Assembly: GCA_902728285.1 (NCBI GenBank)
Contig: CACVBU010000671.1
Coordinates: forward strand, 1,177,421 to 1,241,420
Length of the DNA: 64,000 bases
From: Clytia hemisphaerica
Taxonomy: Eukaryota > Cnidaria > Hydrozoa > Leptothecata > Clytiidae
Direction: 5' to 3'
The notes beneath the pieces were generated by a model. The model was not told the origin of the DNA. It saw only the letters and a list, made by a program, of their open reading frames with translations, and did not search any database. The number at the start of each line of letters is the position of its first letter. Position 1 is the first letter of the stretch. Positions 1-64,000 of this stretch are shown here, in pieces. The position numbers and the translations under genes are program-made.

Positions 1-363
1 AAGTTTCCAACCCCCACCTGAAAAAGGTTTTTGACTGTTTTAACAATTTTGAGGGTAAGCAAGGTTAATCACTTGAAAATAATTTCTATGCTTTTTATAC
101 TTCATACATCTTTTGTTATAATTATTAGACTTGGGAAGAAATAGATTTTTACTGTCAATGTATATGTTTATGATGAGCAGGGTTGAAAGAAAGTTTTTGA
201 GTCAAAATAAGAAAACTAGTAAATAAACTCTCCAACCCCCACCTGAAAAAAGTCACCCCCACCTGTATAGGGTAACCCCCACCTAAGATTTGTGAGCAGG
301 CTAACCCCCACCTGCTTAAATTGTTCTGAAAACCTCCAACCCCCCCTAAAGTTAGGGGGGGTT
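1..363. repeat. C-rich repeat with dispersed CCCCCACCT motifs and terminal hairpin
   Basis: The motif AACCCCCACCT or CACCCCCACCT occurs near positions 8-20 and then repeatedly between about 230 and 320, in otherwise AT-rich sequence. At about 338-363 the motif turns into a hairpin in which a run of C (AACCCCCCCTAA) faces a run of G (TTAGGGGGGG). The complementary strand has several G4-6 runs, so G-quadruplex formation is possible (inference). No coding potential is seen. The left edge is cut by the window, so it is unclear whether this is the end of a larger mobile element or a promoter-proximal repeat. Confidence 0.55.
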
Positions 364-608
364 CCCACTATGAGAGACTACCCCGGACGCCCCAGACAGC
401 CCGCACAGTCGCTTTTTATAGAATCGCTGACCGCACGGGCTTTTTTCTAATTCATTGAAATATTCTTCCGTGGACAAACGCCGTCTTCCAAAAGATCTTG
501 TAATGTCCTGATTTTGGCGTTTCGTGTGTGAGGCCTGTATTTGAACCTTAAATCTCAAGCGTGGTTTGTTCAGCAATCAAATTCTAAAATCTAACCGAAA
601 GCTGAAAA

Positions 609-633
609 ATGGATCCTGATCAGACAGAGAAAG
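609..633 (+). CDS. possible first coding exon, product unknown
   Basis: A short ATG exon (M-D-P-D-Q-T-E-K) begins at 609 and is followed at once by a good splice donor, GTAAGT, at 634. The upstream 250 bases are less AT-rich than the surroundings and could be a 5' leader. I could not find a convincing second exon: an open stretch near 1881-1930 has an acidic reading (E-Y-D-D-E-I-R-R-K) but no clear acceptor. The call therefore rests only on an ATG plus a donor and is weak. Confidence 0.2.
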
Positions 634-758
634 GTAAGTAAAGTTAGTTTTTTTATTTTTAATTAATTTATTAACCTTGCCTAGTTTATAAAAAAAATCT
701 CTCACTTTTTTTAAATTTCACTGATATACGTCCAGGGTAAATTTATGGCGCAAAAATT

Positions 759-835
759 GGGGCCCCGGACGTAAGTCCGGGGAAAAAGTTATTTTTTTCA
801 GACCCCAGACATTTGCCCCGGACTGTCCGGGGCAT
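759..835. repeat. pair of GC-rich hairpins in AT-rich DNA
   Basis: Two hairpins share the same stem. The first is CCCCGGAC-GTAA-GTCCGGGG near 762-781 and the second is CCCCGGAC-T-GTCCGGGG near 817-833. About 35 AT-rich bases separate them, so the copies can also pair with each other. They look like the inverted ends of a very small element or a folded regulatory RNA or DNA; which one cannot be decided from sequence alone. Confidence 0.6.
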
Positions 836-1106
836 AGGCAGGGTCGTACTTAAGAATTTTTCAAAGCTCGATTATTTATCAATTATCTATTGATCAAGTC
901 TATCGATTTGTTAACGATCGATAATTATTCAATATATGATCGATAAGTAATTGATAGTTGGATCTAGTCGATATATGATTGTTATATGTGATCGATAGCT
1001 TGGAAATAAGCGATAGCTAATCGATACTGGAGATTTTTTGAAGGTCTGATTATCAATCGTTTATACCAGATAATCAATGTCTAATCCAACGATTACTTAT
1101 CGATTA
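836..1106. other. non-coding stretch rich in ATCGAT/CGATA words
   Basis: No gene is seen. The stretch is unusually rich in ATCGAT, CGATAA and TCGATA words, many of them self-complementary, giving dense short palindromes. A related but distinct TCGATT/AATCGA-rich composition occurs at about 4080-4220 and inside the MITE at 62618-62954. Confidence 0.45.
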
Positions 1107-1410
1107 TTTACATAGAATGCACCCCCCTCCTGAGCTTGGGCAGGGGGGGGGCGCTAAACCATTTTTGCTTGATTGGGGGCTGTATTTTTCAAAAAATACT
1201 GTATGCTAGCTTGCTAGGGGGGCTTATTGTTATGTAATAGAACTGAGGGGGCAGACCTGATAGGTTTAAGATATTTCAAATCATGTTGAAAATCTTTGCT
1301 GTGGTTGTAGTTGCTGTCGGTTTTATTCCTCTTGAAAAAAATTATTTTTTATTACTAATTTCCTAAAAAGTGCTGGGGGCGGCGACCCCTCTGCACACTT
1401 TTATCAATTA
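1107..1410 (+). repeat. dispersed repeat, copy 1
   Basis: This segment begins AGAATGCACCCCCC and ends ACCCCTCTGCACAC. It is matched in the same order and orientation at 58500-58853. Shared words include TGATTGGGGG, TGTATTTTTCAAAAAA, the GCTAGCTTGC core and AATAGAACTG. No open reading frame is present and the ends are not clear inverted repeats, so this is a non-coding interspersed element of unknown class. Confidence 0.7.
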
Positions 1411-2505
1411 CTTTTGTTTATCGATTAATTAAGCCTGGAATAACAAAAGTTACTCCAGTATTACCTTTTTACTTTCAAAAAAGTATCAGAAATTCAACTT
1501 TTTTCCTTATTTTTAAGTTAAATGCCTCAGAAATTCACCCATTTTCAACTTTTGCTTCAGAAATTTTACATTTTCGAAGAAGTTTTTTTCCTTTGGAAAA
1601 TCTGTGTCATCCACCAGGCCCAATGAACAGACAAATTTGGGAATGGCCCAATATGCAATACATTCACTGGCTCTGCAGTATTGTTTAAGAACAATAGAAT
1701 GTTTAGCATAATGTGAGCCTAATATAGGGGTAGACACTTTTGCTTAGATAGAAAAAAAAATTTACTGTAGCTGCCTTGCTTAGTTTTTGGAATTTTTAGT
1801 GGTCTAGATTTTGAGGTTTCTAGAATTATTTATTTATAATAAATATAATATTCAATAATTTAATTATTGAATTTATTTATAATGAAACTGAAGATATTGA
1901 GTACGATGATGAGATAAGGAGAAAATATGGTTATTTTTTAAAATCTGAGAATGTCTGTTTGTCTAGTTGTGTGTGTATCTGGAGATTTAAAAATGGTCCA
2001 ATTTGACTGAAATTTTGCACACTTGATCCTTTGGTTATGTTTTATTCCAATTTTTGACACAATACACAAAAGTGGACATGATTGCCCACTGTGCCATCCC
2101 AACCCTCTCTTAAAAATGTGTTCCGGGGAAGAAAGAGTAATGCAAATTTGTAAATGATTCCAAGCAAGAAATAATTTGTTTGTATATTTAAAAAGAAAAT
2201 ATTTTGCTGCAGACAAAAATTGTTTAGTGCTTCATAATCTTTACTTTAAGTAATTGAAGTCAAGAAGTCAACCATAACACTGAAATATTTGTCCTCCATA
2301 CTCATAATAAACAATATAGCATTTTTAAAAAGTACCCACTCCCAAAGAAGTGATTTTTTTCTGGAATCTTATTGTCAGGGGGCCTGACACTATGAGCAAT
2401 AAGCATCACGATAAATTTCACAATCTCTTTTATAGTAATAATTTCATGTTCAGATTTGGCATTCTCATGGGTTATGGATTAATTTGATGATTTGATTAGT
2501 TTGTT
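1411..2505. other. intergenic, no supported gene
   Basis: AT-rich sequence with no open frame that has coding character. The short antisense frames here lack recognisable motifs. It may contain the 5' end of the element that carries the transposase at 2506, but I found no matching inverted repeat downstream of that gene. Confidence 0.4.
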
Positions 2506-3687
2506 ATGGCTGACCTTGAAGAGTTAGTTCGTCAATACTTCAATCGTGGTTATAGTTATGCTGAAATAATATCTACACTTAGAGAACTTCACCAGTGCAC
2601 TATTAGTATTAGAAAACTTCATCGCATCCTTAGAGGACTTAATCTGTACCGAAGAAAACACAGTAGCGATACTCGAGAAGTTATTTCTTTCATTGAACAA
2701 GAACTTAAACAAAGTAGTTCTTTGCTTGGTTATCGACTGATGCATCAAAAGTGCATTCAAAGGGGATTTCGGATCTCAAGAAAAAATGTTGCTCTTATTT
2801 TGAAATCTTTTGATCCAGAAGGTGTTCAACATAGAACTAGGCGTGTATTGAAAAGAAGACAATATTGGTCTCGAGGTCCAAACTATGTTTGGCACCTCGA
2901 TGGTTATGATAAGTTAAAACCCTATGGATTCTCCATACATGGGGCAATTGATGGATTTAGCAGATGCATTTTGTGGTTAGAAGTTGTATTTTCAAACAAA
3001 GATCCAGCATTAGTAAACAACTTCTATTTAGAGACTGTACAAAAAATATCAGGCGTACCAAGAAAGGTAGTTGGTGACAGGGGCACAGAAAACATCTACA
3101 TTGCTGCATCTCAAAGATTTTTGACAAGGTTTGACATTGATAGGGGAGGTGGTGAACAAAGTTTCAAATATGGAAGATCGGTATCAAATCAAAGGATTGA
3201 GGCATGGTGGTCAATGCTAAGAAGGACTTGCACTAATTGGTGGATTAATTTTTTCAAAGATCTTATTGAACGGGATATCTTTGACACATCAAATATAATA
3301 CATTGTGAATGTATAAAGTTTTGTTTTTATTTGTTACTTCAACAAGATTTGGATAAAACAAAAGAGCTTTGGAATAATCATCGAATAAGACCATCAATAA
3401 ACACAGATAGACAAACTCGACCTGCTGGAAGACCAAACATTCTTTATTATACACCTTCAGTTTCTGAGCCCTCAATAACTGATTACAAATTTCAATTGGA
3501 TCAATCAGACTACAACATAGTGAAAGATGTATGCACTAAAGATATTAATAGAGGCTTTATTTGTTCTAATGAATTCTATGAACTTGCTCTTATAATCATG
3601 CAAGAGTATTCTCTTCAACTACCTAATAGCACAACCGAGGGAGTGCAGCTGTACAATGCTCTTGTAGAACATATCAATAGAATTTGA
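2506..3687 (+). CDS. intact DDE transposase/integrase-like protein, 393 aa
   Basis: A single uninterrupted frame of 393 codons. Residues about 8-50 look like a helix-turn-helix DNA-binding region (R-G-Y-S-Y-A-E-I then I-R-K-L-H-R-I-L-R-G-L). Residues 70-115 resemble the HTH-like linker of IS3-type transposases (L-G-Y-R-L-M-H-Q, S-R-K-N-V). An integrase-fold core follows, with candidate catalytic acids D132 (W-H-L-D-G-Y-D), D191 (V-G-D-R-G-T-E-N) and E232 (Q-R-I-E-A-W-W). The D191-E232 spacing of 40 residues is close to the usual DD(35)E. The C-terminal 150 residues are unassigned. Such proteins cut and paste DNA in the nucleus. All three acids and the whole frame are preserved, so this copy could be recent or domesticated. 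An AATAAA signal follows the stop at about 3689. Terminal repeats were not found, so membership in the eukaryotic IS3-like (IS3EU) or Ginger-like groups is only a suggestion. Confidence 0.85.
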   Translation: MADLEELVRQYFNRGYSYAEIISTLRELHQCTISIRKLHRILRGLNLYRRKHSSDTREVISFIEQELKQSSSLLGYRLMHQKCIQRGFRISRKNVALILKSFDPEGVQHRTRRVLKRRQYWSRGPNYVWHLDGYDKLKPYGFSIHGAIDGFSRCILWLEVVFSNKDPALVNNFYLETVQKISGVPRKVVGDRGTENIYIAASQRFLTRFDIDRGGGEQSFKYGRSVSNQRIEAWWSMLRRTCTNWWINFFKDLIERDIFDTSNIIHCECIKFCFYLLLQQDLDKTKELWNNHRIRPSINTDRQTRPAGRPNILYYTPSVSEPSITDYKFQLDQSDYNIVKDVCTKDINRGFICSNEFYELALIIMQEYSLQLPNSTTEGVQLYNALVEHINRI

Positions 3688-3689
3688 AA

Positions 3690-4414
3690 ATAAATTTGTA
3701 CAACTTTATTTTCATTTTATTTTATTTTTGCTCATTTTCTGAGATTTCAAATTTGGTCAAGGGCAGTACAAGGTGGCTACTACCCATAAGGGAGCTGATT
3801 TTGTGGAGCTAATTTTTTTAGTGTAAAACTAGGCCAGAACTTTTTTATTCTCTGGTTTACGGATCCGCCAACCCTATTTTTGCAATTAAATTTAAAAATA
3901 AAATAAAATTGAGATTTCAAAGTTTTATTTTTTGTCATAATCCTGACATTAGGAGAGAATTGTATCAAAGATAAAAAAGTAACTAAAATTTTGGTTCAAT
4001 TGATAAGAGATTCAAGCTGATAGGCAACAGAAAATTAGAAGGTTTTATTATTTTACTTTTATTTTTTTCTCCAGGGGGTACCAATCGAACTATTCAATTG
4101 ACCGAATCAATCGAAGTCAATCAAACGATTGGATTCAATGATTGAGTTCAATTGGATTTGATTGCTTTAAATTAATCGATTGATTCAATTTTAATTTGTT
4201 CGAATTTGATTTTGGTTGTATTCGATCTGTATTTGAGTGAATCCAATTTAGTTTTCAATTGTAAATTTGGTTTAGTATTCCATTAAGTTTAACTAATACT
4301 TTATTGTTTTTTTTTTTAATGAAAGTGTACTTGACCTTTGATTTGTATTGGACCTCTGATTTAATTTGCTCAAATTGCTTGATTTCGACCAATTTAAGAT
4401 CAACCAAATCATTT
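3690..4414. other. intergenic with TTGATT/AATCGA-rich segment
   Basis: No gene. Positions about 4080-4270 are built from short words such as AATCGA, TTGATT and CAATTG in both orientations, giving dense self-complementarity. The remainder is plain AT-rich sequence. Confidence 0.4.
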
Positions 4415-4976
4415 CAGGGGGGGTCTTGCAGTTACTCCTTGACACTATGTGGAGTAACTGCAATTTTGGACCTTTTCTACAGACACCACCACCCTTGCAG
4501 TTATTCCATAGTGTACTAACTGATTTTACCCTCAAAATTGGTGTATACCACCCCCAAAAGTGCCAAATTTGGCAATTTTTTCAATGAATTCCTCATTTTT
4601 GATACCATTTTACTGGGTTCGTCTTATTAACGACCGTTCAAGAGTTATATATCTCAATTATTTTCCAAGTTTGTTAAAGTATCTTTCATGCCTTGATTGA
4701 AGCAAAAATTTTGTGATTTTTTCTGACTTTTGAAGAAAATGTTTTGAATTTTTTTACTTCCGGAATTTTTAAAAATCTAAAATTTTAAGTGAAAAATTGA
4801 AAAATGTGCTCACTTAGTACACCATATCCTACCAAAATCAACAATTTTGGGCTTAGGCACCACCCATGTTGCAGTTAGTCCACTGGTGGAGTAACTGTTT
4901 TCCCAAATTTTGGTTTATATACCACCACGGTAGTAACTGTCATAGTGTTTATATAATAACTGCATGACCCCCCCTG
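4415..4976. mobile_element. hAT-like MITE, 562 bp, with target duplication
   Basis: Inverted ends begin CAGGGGGGGTC at 4415 and finish GACCCCCCCTG at 4976. The similarity continues inward through TGCAGTTA and ACTATG blocks. The seven bases ATCATTT occur on both sides (4408-4414 and 4977-4983), consistent with a target-site duplication. CAGGG ends are typical of hAT elements, although hAT normally duplicates 8 bp. The interior holds repeated GGAGTAACTG-type words and no reading frame, so it is non-autonomous. Confidence 0.75.
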
Positions 4977-5078
4977 ATCATTTGCTTATAAAAAATAGTG
5001 TAATCTTCATTATTCTTCAATTTATAGGATTCATATTAAAATATAATATTTTATTTAGAGCAAAAATCATTAATAAGT

Positions 5079-8000
5079 ATGACAAGCAGAAGTGAAAGTC
5101 TCAAAAAGGTACAAAAGTTGTTATGTTGTAATTCTTCTGAAAATATTTTGCTGTGTTTGAATGAATTTGCATTTTAAAACTACCTTATTGGAACTAATTC
5201 TCACGGGAGTTAATTTTGTTTTTAAAAATTTGACCCCGTAAAATACAATTTTTTCCAATTTTATTGAAAAATTTGAAAATTCCCTAGGAAAATGAAATAA
5301 ATTTGTCCAAAAAGGGCAAAACCGCGAAAAATTAAAAACCCATGAAATGTAATTTTTCCTATTTTTTTTCGGCCGCAAATGTTAGTCCCAAAAACTCATT
5401 ATTAACCTTATTCCTTTCATCAGTTTCCTATTTCTTTACATTGATTTCATTAGAAAATTTAAGCATTAATAGTTATACGTATCCCAGATCTGACGTAACC
5501 GTTTTCTGTAAAACACATAAGTATCTATCTTTATCTGTACTCTATTTTTAGGTCTCCTCTTACCTAGAGCAGCTTGGACTAGACAATCTGATTCAGATTT
5601 TTATGGCTGAAAAGGTAATAATATTTGCAAGAAAAGTTTGCATGAAATTCAACTAATTAGTAAACAACTTTTGGAAAATTCTTAGATCAGTTTATTCGCA
5701 TCAACTTGAGGGCTTTCGGGCATATTTTATGTCAGATCAATTTCACGTTTACTTTATGGTAGCCTCAAAATATGGACTTCACCCTTTTTCTGAGTAAAAT
5801 AGATTTGATGATACTTTTCTGTATTTTTCATTTCACAGTTTGATGAAACCGCAATAACAAACGCTGGGGATGATGTGTTAAGAGAGCTTGGAATGGAAGC
5901 CGTGGGAGATCGAATTCGTATTCGTGCCATGTGCAAACAGTCACAAATCACAGATCTTGCAAACAAGAAGACTCAATTAAAGAAACTTTTAACCACAGGC
6001 GCCTCGTCACGTAAGAAAGAACATAAAACGAGAATCTTGTATGTATCTTGGAAGCATTTCGATAAGAAACAGAAAAAGTACCAGCTAGTGAAATCCAGAA
6101 AAGGAGGTGGTTTAGTAAAATTGACCTTTTTGCCTTCTGATGATAAAAATACAATCCACAATGCCATTGTTAAACATTTCGTCGATAACCAAAAAGGCGT
6201 CTTAGATGATAACAAAGATGCCTATTTTTTCAATCTAATGAATGAAAAAGAAGATCCAATAACTGATATTCTAGAATTTCCTGACGGAGCAAGGGAACAG
6301 TTTACTTTTAATGGCTATTTAGCCATAAGTAAACAGACAAGACCAAAGATGTTCCTGTATTCAAAGCAGAAGTCTTCTCAACAGAGGATCTTATCCCATT
6401 ATACTTTTTCAAAAGATGAAGATAGCGACGATGAAAGTGATGATGAAAATGAGACTGACAATGCTTCTTTTTCAAGAGGAAATTCTTCCTCTCCTTTTAA
6501 TCATATTCCCTCTTCGCATTCCACTCCCAACCCAGTTGAAGGTTCTCACTTGATCGGGTCTAGTGAGGAAAGACGTCAAATAAACCTTGAAATTGAACGG
6601 GCCTACCAAGCGTCTCTGGCTTCTGATCGTGGTAGAGACCGTGATGGGGAAAGCACTGAAGGTGATAAAAACCTTACTCAAGAATGAGAAATGATTGCTC
6701 AGGAACAACATGAACAGGAACTCATTGAGCGTAACATGTTGGAACGTGAACGTATTGAGCGGGACCGAATTGAAAGGGAACAAGCTGACAATGGCGAACA
6801 AGATGCAAACAACGAACGTGATGCTCAACGAATAATTGAAAATAGAAAGACTCTTGTGAAACCAGAGCCAGGCTTGGATCAACCTTGTGTTTTGGTTCGG
6901 GTCCGGCATCCAGTAAAAGGTACTGTAAATCGATTATTCTTGGAGGAGGAGAGAATGATGCAGGTGTACTTCTGGATTGGATCGTTATCCGAAACTCCTC
7001 TATTTTTTGTCCTCAAGGACTGCGATAATAATGATTGTTACCCAGATGATAAGATCCGGCAGGGAGTATACAACATGGCCACAAGCCATTAATATGTCAA
7101 GGGATGGGGAAGTGGTCTTTAAGGAGTTTGGTTTATTTGAAAATGCTGTTGGCAGTGAAGATTCTGTTGACCCTGCAGACTCTCAACACACTGACCTTGA
7201 AAATGCTGATTCCAAGAACGCTGTTGACACTACAAAAGCTTACGAAAATCTTAGAGCTGTCATCATAGTCGAAAGAGAGAAAATGAAAAATGAAGAACTT
7301 TTTATAGTTGGAAGAAAATCTATTGTCAATGACATGTTCAATGTATATGAAGATTCTAATCCTGATTCTACACGGTTTGTTTTTGAGTTTAAAAATGAGG
7401 ACGGTTCGGGGGACGGTGTGAACCGTGATGCATACACCACATTCTATAACGAAATTTATGAATTGTTTGAGGGGAACGCCGAATGCATTCCCACGCACAA
7501 GCTTGACCCCCCTAAATTGAAAACACTTGGTAAAATTATTACTCATGGCTTTCTCTGCCATGACGTATACCCGATAAAAATATGTCAAGTATCTTTGAAA
7601 CAACAGCTATTTGGTGAAGATGGTGTTGCCGAAGATGACTTAATCAAATCCTTTCACAGATTTTTACCTCTCTCGGATAGCAACCTTTTTAAAGGACTCG
7701 AAAATGGAGAGGATATTTCGAAACAATCTATTATTGATGTTTTATCGGATGCAGGCATATATGAAATGCCAAAGAAAGAAAATATTCGAAGGCTAACCAT
7801 TAGGGCCGCACACTTGCAGTTGATACGAAAAGCCTGCTTTGAAATGAGTAAAATTGTTGAAGGGATGGGCGATTTTTGGATTCATATGACTCCTGGATCT
7901 TTTGACTCGATTTATCTTACTACCATTCCCAATTCCGAAACTTTCATTCAAGCTTTAGAACCTGAAGAACTTTGCCGGGGTGATATGAAAGTTTCACTTT

Positions 8001-8281
8001 GGCTTTATCGTTTTGTTCGCTCATTGGAGTTTGAGGATCTACTTAATCTGGTACGTTTTATTACAGGTACACATTCATTGCTGCCAGGTGATAAAATAAA
8101 AGTAACATTTGTCAACAGACCCTTGAACCACTTATTACCTGAATCAAGAATGTGTTTCAAGATATTATTCCTGCCACGTGGATTTTTAAACTTCACTGAC
8201 TTTCGAAGAGACATGTTAAAAGCAATCAGAAATGAGGAACTCTACACCGTTTCTGACAACTTTAATGACCTTGTGTCTTAA
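5079..8281 (+). pseudogene. SAM-HECT E3 ubiquitin ligase-like gene, three exons, interrupted by a stop and a frameshift
   Basis: Exon 1 is 5079-5108 (ATG, donor GTACAA), exon 2 is 5552-5614 and exon 3 starts at 5839. Both introns are phase 0. The spliced start encodes a SAM domain (Y-L-E-Q-L-G-L through L-R-E-L-G-M-E-A-V-G-D-R). A basic linker, an acidic serine-rich segment (6410-6500) and a charged coiled coil (6690-6830, repeated E-R-x-R-I-E) follow. The C-terminal half is a HECT domain (about 7270-8281); its C-lobe keeps a cysteine in R-M-C-F-K-I-L-F-L-P (codon 8153-8155) at the position of the thioester cysteine. HECT enzymes pass ubiquitin from an E2 to a substrate. Two lesions are seen: an in-frame TGA at 6685-6687 with the frame open on both sides, and a +1 shift near 7050-7065. 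The gene is therefore a recent pseudogene, or the assembly has two errors. It resembles the G2E3-like SAM-HECT families of marine invertebrates. Confidence 0.8.
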
Positions 8282-10483
8282 ATTTGTTTTTATTGCATAA
8301 TTCATTTGTCTGTTATTTTTGTTGCAATTACTGCCACTCAAGATATGAGTCTGCTTTATTATTTTTTGTTTTTCTGTTATATTTAGCCTTATGATGGGAC
8401 TACTGGGATTACATACTATTTTTTGTTATTGCTTTCCAGTTTTCCTAAAAGATTTTGCCTGTTATATCATATATTACTATTCTTAATTACAGGACTACTG
8501 GCAGGATTGTATACTATTGATACTTGATGCTGTCCTGAAAGATGTGCTTGTTTAATTTGTTATTCTTTAGGACTGGAATACTGGTTGCCTGCTAGTTTTC
8601 CTGAAAGATTTTGCTTGTTTTACTTTGTTTTTGTTCTGAGCCTTATTTTGTTTGGCTTTCAATGATTTTCAAAGGTGTTTCGGTACATAACCTTAAACTG
8701 GAATGAATTTTATGCTATTTAAAAGCATTTTAATTAATAGCTCTTTATCAGTTTTTTCAACCTTTCAACCTTATAAGCTTTTTTTAAGTGAGTTTTTAAA
8801 CTTTAACGTTTCAGAAATCTTCTGTCTTTTTTTTATTATAAATCAAGCTCGATTTAGACGCTATGATTTTACTTTTTATCCATTTTGATCTCCATATATA
8901 TTTTTACATATTTTATTTTGTATACTTTTTTACTTTTCAGACGATTCAGACTATACGAAGTACTATTAGAGAGTCTTGAATTAGCCCTGTAGGTCAATAA
9001 TATACACTTTTATTTGAACATCTTTAACCTGGATGTGCATGATTGCTAGAATGTTAATTTTTGAAAAATTAAACTGAGAGAATTTACTCGTCCAGACAAT
9101 TTAGCATTTATTTTTTCATGAAAGTTATTGCGCTCAAAAAGTTAGGTATAGTTTTTATTGTTTTTGATCTTATATGCATTATATATAGTTCCTTTGGAAA
9201 GATATACAATACATGTTTTGTTGTGTTTACTTTAATGTCTTCATATCCTTCATATCCTTCATTTCATTTTAAGTGTTTGCATAATATGCCTTACGGGAAG
9301 AAATTTCCGCCGAATTTAAATCTTGCATTTTTTTCTTTGAATGTTTATTTGCACTCACTAATTCTCGGAATAATCTCAAATTTCTTCTATTTTTATTTTA
9401 GGCTCAGAAATATAGAAAAATCTACTAACACAACTTTATAATTATCGAATCTACAATGTTAAAACTTGTTGGAATTTGTTCTGACCCAGATCGACTTAAG
9501 AATCTTCTGGTTCTCGGAAAACTGAGCTGCGCAAATCGTCCTTGTTTTCCAAGATGAAATAAAATAGAATGATGATAATAATTGTGATATAGCGATTACT
9601 TCTTTTGACAGAAGCCAATATCTTTCTGGAATCGTTCAAGCTCATCGATATCTTTGGATTTCGTTTTAAAGATTCTTCGTACGCTTAATGCTGAGAAATA
9701 TTTTATTGAAAATTTTCCAGTGTCGAAGATGGTTGATTTTCGTTGGATTTTATTTTGGTATAATTTACGATTGCGATAAATGGAACTTTATGTGGAAAAT
9801 GGTCATCACGAGAATGATAGGTCTTTTTCAATTGAGCAAAAATAATTCGACTATCGTTCAAAATTGGGAAACGAAGAACTCAAAATACGACATTGCTTAC
9901 TGATACAGTGTTATTCAAGTGTATGCAGACATTTTAGAAATTGACATTTCATCAGCAAAGCATTCGAAGCGTGTTGGAAAAAATTGTCCAGTTAATAGGT
10001 TTCTTTTGTTGTCGCTATAAAAAATTTGCATAATTAGCGTGTTCTGACAAAATTCTTTTGTTTCAAGCCTGATTATGCGCAAACTGTTTAAGGCTTAGGC
10101 CTCATACGAAATTGTACCTATATATTCTTAGTGATTCTACTGATATAATCGCATTATGACTGCACCATTATATGGAAAGCTTGAGCTCGAGAAAATTATA
10201 ACTTCATCTTGATTTTACTCAATTTCTGACAGTTTTACAAGAATCAATTTGATATCATTGCGTTAAGAATTTCTTTTGCTATACATTGGTAAAAAAATCG
10301 ACCCTTATTCTCAAAAAATGAACTAGTAATTGATGAAAAAGGAAAAACAAATTTTCATTTTTATCGTCAAATCATGAAGAAACTGTCCGATTTGTATGGC
10401 GAGCCGTCTTTTCTGATTTTCATTTAATGATCTAATCAACGTTTTTACAATAGAATTTTTTTTTTCAATAGAAGTGATCGTTG
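8282..10483. other. 2.2 kb AT-rich intergenic sequence
   Basis: No gene is supported. The first 350 bases may be the 3' end of the HECT gene; CTGAAAGATTTTGC/CCTAAAAGATTTTGC-type phrases and GACTACTGG phrases recur between 8395 and 8600, suggesting a short degenerate repeat. Frames at 9118 and 9688 are low-complexity and hydrophobic without motifs. Confidence 0.4.
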
Positions 10484-11128
10484 AACCAACGGATTAGAAT
10501 AGGTGGATTAAGAACTCATAGAAAACACTCCTCGTTAGGTTATCAAACTTTTTTACGAGTTTGCTAGCAATTAAAACTTGATAAGTTGTAAAAAAGTTGT
10601 AAAAAATCATTACTTTCAACATTTTCATTGGTCATTACGTATCACGTGGTACATTTTAAATAAGAAAATGCACTTTTTTAGCCCTTTCTATCCAATGCAG
10701 AAATTAGCCAAATAATTTGAAATTTATTTTCCTAATTCTAAATACAGTCTTCTTTCACCAGTATGCAACCCATTCGTGACCCATCGATAGTTTCTTAGTT
10801 ATAGACCATACGTTAATTTTCACTTATCTGAAGATTGCCATTGACAAAAGATTAAAAATTTACATTAAAACTGGTCTAGCGTTTGTTGATGCTAAAACTT
10901 AAGTGCAGGATTTAAAATATTTGCAAAATCATCAAAATTGATCGAATCATAGGACAAATTCGTTTTCGAAACTGTATAAATTGGAAAATTGTTCTTATAA
11001 AAACAATGAAAAACTAAACGAGGAGTGCGCAGAGTCATTTACAGATTTTTCTTGTAACAATGAGAAGACAATGGATCTCTCTTGGGAGCAACGAGAGAAG
11101 TTAATCCACCTATTCTAATCCGTTGGTT
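10484..11128. mobile_element. MITE with 28-bp perfect terminal inverted repeats
   Basis: The 28 bases at 10484-10511 (AACCAACGGATTAGAATAGG then TGGATTAA) are the exact reverse complement of 11101-11128. TTGAA lies at both outer edges and may be a target duplication, though its boundary overlaps the repeat. A second inverted pair lies inside (ACTCCTCGTT near 10530 against AACGAGGAGT near 11018). There is no open frame, so it is a non-autonomous DNA transposon of about 645 bp. Confidence 0.85.
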
Positions 11129-11484
11129 GAACTTTGAGTAATCAGAAAGCTGTTTTTCCATATTTTTACATTCCTCTGGGAAATTTTATTACCTTTTTGA
11201 ATACTTTTCATCTTCATGACAATGCTAATTTATAATGACTTATTTTACGGCATTATTCTCTAGATAACGAAATTTTGGTTTATTCCCTAGACATTATCAT
11301 ATATTTTGTTTAATGATAGTTTTTTTGTCCCTCGTGGATTGATAGTTTTGTATTTATTTGAGTATTGTGCTGGCGAAAATTACAATCGGCAGTGCAAGTT
11401 ATGAAACAGAAGAGAGAGCATCACAGTTAAGTAGAGAATTGATTTACAGACAATTATATTGCGCTGTCGCCCTTCAAGATTCAT

Positions 11485-12029
11485 TAGGGACCTTTAGCAT
11501 CTAGGACAGCAAGTTTGGAAAAGTACAGCGGGGTTGAACAAAAAGAAAACCCTTAGGGATTGATATCTGGATTGCAGCGATGTAGATTCTATTCTTTTTA
11601 ATCAATTTTCTCATGCGAGTAGTGAATTTTAATAGGGTAATTAATGGACGTCCTCAAATCTCAAGACGACTACAGTAAAGGAAGAGTACAATAGTTTTAA
11701 ATGATACGAATCTCTTGAGAATTATAGCGTCATTTTTTACAAAAACTTTGCCATATTTTAAATTTGTGCATGTGATATTTAATCTAGAGAACATTTGTCA
11801 TTTGATTTTAAGACTTACTTTACGTCCTCCTCATTGGGACAAGCTGGAGTTTTTACAAGCTCTTATTTGATTTGGTTGGTCGTTAAGATGTAATAAAAGA
11901 ATCTTATTACTTTTTCTAAAGAACGCGTCATTTCTATCACTTTAAGTGACCAATTAGTGAAGTATCTTGTAAAAACTCCAGCACATCCCTCCTCATTCAA
12001 GTCGCCTTCCTAGATGCTAAAGGTCCCTA
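11485..12029. mobile_element. MITE with 22-bp inverted repeats, host of a nested element
   Basis: TAGGGACCTTTAGCATCTAG plus GA at 11485-11506 is the perfect reverse complement of 12008-12029. The outer TA on each side fits a TA target duplication of the Tc1/mariner kind. The interior is non-coding and carries a separate nested inverted-repeat element at 11836-11989. Confidence 0.85.
11836..11989. mobile_element. 154-bp hAT-like MITE nested in another MITE
   Basis: The ends GGGACAAGCTGGAG and CTCCAGCACATCCC are imperfect inverted repeats. They run into the perfect 16-bp pair CTGGAGTTTTTACAAG (11844-11859) and its complement (11966-11981). The eight bases TCCTCATT flank both sides exactly (11828-11835 and 11990-11997). 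That is the 8-bp target duplication expected for hAT elements. Confidence 0.85.
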
Positions 12030-12117
12030 TTGTTGGACAGGTCCTTAAGCTGTAAACCCCAACATGGTGCAGAAAGGCTCCACTTTCATTAAGTTATCTT
12101 CCCGGGAGTTCTTTCTT

Positions 12118-12235
12118 CGAGGGGTAAATCACTTTTTGGGATTTTTTTTATTTCACTAGGATTAAGAGATTTTTAGTGATTTTTTGGGATTTTTTGGAAA
12201 AGTGTACGAGATTTTTTCAAGTGATTTACCCCTCG
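12118..12235. repeat. 118-bp fold-back repeat
   Basis: CGAGGGGTAAATCACTT at 12118-12134 is the perfect reverse complement of 12219-12235. The loop is a T-rich repeat of TTTTTGGGAT words. It may be a tiny MITE. Confidence 0.75.
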
Positions 12236-12432
12236 TCTTTCTCCCTGTACATTAGGTCTTTCTTATGACCCGACCATGAATCGATCATGGGGACCTTGCA
12301 TACCAGAGTTGAATGTTCTACCGATATGCTATATAATATGGCTTTTCCTATCTGTAATTCGAATTCTCAAGAGACCTAGAATTTCTTTCGAATTACATGA
12401 ACTTTCTACTAAGTGAGTTTTTATTTTTAACC

Positions 12433-12758
12433 TACCTTAAGGGAAGAAATTTTCGCGGGAATTTAATTTCGCGGTTGGTCAAATTGTTTTTTTTCGCGGG
12501 AATTTAATTTCGCGGTTCATCGATTTCTAAAAAATTTGCGGGAATTTAATTTCGCGGTTCATTGGTATTAAAAAATTTCGCGGGAATTAAATTTCGCGGA
12601 TCACTGAAATATTTGATTTTTTTTATTTGACTACACGTTGTTTTTTAAAAGAAACACCTTTAAAAGGAACCCGATGCTGACATTTGACAGTGAATCTTAT
12701 GCAAAAACCGCGAAAACCGCGAAATTTTCTTCCCGCGAAAATTTCTTCCCTTAAGGTA
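12433..12758. mobile_element. TTTCGCGG-type MITE with 29-bp inverted repeats
   Basis: TACCTTAAGGGAAGAAATTT plus TCGCGGGAA at 12433-12461 is the exact reverse complement of 12730-12758. Inside, the phrase GCGGGAATTTAATTTCGCGG is repeated about four times in tandem with variation. Related TTTCGCG sequences appear at 13085, at 42251-42401 and at 43055-43162, so this is a family in the genome. Confidence 0.85.
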
Positions 12759-12787
12759 CTTTAATGTCTAGAAAATTTTGCGAGTCA

Positions 12788-13029
12788 GGCCCATAGATTT
12801 ATAAAGCCCAAAGGGCTAGATGTCAAGCTTTTTCTGAAAAGTGTGCCAAAGTTAGGTAGGAAATACCTAAGTCGCGTGACATAACAATAGAATTTCAGCG
12901 TTTGACCTGTCAGAAGCTTCGTGGGTTTTCGAAAACAATAGCAGCAATATTTTTTGCGATATTCACTTTTTTTTGTTTGGAAGAGCTTAAAGCACCCCAT
13001 CTAGCCCTTCGGGCTTTATCTCTCAGGCC
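12788..13029. mobile_element. MITE with AAGCCCGAAGGGCTAGATG ends, copy 1
   Basis: The left end GGCCCATAGATTTATAAAGC continues into CCAAAGGGCTAGATG. It is mirrored at 12998-13029 by CATCTAGCCCTTCGGGCTTT and then CAGGCC. The terminal subsegment AAGCCCGAAGGGCT is itself a palindrome. A relative lies at 17584-17845. No coding potential. Confidence 0.75.
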
Positions 13030-13430
13030 ACTTAAAGAAATCAAATTTCGCAAATCAGCAAAATTGAGTGATTTCACAGGAATTAATTTTCGCGAAATTG
13101 GCTTTTCCCAGGCAGAATCTTGTTAAAGCCGGACATGCCTTAATTAGGACCCCAAATCTTTTGAAAGCAGACCATTGACAAGGTTTATGGCCATCTTACA
13201 GGTGGGTCCACTTTCAAAAAATTTGACATTCTCCTTAGGTCAAAATTTGATAAACTTTTGAAAAACTTGAAGTCTTTTTTCTATCGGAAAAAGACCAAGA
13301 CTTCGGGTAGGATTAGGATAACTAACATTAGGGTTCCCATTAAAAGGGCTTGGGGTCCTAGGGAGGTCTGCTTTTGAACAATATGCCTGCATGATCGCTT
13401 CGGCGACCAGATGCTCATTCCGGTTCAACG
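13030..13430. other. non-coding lead-in to the minisatellite cassette
   Basis: No gene. The phrase GGTCCACTTTCAAAAAATTT and related AAATTTG/GGGGTCC words start here at low density and become the regular ~36-bp pattern of the next segment. TTCGCGAAATT near 13085 is related to the TTTCGCG elements. Confidence 0.4.
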
Positions 13431-13852
13431 GCTAGATGCTTAGTGTGACGGCCGGATGGTCATCCCGCGTACGCACTACCGATTCGACGATGTTGAGCCC
13501 GACCACCCCCACCCTGATAGGTACCAGAGGTCTACCATCGAAAAAGTTTGGTTCCAATTTTAGGGGTCCCCTTTCAACAAATTTGGAGTTCACATTTGAG
13601 GCGTCCTCTTTTCGAAAATTTGGGGTCCAGCTAAGGAGGGTGCTTTTGTCTTGTTTGGGGTCTATTTTAAAGGATCCCCTTTTGAAAAACTTGGCTCCGC
13701 ATTTTAGAGATCCTCCTTTGTTTTCGTTAATTTAGGGGTCCCCTTTCAACAAATTTGGAGACCACTTTTACAGTTCGATTGCTAACACATTTAGGGCCCT
13801 AAAGAAGGGGTCCCAGGGTCCCCTTTTTACAATTTGCCGAAGCTCTCTCTAA
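13431..13852 (+). repeat. head module of minisatellite cassette A
   Basis: Starts GCTAGATGCTTAGTGTGACG and is repeated at 16030 in the same orientation with near identity. From 13540 it shows a degenerate ~36-bp rhythm: AGGGGTCCCCTTTCAACAAA then TTTGGAG, with variants such as GGCGTCCTCTTTTCGAAAAT. The small open frame across it (13436-13735) is a product of this repetition. The 16030 copy lacks about 40 bases, that is roughly one of these units. Confidence 0.75.
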
Positions 13853-14935
13853 GTACTTAGACATATGAAGTGCTATCTCTAAAAAGTTATAGATACGAAG
13901 TGCTATCTGTAACTAATGTAACTACTTAGAGATACGAAGTGCTATCTGTAAGTACTTAGAGATACGAATGCACTATCTGTAAGTACTTAGAGATACGGAA
14001 TGCTATCTGTAAGTACTTAGAGATACGAAGTGCTATCTGTAAGTACTTAGACATACAAAGTGCTATCTCTAAGTACTTAGAGATACGAAGTTGCTATCTG
14101 TAAGTACTTAGAGATACGAAGTTGCTATCTGTAAGCAATTAGAGATACGAAGTACTATCTGTAAGTACTTAGACATACAAAGTGCTATCTGTAAGTACTT
14201 AGAGATACGAAGTGCTATCTGTAAGTACTTAGAGATACGAAGTGCTATCTGTAAGTACTTAGAGATACGAAGTGCTATCTGTAAGTACTTAGAGATACGA
14301 AGTGCTATCTGTAAGTACTTAGAGATACGAAGTGCTATCTGTAATACTTAGAGATACGAAGTGCTATCTGTAGTACTAAGTACGTGCTACTGTAAGACTT
14401 AACATAAAAGTGCTATCTCTAAGTACTTAGAGATACGAATTGCTATCTGTAAGTACTTAGAGATACGAAGTTGCTATCTGTAAGCAATTAGAGATACGAA
14501 GTACTATCTGTAAGTACTTAGACATACAAAGTGCTATCTGTAAGTACTTAGAGATACGAAGTGCTATCTGTAAGTACTTATCGAAGTATCTGTAAGTACT
14601 TAGAGATACGAAGTGCTATCTGAAGTACTTAGAGATACGAAGTTGCTATCTGTAACTAATGTAACTACTTAGAGATACGAAGTGCTATCTGTAAGTACTT
14701 AGAGATACGAATGCACTATCTGTAAGTACTTAGAGATACGGAATGCTATCTGTAAGTACTTAGAGATACGAAGTTGCTTTCTGTAAGTACTTAGAGATAC
14801 GAAGTGCTATCTGTAACTACTTAGACATACGAAGTGCTATCTGAAGTACTTAGAGATACGAAGTTGCTATCTGTAAGTACTTAGACATACGAAGAGCTAT
14901 CTGTAAGTACTTAGAGATAAGAAGGTGCTTTCTCA
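13853..14935 (+). repeat. 30-bp palindromic minisatellite array, forward
   Basis: About 35 tandem copies of a 30-bp unit: GTACTTAGAGATACGAAGTG then CTATCTGTAA. The unit contains two inverted repeats, TAAGTACTTA and AGATA-CGAAGTGC-TATCT. Where CTGTAA is replaced by CTCTAA the first extends to the 18-bp perfect palindrome TCTCTAAGTACTTAGAGA. Copies vary by single-base gains or losses and a few truncated units (14370-14410 is scrambled). A ~350-bp higher-order block seems duplicated: the CTGTAACTAATGTAACTAC and GAATGCACTATC variants near 13908-13975 recur near 14650-14720. It is not CRISPR, because there are no unique spacers. Confidence 0.9.
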
Positions 14936-15106
14936 TTATAACTTTGTGTGTGTGTTTTTTTGTAAATCACCATTTTTTTTAATATTCAGAAAAACACAAA
15001 AACCATTCTAGAAAAAACGTTTGCAAAAAGAAAAATTTCAATACCGACGACACTTTTCAAAAAGTAAACGCGTTATCAAAGTGGCAGTAAGGAGCCACCG
15101 TATAAA
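14936..15106 (+). repeat. tail module of cassette A
   Basis: Runs from ACTTTGTGTGTGTG to GGCAGTAAGGAGCCACCGTA. It recurs at 16846-17015 in the same orientation and at 15227-15404 in reverse. Shared landmarks are AATCACCATTTTTTTT, CAGAAAAACACAAAAA, CGACGACACTTTTCAAAA and AAACGCGTT. Because it always borders the array on the same side, it is probably the true end of the element. Confidence 0.8.
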
Positions 15107-15226
15107 TCTGTCCATAAAATATAAACTCTATCTAAAAGAATAGTCAAAGAATCATGTCAATATCAAAAGAATCAAATTTGCCCCCACCCCGTTTATTAGT
15201 TTAAAGACAAAGTTAAATGTGTGGGG
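15107..15226. other. unique spacer at the centre of the inverted pair
   Basis: About 120 bases of unique sequence separate the forward and inverted tail modules. It contains GCCCCCACCCCGTTTATTAG, which resembles the C-rich interior of the MITE at 34778-35066. No gene. Confidence 0.5.
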
Positions 15227-16029
15227 ACACCTACGGTGGCTCCTTACTGCCACTTTGACAACGCGTTTACTTTTTGAAAAGTGTCGTCGGCATTGAAATT
15301 TTCATTTTTGCAAAACATTTTTTCTAGAAATTGTTTTGTGTTTTTCTGAATATAAAAAAAAATGGTGATTTACACAAAAACACACACACGAAGTTAAAAT
15401 TAAATATTTAGAGATAACACTTGACTTACTTGCATTACTTGGAGGTAGCACCTTCGTATCTCTAAGTACTTACAGATAGCACTTCGTATGTCTAAGTACT
15501 TAGAGATAGCACTTCGTATCTCTAAGTACTTACACATACTACTTCGTATCTCTAAGTACTTAGAGATAGCACTTCGTATCTCTAAGTATTTACACATAGC
15601 ACTTCGTATCTCTAAGTACTTAGAGATAGCACTTCGTATCTCTAAGTACTTAGATATAGCAAATCCTATCTCTAAGTACTTAGAGATAGCACTTCGTATC
15701 TCTAAGTACTTAGAGATAGCACTTCGTATCTCTAAGTGCTTACAGATAGCATTTCGTATCTCTAAGTCTTTACAGATAGCACTTCGGATCTCTAAGTACT
15801 TACAGATAGCACTTCGGATGTCTAAGTACTTACAGATAGCACCTTCGTATCTCTAAGTACTTACAGATAGCACCTTCGTATCTCTAAGTACTTAGAGATA
15901 GCACTTCGTATCTCTAAGTACTTAGAGATAGCATTTCGTATTTCTAAGTACTTACAGATAGCAGTTCGTATCTCTAAGTACTTAGAGATAGCACTTCGTA
16001 TGTCTAAGTACTTAGAGATAGCCTTTGTA
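15227..16029 (-). repeat. inverted tail module plus reverse 30-bp array
   Basis: The tail module (15227-15404) and about 20 copies of the 30-bp unit (15405-16029) lie in reverse orientation, reading AGATAGCACTTCGTATCTCT. Together with 13853-15106 they form a giant imperfect palindrome with a ~120-base loop. No head module is present at the outer end of this reversed copy; instead it abuts the head of cassette B. Open frames at 15400-15856 encode only the satellite (repeats of S-K-Y-L-E-I) and are not genes. Confidence 0.85.
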
Positions 16030-17015
16030 GCTAGATGCTTAGTGTGACGGCCGGATGGTCATCCCGCGTACGCACTACCGATTCGACGATGTTGAGCCCG
16101 ACCACCCCTACCCTGATAGGTACCAGAGGTGTACCATCGAAAAAATTTCGACGAATTTGGGGTTCACATTTGAGGCGTCCTCTTTTCGAAAATTTGGGGT
16201 CCAGTTAAGGAGGATGCTTTTGTCTTGTTTGGGGTCTACTTTAAAGGATCCCCTTTTGAAAAACTTGGCTCCGCATTTTAGAGATCCTCCTTTGTTTTTG
16301 TTACTTTAGGGGTCCCCTTTCAACAAATTTGGAGACCACTTTTACAGTTCAATTGCTAGCACATTTAGGGCCCTAAAGAAGGGGTCCCAGGGTCCCCTTT
16401 TTACAATTTGCCGAAGCTCTCTCTAAGTACTTAGACATACGAAGTGCTATCTCTAAGTACTTAGAGATACGAACTGCTATCTGTAAGTACTTAGAAATAC
16501 GAAATGCTATCTCTAAGTACTTAGAGATACGAAGTGCTATCTCTAAGTACTTAGAGATACGAAGGTGCTATCTTCTAAGTATTACGAAGTGCTATCTCTA
16601 AGTACTTAGAGATACGAAGTGCTATCTGTAAGTACTTAGATACGAAAGTGCCTGTAAGTACTTAGACATACGAAGTGCTATCTGTAAGTACTTAGACATA
16701 CGAAGTGCTATCTGTAAGTACTTAGAGATACGAAGTGCTTTCTGTAAGTACTTAGACATACGAAGTGCTATCTGTAAGTACTTAGAGATACGAAGGTGCT
16801 ACCTCTAAGTAATGCAAGTAAGTCAAGTGTTATCTCTAAATATTTCATTTTAACTTTGTGTGTGTGTTTTTGTGTAAATCACCATTTTTTTTTATATTCA
16901 GAAAAACACAAAAAAATTTCTAGAAAAAATGTTTTGCAAAAATGAAAATTTCAATGCCGACGACACTTTTCAAAAGGTAAACGCGTTGTCAAAGTGGCAG
17001 TAAGGAGACACCGTA
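16030..17015 (+). repeat. minisatellite cassette B: head, short array, tail
   Basis: A second forward cassette with the same order as A: head module (16030-16428), about 13 copies of the 30-bp unit (16429-16830), and tail module (16846-17015, ending GCAGTAAGGAGACACCGTAT). The array is much shorter than in A, so copy number changes between copies while the flanks stay close. This behaviour suggests a non-autonomous mobile element carrying a central minisatellite. Confidence 0.85.
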
Positions 17016-17583
17016 TTAAATAGCTTTGAAACAACAAAAAACAGCATCAAATTTGATTCCATAACAAATTTCTAGATTCATCCATTGTTGTTTTGCTAAT
17101 ACTTAACCTCGCTACTGTTAGTTTTTCATTTTTCTAGATCCTGGTCGGCTAAGGGTAGCCTGAATATCCAGGCTCAAAATTTTAGAAAAAACAAAATTTA
17201 CCTCAATATACAAAGTTCTAAAATTAGCTTAGTTTCCCTAGAGAGTGAACGTGCAAACCCATGTTTCCAAATCTTTCCTAGCATACCCAGGGCAGCAAAA
17301 GCAGCCTTACAAGATCTAAAAGCATTTAAAACATCCTAAGATTACACCAGAGTCCATGAACAAGTTTGCATGCATTATGTCCAACCATCAGACCATATCT
17401 TCTTGGAAAATGAACTGGCCTCTGTTTTCTTCTTTTTCATGTAACAGAAAGCTCTATCTTCACTAGCAAGTGGAGGACTATCCTATTTTTGCTCCACGCA
17501 GTGTAGATTGGTCCTTACGGCGAAGTGAGCGCAAGCAAGCGGACTGTATTCTCATATGGAGAATGCAAATCGCTCTAGGGAGA
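17016..17583. other. intergenic, no supported gene
   Basis: Non-coding sequence. TATCCAGGCT and CTCAATATACAAAGTTCTAA phrases resemble parts of 29395-29430 and 29835-29850, hinting at a shared but decayed repeat. Confidence 0.35.
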
Positions 17584-17845
17584 CCAGTCTACAGATCTGT
17601 GAAGCCTAAGTTTGGAAGGATTTCCTACCAAAGTCACGTGACTAAAATATGCAATTTCACCGGTTTGAGAGATGTGAAATAGCGTTTGCCACCTACTTTC
17701 TTTGATCTCGCGCTCCAAAAACAATTAAAATGCTAGATCCTATCCGCGGGCACGAAATTTAAAAAGTCAATTTTGGTTCACATTTTTTTGCTGGAGAAAG
17801 CTTAAAGCACGACATCTAGCCCTTCGGGCTTTACAGATCTGTGGA
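17584..17845. mobile_element. relative of the 12788 MITE, copy 2
   Basis: The left end TCTACAGATCTGTGAAGCC and the right end GGCTTTACAGATCTGTGGA form an imperfect inverted pair. The right half (AAGCTTAAAGCACGACATCT then AGCCCTTCGGGCTTTA) closely matches 12980-13020. Edges are less sharp than in copy 1. Confidence 0.6.
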
Positions 17846-18434
17846 CCAGATATAAAAAACTAGTTTGTGAAATAGTTTACAGGCTAGGCTAAGGGCTAAA
17901 CCGTAAATCGGCTCGATTTGCGGGTTAATTCTTTCGATTTCAAAATCGGTTATGAATAAGCCTCATTTTACTCCAATTTTTTTTTTTTCAAATTTTAGCT
18001 TTGGTGCTTTTTTTAACAAAATAATAGTTCATGATTTTTAAGCAAAATTTGTTAAACAAAGTGCCAGGGGATAGATCAGAAATGCAATAATGATATCAAA
18101 ATACTTGAGTATTTAATAATAATAAATAATAATACCCCAAAGGGTATATCTACACATACAGTACAACGGTTAAAATTTCTCATTTAAAGGAAAATAAATC
18201 TATATATGAATTATAAGATCTCATGCATTCTGCTACTTGACTCAAAATTGTTAAAATTAGGGAAAGAAATTATTTGTTTCTGCAAAGCACTAAATGAAAG
18301 GCATAAATTTCTTATCATTCACACATCTAGATCTAGTTAAGTAAATAGCCAAACACAGTTTTTCTGTTATCAAATCCTTTAATTATTAGGATGCAATTCT
18401 TGCCATATTGGAGTATAGGCGGCCCTCCCCGTTT
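17846..18434. other. intergenic with small AAT microsatellite
   Basis: No gene. Contains an AATAATAATAAATAATAATA microsatellite near 18115 and a short GGCTAGGCTAAGGGCTAAAC phrase. Otherwise plain AT-rich sequence. Confidence 0.4.
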
Positions 18435-19038
18435 AAGGGGAATTAACGTTTGGAATTAACCCTGAGATTTTTTTTCGAAACATTAAAGAGGAAGAAAAAT
18501 GTGATCGAACAAAAAAAGAACCACTTCATAATGTCTTTATTCATTGAGTTATTCAATCTTTAATTTCTCACAATTTTGACTCTACAATGGAGAAAAACTC
18601 CCCCTCTGTTAATTTTGTGACGTCACATGCGCTCCAACTATTCTTACTGTTACACTCTATTTGGTTGTAAAAGAGATAAAAAACATAAGAAAATAATCTT
18701 TTTTAGAGTAGTTATAGCAAAACGTTGAAGAAATAATACTAGGAGAGTCTAGTTAGTATTCCAAAGGTGTAGTCAACTTTCTAACGGTAAAAAGAAAGTC
18801 AAAAACTGCATTTTTAATCATCATTCACCACTCTTCCCTTATAAAAAAGAGCAACACAGGGCGTATGCTACGTCACATTTTTCGTATCCATAGCAACGCA
18901 AGGGAATTTTCAAACAACTCTTATTCCGGATGTAGAAGAGTAAAGCCCTATAAACCATATATATTTGAAATTGTCTCAATGAGCTCTATTTGAATCTGTA
19001 ATTTATTTGTTGACAATTTTGAAACGTTAATTCCCCTT
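18435..19038. mobile_element. MITE with AAGGGGAATTAACGTTT ends
   Basis: AAGGGGAATTAACGTTT at 18435-18451 is the perfect reverse complement of 19022-19038. Outside these, GGCGGCCCTCCCC on the left and GGAGCGGGCC on the right extend an imperfect GC-rich pairing. The interior is non-coding; ACGTCACAT occurs twice (18619 and 18870). Confidence 0.75.
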
Positions 19039-19741
19039 TAAAGCTCTAAAGGAGCGGGCCAATTTACTATCCTTCGATGCTCTGCTGTCCGTGTTCCGTA
19101 TACCCGTTTAAAGCCGATTTATAATGAAAACACTGCTAATTTCCAGACTCTTTCTTTATTAAATTTTGTTTCGCGATAATCCATAGCTTCCATATGTCGA
19201 ATATTTTCCCAGATAAGTCACATTAACAGCATGAAGGTGTTAAAGCTTGTCCATTCTAGCGTGGGGGAATGCGTCGTTTCTTCTTGAAAAAATGTCGACC
19301 TGAGATGAGCATAGCAGCGTGACAGCTATAATAAAAAAGGAAAAAATCTCAAGTAATTTACGAAGTTTTCACTAAGGAAATGTAAAATAACTTATTTCCC
19401 GTGATAATAATTTATAGCAAATTCTTTAACGTAATTTGACTACAGTAAAACCTCCAGTTTAACGTTTCTCGGCCGTTTGTCACATTTTTAATATCGACTT
19501 TCAACAAATCCTTTTTAAACCTTTTAATCGATATTGGCTGACCTTCCAGCGCAGCTGGTTTATTACACTTATTTTTCAACGTATTTTACATATTTTGGTC
19601 AAACCTACAAAAACATACAAAATTAAGTTCTCGTTGAAATCATATTATGTCTTCTTCGATCCGCCAAATTGGATTTCCCATTGAAAAATCTTTTGGATGT
19701 ACACCACACTAAATTTCGACCAAAACATTTTCCTCTGAGGT
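19039..19741. other. intergenic upstream of the NHL-like pseudogene
   Basis: No supported gene. It may hold earlier exons of the broken gene at 19742, but I could not follow a frame through it. Confidence 0.35.
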
Positions 19742-21147
19742 ACACATTTCGACGGAGAATTTTCTCATGATGGCACTGACCTCGCCGTCCTGTTGTCAAC
19801 AGTGGAGGGTGCCTTGTACAAGAAGCTGAATGCAGGACTGTCACATAGGGCTATACTTCAGTTCGTCAAACAGAGCGATGAGCTATCCTTGCAACGAATG
19901 TCCTCAAACGTAATTGAAGTTATTTCTGAAGTGAAGACCATTCTCAAGATAGATGTTCCCGAGCAAAGAAGACCTTTCACAGAAGGACACGAGAAAAATA
20001 ACAAACCTCTTTTTGTAGCCCCCCTTGTTGCAGCAAGTCAACGTGGTCTGGTATTTGCTACAGATGACCACACTCAAGATGTCTTCTTCTATCGCCAAGT
20101 GGCACTACCAAGAAATTGGTAAATCTTACAGCAAAGATGGCGGAGATCCCCACCTCACAACAGATCATGATCATACGTCAACTGTTTGGAAGTCAGTCGG
20201 TGGAAGCATCTTTTTAAAAAAGGAAACGTGTTTCCTTGTTACTGATGTTGGATTTCAAACTATTAGAGTAATACAATGTACAAAACTGGAAAGAAAAAAA
20301 AACATCACAACAAAGAAATCCAAATTCAAAGATCAACGTCCACGCTTTCAATTGTACCAATCTACCCGATATGTGTCCTTGTGGTCTATCCGAAATTGTA
20401 CGTAATCTACTTGCCGTTATAGATCCACAAGCTGGATGTCTTCATGTCTTGGAAGTTTCAGATGACCTCAGATCAAGTATGTGTTCGAAGTCAATCTCCA
20501 TCCCGTCACCTGCACCCTCAAAACCGTTTGATTGTACGCCGGTACCAAATGATAATATGGCAGTAACTTCAATATCAAAAGAGAAGCATGCAATTCACAT
20601 AATATCAATCGACGATGAGAATTGTGTTCATAGTTATGATAGAGTCATTAATCCGACGTATGTCTGCACGATGCAAGATTAGTTGATTGTTAGCGATTCT
20701 AAATCCCATTCCGTTTATGTTTTTGATTGGGAAGCAAATGATTTCACTTGTTTGGTCGGCAGGGTTTGCATTGCAGGATTTGAAGACGGTCCGCTTCCTA
20801 AAGGTACCCTCAACTGTCCGTTTGGTTTGTGCAGCCGTGGAAAAAGCTTATACATCGCCGAGCACCTAAAGGAATTTCAAGGTGGTATCTGTGTGCTGTC
20901 AAACTTGCTTTTCTAGCCACATGACAGCGAGTGTCACCGGCAACAACCTGAAATATCTGGATATAAAACGAAAGATACCCAACGACGCATTCACCTTCCT
21001 GCTTCGTTATGTAAACTCAAAGGATATGTTGAAGAAGATGGCAACGAGGCTACAGAAACTCTTGAGGAACAAGAAAGACCTTTAACTAGGCGTGGTCGCG
21101 GAGGAAGTGGAAACAATTATGCCAGTATTCTTGCTAGTTTACTGTAG
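19742..21147 (+). pseudogene. multiply frameshifted protein with NHL/beta-propeller-like segments
   Basis: Open segments in successive frames continue one protein: 19742-20122 (F-D-G-E-F-S-H-D-G-T-D, then an alpha-helical stretch), 20080-20405 (D-G-G-D-P-H-L-T-T-D), 20371-20682, 20683-20916 (V-S-D-S-K-S-H-S-V-Y-V-F-D, C-P-F-G-L-C, L-Y-I-A-E-H) and 20960-21147 (basic tail R-R-G-R-G-G-S-G-N-N-Y ending at TAG 21145). The later blades resemble NHL repeats, in which a pro-phe-gly-leu motif precedes an L-Y-V-A-D-like strand. At least four frame changes and one internal stop (20680) show that this is a relic. AATAAA follows at about 21155. Any function is unknown; many invertebrate NHL proteins of this layout are uncharacterised. 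Confidence 0.6.
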
Positions 21148-22089
21148 AATCTATAATAAAACATCAATGGAGAAAATTGACAAAATCTGCTGGAAAGCCT
21201 TCGAAGTTTTTTAAAGAATTTTGCAAAAATTACTATAACTATTTTTTTCCAAGTACTCCAATAAGAGCATTTCAGGTTGAAATTTGTTAAGAAAACAGGA
21301 ACATCCAGCCTAAGATGAAATTGAGACGTTCTAATGAAAAAAACTGTAATTTCTTTGCTTTATAAAACATATTTGGAAGTTTGGGAGCAGTCTTATTACT
21401 TAGACACGAGAGAAAACAAACAGTTTGATTGTTTCGAAGAAATTTCGTAAATATTCTTACTAAACGTTACTTTTGCGCAATAAGTATTACTATATGTTTC
21501 ATATGAAAATTGATTATGAGTGTAAATAAACAAGATGTTTTGACAAATGTTAAAATATCTTCCACACAAAAACGTCAATCTATTTGTGACATTTATAATG
21601 TGGTCATTGCGATTATGTAAGAAAAATTTGCTCCATTCTGAAAAAAATAAAAAAATTTATGTCTTCGTCTTTGAAATAACTTATTAAATCTTATCACAAA
21701 AATGAAATCGAATGATCTTGTACGCAATTTATCTCCTTTTAATTGTTGATTGATCATAATGCTAATTGTATCATCTTTCATTTAGAAAAAAAAACAAAAA
21801 CTTATAAAAAATAAAATAAAATTGGATGGATATCAATGAAGAATTATTTATGTCTACTGGTTGCTTTCAAAGGAATTTTAACTCAAAGACTTAATAAAAA
21901 GGTATAACTTTTGGTTTGTAATGCTTTCTAGAATCTAATTTTATGGGTTCTGGGCATATTGTGTTCTTCAAAATAGCACTAAGCTAACTTAGAAAAAAAT
22001 AAAATTTCGAAATCCCCACTGAAATTTTTATTCTAATCCTGTGTCCCCACTGGCATTTTCTGTCTTTCAAAAATCCCCACTGGATTTTC
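21148..22089. other. intergenic, no supported gene
   Basis: AT-rich and non-coding. Near 22010-22085 the phrase TCCCCACTG is repeated three times at ~30-base spacing, just downstream of the antisense SAP-domain fragment. Confidence 0.4.
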
Positions 22090-22571
22090 AGAGAAAAAAT
22101 TTTATCCCGGTTAAATTTTAAAAGCCACCGGGTCACTGATGAGACAGGGGTGTATGTAAAAATACACATGACCATAATTAAAGTAGTTATGTGGGATATT
22201 TCTCGATGGAAAGTATTTCCAACCAGTAGATAATGAAGAAGAACTAGATGTTGATGGTGGTAAGGATGATGAATCAGCAGTGACAGTAGTTGAAGGAACA
22301 GAAACCGAATAAGACTCATCAGACGAAGGAATACCAACCGTTTTGTTTGCTTTTATTTCATACCACTTTCCTCCATCAATGTTTGGATTAACAGAGAGAT
22401 TTGTCTTTAAACCTTCTTTCACTCTCTCAATAAAACCGTCTTTTTTTCCTGATTTTTTCAGAGTATGACATTCAAGCCATCTCTTTAGTTCAAATACTTT
22501 AATTTAGCACCAGGAACATCACTTTCATCTAGTATAGTATATCTTACAGCCGCCATCTTCTCTCGTTTCAT
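22090..22571 (-). pseudogene. SAP-domain N-terminal fragment of a mobile-element-type protein
   Basis: Antisense. An ATG at 22569-22571, or one at 22554-22556 (M-A-A-V-R-Y-T), opens a frame that shifts by one base near 22495-22510. It then enters a SAP motif (F-E-L-K-R-W-L-E-C, K-K-S-G-K-K, F-I-E-R-V-K), a helix-extension-helix DNA-binding fold. It continues into D-G-G-K-W-Y-E, a serine-rich linker and F-P-S-R-N-I-P-H-N-Y-F-N-Y-G-H-V-Y-F-Y. This combination resembles the start of SAP plus YqaJ-nuclease proteins that are repetitive in cnidarian and other invertebrate genomes (from family knowledge; no search was run). No nuclease domain is present, so it is truncated. Confidence 0.6.
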
Positions 22572-22998
22572 ATGATTTGTTTTGATTTTTGTCCGAGTTC
22601 GCCCACAATGCAATGCGTTTCGACCTTTCGATTTGCGCTAATTATTACTCCGCATAATGACGTAGGAAAAACGGAACGCTATCAAGATCACATGAATTAC
22701 AATGAAGAAAGGTGTTTGTATATTTGTGCATGAATCTTTAAACTATAACCATACAAAAGACCTCAGTGTGAATGATAACGATTGTGAAATTCTTACAATA
22801 GAAATCTTAAATTTTTTTTCAATATTGCAGTTTCTGGTGTTTATAGACAACCCTTTGGTAATTTAATAGAATTTAAAAAACACTTAGCGGGTGACTTTAA
22901 TCTAAACCTTCTTCATTGCGAATCAAATAAAAATGTTAAAAATTTTGTTATACTCTTCTTCAACATAATTTGGTACCAACAATTAACAAACCGACACG

Positions 22999-23476
22999 TA
23001 GACTAGTAAACTAGTCGTTGAAAACAGACCCATATACAAAAAATTCAAGCTCCACATAAAAAGAATCGAAGAGGTGAGGTTGCGTGTCTTTTCTGAATTT
23101 CAACGCCTAGAAGCTTCTTCCCTCAAAAAAAACGTTGTTTAATTTTACAACCTTTTTTAGGTTTTTGAGAATCCATCCAACTTTTTTGAATAAATGATAT
23201 TTCATAGTAACATTAAACATGGGAACATATAAATAAATGTGCATTTCCAAAAATGCAATAAACAGAAAGAAAAATAAATGCAATCCCGCACGGGTCAGAC
23301 ATACAAAAATCTGTATGTCTCTCCTTACGATTTTAGGTGAAGAAAGAAAGGCGTTGGAAGAAGCTTCTAGTCGGTTATTTTCCTTTTCTGTCACGCGCGC
23401 TGAATATTTAATTAGTGTTTACATTATTTGATTGACAGTTTTATTATAAGTAATAACCGACTAGTTTACTAGTCTA
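22999..23476. mobile_element. MITE with 19-bp inverted repeats and 9-bp target duplication
   Basis: TAGACTAGTAAACTAGTCG at 22999-23017 is the reverse complement of 23458-23476. ACCGACACG lies on both sides (22990-22998 and 23477-23485). A 9-bp duplication suggests the Mutator or Merlin group (inference). Removing the element and one duplication rejoins a LINE endonuclease frame (N-K-P-T-R-V-T), which confirms the borders independently. Confidence 0.9.
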
Positions 23477-23706
23477 ACCGACACGAGTTACGCAAAAAAC
23501 TACAACACTATTTGACAACATTATTACCAATGACTTTTTCGATAATCTTACAGGAGTTATTAAATCAGACGTCTCTGATCATTTTCCAAATTTTCTGATC
23601 TGTGAAAAAGATCTCAAACTTCAAAAACCTGAGACAACGCTTTACTGACAACAAGTCGACAAAGAAATTTTGTGACAATCTACGAGCTCTAAACTTGTTA
23701 CAGAGA

Positions 23707-24840
23707 CTCGTTGAAATTAAGGTCTTATTTCCCTATTTCAAAATAATTTTGAGATTGATTTCAAAATTTTCGTTTCCATAGTGATGCTATTGTTTAAGGT
23801 CTTGAGTTTATCAAATCTTCTAATTTGTATAAGACCTATTGATTAGGAGTCTAATAAAAGAAAAACAAACAAGTATCATAATAGCTTATGATTCTATTGA
23901 TTGAAAATTGAAAAAACTATTGAAAAAGGGTAAAGGGACCTTTTCCCCGCTAAAAATATTTCCCGCTCGAAATACAGCTGGAGGCTAGAAACAAAAGAGT
24001 GAATTCTAAAAGGGCCATGGGATCTCTATTGATAATGAAACCATTTAACAATTGGATAAAAACATTTCTTTATTGTATTGTGGACCATTTGTTTGCTTAT
24101 TAACAAGAAAACAAATTGTAAAAGGGCCATTGGATCTTTTACCTATTGAGGTGATAAAGCCATTTAATGTATTTTAGCTATCGGAGTTAATTGAATCTAT
24201 ATATTTCTTTATTGTATTATGGGCCATTTGTTTGCTTATTGCGTAAAAAATATTCTGGAAATTAGGTCAGTAAAATCTCTACAAGCAACGATCTACTAGT
24301 AAATTGCCTTAAAATTGTTATAGCGGGATTAATTTCAAGATTTCGACGAAATTTTCTATTTCATTCCATTGAAATTATAATAAATAAACGAAGTTTGTTC
24401 AGGAGGATATGGTTTCATATCTATACTTAAAGATATAAAGGCTTTTATCTATTGAAATGATTAAGAAATCGTCTTTTTCAACTTTTGACCGCGAAAAATT
24501 CAAAGAAAAAATATCGAATATAAACCCCCTTGACAAAAACTGATAGAAAGAATTCGGCTCAAGACATTGTCAAAAATTCAAGATGTAGAATTTAAAAACA
24601 GAACAATAGCTTCAAAAATACTGAAATTTTTTTTATTAAGGACATATTTCCACAATTTGAATTTATAAAATTTCTTCAACATTAATTGTTATGGGTACCA
24701 TTAAAAAGCAAAATTAGTGTAGATTTTGAATATATCGCATTAAAACGAAAAGTTGAAATTTTTTATGGTTAAAAATCGAATTAAAAATATCTCATGAAAA
24801 AGATATTCACACCGGAATATACGACCTTAATAGCAACGAG
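23707..24840. mobile_element. 1.13-kb inverted-repeat insertion in the LINE
   Basis: CTCGTTGAAATTAAGGTC at 23707-23724 matches the reverse complement of 24823-24840 at 16 of 18 bases. LINE coding blocks lie directly on both sides, so the borders fit. The interior is AT-rich, holds AAAGGGCCATGGGATCTCTA and a related AAAGGGCCATTGGATCTTTT with nearby repeats (TTCTTTATTGTATTGTGG and TTCTTTATTGTATTATGG), and has no transposase. The target duplication is unclear. Confidence 0.7.
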
Positions 24841-25300
24841 GACTGACCATGCCGAACATTCTATTCACGCTTTCAATAAAATGTTTACAAGATGTTATAA
24901 AAGAACATTCCCAAAGAAAGAGATCAAAATTCACCCAAAATCTATTAAATTTCCTGGATTGCTAAAATCTTCTAATCGTAAGCAAAAGCTATACGACAAA
25001 TATTTACGAAATAAATGTCTTTAAAAATGAAAAGAGATACTTAGCTTTCAAAAAGGTTTTTGAAAAAAAAATTGAAAATGTGTCAAAAAGAGCTATTATA
25101 TTACTCAAATCGCATCGACAAATCTTAGGGAAATTGAAAACAAACCTGGAACATCTTAATAGGTATCATTGGAAAAACCAATGTGTCTAACAAATTTCCA
25201 AATCAATTAGATTACAAAACAAAACGAGATATGGCTGAAATCTTTAATGAAACGATTTACGTGCTACTCCGTTGCTACCGTTTATCATATATCACCTTGT

Positions 25301-26459
25301 AAATACTTATCGTTTTGCATTTAATAAGGAACTTGATTTTCAGACAATTGACGTTTAACATGTTTTTTTTTTATAAAAGAGAAAACGTTTAATGTTCATC
25401 TAACTTTTTTTTCTACTCCTGTAACTATAAATAATTTTATGAGGCATTTCGAAAATCATTGTTCAATTTTCTTTGAGTGAAAGCTCGAATAAAGAAGTCT
25501 AACTCCTTAGAAGAGTCTAATTTTGGACCTATCCATGTTCGTCTGTTAGTAAGCTAGTAAGCTTTCCTCGTGATTGTCTCATCGAATTGTTCTGATTTTT
25601 ACCACAAATATGTATAACCATCTACCCTTGAATGTAATAGAGCCCGATTTTCGGAAAATAATTTGGTGGCTAATTTCAGCCAAAAACATGGCTAGAAAAA
25701 AGCACTTTTAGTCTGAGAAATTGTATAATTAATTTCTTCAATAAAAATAGGCTAGCGATGGCTGAAGTAGATTAGTCTTGAAATTTTTCTTTTGGCTTAA
25801 AAATGAAACTATTGCGTATTTTCGCGCAGTCGAAGATAGAGTGAAAATTAGTTTCTCCACGATATCGCCCTTAAATAGTAGGGCGTAAGCGTGTATGGGC
25901 CGTCGGGTATTCGAGAGATCTGGATCTGAGCACGCATTCTCAGAATAGACATGAACGGGTTTATAGATCGTAGATCAAAACAACATCTCGGGTCAAGGGC
26001 TCTGGACATTGACCTTACTTATATAAATCTTGTTTCTATTCATGTGATGTATCAACGATACACGGAGACAACGAGCCAAGAAACGAATTCAAAAATCGAA
26101 CAGACGACAAACGAAACGTACCCACTATGCAGTTTACAATCGTTACCATACTACCCTGAGCATTCTGAATTTACATAACGACGCGATACGATAATATACT
26201 GGAACTCGGACATTGTTATCTTATATTACCACCGGACGCAGTCGAAATAATAAACGAGATATATTAAAACGAATAAACATTGAAATGTATGGACTTTCCA
26301 GCGTAACGGGCAGAGAGGTAATCCTTGGTTTCGCCTGATCGAAAAAAAGCAAAAAAACGTCTGTTTGGCCATAAAGAGTACGACAGGTTTTCATCCCGGT
26401 AGGGGCGAATCGCACATTTTCTAAAAGCGATCTCACTTCGTGCCCCCTGTCACCCGCTT
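25301..26459. other. intergenic, no supported gene
   Basis: AT-rich, then more balanced from 25860. The open frame at 25951-26178 has no motif and was not accepted. Confidence 0.35.
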
Positions 26460-26899
26460 TACGCTGCTGGTACGAGTAAACTGACATATGGCATCGGTTT
26501 ACTATCCGATGCTACAAAAGCCCAGATTGAGCGTCTTCAGAAAGTCCAGAACGCCGCCGCTGGCTTCGTGCTCAAATGTTATGCCAGAACCAGCGACGTA
26601 ATCGATCTCGAATGGTTACCAGCTGCTGAGATGGTTGATCTAACAATCGCCAAGATTGCCCATAGCGCTCTCCACAACCCCAGCTGGCCGTCATACCTCA
26701 AACACAATAGAGAACCGGATCCAGACAGAGAGCTCCGAAAAGGTAATTTGGTCGAACTTGACATTGAGGACACATCTCGTCTAACTGGCACCTTTGCACA
26801 TGAGGTTGCAAAATGCTTCAACAACTTGCCTGTTGATATCAAACGAATTGGCAACAAACAATATGCTGAATGGACCTACCTGATGATGAAACTTAGATA
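26460..26899 (+). pseudogene. 3' end of a LINE reverse transcriptase ORF
   Basis: The frame reads S-K-L-T-Y-G-I-G-L-L, then I-E-R-L-Q-K-V-Q-N-A-A-A-G-F-V, the Q-N-A-A-R region that follows the reverse transcriptase in many Jockey/CR1/RTE-type LINEs. It continues through W-L-P-A-A-E-M-V-D-L to F-N-N-L-P-V-D-I and a stop. Upstream catalytic motifs are absent, so this is a 5'-truncated copy, the usual result of incomplete reverse transcription. The GC content is higher than around it, suggesting a younger insertion than the LINE at 22.8 kb. Whether it is the same family is unknown. Confidence 0.75.
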
Positions 26900-26999
26900 G
26901 CAATAAGGAGAAATACAATCTTTAAGAAGATATAGCGGTTAGCAAAAATGCATTAAATTTCATCATTGATTTTTGATGGGGGGGAGGGGTTTAGGGAAA

Positions 27000-28212
27000 A
27001 AAGAAATAGAAAGTTCCGGTTGGAAAATTGCAAAAGTTTTACTGACAATTGAATCATGCTTGATGATGGCATTGTTATCAATAATTTTTTTAAGTGAAAA
27101 AACAAAGAAATATATGGAAAAAGCCCAATTCAAATCTGCAAAAACGACGACTTCCGGCATACTTCCGACATTTTCGGCCCGAAAAACATGATTCTCAAAA
27201 ATCCGAATCGGCCACACTTAGGGATTGCTGATAGACATCTTTGTGCAAAAATCGGGAAAAACGATTAATGAAATCTCGAGAAAATGGCAACAAACCGGAT
27301 TTGACGGCATATTGTCGGCATTTTTGCCCGAAATATTTTTCTTCAAAAATCAGGCTCCGTCACATTTTAGGTATTGCCATTTTTCATCAGTGTACATCTC
27401 GATAAATTCAAGAAAAAACCGTTTTTCCGGCGATATTCGGCTGTTCCAGCGATTTTTAGAAAGTCCCGGCATCAAAAATCAGTTTTATTGACAATTGAAC
27501 CATACTTGATGGTTGGCATTGTTATCAATACTGATTTTTCGTGAAAAAACAAAGAAATAATAGGAAAAAGTCCAATAGAAATCTGCAAAAACGGCTATTT
27601 CCAGTATATTTCTGGCATTTTCGGCCACAAAAGAATTTTTCTCAAAAATCGAACTCAGTCATATTTTGGGCATTGCTATTACGCATCTATGTGCAAAAAA
27701 TCAGAAAAAACAAATGATGAAATCTCGAGAAAATGCCAAAAAAACGGTTTTCCCGGCATATTTCCGGTATTTTCGGCCGGAAAAATTTGTTTTTTCGAAA
27801 ATCAGGCTCCGTCACATTTAAGGTATTGACATTTTGCATGATTGGGCAAAATTTCATCAAAAAATATAAAGTACAGCTCGAGAAATTCAAGTAATACCGT
27901 TTTTCCGGCGATATTCGGCTGTTCCGGCGATTTTTAGAAAGTCCCGGCATCAAAAATCAGTTTTATTGACAAATGAACCATGCTTCTTGGTGGGCATTGC
28001 TATTAATATTGTTTTTTTGTTTTTGTGTGAAAAAACTACGAAATATAAGGAAAAAGTCCGATGAAAATCTGCAAAAACGGTGATTTCCGGCATATTTCCG
28101 GCATTTTCGGCCGGAAATGATTTTTTTTCGAAAATCGAGCTCCGTCACATTTTGGGCATTACCATTTTGCATCATTGTGCCAAAAATCAGAAAAAACTAA
28201 TGAGCCAATCTC
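27000..28212 (+). repeat. three tandem copies of a ~460-bp repeat
   Basis: Three units start with near-identical phrases: ATTGAATCATGCTTGATGAT (27047), ATTGAACCATACTTGATGGT (27493) and AATGAACCATGCTTCTTGGT (27972). That gives periods of about 447 and 478. Each contains AAATCTGCAAAAACG, a CCGGCAT(A/T)TTTCCGGCATTTT-type block and a CAGGCTCCGTCACATTTTAG or equivalent block. Two units also share CGATATTCGGCTGTTCCGGC. Mixed short frames on both strands are by-products. The third unit ends in a CGAA microsatellite. Confidence 0.8.
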
Positions 28213-28228
28213 GAGAAAAGCTGGTAAC

Positions 28229-28262
28229 AGACGAACGGACGGACGAACGAACGAACGAACAG
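28229..28262. repeat. (CGAA)/(CGGA) tetranucleotide microsatellite
   Basis: GACGAACGGACGGACGAACG and three further GAAC/CGAA units close the third 460-bp repeat. Confidence 0.85.
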
Positions 28263-28904
28263 ACAACGGTTAATTCATAGGACCCAAAAAGGAAAGCTTT
28301 GCTGATAAATGCTGGAATTTTTATTTTGATAGGACGTTAGCCAAATCTCTAAGCTAATTCAATCCAACCTTGAGTCAACACAGACACAAACTTAATCAAC
28401 ACAGTCGATCTAGTATCTGATACTTACGTGTAGTCTTTAGCATTTGCAGCCTAGTCTATTTTCTAAGGTCATTTATTTTCAATCACTTGCTATATATTTA
28501 GACTCACTCTTCCTGTGTTTTCTAGCCCACCAGCGGATCTAGCGTTCCCCTTTTGATATATTTAATTTATGTTAAGATTTATTTTATTTTATCTAAAACA
28601 TTGTTCTAGCATTTTATATTCCTAAATGAGACCGAACCTATATTCTATTTTACCGCAGCCATTCCACAATTTTGCCATCACAATATCTACAAATTTAACC
28701 GAATGCTTTTAGTTTTGATGTTTATTCGATGTTGCGCTATTACGTCTAGTCTATTCTAGATTCGAATTTTCTTCTCTGTTTGATCTCTATGATCGCTATG
28801 AATATATTAAAATATTATTATATTAGTAGTTTTTCTCTGTAACTAAGTCTGGTGCCAGATGGGTAATGCGACCTTCCCATAACGGAGCGAATTCTTTTAG
28901 GGAT
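28263..28904. other. intergenic, no supported gene
   Basis: AT-rich, non-coding sequence between the tandem repeats and the Penelope-like fragment. Confidence 0.4.
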
Positions 28905-29434
28905 TCTTTTATGGAAGCTGTTAGATAAATGATGGAGAATTACTTTTTTACTTTTGGAGATCGTGTCTACAGGCAAAAAAGATTGGTATTCCGATGGATT
29001 CAGATCCAGCGCTATTCATGGCCAATCTTTTTCAATATTATTATGAGTCAGCCTATGTCAAAAAGATAAAAAAGGAAGATATTTCTATAGCCAGGCGGTT
29101 TCGACGCACTTTTCGCTTCATAGACGATCTTCTAGCCGTTAATGATGATGGTGAATTTGAGCAATGTTTATATGATATCTACCCTTCTGAATTAGAACTT
29201 AAGAAGGAACATGGTGACCTTCATCGATCTTTCCTTGACTTAGACATTTCGATACAGGGGAGATCTTTCAATACCTCATTGTATGACAAACGTGATAGCT
29301 TTCCTTTTTCTATAGTGAGAATGCCTTTTAAACGCAGCAACATGCCTTCCAAAATCTTTTATTCCACCATTGTATCTTGGGTATCCAGATTCAAAAATCT
29401 CTTACCTCAACATACAAAGTTTCTAAAATTTTAG
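28905..29434 (+). pseudogene. Penelope-like retroelement reverse transcriptase fragment
   Basis: Reads E-N-Y-F-F-T-F-G-D-R-V-Y-R-Q, then after a one-base slip in the A-run near 28976-28981, I-G-I-P-M-D-S-D-P-A. It then reads F-M-A-N-L-F-Q-Y-Y-Y-E and R-F-I-D-D-L-L, the catalytic F-x-D-D box, followed by E-L-E-L-K-K-E and F-L-D-L-D-I and the Y-D-K-R-D-S-F-P-F-S-I-V-R-M-P block. This is the palm to thumb region of the GIY-YIG-associated reverse transcriptase type. The N-terminal half is missing and the frame stops at 29434, so it is a truncated, inactive copy. Confidence 0.8.
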
Positions 29435-30047
29435 AGTCTGGTGCAACTAAAATAGTCTGATACAGTTTTGTTTGATACTGTATGTGAGTGAACCCTTGTT
29501 GACAGACTATCAAAACTTTGGAAACCCAGGCAGACACACATAATTAACTTACCATAAAAACCTCTTTTACAAACTTAATAAACTTTCAAAACTACTCTAA
29601 ACTAGCGGTCATTTTGTTTAGAAATGAACATGTGTTTTCATTTTCATTGTTTATATTATTTTGCAATGTCAGCTTTTTTCCATAAATCATGCGTGCACAT
29701 AGTAAACTATCGAAAACCCCGCGAAAATTCTGCCCAGTGCGCTGGGCCTGTACTGACCAATTAGAGACACTCGCATATGCAGAGACCAAAGATAAGATAA
29801 TAAATAACTAGACGGTGAAATAGTTTACGGTCTGGGTATCCAGGCTACCACAATTGGTGCATAAATCTTGAGAATAGGTCGCGCACGTTCAACAGTTGAA
29901 CCATTCATCCACTAAAAGTATTATTGAGAGAATGGAAAATCACGGTGCTTAGCCTCATAAACTGAAGGACATTTTAAAAAAGACTTTTGGTAGACATGAT
30001 GAATTGAAAATTGAATTTTGAGATGAGAGTTACATTATAACGTAAAA
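29435..30047. other. spacer between Penelope-like fragments
   Basis: No gene supported. Positions about 29790-29850 include GAAATAGTTTACGGTCTGGG, similar to GAAATAGTTTACAGGCTAGG at 17869, a minor shared repeat. Confidence 0.35.
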
Positions 30048-30425
30048 TTGGTCAATACAAAAGGAAAAACGTTGGGCAATGCATTGAAAGTGAAAACAAA
30101 TAATAATGTAGAAACACAAGATATGTCAGGAGTAGTGTACAAAGTAAACTGTAAAGACTGTGAGAAATATTACATCGGAGAAACGGGAAGAACGATTGAA
30201 ACGAGAATGAAAGAACATAAACAAGGTGCAAACGGGGAGCAAGAAAAGGTATCTGGTTTGTCTCAACACTTGAAACAAACCAATCACGAGGCAGAGTTTG
30301 ATGATGTAAAAGTACTTTTTAGAGAAAGGAATTTCAAATGAGAAAATTAAAAGGCAGTTGCAATTAAGGAACACAAACTAATTTTACTAAATAAAAAAGA
30401 AGAAATTAAACTTTTATCAAACATA
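30048..30425 (+). pseudogene. GIY-YIG endonuclease domain of a Penelope-like element
   Basis: Reads V-Y-K-V-N-C-K-D-C (a paired-cysteine block), then Y-Y-I-G-E-T-G-R-T-I-E-T-R-M-K-E-H, the GIY-YIG core with its conserved arginine. It then reads S-G-L-S-Q-H and N-H, and after a TGA at 30339 the similarity continues as K-A-V-A-I-K-E-H-K-L-I-L-L-N-K-K. This nuclease nicks target DNA for primed reverse transcription. The order RT then nuclease matches 28905-29434, but ~600 unrelated bases separate them. They may be one rearranged copy or two. The 3' flank has repeated CTGAAGATGCT phrases (30536 and 30598) typical of such tails (inference). Confidence 0.8.
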
Positions 30426-32833
30426 TGGAAAATCTTTTATAATCATTTTATTGTCTTTTATTAATGATTTTTGTTCATAAGAATAACTTAATTAATTTTT
30501 TATCTAGGGATAAAATAATTTTTTAATCAAATGTCTGAAGATGCTAGATGTTATAAGATAGGTTTTTTTTTTTTTTTTTTTATGAGTTATGTTAGATCTG
30601 AAGATGCTCTACCATAGAGTAGGGAGAAAATTTATCAATGAATAAATAAATTTTTGTTGTTTCTTGCCTGTGACCCATCCAAATACTCAAAGTTTTAAGA
30701 GTTACTTATTTGTGTTAAGATTTATTGATTCCTTTTCAAAGTTATTTCCCCACCGGTGTCGAACGATTTTGCAACCGGTTTCAACCACTCTTTACCGGTG
30801 GCACTTTTTAGAGATTCGAGACTGGTGTCCACCAGTGGCTTTAGATTTCGACTGCCGTCAAAAATTGAACTTAGAGTTTACGCATGCGCGATTGAATCAA
30901 AACAAAACTGGCTGTACCGCTACGCTTTCGCCTGTCTGCCTGTAGGTCGACACAAAAAAGTGTAGGAGAAATCACTTCAATAGATAATAGTTGCAATAGA
31001 GTTATTGCAATAAAACGGCTGTGTCTCCATAATAAATCATGGAGATTGGTAACGTCCAGCCACACATCAGATTCGATGCTCACACTGTACCATTATTCAA
31101 TTAGAAAAATTGAAGCTATTGACCAAACAACTCTATTTGGAAGATTTTAAGCAAGGGGAGGACACTACCCTTGAACAAACATACAAGTTTAAGTCTCAAA
31201 TTATCAAAAAGTGTGACATTGTGAAGAAATATTTCTGTTCACTTTCATTTAACAACGAACATTTACCAATACATTATAGGCCTGGTAACTGCTGGTAAAC
31301 AAAATTCTCGAATTTCTGCTGTGGAAAGTAACCCATACATAAGGAAAACTCTCAAGTTGACTGTACTATTTTTAACAGTTTTAAGAGGCCTTGTCGAAAT
31401 ATTTTGCAAAAATGAATTATTAAATAAAACTTTTCAACTATTCATCAAAAAAATGAATTAATCTGAATTAATCATAAACTACACAATGAAACCTAATGAA
31501 ACATCTATTTAAACTTCATAAAAAAAACAAAGAAATTTTGAACCAACTTAAGTTATGTACCCTATTATGCCCACTGAAATGTGCCAAGAGGCTTGACTTT
31601 TTCAATAATAGAAGGTTATCATTTCTGATCAGTTGTGGAATTAGTTATTTTTGTAATACAATTTCATGACAAGCAGTAGTGTAGCTATTCAAACCAGACA
31701 TGATTAGTAAAAGCTACAGGGGGTTCCTCTTGGAGTTTTACTTAATAAACAACAAAGAAAATTGATAAAGCTAAGATGAGGTCAGGGTCAGATTAACCAA
31801 ACAAGGTAAGGTTGAAAAGAGATGATTGAACTAAGTATCACTAGCTACATAATGTTACCCTTTCTCAAAATATCCACAATTAGTTTTTTAATAATAATAA
31901 ACATCAATAACAAAAGTAACAAATATCGATATGATCTCGATCGAGTTTGCACAGCTTATTCTTCAATCTGTTTTTCAATCTGCTAAAATCCAGAACTGGT
32001 TAGCTATGTGTACTCTTGGAATCTATCCTCTGATTTATTTATTTCTATTAATAAACTTTACTTGGTTTTAAAAAAATCCTTAAAAGCTTCTTTCAACGGT
32101 TATGGCACATTGGCATGGATTATTATATCAAATGAATTAACAGTCTGGTAAAAAATATAATTTAAAGGCTTTTGTAACATTTCACTGATCAAATTATTTC
32201 GCTTCCATTTTGAAAGCTTCGAAGCTTATGGTGCTAGTCTATCTCAACTTCATTTCTCTCGCAATTTCCGCACAAACTTTCCGTGAATCGTTTTTAAGTT
32301 TGCTGGATAAAATGAAACAAGTTTATTTGCTAGCGTCTTTTGTTCTAGTATTGGATTATCCCTTTAAAGAGTTTAACATTAATGTTGGGTAAAATGCTAA
32401 AAAGACTCTTGTCAGAAAAAGTCAGCTAGTAATAAAAATTAAAAGTTTAGAAATATGAAAAACTAAGCCCTGGCTAACTAGTTGAATAAATCTTAATCTT
32501 GCAATTGGTAGCTATAGATTTTAAGTCAACCCGTCAAGTTTTTCTTGCTTTCTATAACAAAGAGAATAATTTGAATCAAAAGATCTAGGCTAAAGTTATA
32601 TTTCTTGCTATTTAAGTAAAAAAGCTGGCTGTTATAACTTTTGGGTCTTATCAATATCTAAAAAAATTGGAATTGAAAGAAGAGGCTCCGAATGCAACGT
32701 TATTTGAGAAATTTAAAAACAAATTGTTCAGCCTAGTTTAATGGTAACAAAATTTTACATGTAAAAACTACTAAAAAAAGCTAGAATGAATCAGAACGAA
32801 TGAACTTCATTAGACAACTGTCAATGCGTTTAG
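30426..32833. other. 2.4 kb intergenic, no supported gene
   Basis: Contains a T-run at about 30567-30585 and AT-rich spacers. A frame at 31110-31298 (with a charged helix) and one at 30664-30945 were inspected; neither has motifs or convincing splice signals. Confidence 0.4.
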
Positions 32834-34035
32834 TTATTTAGTTTTCTCTGCAAGCTTTTGCATTGCACTTCTCTCTTCAGCAGAGACAAAAGCTGAATCG
32901 TCATACTCCAATTCGGGATGGAGCTCACTGTTGCGGGACTTGACATTATATGTCCAAATAGCAACACGGTATTTTAGGACAGTGAACGAGGAGGTTTCCT
33001 CCCAAATACTGTGTGGTATGTGCAGTTTGTGCTTACTTTAAAGTATTCTTTTACCCCCCTCTCTCGAACTGTTAACAAGTGACGAAGTGCGCGCTTCCTT
33101 ACCACAGAAACCGCAAATATTGCACCCAGAAATCGTTCCTTTGGTGATATGTACACCTATGTGTTTTCTCATGACACTAAGTGACATTTTTAGTTTGCAG
33201 ATCTTACATTTACTTTGCGTTTCAGATTTGTCACCTTTCTTTGTGGTTGTTTTTGATGTTTTTAGTTGTGGCGATGTGTTTGATTGTAAATTTAAATCAA
33301 CATTTAAGTCTATGATTAGGTCTCTGTCAAAGGCGAAGGTCATTTTCCCATTAACTTCTTTCAATGAAGGTTTTATAGCAGAACATTTAGATCCCAATGC
33401 CACTACCTTGGAACAGAAGAAACATTCAAAGTAAACTAACAAGACTATATTAGAACAAGTACATGGAACCCCATGGAACTAGATAAAGTCAGAACACGTG
33501 AGAACAAAAATAATGAACAGGTTGGTAAGTTTTGACTGATTTTATACAATCTATACGTATCATGTGCCAGCTCGAAGAAATCTAAATAGACTGGAACTCA
33601 GATCATCTATATACCTTATCTTCAAGAATTCCTTTCCAAACATACATATTGTCTATTAGATCCATTTTCATAAGATCTGCTTCGATTAGAACGTTTTGGT
33701 TGTTTAGGTCTTGGGTTGTGATGGATTTAACTTTGCGATTGGCAAAGACATTAGAGATTTTAAAGTTTTAAAGTGCCTTTGATATCTATCAAAATAAGGT
33801 CACTAGGCATCAAAGATGTTTCGATATATTCTGATGTTTGACCATTATTAGTAAATTCAGTCATTCCCCTCACTCTGCGCAGACGATCCTTTGACAATGG
33901 CTTTGATGAAAAAAGACACTGTTGCTTTATACACATAAGCTCCGTCAACCGAAAGGATTTGTTACATAAAAGAATACAAAATCTTAAAATAGTGGCCAAT
34001 CTTTTTTGACTAGGTGAGCAAAAAATCCTTAACAA
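32834..34035 (-). pseudogene. zinc-finger protein remnant, antisense, frameshifted
   Basis: The central open part (33038-33442) has F-F-C-S-K-V-V-A-L (a degenerate finger), then K-C-K-I-C-K-L-K-M-x8-H-I-G-V-H-I and C-N-I-C-G-F-C-G-K-E, closely spaced cysteine and histidine pairs. Two frame changes near 33040-33100 lead to a C-terminal tail read to a TAA at 32834-32836 (I-W-T-Y-N-V-K, then E-L-H-P-E-L-E, then E-R-S-A-M-Q-K-L). Upstream, 33760-34035 may be its N-terminal part (L-R-R-V-R-G-M-T-E-F, I-D-I-K-G). The finger order, ending in a CGFCG block, resembles DNA-binding proteins that are repetitive in invertebrate genomes. The function is unknown. Confidence 0.5.
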
Positions 34036-34629
34036 ATTGTTTATTTTGGTGAAATTTTCGAAAGACTTTCAAAAGACAGTTAGTTAACAATTAATTCTTC
34101 CTTGACTACGTATAGTCACTATTATATTTGAACCAATCCTTAAAAAGTTATAGACAAAACACTTATCGTGAACAGACTCAAATTTTCGATTGCTTTATTT
34201 GCTATTAAGACTATCAAGAGAAAAGGAAAACCATCAAGAGAAAAGAAGAAAAGGCCAGCAGCAGTACCAAAAACCAAAGAACAGGTAAATTAATTTTTTA
34301 TAGCCCTACAATACAATTGTCAATCGTTTTCAAGAAAACGAATGGATTATTAAAGTCTGTCTCAAAAGTATGTGGACACTATTTTTTCAGCACCTAGTCA
34401 CACTATATCTAAAAGTTATACACCGTTGGAAAGATAATTTTGAGGAGAATGTTTTGATAGATTTAAAAATTTTTAAAAACTGAAAAATGAAGAAGAAAAA
34501 TGAAGAGGAAAAAAGTGAAGATGTTTCCTACCGGTTTAAAAAACACTAGATGATAATTTTCAGAATGTGTGAGCCTCGCTGATTTCAAATCTGTGTTCAG
34601 ATTTTTCATATGTGTCTATTAACAATACA
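34036..34629. other. intergenic, no supported gene
   Basis: AT-rich. AAAATGAAGAAGAAAAATGA-type phrases near 34486-34520 resemble 44380-44410, where similar words precede TTCTATTGGTTCAA; a shared decayed repeat is possible. Confidence 0.35.
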
Positions 34630-35345
34630 CCCCTTAACAATTTTCGATTACCTTGAACCCAACACTGGAGACGCGGAAATCAATCACAGAATCCAAATGG
34701 CAAGTGTCAAGTTCTCTCAATTGTCAAATCTACTCCAAAATTTCCACATCAATCTAAAAACTCGCGTAAAGTTTCTACTCTAAGGTCCCGAATAGACGTC
34801 CCCCCCGCTTATTAATTTTCGAAAATATTTCGGACCCCCCGTTCTTATTAGGACCCCCCCGTTTATTAGTTTTTAAGAATATTTTCAGCTGTCAAAGAGA
34901 AGGACCCTTATTTTGCTCTAAATAGCCTGATTTTAGCCTTTATTTACCTAAATATTTTCAGACCCCCCCCCCGTTTATTCAGACCCCCCCCCCGTTTATT
35001 ATATTTTGCAAAAATTTCGGACCCCCCCTTTTATTCAGACCCCCCCTACTATTCGGGACCTTAGAGTAAATAGCTTTATACGTAGCAGATTAACCTACTC
35101 GTGCCAGAATTGGAACATCAACCAGAAACAATTTGATCGAATCGATACCGCTTACCGTACATTCTTCAGACGAATGGTAAGGAATGGTATGAAACATGTC
35201 AATGAAAAGGAAAATGATTTTCGCATGGTTATTAGTAATGCTCGTTTGTTTGAAATTTGTGGTACGAAAGATGTGAGTTAGTTTATGAAAAGTCAACAAT
35301 CGAAATATATTGCTCATGTTATTCGTATCTGTGGTTTTGTGGTGT
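34630..35345 (+). pseudogene. LINE reverse transcriptase C-terminal fragment, split by a MITE
   Basis: The left block (34630-34777) reads D-Y-L-E-P-N-T-G-D-A-E-I-N-H-R-I, then S-Q-L-S-N-L-L and L-K-T-R-V-K-F-L. The right block (from 35069) continues S-F-I-R-S-R-L-T-Y-S-C-Q-N-W, then R-R-M-V-R-N-G-M, then I-C-G-T-K-D-V-S and, past a TAG, F-M-K-S-Q-Q-S-K-Y-I-A-H-V-I-R. This is the post-catalytic thumb region of a LINE reverse transcriptase of the type common in RTE- or CR1-like families. The 289-bp interruption is the MITE described separately. The copy is 5'-truncated and inactive. Confidence 0.8.
34778..35066. mobile_element. 289-bp TA-flanked MITE inserted in a LINE
   Basis: CTCTAAGGTCCCGAATAG at 34778-34795 is the perfect reverse complement of 35049-35066. 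TA flanks both ends (34776-34777 and 35067-35068). The interior is built of GGACCCCCC and CGTTTATTA words repeated several times. Excision leaving one TA restores the LINE frame across K-F-L-N-S-F, which fixes the borders to the base. TA duplication points to a Tc1/mariner-type mobiliser. Confidence 0.93.
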
Positions 35346-36257
35346 TGAAAACGAGCTGATAAATTTGAGCCGCTTTATGGTCCTGTAGTCTGTATTTTGT
35401 ACACTTAGATCTACTTTTTTTATAGAGACAAAATGTACCATGCCTCAGCTTTCCAATGAGGGGTCATTTAGCTCACATGTTCTCTAAATTCATCACCAGC
35501 TAGTTCGAAACACGGGTTACGGGTCCGGGTCACGGGGCACGGGGTGACGGGGCAGCTCTGATCAAAGTAATTCAAACAGAAAATGTTTTAAAAACGCTAA
35601 AAATTATCAAAAAAACCAACTTGAAGGTGTTTTATCCACGTATGACTATTTAAAACGTCAAAATCTAACCACGTGGCTTCCAAGTGCTTTCGAAGTTTGC
35701 GTCGTGCACAACGCAGACCGGAAAACACCGCAAAATATTACATACACATAATAAGCTTATATTATCAATAATACACTTTTAGTGTTAAATGCATGTTATA
35801 TGTTATACGTAAGTAATATACATATTACAATTCCCATCGACTGAAAAGCGAGCTTTCTCAAGAAAATGATAGTACGGCTATTGTTAAATCATATCTCATT
35901 ATATCCCTTCCATCACCTTGAGTAAGAATATAATTCTAATGGATAATAACGTAGAAATGATGGTATTTTATAAATGTGTCAATATTTTCAACCTACCATT
36001 ATGTATTTTTAATAAAAATGACGTAATTATACTCATATCTCTAAAATTAGAGTAAACGCGTTTACTCATGTCAACCTATTCCGCATTCTCAGGCTCCCAG
36101 GGCACTATTCCGGTATCAGACTTTTGGCTATACACTCGAACCACAGTAGAGAAATCCCCGTCACAGATAAATTTCATTCACATTTGAATTCTGCCTTTCA
36201 ACACATGAACATCTCAACTTTGAAAAAGATAAATTAATACTCTAATATCATACAAAT
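35346..36257. other. intergenic and probable 5' region of the DIRS-type element
   Basis: No coding frame. Near 35515-35555 is a short GC-rich run of ACGGG-like words (GGGTTACGGGTCCGGGTCAC). The 5' terminus of the DIRS-type element should lie in 35600-36257, but I could not identify its repeat. Confidence 0.4.
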
Positions 36258-37526
36258 ATGGCTTCTTCTGCACCATCAACGTCTGGTACTGGGTTGCCAA
36301 TCTAGACTTCAACCTCCTCGAACATCACAACTTCTTCTCAAACGACAGGCTCACAACAAACAGTCCCGATAACAATTTCGTCGGCCTCGAACCCTTTACC
36401 ACGGGTCGTTCCAGCAACAGCGTCAACTCCTTCAGTTAACATAACAACTCTCTTAAATAGTATTGTAGATCGCAGGATCAGCAACTTGTTTGGTAACGAC
36501 AGAGGAAGGATTAGCACAACGTCAACAAGTCAAATATACCAACACCCACATCATTCTATATCTCTCACTCAACTCCCGTCACCACAGCAACCTCGCCAAC
36601 TGTCGTTTTCCCTGACGGAATTCCAGAATTTCAAAATGGTAACCCTCAAAGTGGGAGTCCTTTCCTACAATCGAATACAAACAACAGTCAAGCAAACGTC
36701 CTTCCTCCAGTTCCAGCCAGAGTTATCACACAAATCCGCAATAGTGAGTTCCTGAATTTTGAAAATTTACTCCTAACATTGGCAGGCCTGCAGCCTCAAC
36801 AGTTTCCTTTAATTTTGACGGAGAGAGATTTTCTCTCACCAACAGTGAGGCCCACTGTTTAGACACTCCTAAAACGAAGAAACAGAAAGTAGTAGACTTT
36901 GCATCATGGACCATGGCATGGTCTAAATTGTTCAAAACATTGATCCCGTTAAGTCTTACCTGGCCCAAGAACTTATCGTCTACCAAACTTACATAACCCA
37001 GTTGGCACGACAGTATAATTTTCGAGCCTGGTATGCTTACGACCAGGCCTTTAGGATGTTTTTAGCTAACAACCCCCAGACTAACTGGGGTGTTACCAAT
37101 GACTATTTATTCAATTCACACGTTAGAGATCATGCTTCTCCAACAAGGTGTTACATCTGTCAGAGTCTGGATCAGTCAGCTCCCAGGTGCCCCTCCACCT
37201 TTTCTGCCCCGGGTTCCTCATTTTCAGGTTTCACAGTCTACCACCGTTCCCGCACCCCCTTTTCAGCGACACAGAGCACCCCCAGTGTTCCCCACCCCTC
37301 TGCATCCCTTGCTGCTACATCTTCTTCAGCGCCCACTTTCAGACCCTATCCTCAGCCGCCCTTTCCATCCCCCCAGCAGACGGCCAGTGCAGGGCAATCT
37401 GGCCAGATCTGCATTGCCTTCAACTGTGGGAATTGTGTCAGAGTCCAGTGCCCAAGAATACACAAGTGCATTGTTTGTTCTTCCTTCAACCACCTAGCCA
37501 CTGAATGCCCCCACCGCCAGGGGTAG
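36258..37526 (+). pseudogene. gag-like protein of the DIRS-type element
   Basis: Starts at ATG 36258 with a Ser/Thr-rich leader interrupted by TAG at 36303. It continues (S-I-V-D-R-R-I-S-N-L) to about 36715, then shifts frame (F-E-N-L-L-L-T-L-A-G-L-Q-P-Q-Q-F) with further shifts between 36830 and 37000. The last part (37002-37526) reads F-R-A-W-Y-A-Y-D-Q-A-F-R and then carries cysteine/histidine knuckles: C-Y-I-C-Q-S-L-D-x5-C and C-x3-C-P-R-I-H-K-C-I-V-C-x-x-F-N-H-L-A-x-x-C-P. Gag proteins of this type bind the element RNA. The proline-rich middle makes long spurious frames in the other two registers. Confidence 0.75.
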
Positions 37527-37539
37527 TGGCAGTGTCCAC

Positions 37540-39027
37540 ATGAGAGAGTTACCTTCTTTGAGTTTTCCCTTGCCTTCCCCCCCACACACCACTGTTGATC
37601 CCCACATTTTGAATTTTTTCCTTGATGGTTACCGTCAGGACATTGTTGAGTTTCTTATTCATGGGTTCACTTATGGCTTTGAGTTAGGTTTTGATGGTCC
37701 AGCTCCTGTTTGCACAAGACGTAACAACCTATCAGCTATCCATCACAGCGACGCAGTCTCTGCATCCATCCTGAAAGAGCTTCAGCGAGGTCACACAGTA
37801 GGTCCCTTCCCCAATCCCCCACTCCCTGACCTTCATTGTTCGCCACTTGGCTCCGCACCCAAGAAGGATGGTTCCCGAAGAATTATTCTAGATCTGTCTT
37901 CGCCACGCGATCACTCTGTCAACGATGGCATCCCGGAGGATCTGTGTCATGTCAAGTATTCATCATTCGACGATGCAGTAAGTATGGTGGTTTCTCTTGG
38001 AGTGGGTTGCTACATGGGCAAGATTGACATTCGGCACGCCTTCAGGCTGTGCCCAGTTCGACCAGAAGATTGGCACTTGTTGGGCTATTGTTGGCAAGAT
38101 CGTTTTTTCGTTGACGTTTGTCTCCCCTTTGGCAGTCGGTCATCTCCTTGTATCTTCAACAGCTTCGCAGACGCTCTTCAATGGATTCTTGTCTCTAAGT
38201 TTAACCTATCCGGTTTGGTGCACTATTTGGACGATTTCTTTCTCAACTTTGAAACGACTTTGAAACGACTCGATACTACATGGATTTGGTACAGGCTGTT
38301 TTTGACATCATCGGAGTACCAGTGGCAGTGGGCAAGCTTGAAGGAACCAGTCAGGTTATCACATTCTTGGGCATTGAAATTGATTTTAGCTCCTTTACCA
38401 TTCGCCTTCCTCTTGATAAGCTCTTTCTTTTGCTTGAAAGGTCATCCACCCCGGTAGAATGTTCCTGCGTCGACTCATCGATCTTTCCACCTCTGTGTCC
38501 AAGCTTTTACATCACATTGACATTTCTACTAGTGTTCGTCTAGATTTGGCCATGTGGGCTGAGTTTTTGTCGTCTTGGAATGGTGTCTCTTTTCTCCCTG
38601 AACCAGCAGTCACTTCAGATTCCATTGCGCTTTTTACTGATGCATCTTTTCTTGGTCTAGGTGGCTTCTTTCAGGGACAGTGGTTGTCCCACCCATGGCC
38701 ATACGACACGTCTGAGCTTTTTGCTGTTTTTGCCACCATTTCCGCCTTCGCAATCCCTCTGACCAACAAGCACATCACAATGTTCACAGATAATGAGGCT
38801 ATCGTTGCAATATGGCATTGGTTAGAGAACTGTTTTTTCTTACTGCTCGTCACAACATCTCTGTTCGCTTTCTTCATGTCCCTGGTCGTCGTAACACCTT
38901 TGCTGACTTCTTGTCTCGTCTTCAGGTCGAAGCTTTCAAGTCGATATGTCCCGATTGTTCACCGAATCCCATCATCATCTCACCTTGTGTCATGGCCGTC
39001 TTGGACAAGATCTTGCTTCCTTCTTGA
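37540..39027 (+). pseudogene. reverse transcriptase-RNase H of the DIRS-type element
   Basis: The first frame (37540-38260) carries S-P-L-G-S-A-P-K-K-D-G-S-R-R-I-I-L-D-L-S, the catalytic M-G-K-I-D-I-R-H-A-F, F-G-S-R-S-S-P-C-I-F and the H-Y-L-D-D-F-F active site. A frame change near 38240-38280 coincides with a short tandem duplication (ACTTTGAAACG twice) and leads to I-G-V-P-V-A and F-L-G-I-E-I-D. Another change near 38445 leads to the RNase H part: A-L-F-T-D-A-S, S-E-L-F-A-V and M-F-T-D-N-E-A. A third change near 38815 gives V-R-F-L-H-V-P-G-R-R-N-T-F-A-D-F-L-S-R. All catalytic acids can still be read. Confidence 0.85.
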
Positions 39028-39976
39028 GAGACTCGCTAGCATCTTCCACCCAAAACACTTACATGTCAGGCGTACGATCTTATGTCAACTTTTGCCAACC
39101 TTCAAGACTGAACCACTTTCCTGCCAGCCAATCTTCACTTTGCTTCTTTGCTGTTTTCTCTGCAAACAGAAGTATCTCTCACAAAACCATCAAGGTCTAC
39201 ATACACGGCGTCCTCCATCAAAATTCTATGCTTGGCTATCAGTTGAATCTTCCCGAAATGACCATTCTACAACGTTTGATCAGAGGCATGAAACGACGAC
39301 AAGGCAATACACTTACCAGAGCCAGTAGGAAACCTATCACCATCAATTATCTCCAACAGATATCAATTCTTTTGCACACCTCTTGTGGCACGACAGCTGA
39401 TAAATACATGCTCTTGAAACCTCGTGGAGTCGCGTTCTTTGGGTTACTGAGAGTCTCTGAATACACATGTCCCAGTTGTTCCAAATTCAACAGCAGCATA
39501 CACCTGTCACGTTCTGACGTTCAGTTTAATCCCACCCTCTCCATTATGACAATACGTATCAAAGCAAGCAAAACTGACCCCTTCCGAATGGGAACAACCA
39601 TACGTATTGGAGCCACCTTTGATGCCCTTTGCCCGGTTGGTGCCATGCGAAACTACCTTGCCCTCTCCCCGAGCTATTCTGGACCCCTTTTCAGTTCTCC
39701 AACGGTAATTTTTTAACCAGAAATGCAATTCGCAAGCTTTTGATTACAGCCCTCCCTAGCATTAGGGACATCAATACACACAATTTCCGCATAGGTGGAG
39801 CTTCAGTCGCCTTAGCACCAGGTGCCTCAGACTCAATGATCCGTATTTTGGGCAGATGGACAAGTGATTGTTATTTAAGATATTTGAGAATAGCTGACAA
39901 TGACATTACTCAATTTCAGCAGAAAATGGCTACGATTGTCTACACTACCACAGTTTGGGATCCTGACACTTGGTAG
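38946..39976 (+). pseudogene. tyrosine recombinase of the DIRS-type element
   Basis: The frame from 38946 to about 39700 shows S-T-Q-N-T-Y-M-S-G-V-R-S-Y (the N-terminal SAM-like core-binding region) and L-L-R-V-S-E-Y with the first catalytic arginine. It also shows a beta-sheet segment around I-K-A-S-K-T-D-P-F. One frameshift near 39700-39715 leads to 39710-39976, which has H-N-F-R-I-G-G-A-S (the H-x-x-R pair) and W-T-S-D-C-Y-L-R-Y with the candidate nucleophilic tyrosine. All four signature residues are therefore preserved despite the shift. It begins inside the RNase H coding end in a different register, as in known DIRS-like elements. Confidence 0.85.
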
Positions 39977-39980
39977 TTTT

Positions 39981-41267
39981 CAGTGCATTTTTTTTTTCTA
40001 TTTCAATTGTGTGGCAGATACCTACTTGCGTTTTGCACTAGCTTGTGTTTTCTCTTAGTCCCTAAGTTTTAGGAAGCGCCAAGTTTGTGTGGCATGAGTA
40101 GTTTTGGCGACGATTTGGGGGTGTGGGTTACCCTGTAACCCCTTTCTCAGATCCGCTACCAATCCTCCTTATGGGATAAGATCACTCCTTAGGGGATTAA
40201 ATACGCTCACCGTCCTCTATACGGTACAACACCGTCCTTCATACAGTTTAGGCTAAGTTTGTTATCTCTTGATGCTTCCCCAATGACTCGCCAAAACTCA
40301 CAATTTCTATTTTCGTTGATTTATTTTTGCAAGAATTTTCACCATTTCGACCAAACACATTTAGTCTCTATTCCTGTTTCCCATAGTTCTTTTATCACTG
40401 GTACTCTAGTTTTACAGGACACTATTTCGACCACATTCACATAAAATATTTTGAGTCATGTTTTCTTCAGGGCATTTCGACCACTTCATCTAAAATATTT
40501 TTGAGTCGTATTGTATTTGCCTTCAGGACATAGCGGCCACCTCACTATTATTCGCTCCTCAGATCATACCTTTATTTACATTTTACCTTGAAGCAGGAAT
40601 TAACCACTATCTTGCAGTATTTAATCGTTTTAAAACATGTCAATCTATATCCAGTCCATGAACATATAAACGACTGGACATCCATCTCCTTTGTCTTTTT
40701 GAAGATAACACGGCTAGCTTCGTTGCCGCCTCGTTAAAAGCATAAAATGAAACAATAGATTTTGATGATATACCACTTGGAAATACCTTGTTAACAACGT
40801 CAAAAATTAGACAAAAGTCTCTGTTGTTATACTCCTCTCAAGTCTTTTATCTATATCATAACAAAGATAACAGAGGCAAAATCATCGTCAGTTGTCAAAA
40901 CTCCGACTAATATTTCAAAATTTGACTTAAAAGTGTCTCATAATTTTAGAGAGTGTCACATTCTAATTTCGATATTCTTATTACACAGGCTCTCAACTTT
41001 GGCAAGCTATTTTTTTTAAGTCTTAAAAAAAATATTGCAGTAACAAAAGGGATTCAAAAGTATACACGCAGTTGAAATTCTGCATTTCAGAGTTGAAAAA
41101 TAAAATAATAATAATAATATAATAATAAAGCTTTACAGGTTTGCAGGCCACCGTGAAGACATATGGGCCTCTATAAACCGCTCGTACTTTTTACAATGAT
41201 CTTTTTGAAATAGAGTTTTTTTCGCGGGCTCCCCCGGGCTTTCCATTTTGTGTTGTCTTCCTTGATT
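39981..41267. other. DIRS 3' region and intergenic sequence
   Basis: No gene. At 40425-40540 the phrases TTTCGACCAC and TAAAATATTTTTGAGTCGTA (with a close earlier copy) recur at about 55-60 base spacing, a small tandem repeat that may be part of the element 3' end. An AAT microsatellite lies at about 41100-41130. Confidence 0.45.
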
Positions 41268-41651
41268 TTAGCATTCATTTTTTTCGGCTTCCTTACACCA
41301 TTCTTTGATTATCTGTCTTTCATTTTTGGTCAAATCCTCTGTCACTCGGTAAGGAAAGCGTTTTTCTTTTGTTATTGCTTGCAACACTGTGTTCTTGTCC
41401 TCTTCGTTCGTAAATGTGACTTTAATTGGTCGGTATCTCGCTTTATCTTCTCTTTCTTTCGTAAATTTCCCGATCCGCTGCGTCTCGGTAATCTTTATAT
41501 TCCTCAGATGGAGCCGCCGCTTACCAATAATTTTGTCATGGATAAATTCTTCTTCGATTTTTGTTTCTTCTTCAGTTTCATATGTCGATTCATCAATCCC
41601 ATGAAAAATTAGGTTGCGTGCTGTCGATCGAATCAGCTGCTCCTCCTGCTT
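41268..41651 (-). pseudogene. LINE ORF1-like RNA-binding protein fragment, antisense
   Basis: A 127-codon antisense frame without its own ATG reads E-E-Q-L-I-R-S-T-A-R-N-L-I-F-H-G-I, an acidic stretch, and R-R-L-H-L-R-N-I-K-I. It then reads R-Y-R-P-I-K-V-T-F-T-N-E-E-D-K-N-T-V-L and R-V-T-E-D-L-T-K-N-E-R-Q-I-I-K-E-W. The R-P-I-K-V-T-F and V-T-E-D-x-x-x-x-E-R blocks are those of the RNA-recognition and C-terminal domains of L1/Tx1-type ORF1 proteins that package LINE RNA. It stops at 41268-41270. The frame begins after a stop at 41652, so both ends are truncated. The sense-strand hydrophobic frames over the same bases are shadows. Confidence 0.7.
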
Positions 41652-41835
41652 TTACTGGGCGAAATCACGTCTTTCAAATCGGTGGAAAGAGGTGGGAAGT
41701 TCATATTCCCACATCTTTCAACCGATTGGAAAGTTGATCTTTCAACTTGATTCGAAAGTTCGGCAGGTTACCTTCCCAACTTTCGAATCAGATCATCTTC
41801 CCAACTTTCCAACTAGTTGAAAGTTCAAATTCTTC

Positions 41836-42005
41836 AACTTTCGAATAGAGTCGAAAGATGAAATTCTCAAACTTTCGAATAGAGTTGAAAGATGAGATTC
41901 TCAAACTTTCGAATAGAGTTGAAAGATGCGATTCTCAAACTTTCGAATAGAGTTGAAAGATGAAATTCTCAAACTTTCCAACTGTTGAAAGTTCACTTTT
42001 CCATA
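41836..42005. repeat. 34-bp tandem repeat with palindromic core
   Basis: Five starts spaced exactly 34 bases apart (41836, 41870, 41904, 41938, 41972) share AACTTTCGAATAGAGTTGAA then AGATG and ATTCTCA. Each unit has CTTTC facing GAAAG across AATAGAGTT. The preceding 41690-41830 holds related but irregular TTTCAACTTGATTCGAAAGT words, so the array grew out of a degenerate fold-back region. Confidence 0.85.
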
Positions 42006-42250
42006 TCTTTAAACCGGTTAAAAATTCGATTTTTCAATTTTTAAAAGATGAGCCAAATTTGCAAGTATGTACAGCTATCAAACTTAACCCCTACATTTCA
42101 GAAATCACCGTGAATTAATTGTAACCAAGCATGAAAATCATGAAATATTGACACATATGTATTATGGTAGCACAGTTATCTTTTTTAATAACAAAAGATG
42201 AATATCTATGAAAAATAAAACTGGGTTGATTTACAAAAGGAGTACTTTAA
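42006..42250. other. short AT-rich spacer
   Basis: Nothing recognisable apart from AT-rich sequence. Confidence 0.35.
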
Positions 42251-42401
42251 TTTAATCTGATTAACTTTCGCGAGTTTCGCGAATTTTGCCCTTTTTCGCG
42301 AAAGTAGAGAACTAGACCCTTGAGCAGAGGTTTTGTGGTTTGTTTTTTAATCAATTTCTTCATTCGCGAAACTTTATCTCGCGAAAGTTAATCCGGTTAA
42401 A
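42251..42401. mobile_element. 151-bp TTTCGCG MITE
   Basis: TTTAATCTGATTAACTTTCG then CGAG (42251-42274) pairs with 42378-42401, with three mismatches in 24. The loop contains further TTTCGCGA words. It belongs to the same broad family as 12433-12758. Confidence 0.75.
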
Positions 42402-43049
42402 GTATGTAATGTGTCCTGTGAACAACTATAAAACTTTTAAATATACTACTATAGTGTACAAAAATATACAACTAATTTGACCTGACTTAAACTAAAATGA
42501 CCTCTTTTTGCGAAAAATTAAACACAAAGTAATACAAAGATTCTTTGAAAATTTATAAATACTTTTCTTGAAAGAACTCTTGTGAATCTGACATAAAAGT
42601 ATTGAAATCACAGATTGCTTTATCAGAGCTACAAAAATTTTGATCTGAAACTAGTTTTCCAGTGTTTCCATAATCCCTGGCCACCTTGTCTAAATACTAA
42701 ACCGTGTCATTAAAAATCACAAATACCCTTAGTCCTGCTAAAAAGGTAAAAGTTAAAAGATATATCTATATATGAAAATTAAATCGATACAGTAATATCA
42801 TAAAAAATCTCCCAATGTTAAGATATGCTGCTACTACAAAACATATGGAATTTTGTAAAAGGCGTCCACAAAAAACTTGATATTTAGAGTAAAACTGTGA
42901 AAAAGACGTCAAAAGAAACAAGTTCTACAAAAAAGAGGTCAGAAGCACATTACTTAGTGTCCTGTCTGTTAGGGTTAACCCTAACCCCCTTTAAAAAGGG
43001 GAATAATATCATATACATGTTGAATTTAAGGGGGAACAAACGTACTACT
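42402..43049. other. intergenic containing a telomere-like palindrome
   Basis: No gene. At 42968-42985 the 18 bases GTTAGGGTTAACCCTAAC are a perfect palindrome made from two TTAGGG-type words facing each other. One more copy in a C-rich CCCCCTTT context follows. It is too short to be a telomere fusion with confidence. Confidence 0.5.
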
Positions 43050-43162
43050 AAGGGATGAAATTTTGCGCGAAGGTATTTTTGTGCAAGAAATTTTCGCGAA
43101 TTCTCAAAAATTTGTAATTTGCGAAAATATCTTCGGAAATATCGGAAATTTCTTCCCTTAAC
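43050..43162. mobile_element. short TTTCGCG-type fold-back element
   Basis: ACTAAGGGATGAAATTTTGC on the left is mirrored by GGAAATTTCTTCCCTTAA on the right, with GCGAA words inside. It is a degraded relative of 12433-12758. Confidence 0.55.
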
Positions 43163-43165
43163 CCT

Positions 43166-43826
43166 CTATTTACACCAGGGGGGTGGGGGGTGTAATCTAC
43201 CACCCTGGTAAGTTTTATCCTATATCTTTGCGAAAAATTATGGAAACAGCACGAACTTTTGTGACAATTAAAGAAATTAGCTTCTCTAGAACCGGTTTTA
43301 TAGGTTTATTGTGAAAATCGGTATAAAACCGAACTAAAATCCATTAAAATCTTAAATTATTAAAATGGTCATAACTTCTGAAGTATTTATCCAATCGACT
43401 TCAAATTTTAACAGGTTCAATATATAGATGAGACAAATATAAAAAAATAATAATTTTTTCTAAAATAGTTGACGTCATCATTTATGACGTCATCAATTTT
43501 TCAAAATTTTACTCATTTTCAGCATAAATTTTACACTTGAATATTGAGGATATATCAAAAACCGGCAAATATGTTAAACAGTATTCTTTTAGCTTTCAGA
43601 ATATGAAAACAGAATTGAAAAATCTTTTGTAGCTCACTCAGGAATGGCATTTTTGTGAAGTACCCATTTTGCCTAAGTTACGAACAGGTGCCAACTTTTT
43701 TTTTCTTTTGGGAAGTTTCAATCATGATAAGGAACATCTGTGCAAAATTTCATCAATATATCTCTTCTAGATTAAAAGTTATCGAGGGTGGTAGATTACA
43801 CCCTCCCTGGTTATACACCAGCCAAA
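43166..43826. mobile_element. ~660-bp MITE with GTGTAATCTACCACCCT ends
   Basis: ACACCAGGGGGGTGGGGGGT then GTAATCTACCACCCT (43172-43206) is mirrored by AGGGTGGTAGATTACACCCT then CCCTGG and ACACCAG (43785-43821). The outer flanks TTAACCCT and AGGGTTAA are also inverted, so the element may extend to about 43158-43855. The interior is AT-rich with ATGACGTCATC repeated near 43470-43490. There is no gene. Confidence 0.7.
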
Positions 43827-43941
43827 AAAGCTTGGTATTAATAGGGTTAAGGTAGGACGCTAGTCGTGTAAGTTCGATTATGTGCTTAAGTTAAAATAAA
43901 AAATGTGTTATCAACAAAAGAAATAAATAATGGAAAACTGT

Positions 43942-46900
43942 TCATATTTGCTTTATAGCCCAGCTATTTTTGGTGGTACTTTGTGGCGCTGACCTTGAAC
44001 TATATGGTCCCATTTTTCTAACCACAGTTTGCCGGCGAGCTTTTGCTGACATCAAAGAAAATGCCTTCTTGTCCAACATGTCGAACTTTTCATCACATTC
44101 CACACTCCGCCAGCGAAGTGGCCTTATTTCGAAATGATCTTCCTCGCAGTCTGACTTTTCTTCTTCTGAAGACATAAATTCTATATTGAGGACATCATTG
44201 AGTTTTGAAACATCGTCAGGGTCAATTGTTTTTACCTTTGCTAAAGTCGACTTCCGTTTCTTGAGTTTCTAAAAAGTAAATAAAAAATTTCAATCTAAAG
44301 TTTTTTTCAGATATGTGTGTACTACTTATATTGGAGACCTAATTCTCCTAATCTCTTCAATGACTCCTCATCTTCGAAAATGAAGAAGCAAAATGAAGAT
44401 GAAAAAAGGAAAAACTTTTCTATTGGTTCAACAAACTCGAAATTTTGTATGAGTAAACTGAATTTATTTTTGCATTTCAAAAAGTATGAATCCATATTCG
44501 TGGCTTTTCGAATCGAATCGTTTTCGGATCGAAAGATACAAGCCTTCGAATGTGTCCAAAATGTCGGAAAGTGTGCCTACTTTGAGCAGCTATATCTTCC
44601 GATCTAAAAAGTTTCACATAGACACTTAATACTTTTTCGAATCAGGAAAGATTGAATTTTCATTTGACGCTAAAGAAAAATTTACAGATGCTTAGAAAAA
44701 ATATTTTTACATCTTCATTTTCGAAGGTATAAAAAGCTGACTTTAAAAGCAGATCTACAAGGAGGTAGAATTGAAACAGGACAAATCATTGAATATAAGT
44801 ACATTTTCAATTTCAACGTGTGAAAATATTGTATTATATTATATATAACTAAATAAATAACTAAATCTTGACAACGTGATAGACAAAAATTCATAAATCT
44901 TTACCGTTATTTTGCGTTGGTTGTAAGCCTTTTTTTGAAGATAAGATGCAGTTTTCTTTGGGGTGTAGTACTTCACAGATTTAAAATATGTCTCAACTCC
45001 CGCTGAATGAAATAAATAAAAAAAATAAAAATTCCAGATTGTGTTTTATTAAACAGTGTCAGCCACAACTTTTAAAGGTCCAACCTTTAATGGCTTTGAC
45101 AGCTGTTGCTGTTGCAGTTTGGGAACTGGGAAAATAATAAAAAAAGAAAATAAATGAGAATTCCTTTGGTTCACTGACAAAGTTAAAACCTCTATATCCA
45201 AAGTGTAAAGGATGGAATTAATTTTTAGCTTTTGAGCTGGAAACACCAACTAGATAAGACTGCAAAATTGTCAAGTAAAAGGAATGCATTGTGTGGAACC
45301 CTCTTAAAAAGATTTCTCTAATAAAAATTTAACTTAACTACTGACAAAGTTACCTTTGAATTCGTCTTTGCTTATGGTTTTATCTAACCCTATGACGTTC
45401 TCTTTAAGTTTTTCTGTGATTTCGTTATTAACTTGGGAGTACACTCTGAAAACCAAAATGATAAATGAAATAAGTATATACCCAAATGAAAGACCGAACA
45501 GTTTAAAAAAATGAAAACAATTTTTTTGTCCAAAATCCACAGAAAATTTCTTTAGAGGTCTATTCAATACATTATTGCATACACCCTTTATCTTAAAGAA
45601 AATATTACTTATATCTTTTTTATGAAGGTGATCAATTTTCTGAAAAATCATACCCGTAATCAAAGTTCCATTTATGATTTTGTCTTTCGCATAGCCTGCT
45701 GTAGCATACCTTGATGTAATTCTATAAGAAAAGACAAAGTTCAAAATGATACATTACTAGAGACTTTGAAGGTTATAGAAAGCTCACGGAGAGGCAGGGA
45801 AAAGATAAAAGACAAGTTTTCAATTCATAATTAATAGAAAATAAGCAGATCCCCTTAAGTTTCCGTGTGAGGAAAACCTTACAGATTACATGAGTAGAAA
45901 GTCTTCATTCTGAAAACAAAGCTTTCACCCAAAATTTCATAGGGGAACTAAATTTGACAGGAAGAAATTTTTGAGGGAAACAAAATTTTGCTGGGGAAAC
46001 TAATTTGGCAGATTGCAAAGAGAATTAATTTGTTGTTGCTGGCATTTTTGAATTGTAAAAAATTTAAAATTCTTAAAATGGTCTTATTTTGATAAAAGCA
46101 CAAATTTCGCCCTGCTTTGCACCAATATCAGCTTCCCAAAGTCAGAATAACCCCTTTCTTACACTTGTTGTTGATCTTATGTCTATTGTGGGTGGTCTTC
46201 TTTTGTTTTGAGAAGCTTCTAGTTTATCAATCCTTTCTTCTAAAGCTTTTTGCTTCCTTAGAAGTTTACGAATTAAGACAGAATGATCTAAAAAAGAAAA
46301 CATTTTTGGTATAAACTTTAAATAAAATAATAAAACAAGTGGAAATAGAATAAAATAATTTTGAAATTAACTTTTGCCTTTCCATCTGCATATGCTACTG
46401 TGGGGCTACTGTAGGGTTACTGTAGCAGTAAGGGGGTTACTAAGGATTTTCAAATAAAAACTGCAACTTTTTTATTTACCATTAATAATTGGTGATATTG
46501 TCATGTCAAGGTCTTTCTTTTTTCCTGAAACGGGGGTACCTAAAAATAAAGACATTTTCTTTCAAAATACTAAACTTGGTTCATTATTCTCTTAAATTTT
46601 AACAATTATTATTCTTTATTAAAAAGATGACACACCTTTTTGTCTTTGTTGTCGAAACAAGGAAAAGAGAAGAAAAAAAGAAATATAAAGAAAGACAAAA
46701 AAATAAATTATCAATCAATTAGTGTGCTAGAGAAAAACATGCTTTTTCAGAATCGGAAAGCTGACTTAACAATTTTATTGACTTGACAAAAATTGAGGGA
46801 ATAGGTGAATGAAATGATCTTACTGTTTAATCTAATGTTATTTTGGTTTTCCTTGAGAGGTGATCTTGTGAGTGCTGCAAAAAAGAAAAGCCTCGTAAAC

Positions 46901-49351
46901 AAACTTAAAAAAAACATCATCAAATCAATATCACCAACATGTGTGTTTCTTTTGAATTTCAAAGATGCAATAGACAAAAAAACTGATAACTCAGATACTC
47001 TGAAACTAATGCTTGGCATAAATTTTATTCTGTAAGTAAGGATATTAATAAAACCCATCTTGGGCTGCTGACTGTATAGTTATTACATTGTCACAAACAT
47101 AAACTACTCAGCAATTGAAAAGACAAAGGAAAAGTGAATTCTTACTTTGATTGCCATAAGGTTTTTTTGATCTTGGTGGTGTTGCTTCACTTTCGGCTTC
47201 TGAGAGACTTTCTGTTTCATCTCCATCAAATTGTTGTTTTTCTGTTGAAAAAAGGTTGATCAGATTTCAAGCTTTTAATATCTCAGAAATCAAACTTCCA
47301 CAAATTGCTTCAACAATTAGAGTGAGATTTAACATATAATACATTGGTAAAAATGTCTCACCTCTTCCTTCATCCTGTGTATCCCATGGACAACGGATTG
47401 AGTCTAGAATTAGTGAAAAGATTTGTGGGATATATGCAATCATTATATATTGCGACAACTAGAATGATGTAAAGTATTTATAATAAGGCAATAGTCAAAT
47501 AAATATAAAACTTCAAACTATTTAAAACTCTTCTGGAAACTTGTGTAATTGTATTTCATAACAAAAAGTCAGAAATATTTTTCGCCCTGAAACGTTATTT
47601 AAGTTTTTTAACCTTTAAAACACAACCCATACCGAATGAAAGATAAGAGTCTATATGTGTTTCTATTAATAAGATTAAACTGTTTGATGAAATTGCACTA
47701 AATTATTAGTCACAAAATCATTAGTCAGACAAAAGTGACTAAATTCTTTGGTTAAAATTTTGTCCGATAAGGTAGATGGACAAAACAGGACAAATAAAAG
47801 AACGTTAACAACACACCATAACTAGATTGAATACTCAGTTTACAGCTTTAATAAAAGAGATGAGAACAACTTTTTATCAAAACATCAAATTTTAACCATT
47901 ACTGATAGTAAAAATAAAAGTTATTGAAAGCTCCCATAGCTAGACAGACCAAAAATCATCATTGCATCTTTTTATTATCATTTATTAATTTTAGACTATT
48001 ACAGTTAGAGTATTAAAATTGATAATAAAAAGATAAGTAAAAATAAAGTTAGGCAATATTAAATAATTACCTTCTTTTCTTTGAGTTTTCTTTGGCATAA
48101 AGCTGGAGGGTTTTTCCTTGCTTTGTTTACCTGATATGAAAATGTGAATGGTAAAAAACTAAACAGAACATTTTTTTATGAACAAGAATGCCTGCGAAAG
48201 AGGCGAGATTCAAAAATATAGATAATATAGAAATATAGAATTATTTACTAGAACACATCTTGAACTTATTTCTGGAAAAGGGAAAGAAGTGATTCACAAA
48301 ATGTCATTTGTTCTAAAAAAAGTAAAGACAACTAACTTCAGTAAATATTTTCTAAAAAAATTATAGTGACTGGAAATGACATTTTGCACTGAAACTGTCT
48401 CATTAATCTAAAAAGTTATCAGAGTTACAGTTAGTTATTGTTTGAAGGGTTTGGATCCCAAAGAATCACCGGGAATGTAAAATGATAAAATGAAGAAAAA
48501 ACTATTCAAATTTGTCGACTACATGGGCTACATACCAACTACTACTACCTACTACTACTTCTATTTTGTAAAACTTTTATTATATTTATTGTCAACTGTA
48601 CTACTTGTGTGTCTTTTTATTTACAAGAATTATTCTATCATTCCAATAAAAAGATTATTGTATTCTGCATTGGCGCAAATGTATGTTCAACATTAAACCA
48701 AAAATTAGGACACAAAGCCAAGGGATCTGGATATAAATTTTAATAATATATTATACTAACCTTTAGGTTGCGACTGTGGCTTTTCTCTGTTTCTTTGACA
48801 AATTGATGACAAAATTGATCGTTTTCTTGACTTTGGACCTAATATCAAAATTATATATTATAATAAATTATATTATTTTCAAACAGTCAGGAATAACTTA
48901 TATTTGTAGAATATAGAATAGTATTGAATTTGCTTTTAAAAGCTTTAAAAGAAGTTGAAAACACTGGCTGGTCAGACGTCAAAAGTAATTATCGCAAAAG
49001 TGCAAAAAAACAACATCTACTGATCTAGTGAAATCTTAACTTCCCCTTTAAAACCTAGTCTAATGAAAAAAACAATACCTTTTATATCTAATTTTTTATG
49101 ACAATTTATAGCCGAAAATATACAGCACACTAAAATGATACCCATAAAACAAGTCTCTGAACACTACATAACGTCAAACTCTGTAACCAGAGGTGAAAAT
49201 CTTTAGGATACTTTGGAGAAGTTATACTTATAGCTATACAAATAAATTGTAAAAAAATAATTGTATTAAAATCAATTAATTTTAAGGATTTAAACTTACT
49301 TGGACTAGAAGGAATATAATCACCACAATTCATATCAGAATATAATTCCAT
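43942..49351 (-). CDS. multi-exon coiled-coil protein of unknown function, candidate transposon accessory protein
   Basis: Antisense exons, mostly joined by phase-1 introns: 49300-49351 (ATG), 48761-48838, 48071-48130, 47362-47403, 47146-47241, 46824-46874, 46480-46539, 46165-46287, then unresolved small exons between 45070 and 45750, then 44905-45002 and 43942-44268 (stop TGA). The N-terminal half is Ser/Lys-rich and acidic-basic mixed. Exon 46165-46287 encodes a heptad-like coiled coil (L-I-R-K-L-L-R-K-Q-K-A-L-E-E-R-I-D-K-L-E). The last exon is basic (K-L-K-K-R-K), then acidic (M-S-S-E-E-E-K-S-D-C-E-E-D). It ends R-P-L-R-W-R-S, L-D-K-K, R-R-Q-T-V-V-R-K, S-S-R and S-W-A-I. The matching phases over eight exons make a real gene very likely. 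DNA binding or oligomerisation is only inference. Confidence 0.7.
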
Positions 49352-49702
49352 CTGTTGTATTGTTACTTATTTTCTGCAATGTATACTACAACAAAATGTT
49401 TAAAAATATTTCAAAAACCGTTTCACGACTTTTACACCTTTCCTTTCCCTTGCCTTGCCTTGTCATTTACGTTTTTTTTTTTTTGGCGCTCAAAGATTTT
49501 CGACAATTTTTTGTTTAACGCGCCTCAAACCCAGTCTCTTTCGTGATATTTCTCTATAAGTCATCGTCCAAATCTACATTTTCTCGGTCACGTATTTTCA
49601 GAACGCTATTGGTCACGTTTGTAAACAAATGGTAGACAGTTTGCAGAAAATTTAATTTGAAACACAAGACAAGCTCGATTTCAGAGAGTACTGTAAACAA
49701 TC
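49352..49702. promoter_or_regulatory. bidirectional promoter between two divergent genes
   Basis: Only 351 bases separate the two start codons (antisense ATG ends at 49351, sense ATG at 49703). The spacer is richer in C and G than its surroundings, with GGCGCTCAAA and AACGCGCCTC words and a T-run near 49471-49483. No TATA box is obvious. Both genes must be driven from here, so shared regulation is likely. Confidence 0.6.
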
Positions 49703-52700
49703 ATGTCATTCAATGATGAGCAAAGTTTTGTGGATGAATCGTTTGAAAAAAGTTCCAACAGCAGCAGTCTTAGTAGTGGCAGTGTAAGCGACGATAATGA
49801 TGAAGATGGTGAATGGGATTCTAATTTAGTTGAAACATTGAAGTAAGATATTTTTCTTCATATTGTCACTCCTGCCTATTTCCTGAAACTTCATTGAATC
49901 ATTATTTTCAATCTCAGGTATTTAGTTACTGTACATACAGGTGTTATTTTTTAGGGTGATGAAGAAGTAAGGGAAGTGCACCTAATCTTTATATTTTATG
50001 GCCTAGCTAGGGGAGTCACTAGCCACTAGGTCTCAATCATCAATTTTACAAGAAGAAGAGAAGTAAATCATAATATATCATAATTTTATAACGTGGGGCC
50101 ACACAGATAGAACATCAATTAGCTGGCAAACACAATACCATCAACATTCCAGCTGCGGCTTTCTTATAACTATGGGTACAGTTTGGCATTATACTGCATT
50201 ATTATTCGGGATATAGACATTTTTGCTTGGGACTAACGTAATTTGATTAAAATATGTAGGGTCAGGCTTACCATCAGTTATGTCAACTTCATAAAAAATA
50301 GCTCTCAATTTCATTTCCACATGTCTTCACTCAATGATGGAGCACTTTTTCAACTGACATCAGATTTCTCAAGAAACCTTCTTTTAATCGATTTGCCGGA
50401 AAAGACTTTGAAAGCCCGAAACAGAGTGAATAGGGCTAGTCTGCACTCAACCCTAAAGACTAATTATTTAAAAGTTAATTATCTCATTAATGATCTGGTT
50501 GGGAATTTTTAGACCCAATTTAAAAAGTTGTAAAAGTAATAAAATATCCACCCTCAAAAAATAAAAATTCCCAACCAGATCATTAATGAAATAATTAACT
50601 TTTAAATAATTAGTCTTTAGGGTGGAGTGCAGACTAGACCTTATATATTTTACAGACCAGAAGAGTATAAAAGAAGGTTCCTTGAGAATCTGATGTCAGT
50701 TGAAGTACTCCATCATTGAGTGAAGACACGTGGACATGAAATTGAAAGCTATTTTTTATGAAGTTAACATAACTGTCCATGAGTGGTGACAGTAAAAGCC
50801 TATTTTTCACTCAAAAAGAGTTGATTCTTGGACAATAAGACAGTATAATACAGAAAAGCAGGGTAAAATTACAGTAAGCTATTTTTGAGAAAGGATTTTC
50901 TATTAAATTTTCTCATTTTAGCCCCAACTTTAGTGGGGTCTCCATATAAATAAGTTCAAAAGTTTTGTGAAGTTCCAAACAAAGGATATTTCAACATTAT
51001 TTTCAAGAATTTTTAATACTTGTTAAATGTTTTGCAATCATGAAAAAAAAAATTTCCAACCCCAGCAGCCCATTTTCTATCCAAAAAACACCTCCTTGCT
51101 AGCTAATTATTGTAGATGTATGTTTTTTCACGTATTTTCCCAAAAAATGTAATTGTGTTTTTTTTTATTATTTTTCAGTATGAAGAAATGTCCTGTGTGC
51201 AAAAACATCTTTTCAAACAAGTCATTTCGGAAACATTTTGAATCCTGTGCACTTTCTGAAGAATCCTCTGGATCAGAAGCAAATGTTCAAACAACTTTGA
51301 ATAAAGAAACAAATGTTGATAATGTTCCTCCAATGGTTGATGTAACTGACACCCCATACACATTTCAAAGTGAAGCTGCTGACATCAGGACTGATGAATG
51401 TGGCTTTGATTTCCCTGTCGAGGAAGACCTTGAAGACTTGGATGAAGAAATCTTAGAGATGATATCTCAACATTACTTTGAGAATACTAGTTCAGGAGAA
51501 GAAGCTGACGAAGCAATGGAAGAAAATAACGATGAAAATTTGGAACATGATCATGAACCAATTAACAGAACCATAAGTATTTCCTCATGGATTTGCCTAT
51601 TTTTGGCTTTGTGGCAATTTCACTACAATATAACAGACAGTGCTTTTGAATGCTTACTGAAGTTCGTTCATGGATTACTAGCAATATTAGTCCAGCACTT
51701 TGGTCTTGATTCTGCTATTTTGATTGGACTTCCAAGCAGTCTTTATCTTTTTCACAAATGTGTGAATACAACTGAACGATTCAAGAAATATGTTGTCTGT
51801 ATAAAATGCCACACTTTGTACGAGTTTGAAAAATCAGTCACACGAATACAGGGACAACAAGTATCAAAAAGATGCTCTCACATAGAATTCCCAAACCACA
51901 ATCTTCCGCACCTAAGAAAGCAATGTGGACAAGAACTGATGGAGACAGTGAGAATTGGAAATAGCACATCACTTGTACCCTACAAAACCTATTGCTACAA
52001 ACCTTTGTTGACAACTTTGAAATACTTGTTCAAACGAAAAAACTTTTTTCAACTTTGCACATCCTGGCTGACTCGGAAAGTGCACCCAGAAATTCTATCT
52101 GATGTTTATGATGGCCAGCTTTGGAAGGATTTTTCTGATCCCAATAAAATGGATTTTTTAAATCATGCTGGTAACATTGGAATTATGCTAAATTGTGATT
52201 GGTTTTGCCCATACAAAAAAGTTAGGACTTACAGTATTGGAGCAATATATTCAGTTGTCATGAATCTCCCAAGGAGTATAAGGTAAATTAAATTTACACT
52301 CAATTTCAAAGCAGGATGGCAATGACCCTATATATTATGAGATTTAAAGCTGAGATTAACAATTCATAAATCTGCGTTTTTCTTTGATAACTTCAGTGTT
52401 TCCTCTAGGGTTATGCACAAGAACTTGATATCTGCTATATATTTGCTATATCTGCTATATCATTATTATTTTGTCTGAATAATAATTGATCTTGAATATT
52501 ATCATCAAATAGAGTGTAATTGACTTTATTAAAATATGTTTTGATAAGAATGGTGATGGATCCGTATTATTTTATATTGATTGACACTATATTGCTTTAT
52601 GTCGCCCTTTACTATGTACTTTAAATTTCAGATTCAAGAAAGAGAACATTATCTTGCATGGATTGATTCCAAATATGGCGAAGGAACCACCCACCAACAC

Positions 52701-55560
52701 ATTCATAAGCCCATTAGTAGATGAACTATTGATAGCTTGGAATGAAGGCTTCCAAATAGAGTTACATGATGGTTCTAAAAGAAATATTAAAGCTGCAGTT
52801 TTATGCGTTGGTTGCGATATTCCAGCTTCAAGGAAACTGTGTGGATTCAAAGGTATACCATTTTTTTAAGAAAAGTGTTTTTTTAGTTAAAAGTGAAGTA
52901 TTTTCTATGACTGGCATATACATCTTTAAAAATATATTCTTTACTTTTAGAGTAAAGGATTCTATTAAACTTATACGACAATGATCTATTTTGAGAGTAC
53001 CGTGTCCAAATTTATCGGTTTTAACAACAAAATCGAAGAATAAATTTTTTCACTAGCCTTCCTTGACGGGCTGTAACTTAGGAAATATACAAATAGTCAT
53101 TGTGACTGAACACGCAGTCTATGTCTTACCAATCTCGCATTATCAAGAACAAATATATCAGCAAAGAGGCAGAAAGACATGTAGAGTAAAAAATTAGAGA
53201 GAAAATGTAGCAAAGAGAAGAGTTGAAAATAGATGATTGAAGTATCATTTTGGGGCGTTGCTTAGCTTTGTGCTATCCTTTGCCCATTTACTAGTTTTTA
53301 ATTAATTACTTATAAGTTTAAGTACCAGCTTTTACTTATAATATTAAATATTATTATTTATATGGAAAAAGAAAGTGAAATAAGAAGTATTAGGCCAAGA
53401 AGGGCCTTTAGAAAGAAGTGAAAAAGAGATATCTAGATTACAGATTTCTATCCAAGGTGTTTGACTATTTTATCACCAAAATTATAATGGAAACTAATAA
53501 AAAAGCTGCTTTTAGAACCGGAGATTAGATCTCGTCTTTTGGAACAATAAAAATGTTAAAATAAAAGTTTATCTAAAAGTAGAAAGAAATATTTAAAAGA
53601 TAGAGTTAAAAAAATGCAACTACACCATGTTGTTCGGCAAACCTTCCTCAAACTCCGCACCGGGTTTTCATCAAGCCTTTCCCTAACTTTAAAAGTATTT
53701 TGAAAAAAGAGAAGAGTTGAAGATAGAGGTAAAGATCTAAGAAAAAAGATATAGTGAGAAACGTTCGAGATGGAGACAAAGCCTAAAGTTCAGATCCTCG
53801 AGAGTACCGATAGAAAATTCACCATCTGAATATCAGGTTACTCTCCCCAGTTTTAGCATATAATTTAGAAATGTTATCAAATTTCAGACCCTTACAACGC
53901 ACCTGGGTTTTGTCAGCACCTCGGAAAACCTACCCTTAAGGACCGTATGTCCGGTAAGCCTCTTACTTTGAGCTCCCCAATTCGACATTTAATTTAAAAA
54001 AAATTCTTTTTCAGCCCACAATGCAAACAAAGGCTGCAACAAATGTAACAAGTCCTTTCCAGGAAGTATAGCAGAAGGAAAAAATTATGGTGGATTTGAC
54101 ATTAATGAATGGATTCCACGCACGGATGCTGAGCATCGTAAGCAAATGCAGGAGATCGAGAATGCTGGCACGAAAACCGAACGTGAGAAGCTGGAGACAA
54201 AATACGGTACCAAGTATTCCATCCTTACAAAACTTCCATATTATGACTTCATTTCGATGACAATTATTGACCCAATGCATAACATTTTCCTCGGGACCGC
54301 CAAACGGATGATACAGGTTTGGAAGGATGCCGGCTTCATTACTAAACACAACATCCACCACATACAGGAACAAATCGACAAAATCCAATGTTCAGACGAT
54401 GTTGGAAAAATTCCCGGCAAGTTTGACGACTTCTCATTCTCTTCTTTTACCGCCGATGAACTGAAAAATTGGACCTTGTTGTTTTCTTTGTTTGCTCTAA
54501 AATATATTATACCTGAGGACCATTTAAAGTGTTGGAAATACTTCGTAATTTCGTGTGTTTACCTGTGCAACCAAGCAATAACGGTGGCCGATTTGACTGT
54601 AATTGGTGATTATCTTGTAAAATTTTGCAAATCGTTTGAAGAGCTGTATGGAAGTGATGCAGTCACCCCTAACATTCATTTGCACTGCCACCTTATTGAA
54701 TGCATCAAAGCGTATGGACCGGTTTACGGGTTCTGGCTTTTCAGTTTTGAAAGGTTCAATGGGATGCTGGAACGAATGCCAAGAAACAATAAAAACATCG
54801 AGATCCAACTAATGAGAAGATTTGAACGGGATCTTCAAGCCCAGAACATTCCATTTCCTGAACAGCTAAACGACGATTTCCTTCCACTGTTTAACAGCTT
54901 GCTAGATAGTCAACAAAGAGGTTCACTCGATGTTCGCGACATTGACGTTGACGTATTACTGATGTCATCAAAAAAGATGAATTATAGCGGCTTCGATTGG
55001 TCCGAGTTGTCTCACATCTCAATGAAAAGAAAACAGATTATCTACGATTTGACGATAAGAGAATCCGAATGTCTGGAGTCAATGTACCAGCATCTCTATC
55101 CCAGTATGGATATAGTTGTCCCAATCGCTTGTTGGAAAACAACAGAAGTTGTTTGCAACGACGTTCTCTACGGATCTGAAGTATCCAGAAGCATTCGTTC
55201 AAGCAACATAGTTGCCTTTTGGTGTGGTCAAGATGGTCAGATACAGCCTTTTGAAAGTATGTATAATTCGCAAGACCTGGAAAAATTTTGTATTTTATCA
55301 AACATTCTGTCATATTAAACGGTGTTTACAAAGAACACATTCTCGCTCGAGTCGATTGGTTTTCACATTCTAATTATGACAGTAATGCTATATATGGGAA
55401 ACCAATAATGTTGTTTCGAGACAAGCTATTTGAAGTAACTGGGAGTGCATCGTTTATTCCAGTTCAACGTATTTTCAGCAAATTCGTTTACGCTCAAATT
55501 CAAATTGATTACAATGACATTCTGGTTGTTATACCAAGAACTCGACACTTGAATATTTAG
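49703..55560 (+). CDS. CACTA/Tnp2-type transposase, four exons, one late frameshift
   Basis: Exons: 49703-49842, 51179-52282, 52632-52852 and 54015 onward, each with GT-AG borders and matching phases (2, 2, 1). The N-terminus is Ser/acidic, followed by a C2HC finger (C-P-V-C-K-N-I-F-x6-H-F-E-S-C) and an acidic stretch. Next come a second Cys-rich block (C-I-K-C-H-T-L-Y to R-C-S-H-I-E-F-P-N-H to C-G) and the transposase core: Y-D-G-Q-L-W-K-D-F, L-N-C-D-W-F-C-P-Y (candidate catalytic D), N-L-P-R-S-I-R, P-L-V-D-E-L-L, A-A-V-L-C-V-G-C-D-I-P-A-S-R-K-L-C-G-F. The core continues with I-D-P-M-H-N-I-F-L-G (second D) and T-P-N-I-H-L-H-C-H-L, F-E-R-F-N-G-M-L. After about 55263 the frame shifts by one base to A-R-P-G-K-I-L-Y-F-I-K-H-S-V and runs to TAG 55560. 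Apart from this shift the gene is clean. Confidence 0.82.
50270..50790. mobile_element. ~520-bp fold-back element in transposase intron 1
   Basis: The left arm (about 50270-50515) and right arm (about 50564-50785) are reverse complements over some 220 bases, with gaps. Landmarks on the left are ATCATTGAGTGAAGAC in complement, AACTGACATCAGATTTCTCA and AGTTAATTATCTCATTAATG then ATCTGGTTGGGAATTTTTA. Each has its mirror on the right. The loop is ~50 bases. The frame at 50243-50512 lies on the left arm and is not a gene. The transcript of the intron would form a long hairpin. Confidence 0.85.
52853..54014 (+). other. third intron of the Tnp2-type gene
   Basis: A 1.16-kb intron with GTATAC donor and TTTTTCAG acceptor. 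It is AT-rich, with no gene or clear repeat; GAAAAAGAAAGTGAAATAAG and related purine-rich words are frequent between 53160 and 53760. Confidence 0.6.
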
Positions 55561-57189
55561 ATTCTTCTTTATGTCAATGAATGATTAAATATTTTGTAAT
55601 ATTTCTTGATTTTTAACCGTTTAAAGTGCCAATGTCCTTAGTGTATTTTGTAATCATTGGCTTTCACTTTCAATTTTGTTTAAAATGTAGGAATAGAGAT
55701 TTGCTTGATTTGATCTCTGATTTGAGTGTCTTCGAAATGGAAAATCTTTCCGAAACACTAAAACAATGGAACTCTGATTTATTTATTTGTTTTGTTTATT
55801 TAGGACTTTAAAGTAGGTATTTGTGGAAAAAATATCCTTGTTTTATTACTGTAAATCATCGTAAGTTTCGAATTTGGGGGAGAATATTGGTTTGTATACC
55901 TACCTAAGCAGCAAGACTTGAGATCATTTCTGATAGATTTTTGCCATATACAAAGTGAGTGCTTATGCTTCTTTTGGCATCCCTATTTTACTCTTTCATC
56001 TAATTTTTTATTATTTTTTTGAATGTAAAGTAAAGTGACGCCTAAAGTATAATTTATTTAAGTTAAAATGGTTTTGCTGAGTTTTACGAGATACTGTCAT
56101 GTATCTGCGGCCGTTTCTTCGAAAATATGGTCTGACACTTTAAGTAAAGCCCTCAAATCTGTAAAGCTAAATTTCACATCTAGATTTCACAAATAATGCC
56201 TGGAATTTTCATGTCATAGAATTTATATACAGCAATAGTTGATTTATACGAGTAGTTAAAAGTTAAAAGTTCCTTTAATAATGGAAGAAATTCTAGCGAG
56301 AATACTTTATAGCGTTTTAGCGGCTTTTTGCCTTTCTCGCAAAAATTAAAAAGAAAATTATATTAAATCCCGATTCAGTCAGTACGTAACAAACTTCAGT
56401 CTAAAACTGTTACCTACATTTTCTTCCTGTTTTTTGTTCGTTTCGCTAAATTTTCTGAAATGGCAATTCGCTGAAATAAGTCCCGAAAGTATCGAGATTT
56501 TTCTGACTCGCGATTTTACGCTAAAATTTCTCTGATTAAAGTACTTCTTCCACTACATATCTTCATTTATCTTGGTTACTATTAGTATTGTACCATTTTG
56601 ATACATTGTTTTTGTTATTATTGTTTTTATTCATCATTAATTCTTAATTTCGCAAAAGTCAACATCCCAAAGTTATTATTCTAAAACTACCAAAACAGCT
56701 TTTTCAGATTTTCAAATCAACGAAGTTTGAAGCTTCATTGGATAATCATTTTGTATGACATTTGCCAATTTTTCGAAGTTTGTAAAACAAATAAAATTGT
56801 CAAGAAAATCTTGTATTATCTGCATACTTTTGAAATTTGCTTAGCGCTTCTTGTGTTGTGATATTTTACTCTAGGGGATTGTACATTCCAGATTGTAATT
56901 TCTTTTTATTTTGGTGAAGGGTTAGAGATGTTTCCTTTGAATGAAAAATGGCGTGTAATCCAAAATATATCAATTTACTTGTTACAAGTTCCTTCTACAT
57001 CCTTCTATGATTTTCCCTATGAAAATATAATTTCAAAGTTTCGTTTTACAATGAATGTATTATAGGACTATAAATACATCCATGGTTTTAAGAAAAAAAA
57101 TAAGCAACAATTTTTTTCAGATTCCACCGTTATTTTGAAGGTTATGTTGATGCAATTATCATTGGGCATTTCCAGAAAAAGTCCGCACC
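55561..57189. other. 1.6 kb downstream of the Tnp2-type gene, no gene seen
   Basis: AT-rich non-coding sequence. It should contain the right end of the CACTA-type element if one exists; no CACTA-like inverted repeat was recognised. Confidence 0.4.
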
Positions 57190-57375
57190 CCCCTGTTGAT
57201 ATAGGATATCCAGGTCTGAAATTTTCAATATCCTAGGATATCCAGGGGATAAGAATCTGGAGACCAAGGATATCCATGGGGTGGGGGTTCAAATTTTCGA
57301 TATCCTAGGATATCCAGGGGGTTAGAATTTGAGGACCAAGGATATCCAGGGGGTTAGAAATTTTCGGCATGGATA
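57190..57375. repeat. GATATCC-rich short tandem repeat
   Basis: Two ~74-base copies: AAATTTTCAATATCCTAGGA at 57216 and AAATTTTCGATATCCTAGGA at 57290, each continuing into TATCCAGGGG, TAGAAT or AAGAAT, and GACCAAGGATATCC. The words GATATC and CCTAGG are themselves palindromes. No coding potential. Confidence 0.75.
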
Positions 57376-58499
57376 ACCAGGGGTCTGGTGTTAAGAAAAA
57401 TCGACATTCTCAACAGTGGGAATATGGATTTTTTTCTGGAAAAGCCCATTCAATTTTGGTTTAGGCATCCAATTTTCGGCAAAGTAATAACAAAATTAAA
57501 TATTCGACTAAAAGGGAAGTAATTTTGGCCATTGGGAAAATAAATATTTTATTTTAGGGAGAACTTCTTTTGGCGAATGGTAGATTTTATTAATTTTGGA
57601 CATAACATAAAATAATGGCGACAATTTTGATGAAAACAGGGTTGATTTTAATGAATAACCAGGAACAAAAGTCATGGGAATCCGACAGCTGAGCAAGGGG
57701 TCGCGCAAAGGGAAAATGAACTGTGATATGCGCCCGTTCGCTGCGCTACATTATTTACTTTTTTCAAAATGGCGTCTGTAGCGACAGTGGAATTTCCATC
57801 TGATTGCTAGCTGATTTTATTCATAATCTGGAATATTTTTTTGTTGGATGCTCCTGTAAGTAAATCTCTTGAAAACATTATTAATTAATTGAAGAATTAT
57901 CACAATTTTTAGATTCTAATTGGATTGAATTGCTTTGGATTCCATTCTATTCGATTAGTTTGATTTGTTGTGTCGCAAAGAGAGGTCGAATGTTGAATGG
58001 TGTGTATCTAAATTTTTATAGGTGCTGCTGGGAGTAATTTTTAATGATAAAGAGTGTTTTGTGGTTGAACATATCTCCAAGAACAACTGAACGTAGTGGA
58101 TTGGGGGGAGTGGAATACAATAGGTATTGAAGTATTCAAATCTTTCAAATTTCACTGTTGAATATCTTCACTCTAGCTCTTTCCATTGGCATTTGTGTTT
58201 TGATTGTTGATTCCCAAACAATACTTGTTTCTCCACAGGCCTTGTGAATGAGTTAACCTGCTCAGCATTTTCACACTGTTTCTTTTCTATTTTATTGAGT
58301 TGCACGTGCAGCAGTGGTGCAGGTAGGTTTTCCCAGTCGAGGCTGCAGGCCCATTTCTGACACTCAATGATGAGGGATCACGGCGTGAGTTGACTTAGGC
58401 GAGAGTTTGTTCACTTCACTGCAGTGAGTGGAAATCAACCTCAATCACCTGTGGTCCTCTGCAGCAGCAACCAAGGTCACACACTGATGACTATACATA
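57376..58499. other. intergenic, no supported gene
   Basis: An ATG at 57768 in AAAATGGCGTCTGTAGCGAC resembles an animal translation start, but its frame closes after 13 codons without a donor. The segment 58310-58495 is more GC-rich and may be part of a decayed repeat that continues after the 58500 element. Confidence 0.4.
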
Positions 58500-58853
58500 T
58501 AGAATGCACCCCCCCGTGAGTTTAGGGGCGGGATAAATAATTTTTGATTGATTGGGGGATGTATTTTTCAAAAAAATACTGGGGGCTAGCTTGCCAGGGG
58601 GCTGAGTGTTGTGTAATAAATAGAACTGGGGACATAGCTAATTGGTTGAAGATGTTTTAAATTATTAAAAATCTATGCTGTGGGGAAGGTTTTATCCCTC
58701 TTAAAAATTTTTTTTGTCTGCGGCGTAATAACTTTATCGAGAATTTACATGCAAAGTTTCATTGATATTATGCTTTGTGAGAATTCAGCTGGGGGCTATT
58801 TTCCTTAGCCCCCCCCCCCTGAAAAATGCTGCGGGCTGGACCCCTCTGCACAC
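58500..58853 (+). repeat. dispersed repeat, copy 2
   Basis: Same family and orientation as 1107-1410: begins AGAATGCACCCCCC, includes TGATTGGGGG, TTTTTCAAAAAAATACTGGG and GCTAGCTTGCCAGGG, and ends ACCCCTCTGCACACTG. It is about 50 bases longer, mainly in the segment 58710-58800. Confidence 0.7.
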
Positions 58854-58936
58854 TGTGCGTATACCACAGTCACTGTCACAACCAACGGTGATGGTGTGTA
58901 CAAGTTGGACACAGTTGACGTAGCAACATCAAATTT

Positions 58937-59147
58937 GATACGGTAACTTGCATCCGTGGAGGGAAACTTGCATAGCCATCAAATGACTGACCAATCAAAG
59001 CAGAAAAATTTCAAAACAAATGAACTGCGCAGCTCTGCTCGCAGCTCTACTCTATACCATTTTTGTTTTGATTTGAATTTGATGACCAGCCAGGTCATTC
59101 ATTTGAGGGCTATGCATGTTAGCCTCCACTGATGCAAGCTATTCTGA
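58937..59147. mobile_element. ~210-bp MITE plus detached half copy
   Basis: CTTGCATCCGTGGAGGGAAA then CTTGCATAGCCATCAAATGA (58947-58987) is mirrored by TCATTTGAGGGCTATGCATG then TTAGCCTCCACTGATGCAAG (59104-59144). A third copy of the right arm only lies at 59228-59278 in the same orientation as the 59104 copy. The interior holds CTGCTCGCAGCTC and no gene. Confidence 0.75.
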
Positions 59148-59284
59148 AAAGAGAAACAAACAAATAGCAGTCAAACCTCGATAAGTAATATTACGGATAT
59201 GTAGTTAAGTAGTTCATGTTTTCACTGGTCAGGTCATTCATTTGAGGGCTATGCATGTTAGCCTCTACTGATGCAAGCTAACCG

Positions 59285-61059
59285 ACTTCACGGTAGACCT
59301 TTTATAGGACACAATACTTATTTCGATTTAAAAGTTTAGCAGCTAAATCATTACAGCTCCAAAAGTTTAATAATCTTTTTAGGCTTGAAATAACAATTTC
59401 AAGTGGGTGGTTGGACAAATGTCCGACCAGGGTTAATTTGGCTTGAAATAATGATTTTTAGATTGGACAAGGAGCAATTTGGGTTGGGCAATTTTATATT
59501 TGCTGTCCTACAGAAAGGTCTTTAAAATTTTAGTTTGTGTTAATGTTCCCTTGCTAATTCTGACACCCTTCTTTAGTTAACACGGCAATCTTTCATTGGA
59601 TTAATCGGATTCAAATTCCTTGTTTTAGCCAAATTTTAGGAAATTGACTGAGAAAAATGCTTTCTTTTTCTTTTATCCTTTAGAGGGCAAATAAAAGTAC
59701 ATTCTGTGCACTTTTCTATCCAGAATTAACTTTATTCCGATTTAGAGGGATCTCAACCAAAAGTGCCCAATAACTGGTGAACAGTTTATACTGTATCAAA
59801 AAACTTGTTTTCCTACTTTTACATTGCTATAAGGAGACTTCATATACCGAATTTCATCTCCTTATATGAGCACTACTTAAGGAGATACAAAGGAAATTAG
59901 CCAAAATAATCCCGATTTTACAAAATTTCCAATAAAAGATCACTGTGAAAGAGATATGTAGCAAATATACGAATTTTGTGCTAGCCAACACCTGTTTTGT
60001 TAGGTAAATCATTGCCGTTAAGAAATTTATGCTGTGAATTAGTTACTCAATAGATTGCCGTGATCAACATTATTATTCTTCTAGTTGATTATTAAATAAA
60101 GAAGTCCTGGTGGTTATATCAATAGTGAGTAGCGGTTTTGCAACGGAAATATGATTGGTTGTTATACTCAAATGTGTTAAGAGTTTATTAACATTCATTA
60201 ACATTGCTTATTGTATGAAAAGTATAAACTATCAGGTAAAGTGGTATTATTTTTGAAAAATGGCAAACGTATCGATTTTCCTCGAAAGCTGGAGACTTAG
60301 TGTTCAAAGTACATGAAGATGAATGTGGCAGAACACTGGAACAGAACAGCAGAAACTGTGTTATGTCTTGATTTGTCTCTAAAGGTACACCAAGTATGTG
60401 CATCATGGACACAAAAACAGTTGGATGTTGAAGACAGTTTAAATGTGCTCATTATAAAATTGATAGAAATCTGTGCCATGCCCAACGATCAAGTAATGTT
60501 TGGTGCATATAATAATTAGAAACATTTCAATAAGATACGATATGAAAAATGAAAAAACTCTCGAAATCTTATGTAAAATGTATTTTTCTCCTTGCTCATA
60601 TATATACGTAAGTTAATTACTATAGTAAGCAAGAGAGACATGTATGATATGTACCAATGTATCTTTTTTTAAAACCATTATATACATTAAAATTTTGAAT
60701 ATTCAGGTCAAACATATATTCGTACATACCTCAGAACTTATATGTATATTGTTCCTTTATATAACTAACTAAACTAACTGACGAAATTTTTTTCCGTTCA
60801 CATTTCTGAACTACATTGTTCGTTAAGTTTTTTTTATATAAAGGAAAATGTCTATTTTAGTTTTGATTTAGGATCCATTTTAATAAAGTTAAGGGGGAGT
60901 TAAGGGGAAAAGAGTAAATTTTTAATAAAAAATCAGGGACAATTATTTTAGGAAATTGCTGACAATCCTGAGTGAATCAAATTATTACAACTAAACATCT
61001 TAAATTAATAAATTAACATTTATGGATTGCCTTAATGTCGACAAAACAATATTTCGAAA
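59285..61059. other. 1.8 kb intergenic, no supported gene
   Basis: AT-rich. A frame at 60313-60519 (with S-L-K-V-H-Q-V-C-A-S-W-T-Q-K) has somewhat coding-like composition, but there is no partner exon or known motif, so it was not called. Confidence 0.4.
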
Positions 61060-61320
61060 AGTACATTAGGTCGACTTCTGCGTTAGGTCGACAAAAAACG
61101 TGTCGACCTAACGTTTGACGCTGATTTAAGAGTTATATTTAAATCCAGGATCGGTGGCAGGGGTTTTAAAGCAAGCAAAACTACCAAGTAGCCGCTAACA
61201 GCGCTCGGTCAGCCCCGGGGCCGTCGGCACCAGCCTAAAATCTTAGCTCAGTATTTAGCGTAAATATTTCGTTAGGTCGACACGATATTTAAAAAAAGCT
61301 ATTAGGTCGACACGGTGTAT
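61060..61320. repeat. cluster of TAGGTCGAC repeats in both orientations
   Basis: TTAGGTCGAC occurs at about 61067, 61083, 61273 and 61307, and its reverse complement GTCGACCTAA at about 61102. The segment also holds a GC-rich island (CGGTCAGCCCCGGGGCCGTC). Arms AACGTTTGACGC and TTAGGTCGACA suggest a small decayed inverted-repeat element. No gene. Confidence 0.55.
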
Positions 61321-61560
61321 ATTCTTCAAAAGTAGCTCCAAAAAGACAGCATAATTAACACTTTAAGCTTTAAACGATTGCTCATTGGTCAACTCTACCA
61401 TTTTTGCTTGCCCAAATCAAGATCTGATTGGTTATTTGTAATTTATGCAAAATATTCCAATTTTTGGAAAATATTCGCCCCGTGTTTTGCAACTTTTTGA
61501 AAAAATATCAATTTGCCGCGGAAAAGGCAAGCACGTTGGGCAATCTGAACTCTGAACAAG

Positions 61561-61672
61561 ATGGCGGCGACCACTACTCGAAGCAAGAAGCCACCTGTAA
61601 CTTGGAAGAATTGGGTTGGAACTGGTAACGATCAAGAAGGATTTGAAGTTCTCCAAATTGATAATGAAATTG
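61561..61672 (+). CDS. probable first coding exon of a host gene, product unknown
   Basis: ATG in a good animal context (AACAAGATGGCGGCG) opens 37 codons (M-A-A-T-T-T-R-S-K-K-P-P-V-T-W-K-N-W-V-G, then E-G-F-E-V-L-Q-I-D-N-E-I) and meets a consensus donor, GTAAGC, at 61673 in phase 1. The region is locally GC-rich and preceded by a compact promoter-like stretch. I do not recognise the protein, and no second exon could be chosen in the remaining 2.3 kb, so the gene may continue beyond the window. Confidence 0.5.
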
Positions 61673-62617
61673 GTAAGCTTTTTCAAATTTACTATATCCC
61701 TTCCAACAATAATTGATAATTAATGTTGATGATGAGTCCATCATAGACTCAAGAAACGAAAAACCAGGTAGTTTTCTGGTGCAGAATTTAGAGCAGTGAT
61801 TTTGCTTTGGTGCATGAAAATCGACTACCAAGGGGATGTCAATATTGAAGCCAATATCAAATTCAATTTATATATTCAGATGATGTCCATCAAACGAATA
61901 GAGTCGTTTGGGGACATTTTATTGTTTGGGGGAAGGGGAAGACAATGTTCTTTTGAATCTCCCACAGCAACACAGCAGTTACCTAGAGACAAGATCATTT
62001 ATCATGTTTTTACTGGCTGAGGCAGCTTGGTAAAAACCGTGTGTTTTCATTATATGTAAACAAAAGTACTTACACATATTGTGACATTGGAAAGGCGGAT
62101 CTCTAAAAATTGTTTGGTTCCCGTCATCCGACCGACCCTGATTTTTACTCTGAAGTTAGAGTCGGAGTCCGAGACCCTTTTTGCCTCTTCTGGATTCCTA
62201 ATCACAGCTGTTCCGCTCAAGCAAAGTCGTCGATTCCGTAGAGGTCACGAAATCGCCGTCAACAGACATCGAAAAAAACAATTCAAAATGGCGGCCAAGT
62301 GAAACTGACAAAAACAAAAAATCTTGAGTTTTCAATGCTAATTGCAGCTAACTGAGGCAGATAAATCCAATGAAATAAAAAAGTAGACAAACCTTGAACC
62401 CTTTCTCTGTCCAAATAAAGAAAATAACCTAGCTATAGTATAGTGATGTTTACATCCCAAAATAAATCCATTTCCGACCAGACCTACATCAAGTCCTGCA
62501 AAATTTCAACCCACGCTGCGGCGATGCAGGCAAAAGGTTCTGACCTGAGAAACGTTGAAAAAGATAAAAAATTAGAGTCTAATTACATTTCAAAATGATA
62601 TATTTGCAAGCTAAGTT
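61673..62617 (+). other. probable intron or downstream sequence
   Basis: No recognised exon. The frame at 61796-62020 lacks motifs. GATCTCTAAAAATTGTTTGG onward is more GC-rich (62090-62300), and AAAATGGCGGCC at 62285 is another start-like context but closes within three codons. Confidence 0.35.
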
Positions 62618-62954
62618 GCCAGACAATCTCAATCGAACATAATCGACAATCGAATCAATCGAACCAAATCGAACGCAATCGACAGATTAATCGAACGGCA
62701 AGATTCTAGGTAATATTCGATTGGTTCAATTGCCATTTTAGCGCTCGATGTTGTCTGATGTCCGTCGATTACGTTTGATCTTGTTATGTTCGATTACGTT
62801 CGATGTCTTCAATCGAACCAATCGAATCTGAAAATTGCGGTAATATTCAATTGATTTTCGATTGCGTTCGATAATCGAATTTCAATCGGTCGATTGCGTT
62901 TAATGTGGTTCGATTAGTTCGATCGTCGATTCCGTTCAATTGAGATCGTCTGGC
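62618..62954. mobile_element. 337-bp MITE made of TCGATT words
   Basis: GCCAGACAATCTCAATCGAAC at its left edge (62618-62638) is mirrored by 62934-62954, with two mismatches in 21. AGTT at 62614-62617 and 62955-62958 is a possible target duplication. The left half is full of AATCGAAC/AATCGACA words and the right half of GTTCGAT/TCGATTGCG words. The whole therefore folds into one long imperfect hairpin. Confidence 0.85.
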
Positions 62955-63088
62955 AGTTGCTTTCCCAGGAACTGAAGAAAAGATCTAAAAAATCGAGACG
63001 GGTGGGGGGATAAGATTTTTTGAATAAAATTATCAAGTAAGAAATGTTAATGCTCAAAGATAAAAATATCACTTCTTTTCATAATAAA

Positions 63089-63285
63089 TACCGTGAGTGG
63101 TCCTAAATCCGACAGCCCTGCCTAATTCCGACCCCCCAAATAAAGGTTATATCAAATTTCCCAGTTTAGTTGACACTTTGGTATTTTTCGTTGCGTCACA
63201 GCAAAAGGTTTTTTTTATTTTAGTTTGTATCTTTGAAAGACCACGTCGGATTTAGGCAGGGCTGTCGGATTTACCACTCACGGTA
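63089..63285. mobile_element. 197-bp TA-flanked MITE with ~40-bp inverted repeats
   Basis: TACCGTGAGTGGTCCTAAAT then CCGACAGCCCTGCCTAATTC and CGAC at 63089-63132 is mirrored by 63245-63285, reading GTCGGATTTAGGCAGGGCTG then TCGGATTTACCACTCACGG and TA. TA at each end is the likely duplication. It is well preserved and probably young. Confidence 0.88.
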
Positions 63286-64000
63286 AATGTTATAGAAACT
63301 TTTTTTCATACAATTGGTTTTTCAAAAGTGTTTGGCTTCCCCGCAACGAGTCTTAAAATTTCTGCAAACCCCCAGTTTTTGCTCACTTTATTACGCGCGT
63401 AATATGAACAGGGCCTTATAGCGCTATAAACAAACGATTTCTTCATTGGTTGAGTTTTGTTGGTAGATCACGTACCAAATTCTTGATTGAAGCAAGCAGG
63501 AGTCGTGGTCACGTCGCATGATGTTTTCCCGTGTTTTGATTTAGCAAAATTTAGAAAGTTTGACCACTTATCAATGTTTTGATTTTTCTTGCGCGGATTT
63601 CTGTTTAGAGCTAAAATATGGTTTGTATGGGATCAATGGTGGTACAGCTGTGTAATTGTCAACCTCTGTCTGCTCAGTGTTGACAAGTTTTCAAATCAAA
63701 ATAGCAAGCGCGGCGCGCCAGCAGAAAGTCAACCAACTGACAGACCCATTCAGCCATTTTGTAAAGTCAAAATGACAGGAACCAAACAATTTTTAGAGAT
63801 CGCCCAAAAAATCAAACGATACCTCATAAATTCATTTTCAAAAGAGTAGTAAAAAATGAATCAATCGTAGTAGCCGGCATAGCAGTGGTTTTGTTTTCCC
63901 AGAGGAGCAGAATTAGAAATAGCACATTACATTTAATTGATTTTCACTTTTAACGACTTTGAATCAATAAAAATATGTTTTTATTCATTGCACATCGTGT
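63286..64000. other. intergenic to window end
   Basis: No supported gene. A frame at 63589-63849 has an internal ATG at 63772 (M-T-G-T-K-Q-F-L) but no motif or donor. Confidence 0.35.

Follow-up and report, generated by a model that had tools for sequence, protein, structure and literature searches.

In the window, by which we mean the whole 64,000-nucleotide stretch of Clytia hemisphaerica DNA analyzed here, a transposase gene and a spliced gene of unfamiliar type point away from each other across a short interval. The locus thus raises the question of whether the two genes belong to one transposable element and, if so, what role the second gene (hereafter, the partner gene) would play in it. 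A preliminary description of the sequence had proposed that the pair, if a unit, would be an animal counterpart of the plant two-protein CACTA system with divergent genes and one shared promoter, and we followed up this reading by comparing the window with related loci of the same genome, which are denoted below by their contigs (C466 being the window contig).

The Tnp2 transposase gene

The Tnp2-type transposase that the preliminary description had placed at 49703-55560 was recognized: five predicted exons on the forward strand (Table 1) yielded an intact gene with a single open frame of 977 aa and a computed pI of 5.5. In a Pfam scan, the protein matched Transposase_21 (PF02992) above the curated cut-off (E 4.6e-18), and DUF1258 and DUF4218 also matched, both under their cut-offs. 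The NCDWF, GCD[IM]PAS, and FWLFSFER blocks were identical in the window and in all six copies compared, and the CxxC block was found in the window, C628, C775, C225, and C792, being unaligned in C748 and C416. These conserved blocks are compatible with a DDE transposase of CACTA type, the assignment of the catalytic residues being putative.

The genome also holds a second Tnp2-like lineage (C394, C517:2621669, C164, C103, C739, C41, C303, C852:31694, C860, and C796), whose members have long uninterrupted frames of 751-827 aa with 24-29% identity to Tnp2 exon 4, and which is possibly a separate CACTA-type family.

Table 1. Features of the two-gene element in the window (positions are those of the window)
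Feature	Position	Strand	Remarks
Left end	41653..41664	+	Terminal repeat TACTGGGCGAAA; first base differs from the CACTGGGCGAAA of relatives; flank as at the C628 end
Subterminal repeats	41665..42100	+	CTTTCGAA / GTTGAAAGA motifs in both orientations
Partner exon 12	43942..44268	-	Basic stretch followed by acidic MSSEEE and the RPLRWRS tail; ends with stop codon
Partner exon 11	44905..45002	-	Splice model and relatives
Partner exon 10	45354..45445	-	Splice model and relatives
Partner exon 9	45654..45721	-	Similar exon in five relatives; only this end phase allowed in the search
Partner exon 8	46163..46287	-	Splice model and relatives; coiled-coil-like by heptads
Partner exon 7	46480..46539	-	Splice model; similar exon in C225
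Partner exon 6	46824..46874	-	Splice model; weak match in C225
Partner exon 5	47146..47241	-	Splice model and relatives
Partner exon 4	47362..47403	-	Splice model and relatives
Partner exon 3	48071..48130	-	Splice model only
Partner exon 2	48761..48838	-	Splice model; weak match in C225
Partner exon 1	49300..49351	-	Start codon; similar exon 1 in C775
Between start codons	49352..49702	.	351 bases; candidate bidirectional promoter
Tnp2 exon 1	49703..49842	+	Acidic N terminus; similar exon in C775 and C225
Tnp2 exon 2	51179..52282	+	Holds the NCDWF block
Tnp2 exon 3	52632..52852	+	GCDIPAS block
Tnp2 exon 4	54015..55256	+	CxxC, DPMHN, HCHL, and FSFER blocks
Tnp2 exon 5	55334..55560	+	Ends with stop codon
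Right remainder of element	55561..57660	+	C628 similarity stops at 57660

The partner gene and its conservation

The antisense partner gene (49351-43942, reverse strand) was predicted to consist of 12 exons with GT-AG splice sites, giving an intact frame of 382 aa. The preliminary description had counted at least eight exons with consistently phase-1 joins; this is nearly right as to phase, phase 1 being found at eight of the 11 joins, two others being phase 0 and one phase 2. Three features that it had noted in the last exon (a basic part, an acidic part, and the RPLRWRS motif) were located in exon 12. A first model of 373 aa was dropped because of a frame error in exon 9, the relatives having given a phase 0/2 exon, and an ADP-ribosyltransferase match of that model (E 0.0073, below cut-off) was gone with the corrected one. 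The protein was basic overall (pI 9.6 for the earlier 373-aa model), and a heptad pattern was seen in exon 8 of the same model, exon 8 and the tail being common to both models. In the Pfam scan no family matched the 382-aa model, no PDB relative was found for an alignment of the partner tail or for the earlier 373-aa model, and no known DNA-binding domain was detected in these Pfam and PDB comparisons.

The partner gene recurred in related copies with its exon order preserved: C225 carried exons 4, 5, 7, 8, 10, 11, and 12 in the same order, C775 and C792 carried subsets of these exons with the order kept, and C416 and C748 carried exons 8, 10, 11, and 12 in order. Several of the short exons matched their relatives only at E 0.1-4 each, so that the evidence lies in the exon order. 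For exon 9, a search restricted to its end phase gave a counterpart in C775, C225, C792, C416, and C748; its phase in these relatives is thus partly built into the search, whereas the donors of exon 8 and the acceptors of exon 10 were read directly. Furthermore, the last exon differed between lineages by a pS of 0.66-0.91 and a pN of 0.17-0.39, with a dN/dS of 0.12-0.20 where dS was correctable; the close pairs, having few changes, gave 0.26 (C75/C594) and 0.67 (C775/C695). In this substitution test, C628, C797, and C904 were left out and pairs were compared only within five groups. Because the exon order recurs in the copies and the pN of the last exon lies far below its pS, the partner gene is more than a chance assembly of frames, and these substitution patterns indicate a protein under long-term purifying selection.

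Head-to-head pairing and parallel divergence

As the preliminary description had noted, the two start codons lie on opposite strands with 351 bases between them, a candidate for the shared promoter proposed there; in C775, the start codons of the two genes, as inferred, are about 1.2 kb apart. In the organism's own 417-Mb genome, Tnp2 exon 2 gave at least 85 matches, all of which merged to at least 66 loci, and four partner queries from increasingly distant lineages gave 84 partner loci, first-query rows weaker than E 0.0041 being excluded unless refound by a later query; these match counts are lower bounds. The same genome gave 39 exon-level matches to the wnt family, a marker of animals, whereas none of 14 control genomes gave a signal. 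The partner is accordingly a multicopy family and not a single-copy host gene, the case that the preliminary description had named as speaking against a unit.

We also applied the check proposed there, whether a partner lies head-to-head with other Tnp2 copies. Among 30 Tnp2-partner pairs within 20 kb, 28 were arranged head-to-head with the partner upstream and antisense. Of the two exceptions, that in C224 has the partner downstream with both genes on one strand, and that in C712 involves a second Tnp2 locus. As the later partner queries were picked stepwise as likely to find more, 28 is the number found and not a rate; in the first lists, which included all first-query rows, 21 of 23 close pairs were head-to-head, where random placement expects about 0.09. 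Seven loci were paired by the later, more distant queries (C69, C727, C548, and C926; C794, C560, and C517). Against this, a head-to-head partner within 20 kb was lacking for 38 of the 66 Tnp2 loci. Of the 84 partner loci, no more than 28 were paired, leaving at least 56 without such a Tnp2. Some of the Tnp2 matches span only part of exon 2, and two (C181 and C566) sit within about 12 kb of the contig start on the upstream side; the partner may also be truly absent in some Tnp2 lineages.

The path distances of Tnp2 exon 2 and of partner exon 12 were correlated across 20 pairs (Mantel r 0.77, p 0.0002, which is the minimum reachable with 5000 shuffles), near-identical copies contributing part of this signal. 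The trees comprised 20 of the 23 extracted Tnp2 copies (without C628, C760, and C224) and 20 of the 28 partner exons, C797 being cut at its stop; 19 of the pairs lay within 20 kb and that of C904 was 24 kb apart. The groups C466/C225/C775/C792, C748/C416/C558/C797, C807/C209, C712/C894, and C75/C594 were common to both trees, and C613 and C735 were placed differently in the two. These comparisons indicate that the Tnp2 and partner genes diverged in step and, together with the head-to-head arrangement in 28 of 30 close pairs, support the earlier reading that they form a real unit.

Element ends, target duplications, and subterminal arrays

A further check suggested beforehand concerned terminal inverted repeats and target duplications, and both were found in the relatives. 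The element end CACTGGGCGAAA was exposed by comparing C775 with its 98% relative C852, and five complete relatives of 13-24 kb proved to have the termini CACTGGGYGAAA...TTTCRCCCAGTG, inverted copies of CACTGGGYGAAA bounding C628 (18.4 kb), C225 (24.3 kb), C775 (23.0 kb), C748 (13.2 kb), and C416 (13.2 kb). The terminal inverted repeat was perfect over 12-16 bases in four of these elements, which were flanked by 3-bp duplications (AAA at C628, TGA at C225, TAA at C775, and GTG at C748); in C416, it was perfect over 7 bases with one mismatch in the 12, and the element had a 4-bp GTTA on both sides and no 3-bp match.

The 12-mer CACTGGGYGAAA occurred 290 + 293 = 583 times in the genome, compared with 25 + 17 = 42 times for the reversed control, and among the 100 sites listed, neighbors within 25 kb formed 23 inward, one outward, and four same-way pairs. 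When 14 of these 23 inward pairs (from the first 100 of the 583 sites) were combined with the five full elements, a 3-bp target duplication was present at 14 of the 19, where shuffling gave a mean of 1.1 and a maximum of 7. The 14 inward pairs, read at both ends, contributed ten of these duplications, and none was seen at C12, C142, C195, or C193, also with both ends read. Among the sites listed, eight inward pairs span 194-648 bp and look like non-autonomous derivatives; one short copy of this kind is C3:404017-404210.

Some more distant lineages showed related ends about 1.1-1.5 kb beyond the partner stop, namely CACTGCACGAAA in C807 and C209 and CACTGTGCGGAA in C712 and C894; CACTGCATGAAA in C75 and C735 is a less sure, tentative end with 3 mismatches, and C760 gave only a 3-mismatch candidate. 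The stretches of C672, C613, C622, C594, C679, C904, C265, and C314 yielded no convincing end (at least 4 mismatches; 3 in C904). In C712 and C894, the almost identical partner exons are followed by the same flank (acacacgg), likely reflecting a duplication and not two insertions, or else a wrong call of the end.

Inside the termini, a CTTTC[GC]A-type motif was packed into the outermost 500 bp of both ends, in both orientations, of C628, C225, and C775 (clade 1) and was rare in their interior. The window element resembled both ends of these three copies, the two motifs listed in Table 1 being dense in its first 500 bases and rare inside. C748 and C416 (clade 2) carried a different, TTTCCAAA-like subterminal repeat, and a subterminal array was also present at the partner-side end of C558 and C797. 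In C807, C209, C712, C894, C75, C224, and C695, all of which have the partner gene, the partner-side end was read for 500 bp inward and no repeated motif stood out. Taken together, the family combines features by which CACTA/EnSpm elements are recognized, namely a Transposase_21 protein, CACTG-type termini, a 3-bp duplication, and subterminal arrays.

The copy in the window

The window copy itself departs from its complete relatives at both sides. Its left terminus reads TACTGGG where the relatives have CACTGGG, and its similarity to C628 ends about 740 bases before the right terminal repeat of the latter, indicating that the right end is no longer where it belongs; a displaced end may lie further on, the window, and the contig with it, ending at 64000. 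As this end is missing, no pair of element ends was recovered by the inverted-repeat search in the window, in which the 25 longest of 111 repeats were considered. With the right end lost and the first base altered, the window copy is therefore probably immobile; having both genes intact, it could supply proteins to other elements.

The segment 35837-57660 (21.8 kb) corresponded to C628:1958883-1982400 at 99% with abrupt ends on both sides, and the two loci share 5.8 kb past the left end as part of a 14.4-kb alignment at 99% identity. C628 was ruled out as a second, separate insertion since the shared segment includes the flank, and because of these 5.8 kb the two are best understood as one insertion seen twice, by segmental duplication or as two alleles or haplotypes.

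Other repetitive sequences were encountered in and around the element. Intron 1 of Tnp2 contains nested, MITE-like inverted repeats with 80- and 73-base arms (50275-50775), beside which C628 has a further insertion of about 1.6 kb with a 13-base overlap (50211-50223) that is possibly a target duplication, and another MITE-like insert (43185-43806), with 22-base arms 578 bases apart, lies between the partner 3' end and the left end. The left flank common to the window and C628 carries a reverse-transcriptase ORF (37002-39976; RVT_1, E 2.3e-6, just below cut-off), and the ORFs after it resemble what we take to be a tyrosine recombinase (the one scanned had no Pfam match), so that a DIRS-like retroelement is possible there. 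Elsewhere in the window are an ORF with an integrase core domain (2506-3687; PF24764, E 1.2e-35), an ORF holding the terminal portion of a HECT ubiquitin-ligase domain (6977-8281; E 7.3e-6), and an ORF of tandem SKYLEIALRI-like repeats (15488-15856).

Proposed mechanism and alternatives

On the sequence evidence above, we consider it probable, with some reservation, that the window element is an animal two-gene DNA transposon of the CACTA/EnSpm type, in which Tnp2 would cut and join the DNA and the partner would serve as an end-binding helper. Since many related copies keep the pair together, the partner probably helps the element to move, and we infer that it is most likely a DNA-binding cofactor analogous to TNPA. 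This role is suggested because the protein is basic, contains heptads, is borne by the element, is conserved, and diverged in step with Tnp2, and because the end arrays differ between two clades; the lack of a known DNA-binding fold, arrays not being seen in every clade, and the many unpaired loci count against it. In the proposed mechanism, Tnp2 would be the cut-and-paste enzyme acting at the terminal repeats, the basic, coiled-coil-like partner would bind the element ends and bring or tether Tnp2 there, and the short elements of this genome that share these ends would be served in trans by the two proteins.

The main rival explanation gives the partner, still encoded by the element, a regulatory or anti-silencing role instead of one in transposition: it would bind the element and so keep it expressed, in a way comparable to VANC of the Arabidopsis VANDAL elements. 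A separate, conserved, basic, element-encoded protein without a known domain would fit such a function equally well. The motif arrays, however, lie at the ends of the five complete elements, where a cofactor would act, and while regulation is also compatible with this location, we regard the regulator as the rather unlikely choice. Still less probable, in our estimation, is that an ancestral element picked up the partner on a single occasion and has since carried it as a passenger that contributes nothing to its life cycle; the 38 of 66 Tnp2 loci lacking a head-to-head partner within 20 kb speak for this, but purifying selection at saturated synonymous divergence would be unexpected for a passenger, as would the similar exon structure in five relatives and the co-divergence of the two genes. 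Finally, it is scarcely credible that the two are domesticated host genes, and no transposon, multiplied as a pair through segmental duplication, since the terminal repeats and target duplications contradict it and the nearly identical partner exons of C416 and C558 have different flanks, even though the flank shared by the window and C628 reflects duplication or alleles and not two insertions, and a common flank is likewise found at C558 and at the second locus of C792.

A wider proposal can also be made, which we advance tentatively and with less than even confidence: this animal CACTA lineage would move with an independently transcribed protein family that is unrelated to the described cofactors and that recognizes, and diverges with, the subterminal motifs, and the 'RPLxWRS'-tailed proteins that presumably occur as repetitive families in invertebrate genomes would be its relatives and not host genes.

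Relation to known systems

The comparisons below draw on passages of the cited papers. Like En/Spm and the plant CACTA elements, the present family combines a Transposase_21 protein (Tnp2/TNPD), CACT ends, a 3-bp duplication, and subterminal arrays with a second, non-catalytic protein (PMC2613891, PMC4158355). In Spm, transposition requires TNPA, which binds at the subterminal repeats (PMC2613891), and maize TNPA and TNPD arise from alternatively spliced transcripts of one region (PMC2613891, PMC2836001); the partner, in contrast, is predicted to be a 12-exon gene of its own on the opposite strand. Besides the transposase, full-length plant CACTA elements have been described as carrying an 'ORF2' whose function is unknown, two ORFs in all (PMC4158355), and hence a second ORF is not new in itself. 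The partner is compared here with TNPA and ORF2 by their descriptions, those of ORF2 giving no orientation in the passages concerned (PMC4158355).

Among animal elements, SmTRC1 and the TRC group likewise employ a Transposase_21 transposase for cut-and-paste transposition, but TRC has CCC termini and a 2-bp duplication, as opposed to the CACTGGG termini and 3-bp duplication found here (PMC1636069). SmTRC1 is 4.5 kb long with one transposase ORF, and its alternatively spliced transcripts may give rise to further proteins; these passages on SmTRC1/TRC make no mention of a divergent partner gene (PMC1636069). The PIF/Harbinger elements are similar in having two independent genes, one of which encodes a DNA-binding protein that recruits the transposase to the element ends (PMC2836001), their ORF1 binding the ends and being needed for nuclear localization of the transposase (PMC2836001). 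They differ in the transposase superfamily and the ends, and in the Pfam scan the present pair gave Transposase_21 and no family, with no Myb-like ORF1. The fungal EnSpm and related lineages share 5'-CAC..GTG-3' termini, 3-bp duplications, and extra genes with this family, but their extra gene encodes a TET/JBP dioxygenase and not the partner (PMC12730594).

In database comparisons, neither Tnp2 exon 4 nor its core had a relative among viral contigs or genome contigs, the partner tail had none among viral contigs, exon 4 had none among phages, and the core had none among plasmids; as these collections contain few animal sequences, this says little on the distribution of the family. Within the available passages of the open-license PMC literature, the scope of our survey as distinct from Repbase, no divergent second gene is described for animal CACTA elements. 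The new point here, unless Repbase already lists it, would thus be that a CACTA element of an animal has a second gene that is divergent, spliced on its own, and of an unknown family.

The CACTA helper TNPA was worked out in maize. The present gene pair, together with the short elements as reporters, is available for tests in animal or yeast cells, and the proposed function would assign a role to a multicopy protein family that otherwise resembles unknown host genes. Within this one genome, the diverged lineages offer a natural test of joint change in a DNA-binding protein and its repeat array. If it is true that a divergent helper has been kept over deep divergence in an animal, this would suggest that CACTA elements generally need a DNA-binding helper, which would then be no plant oddity.
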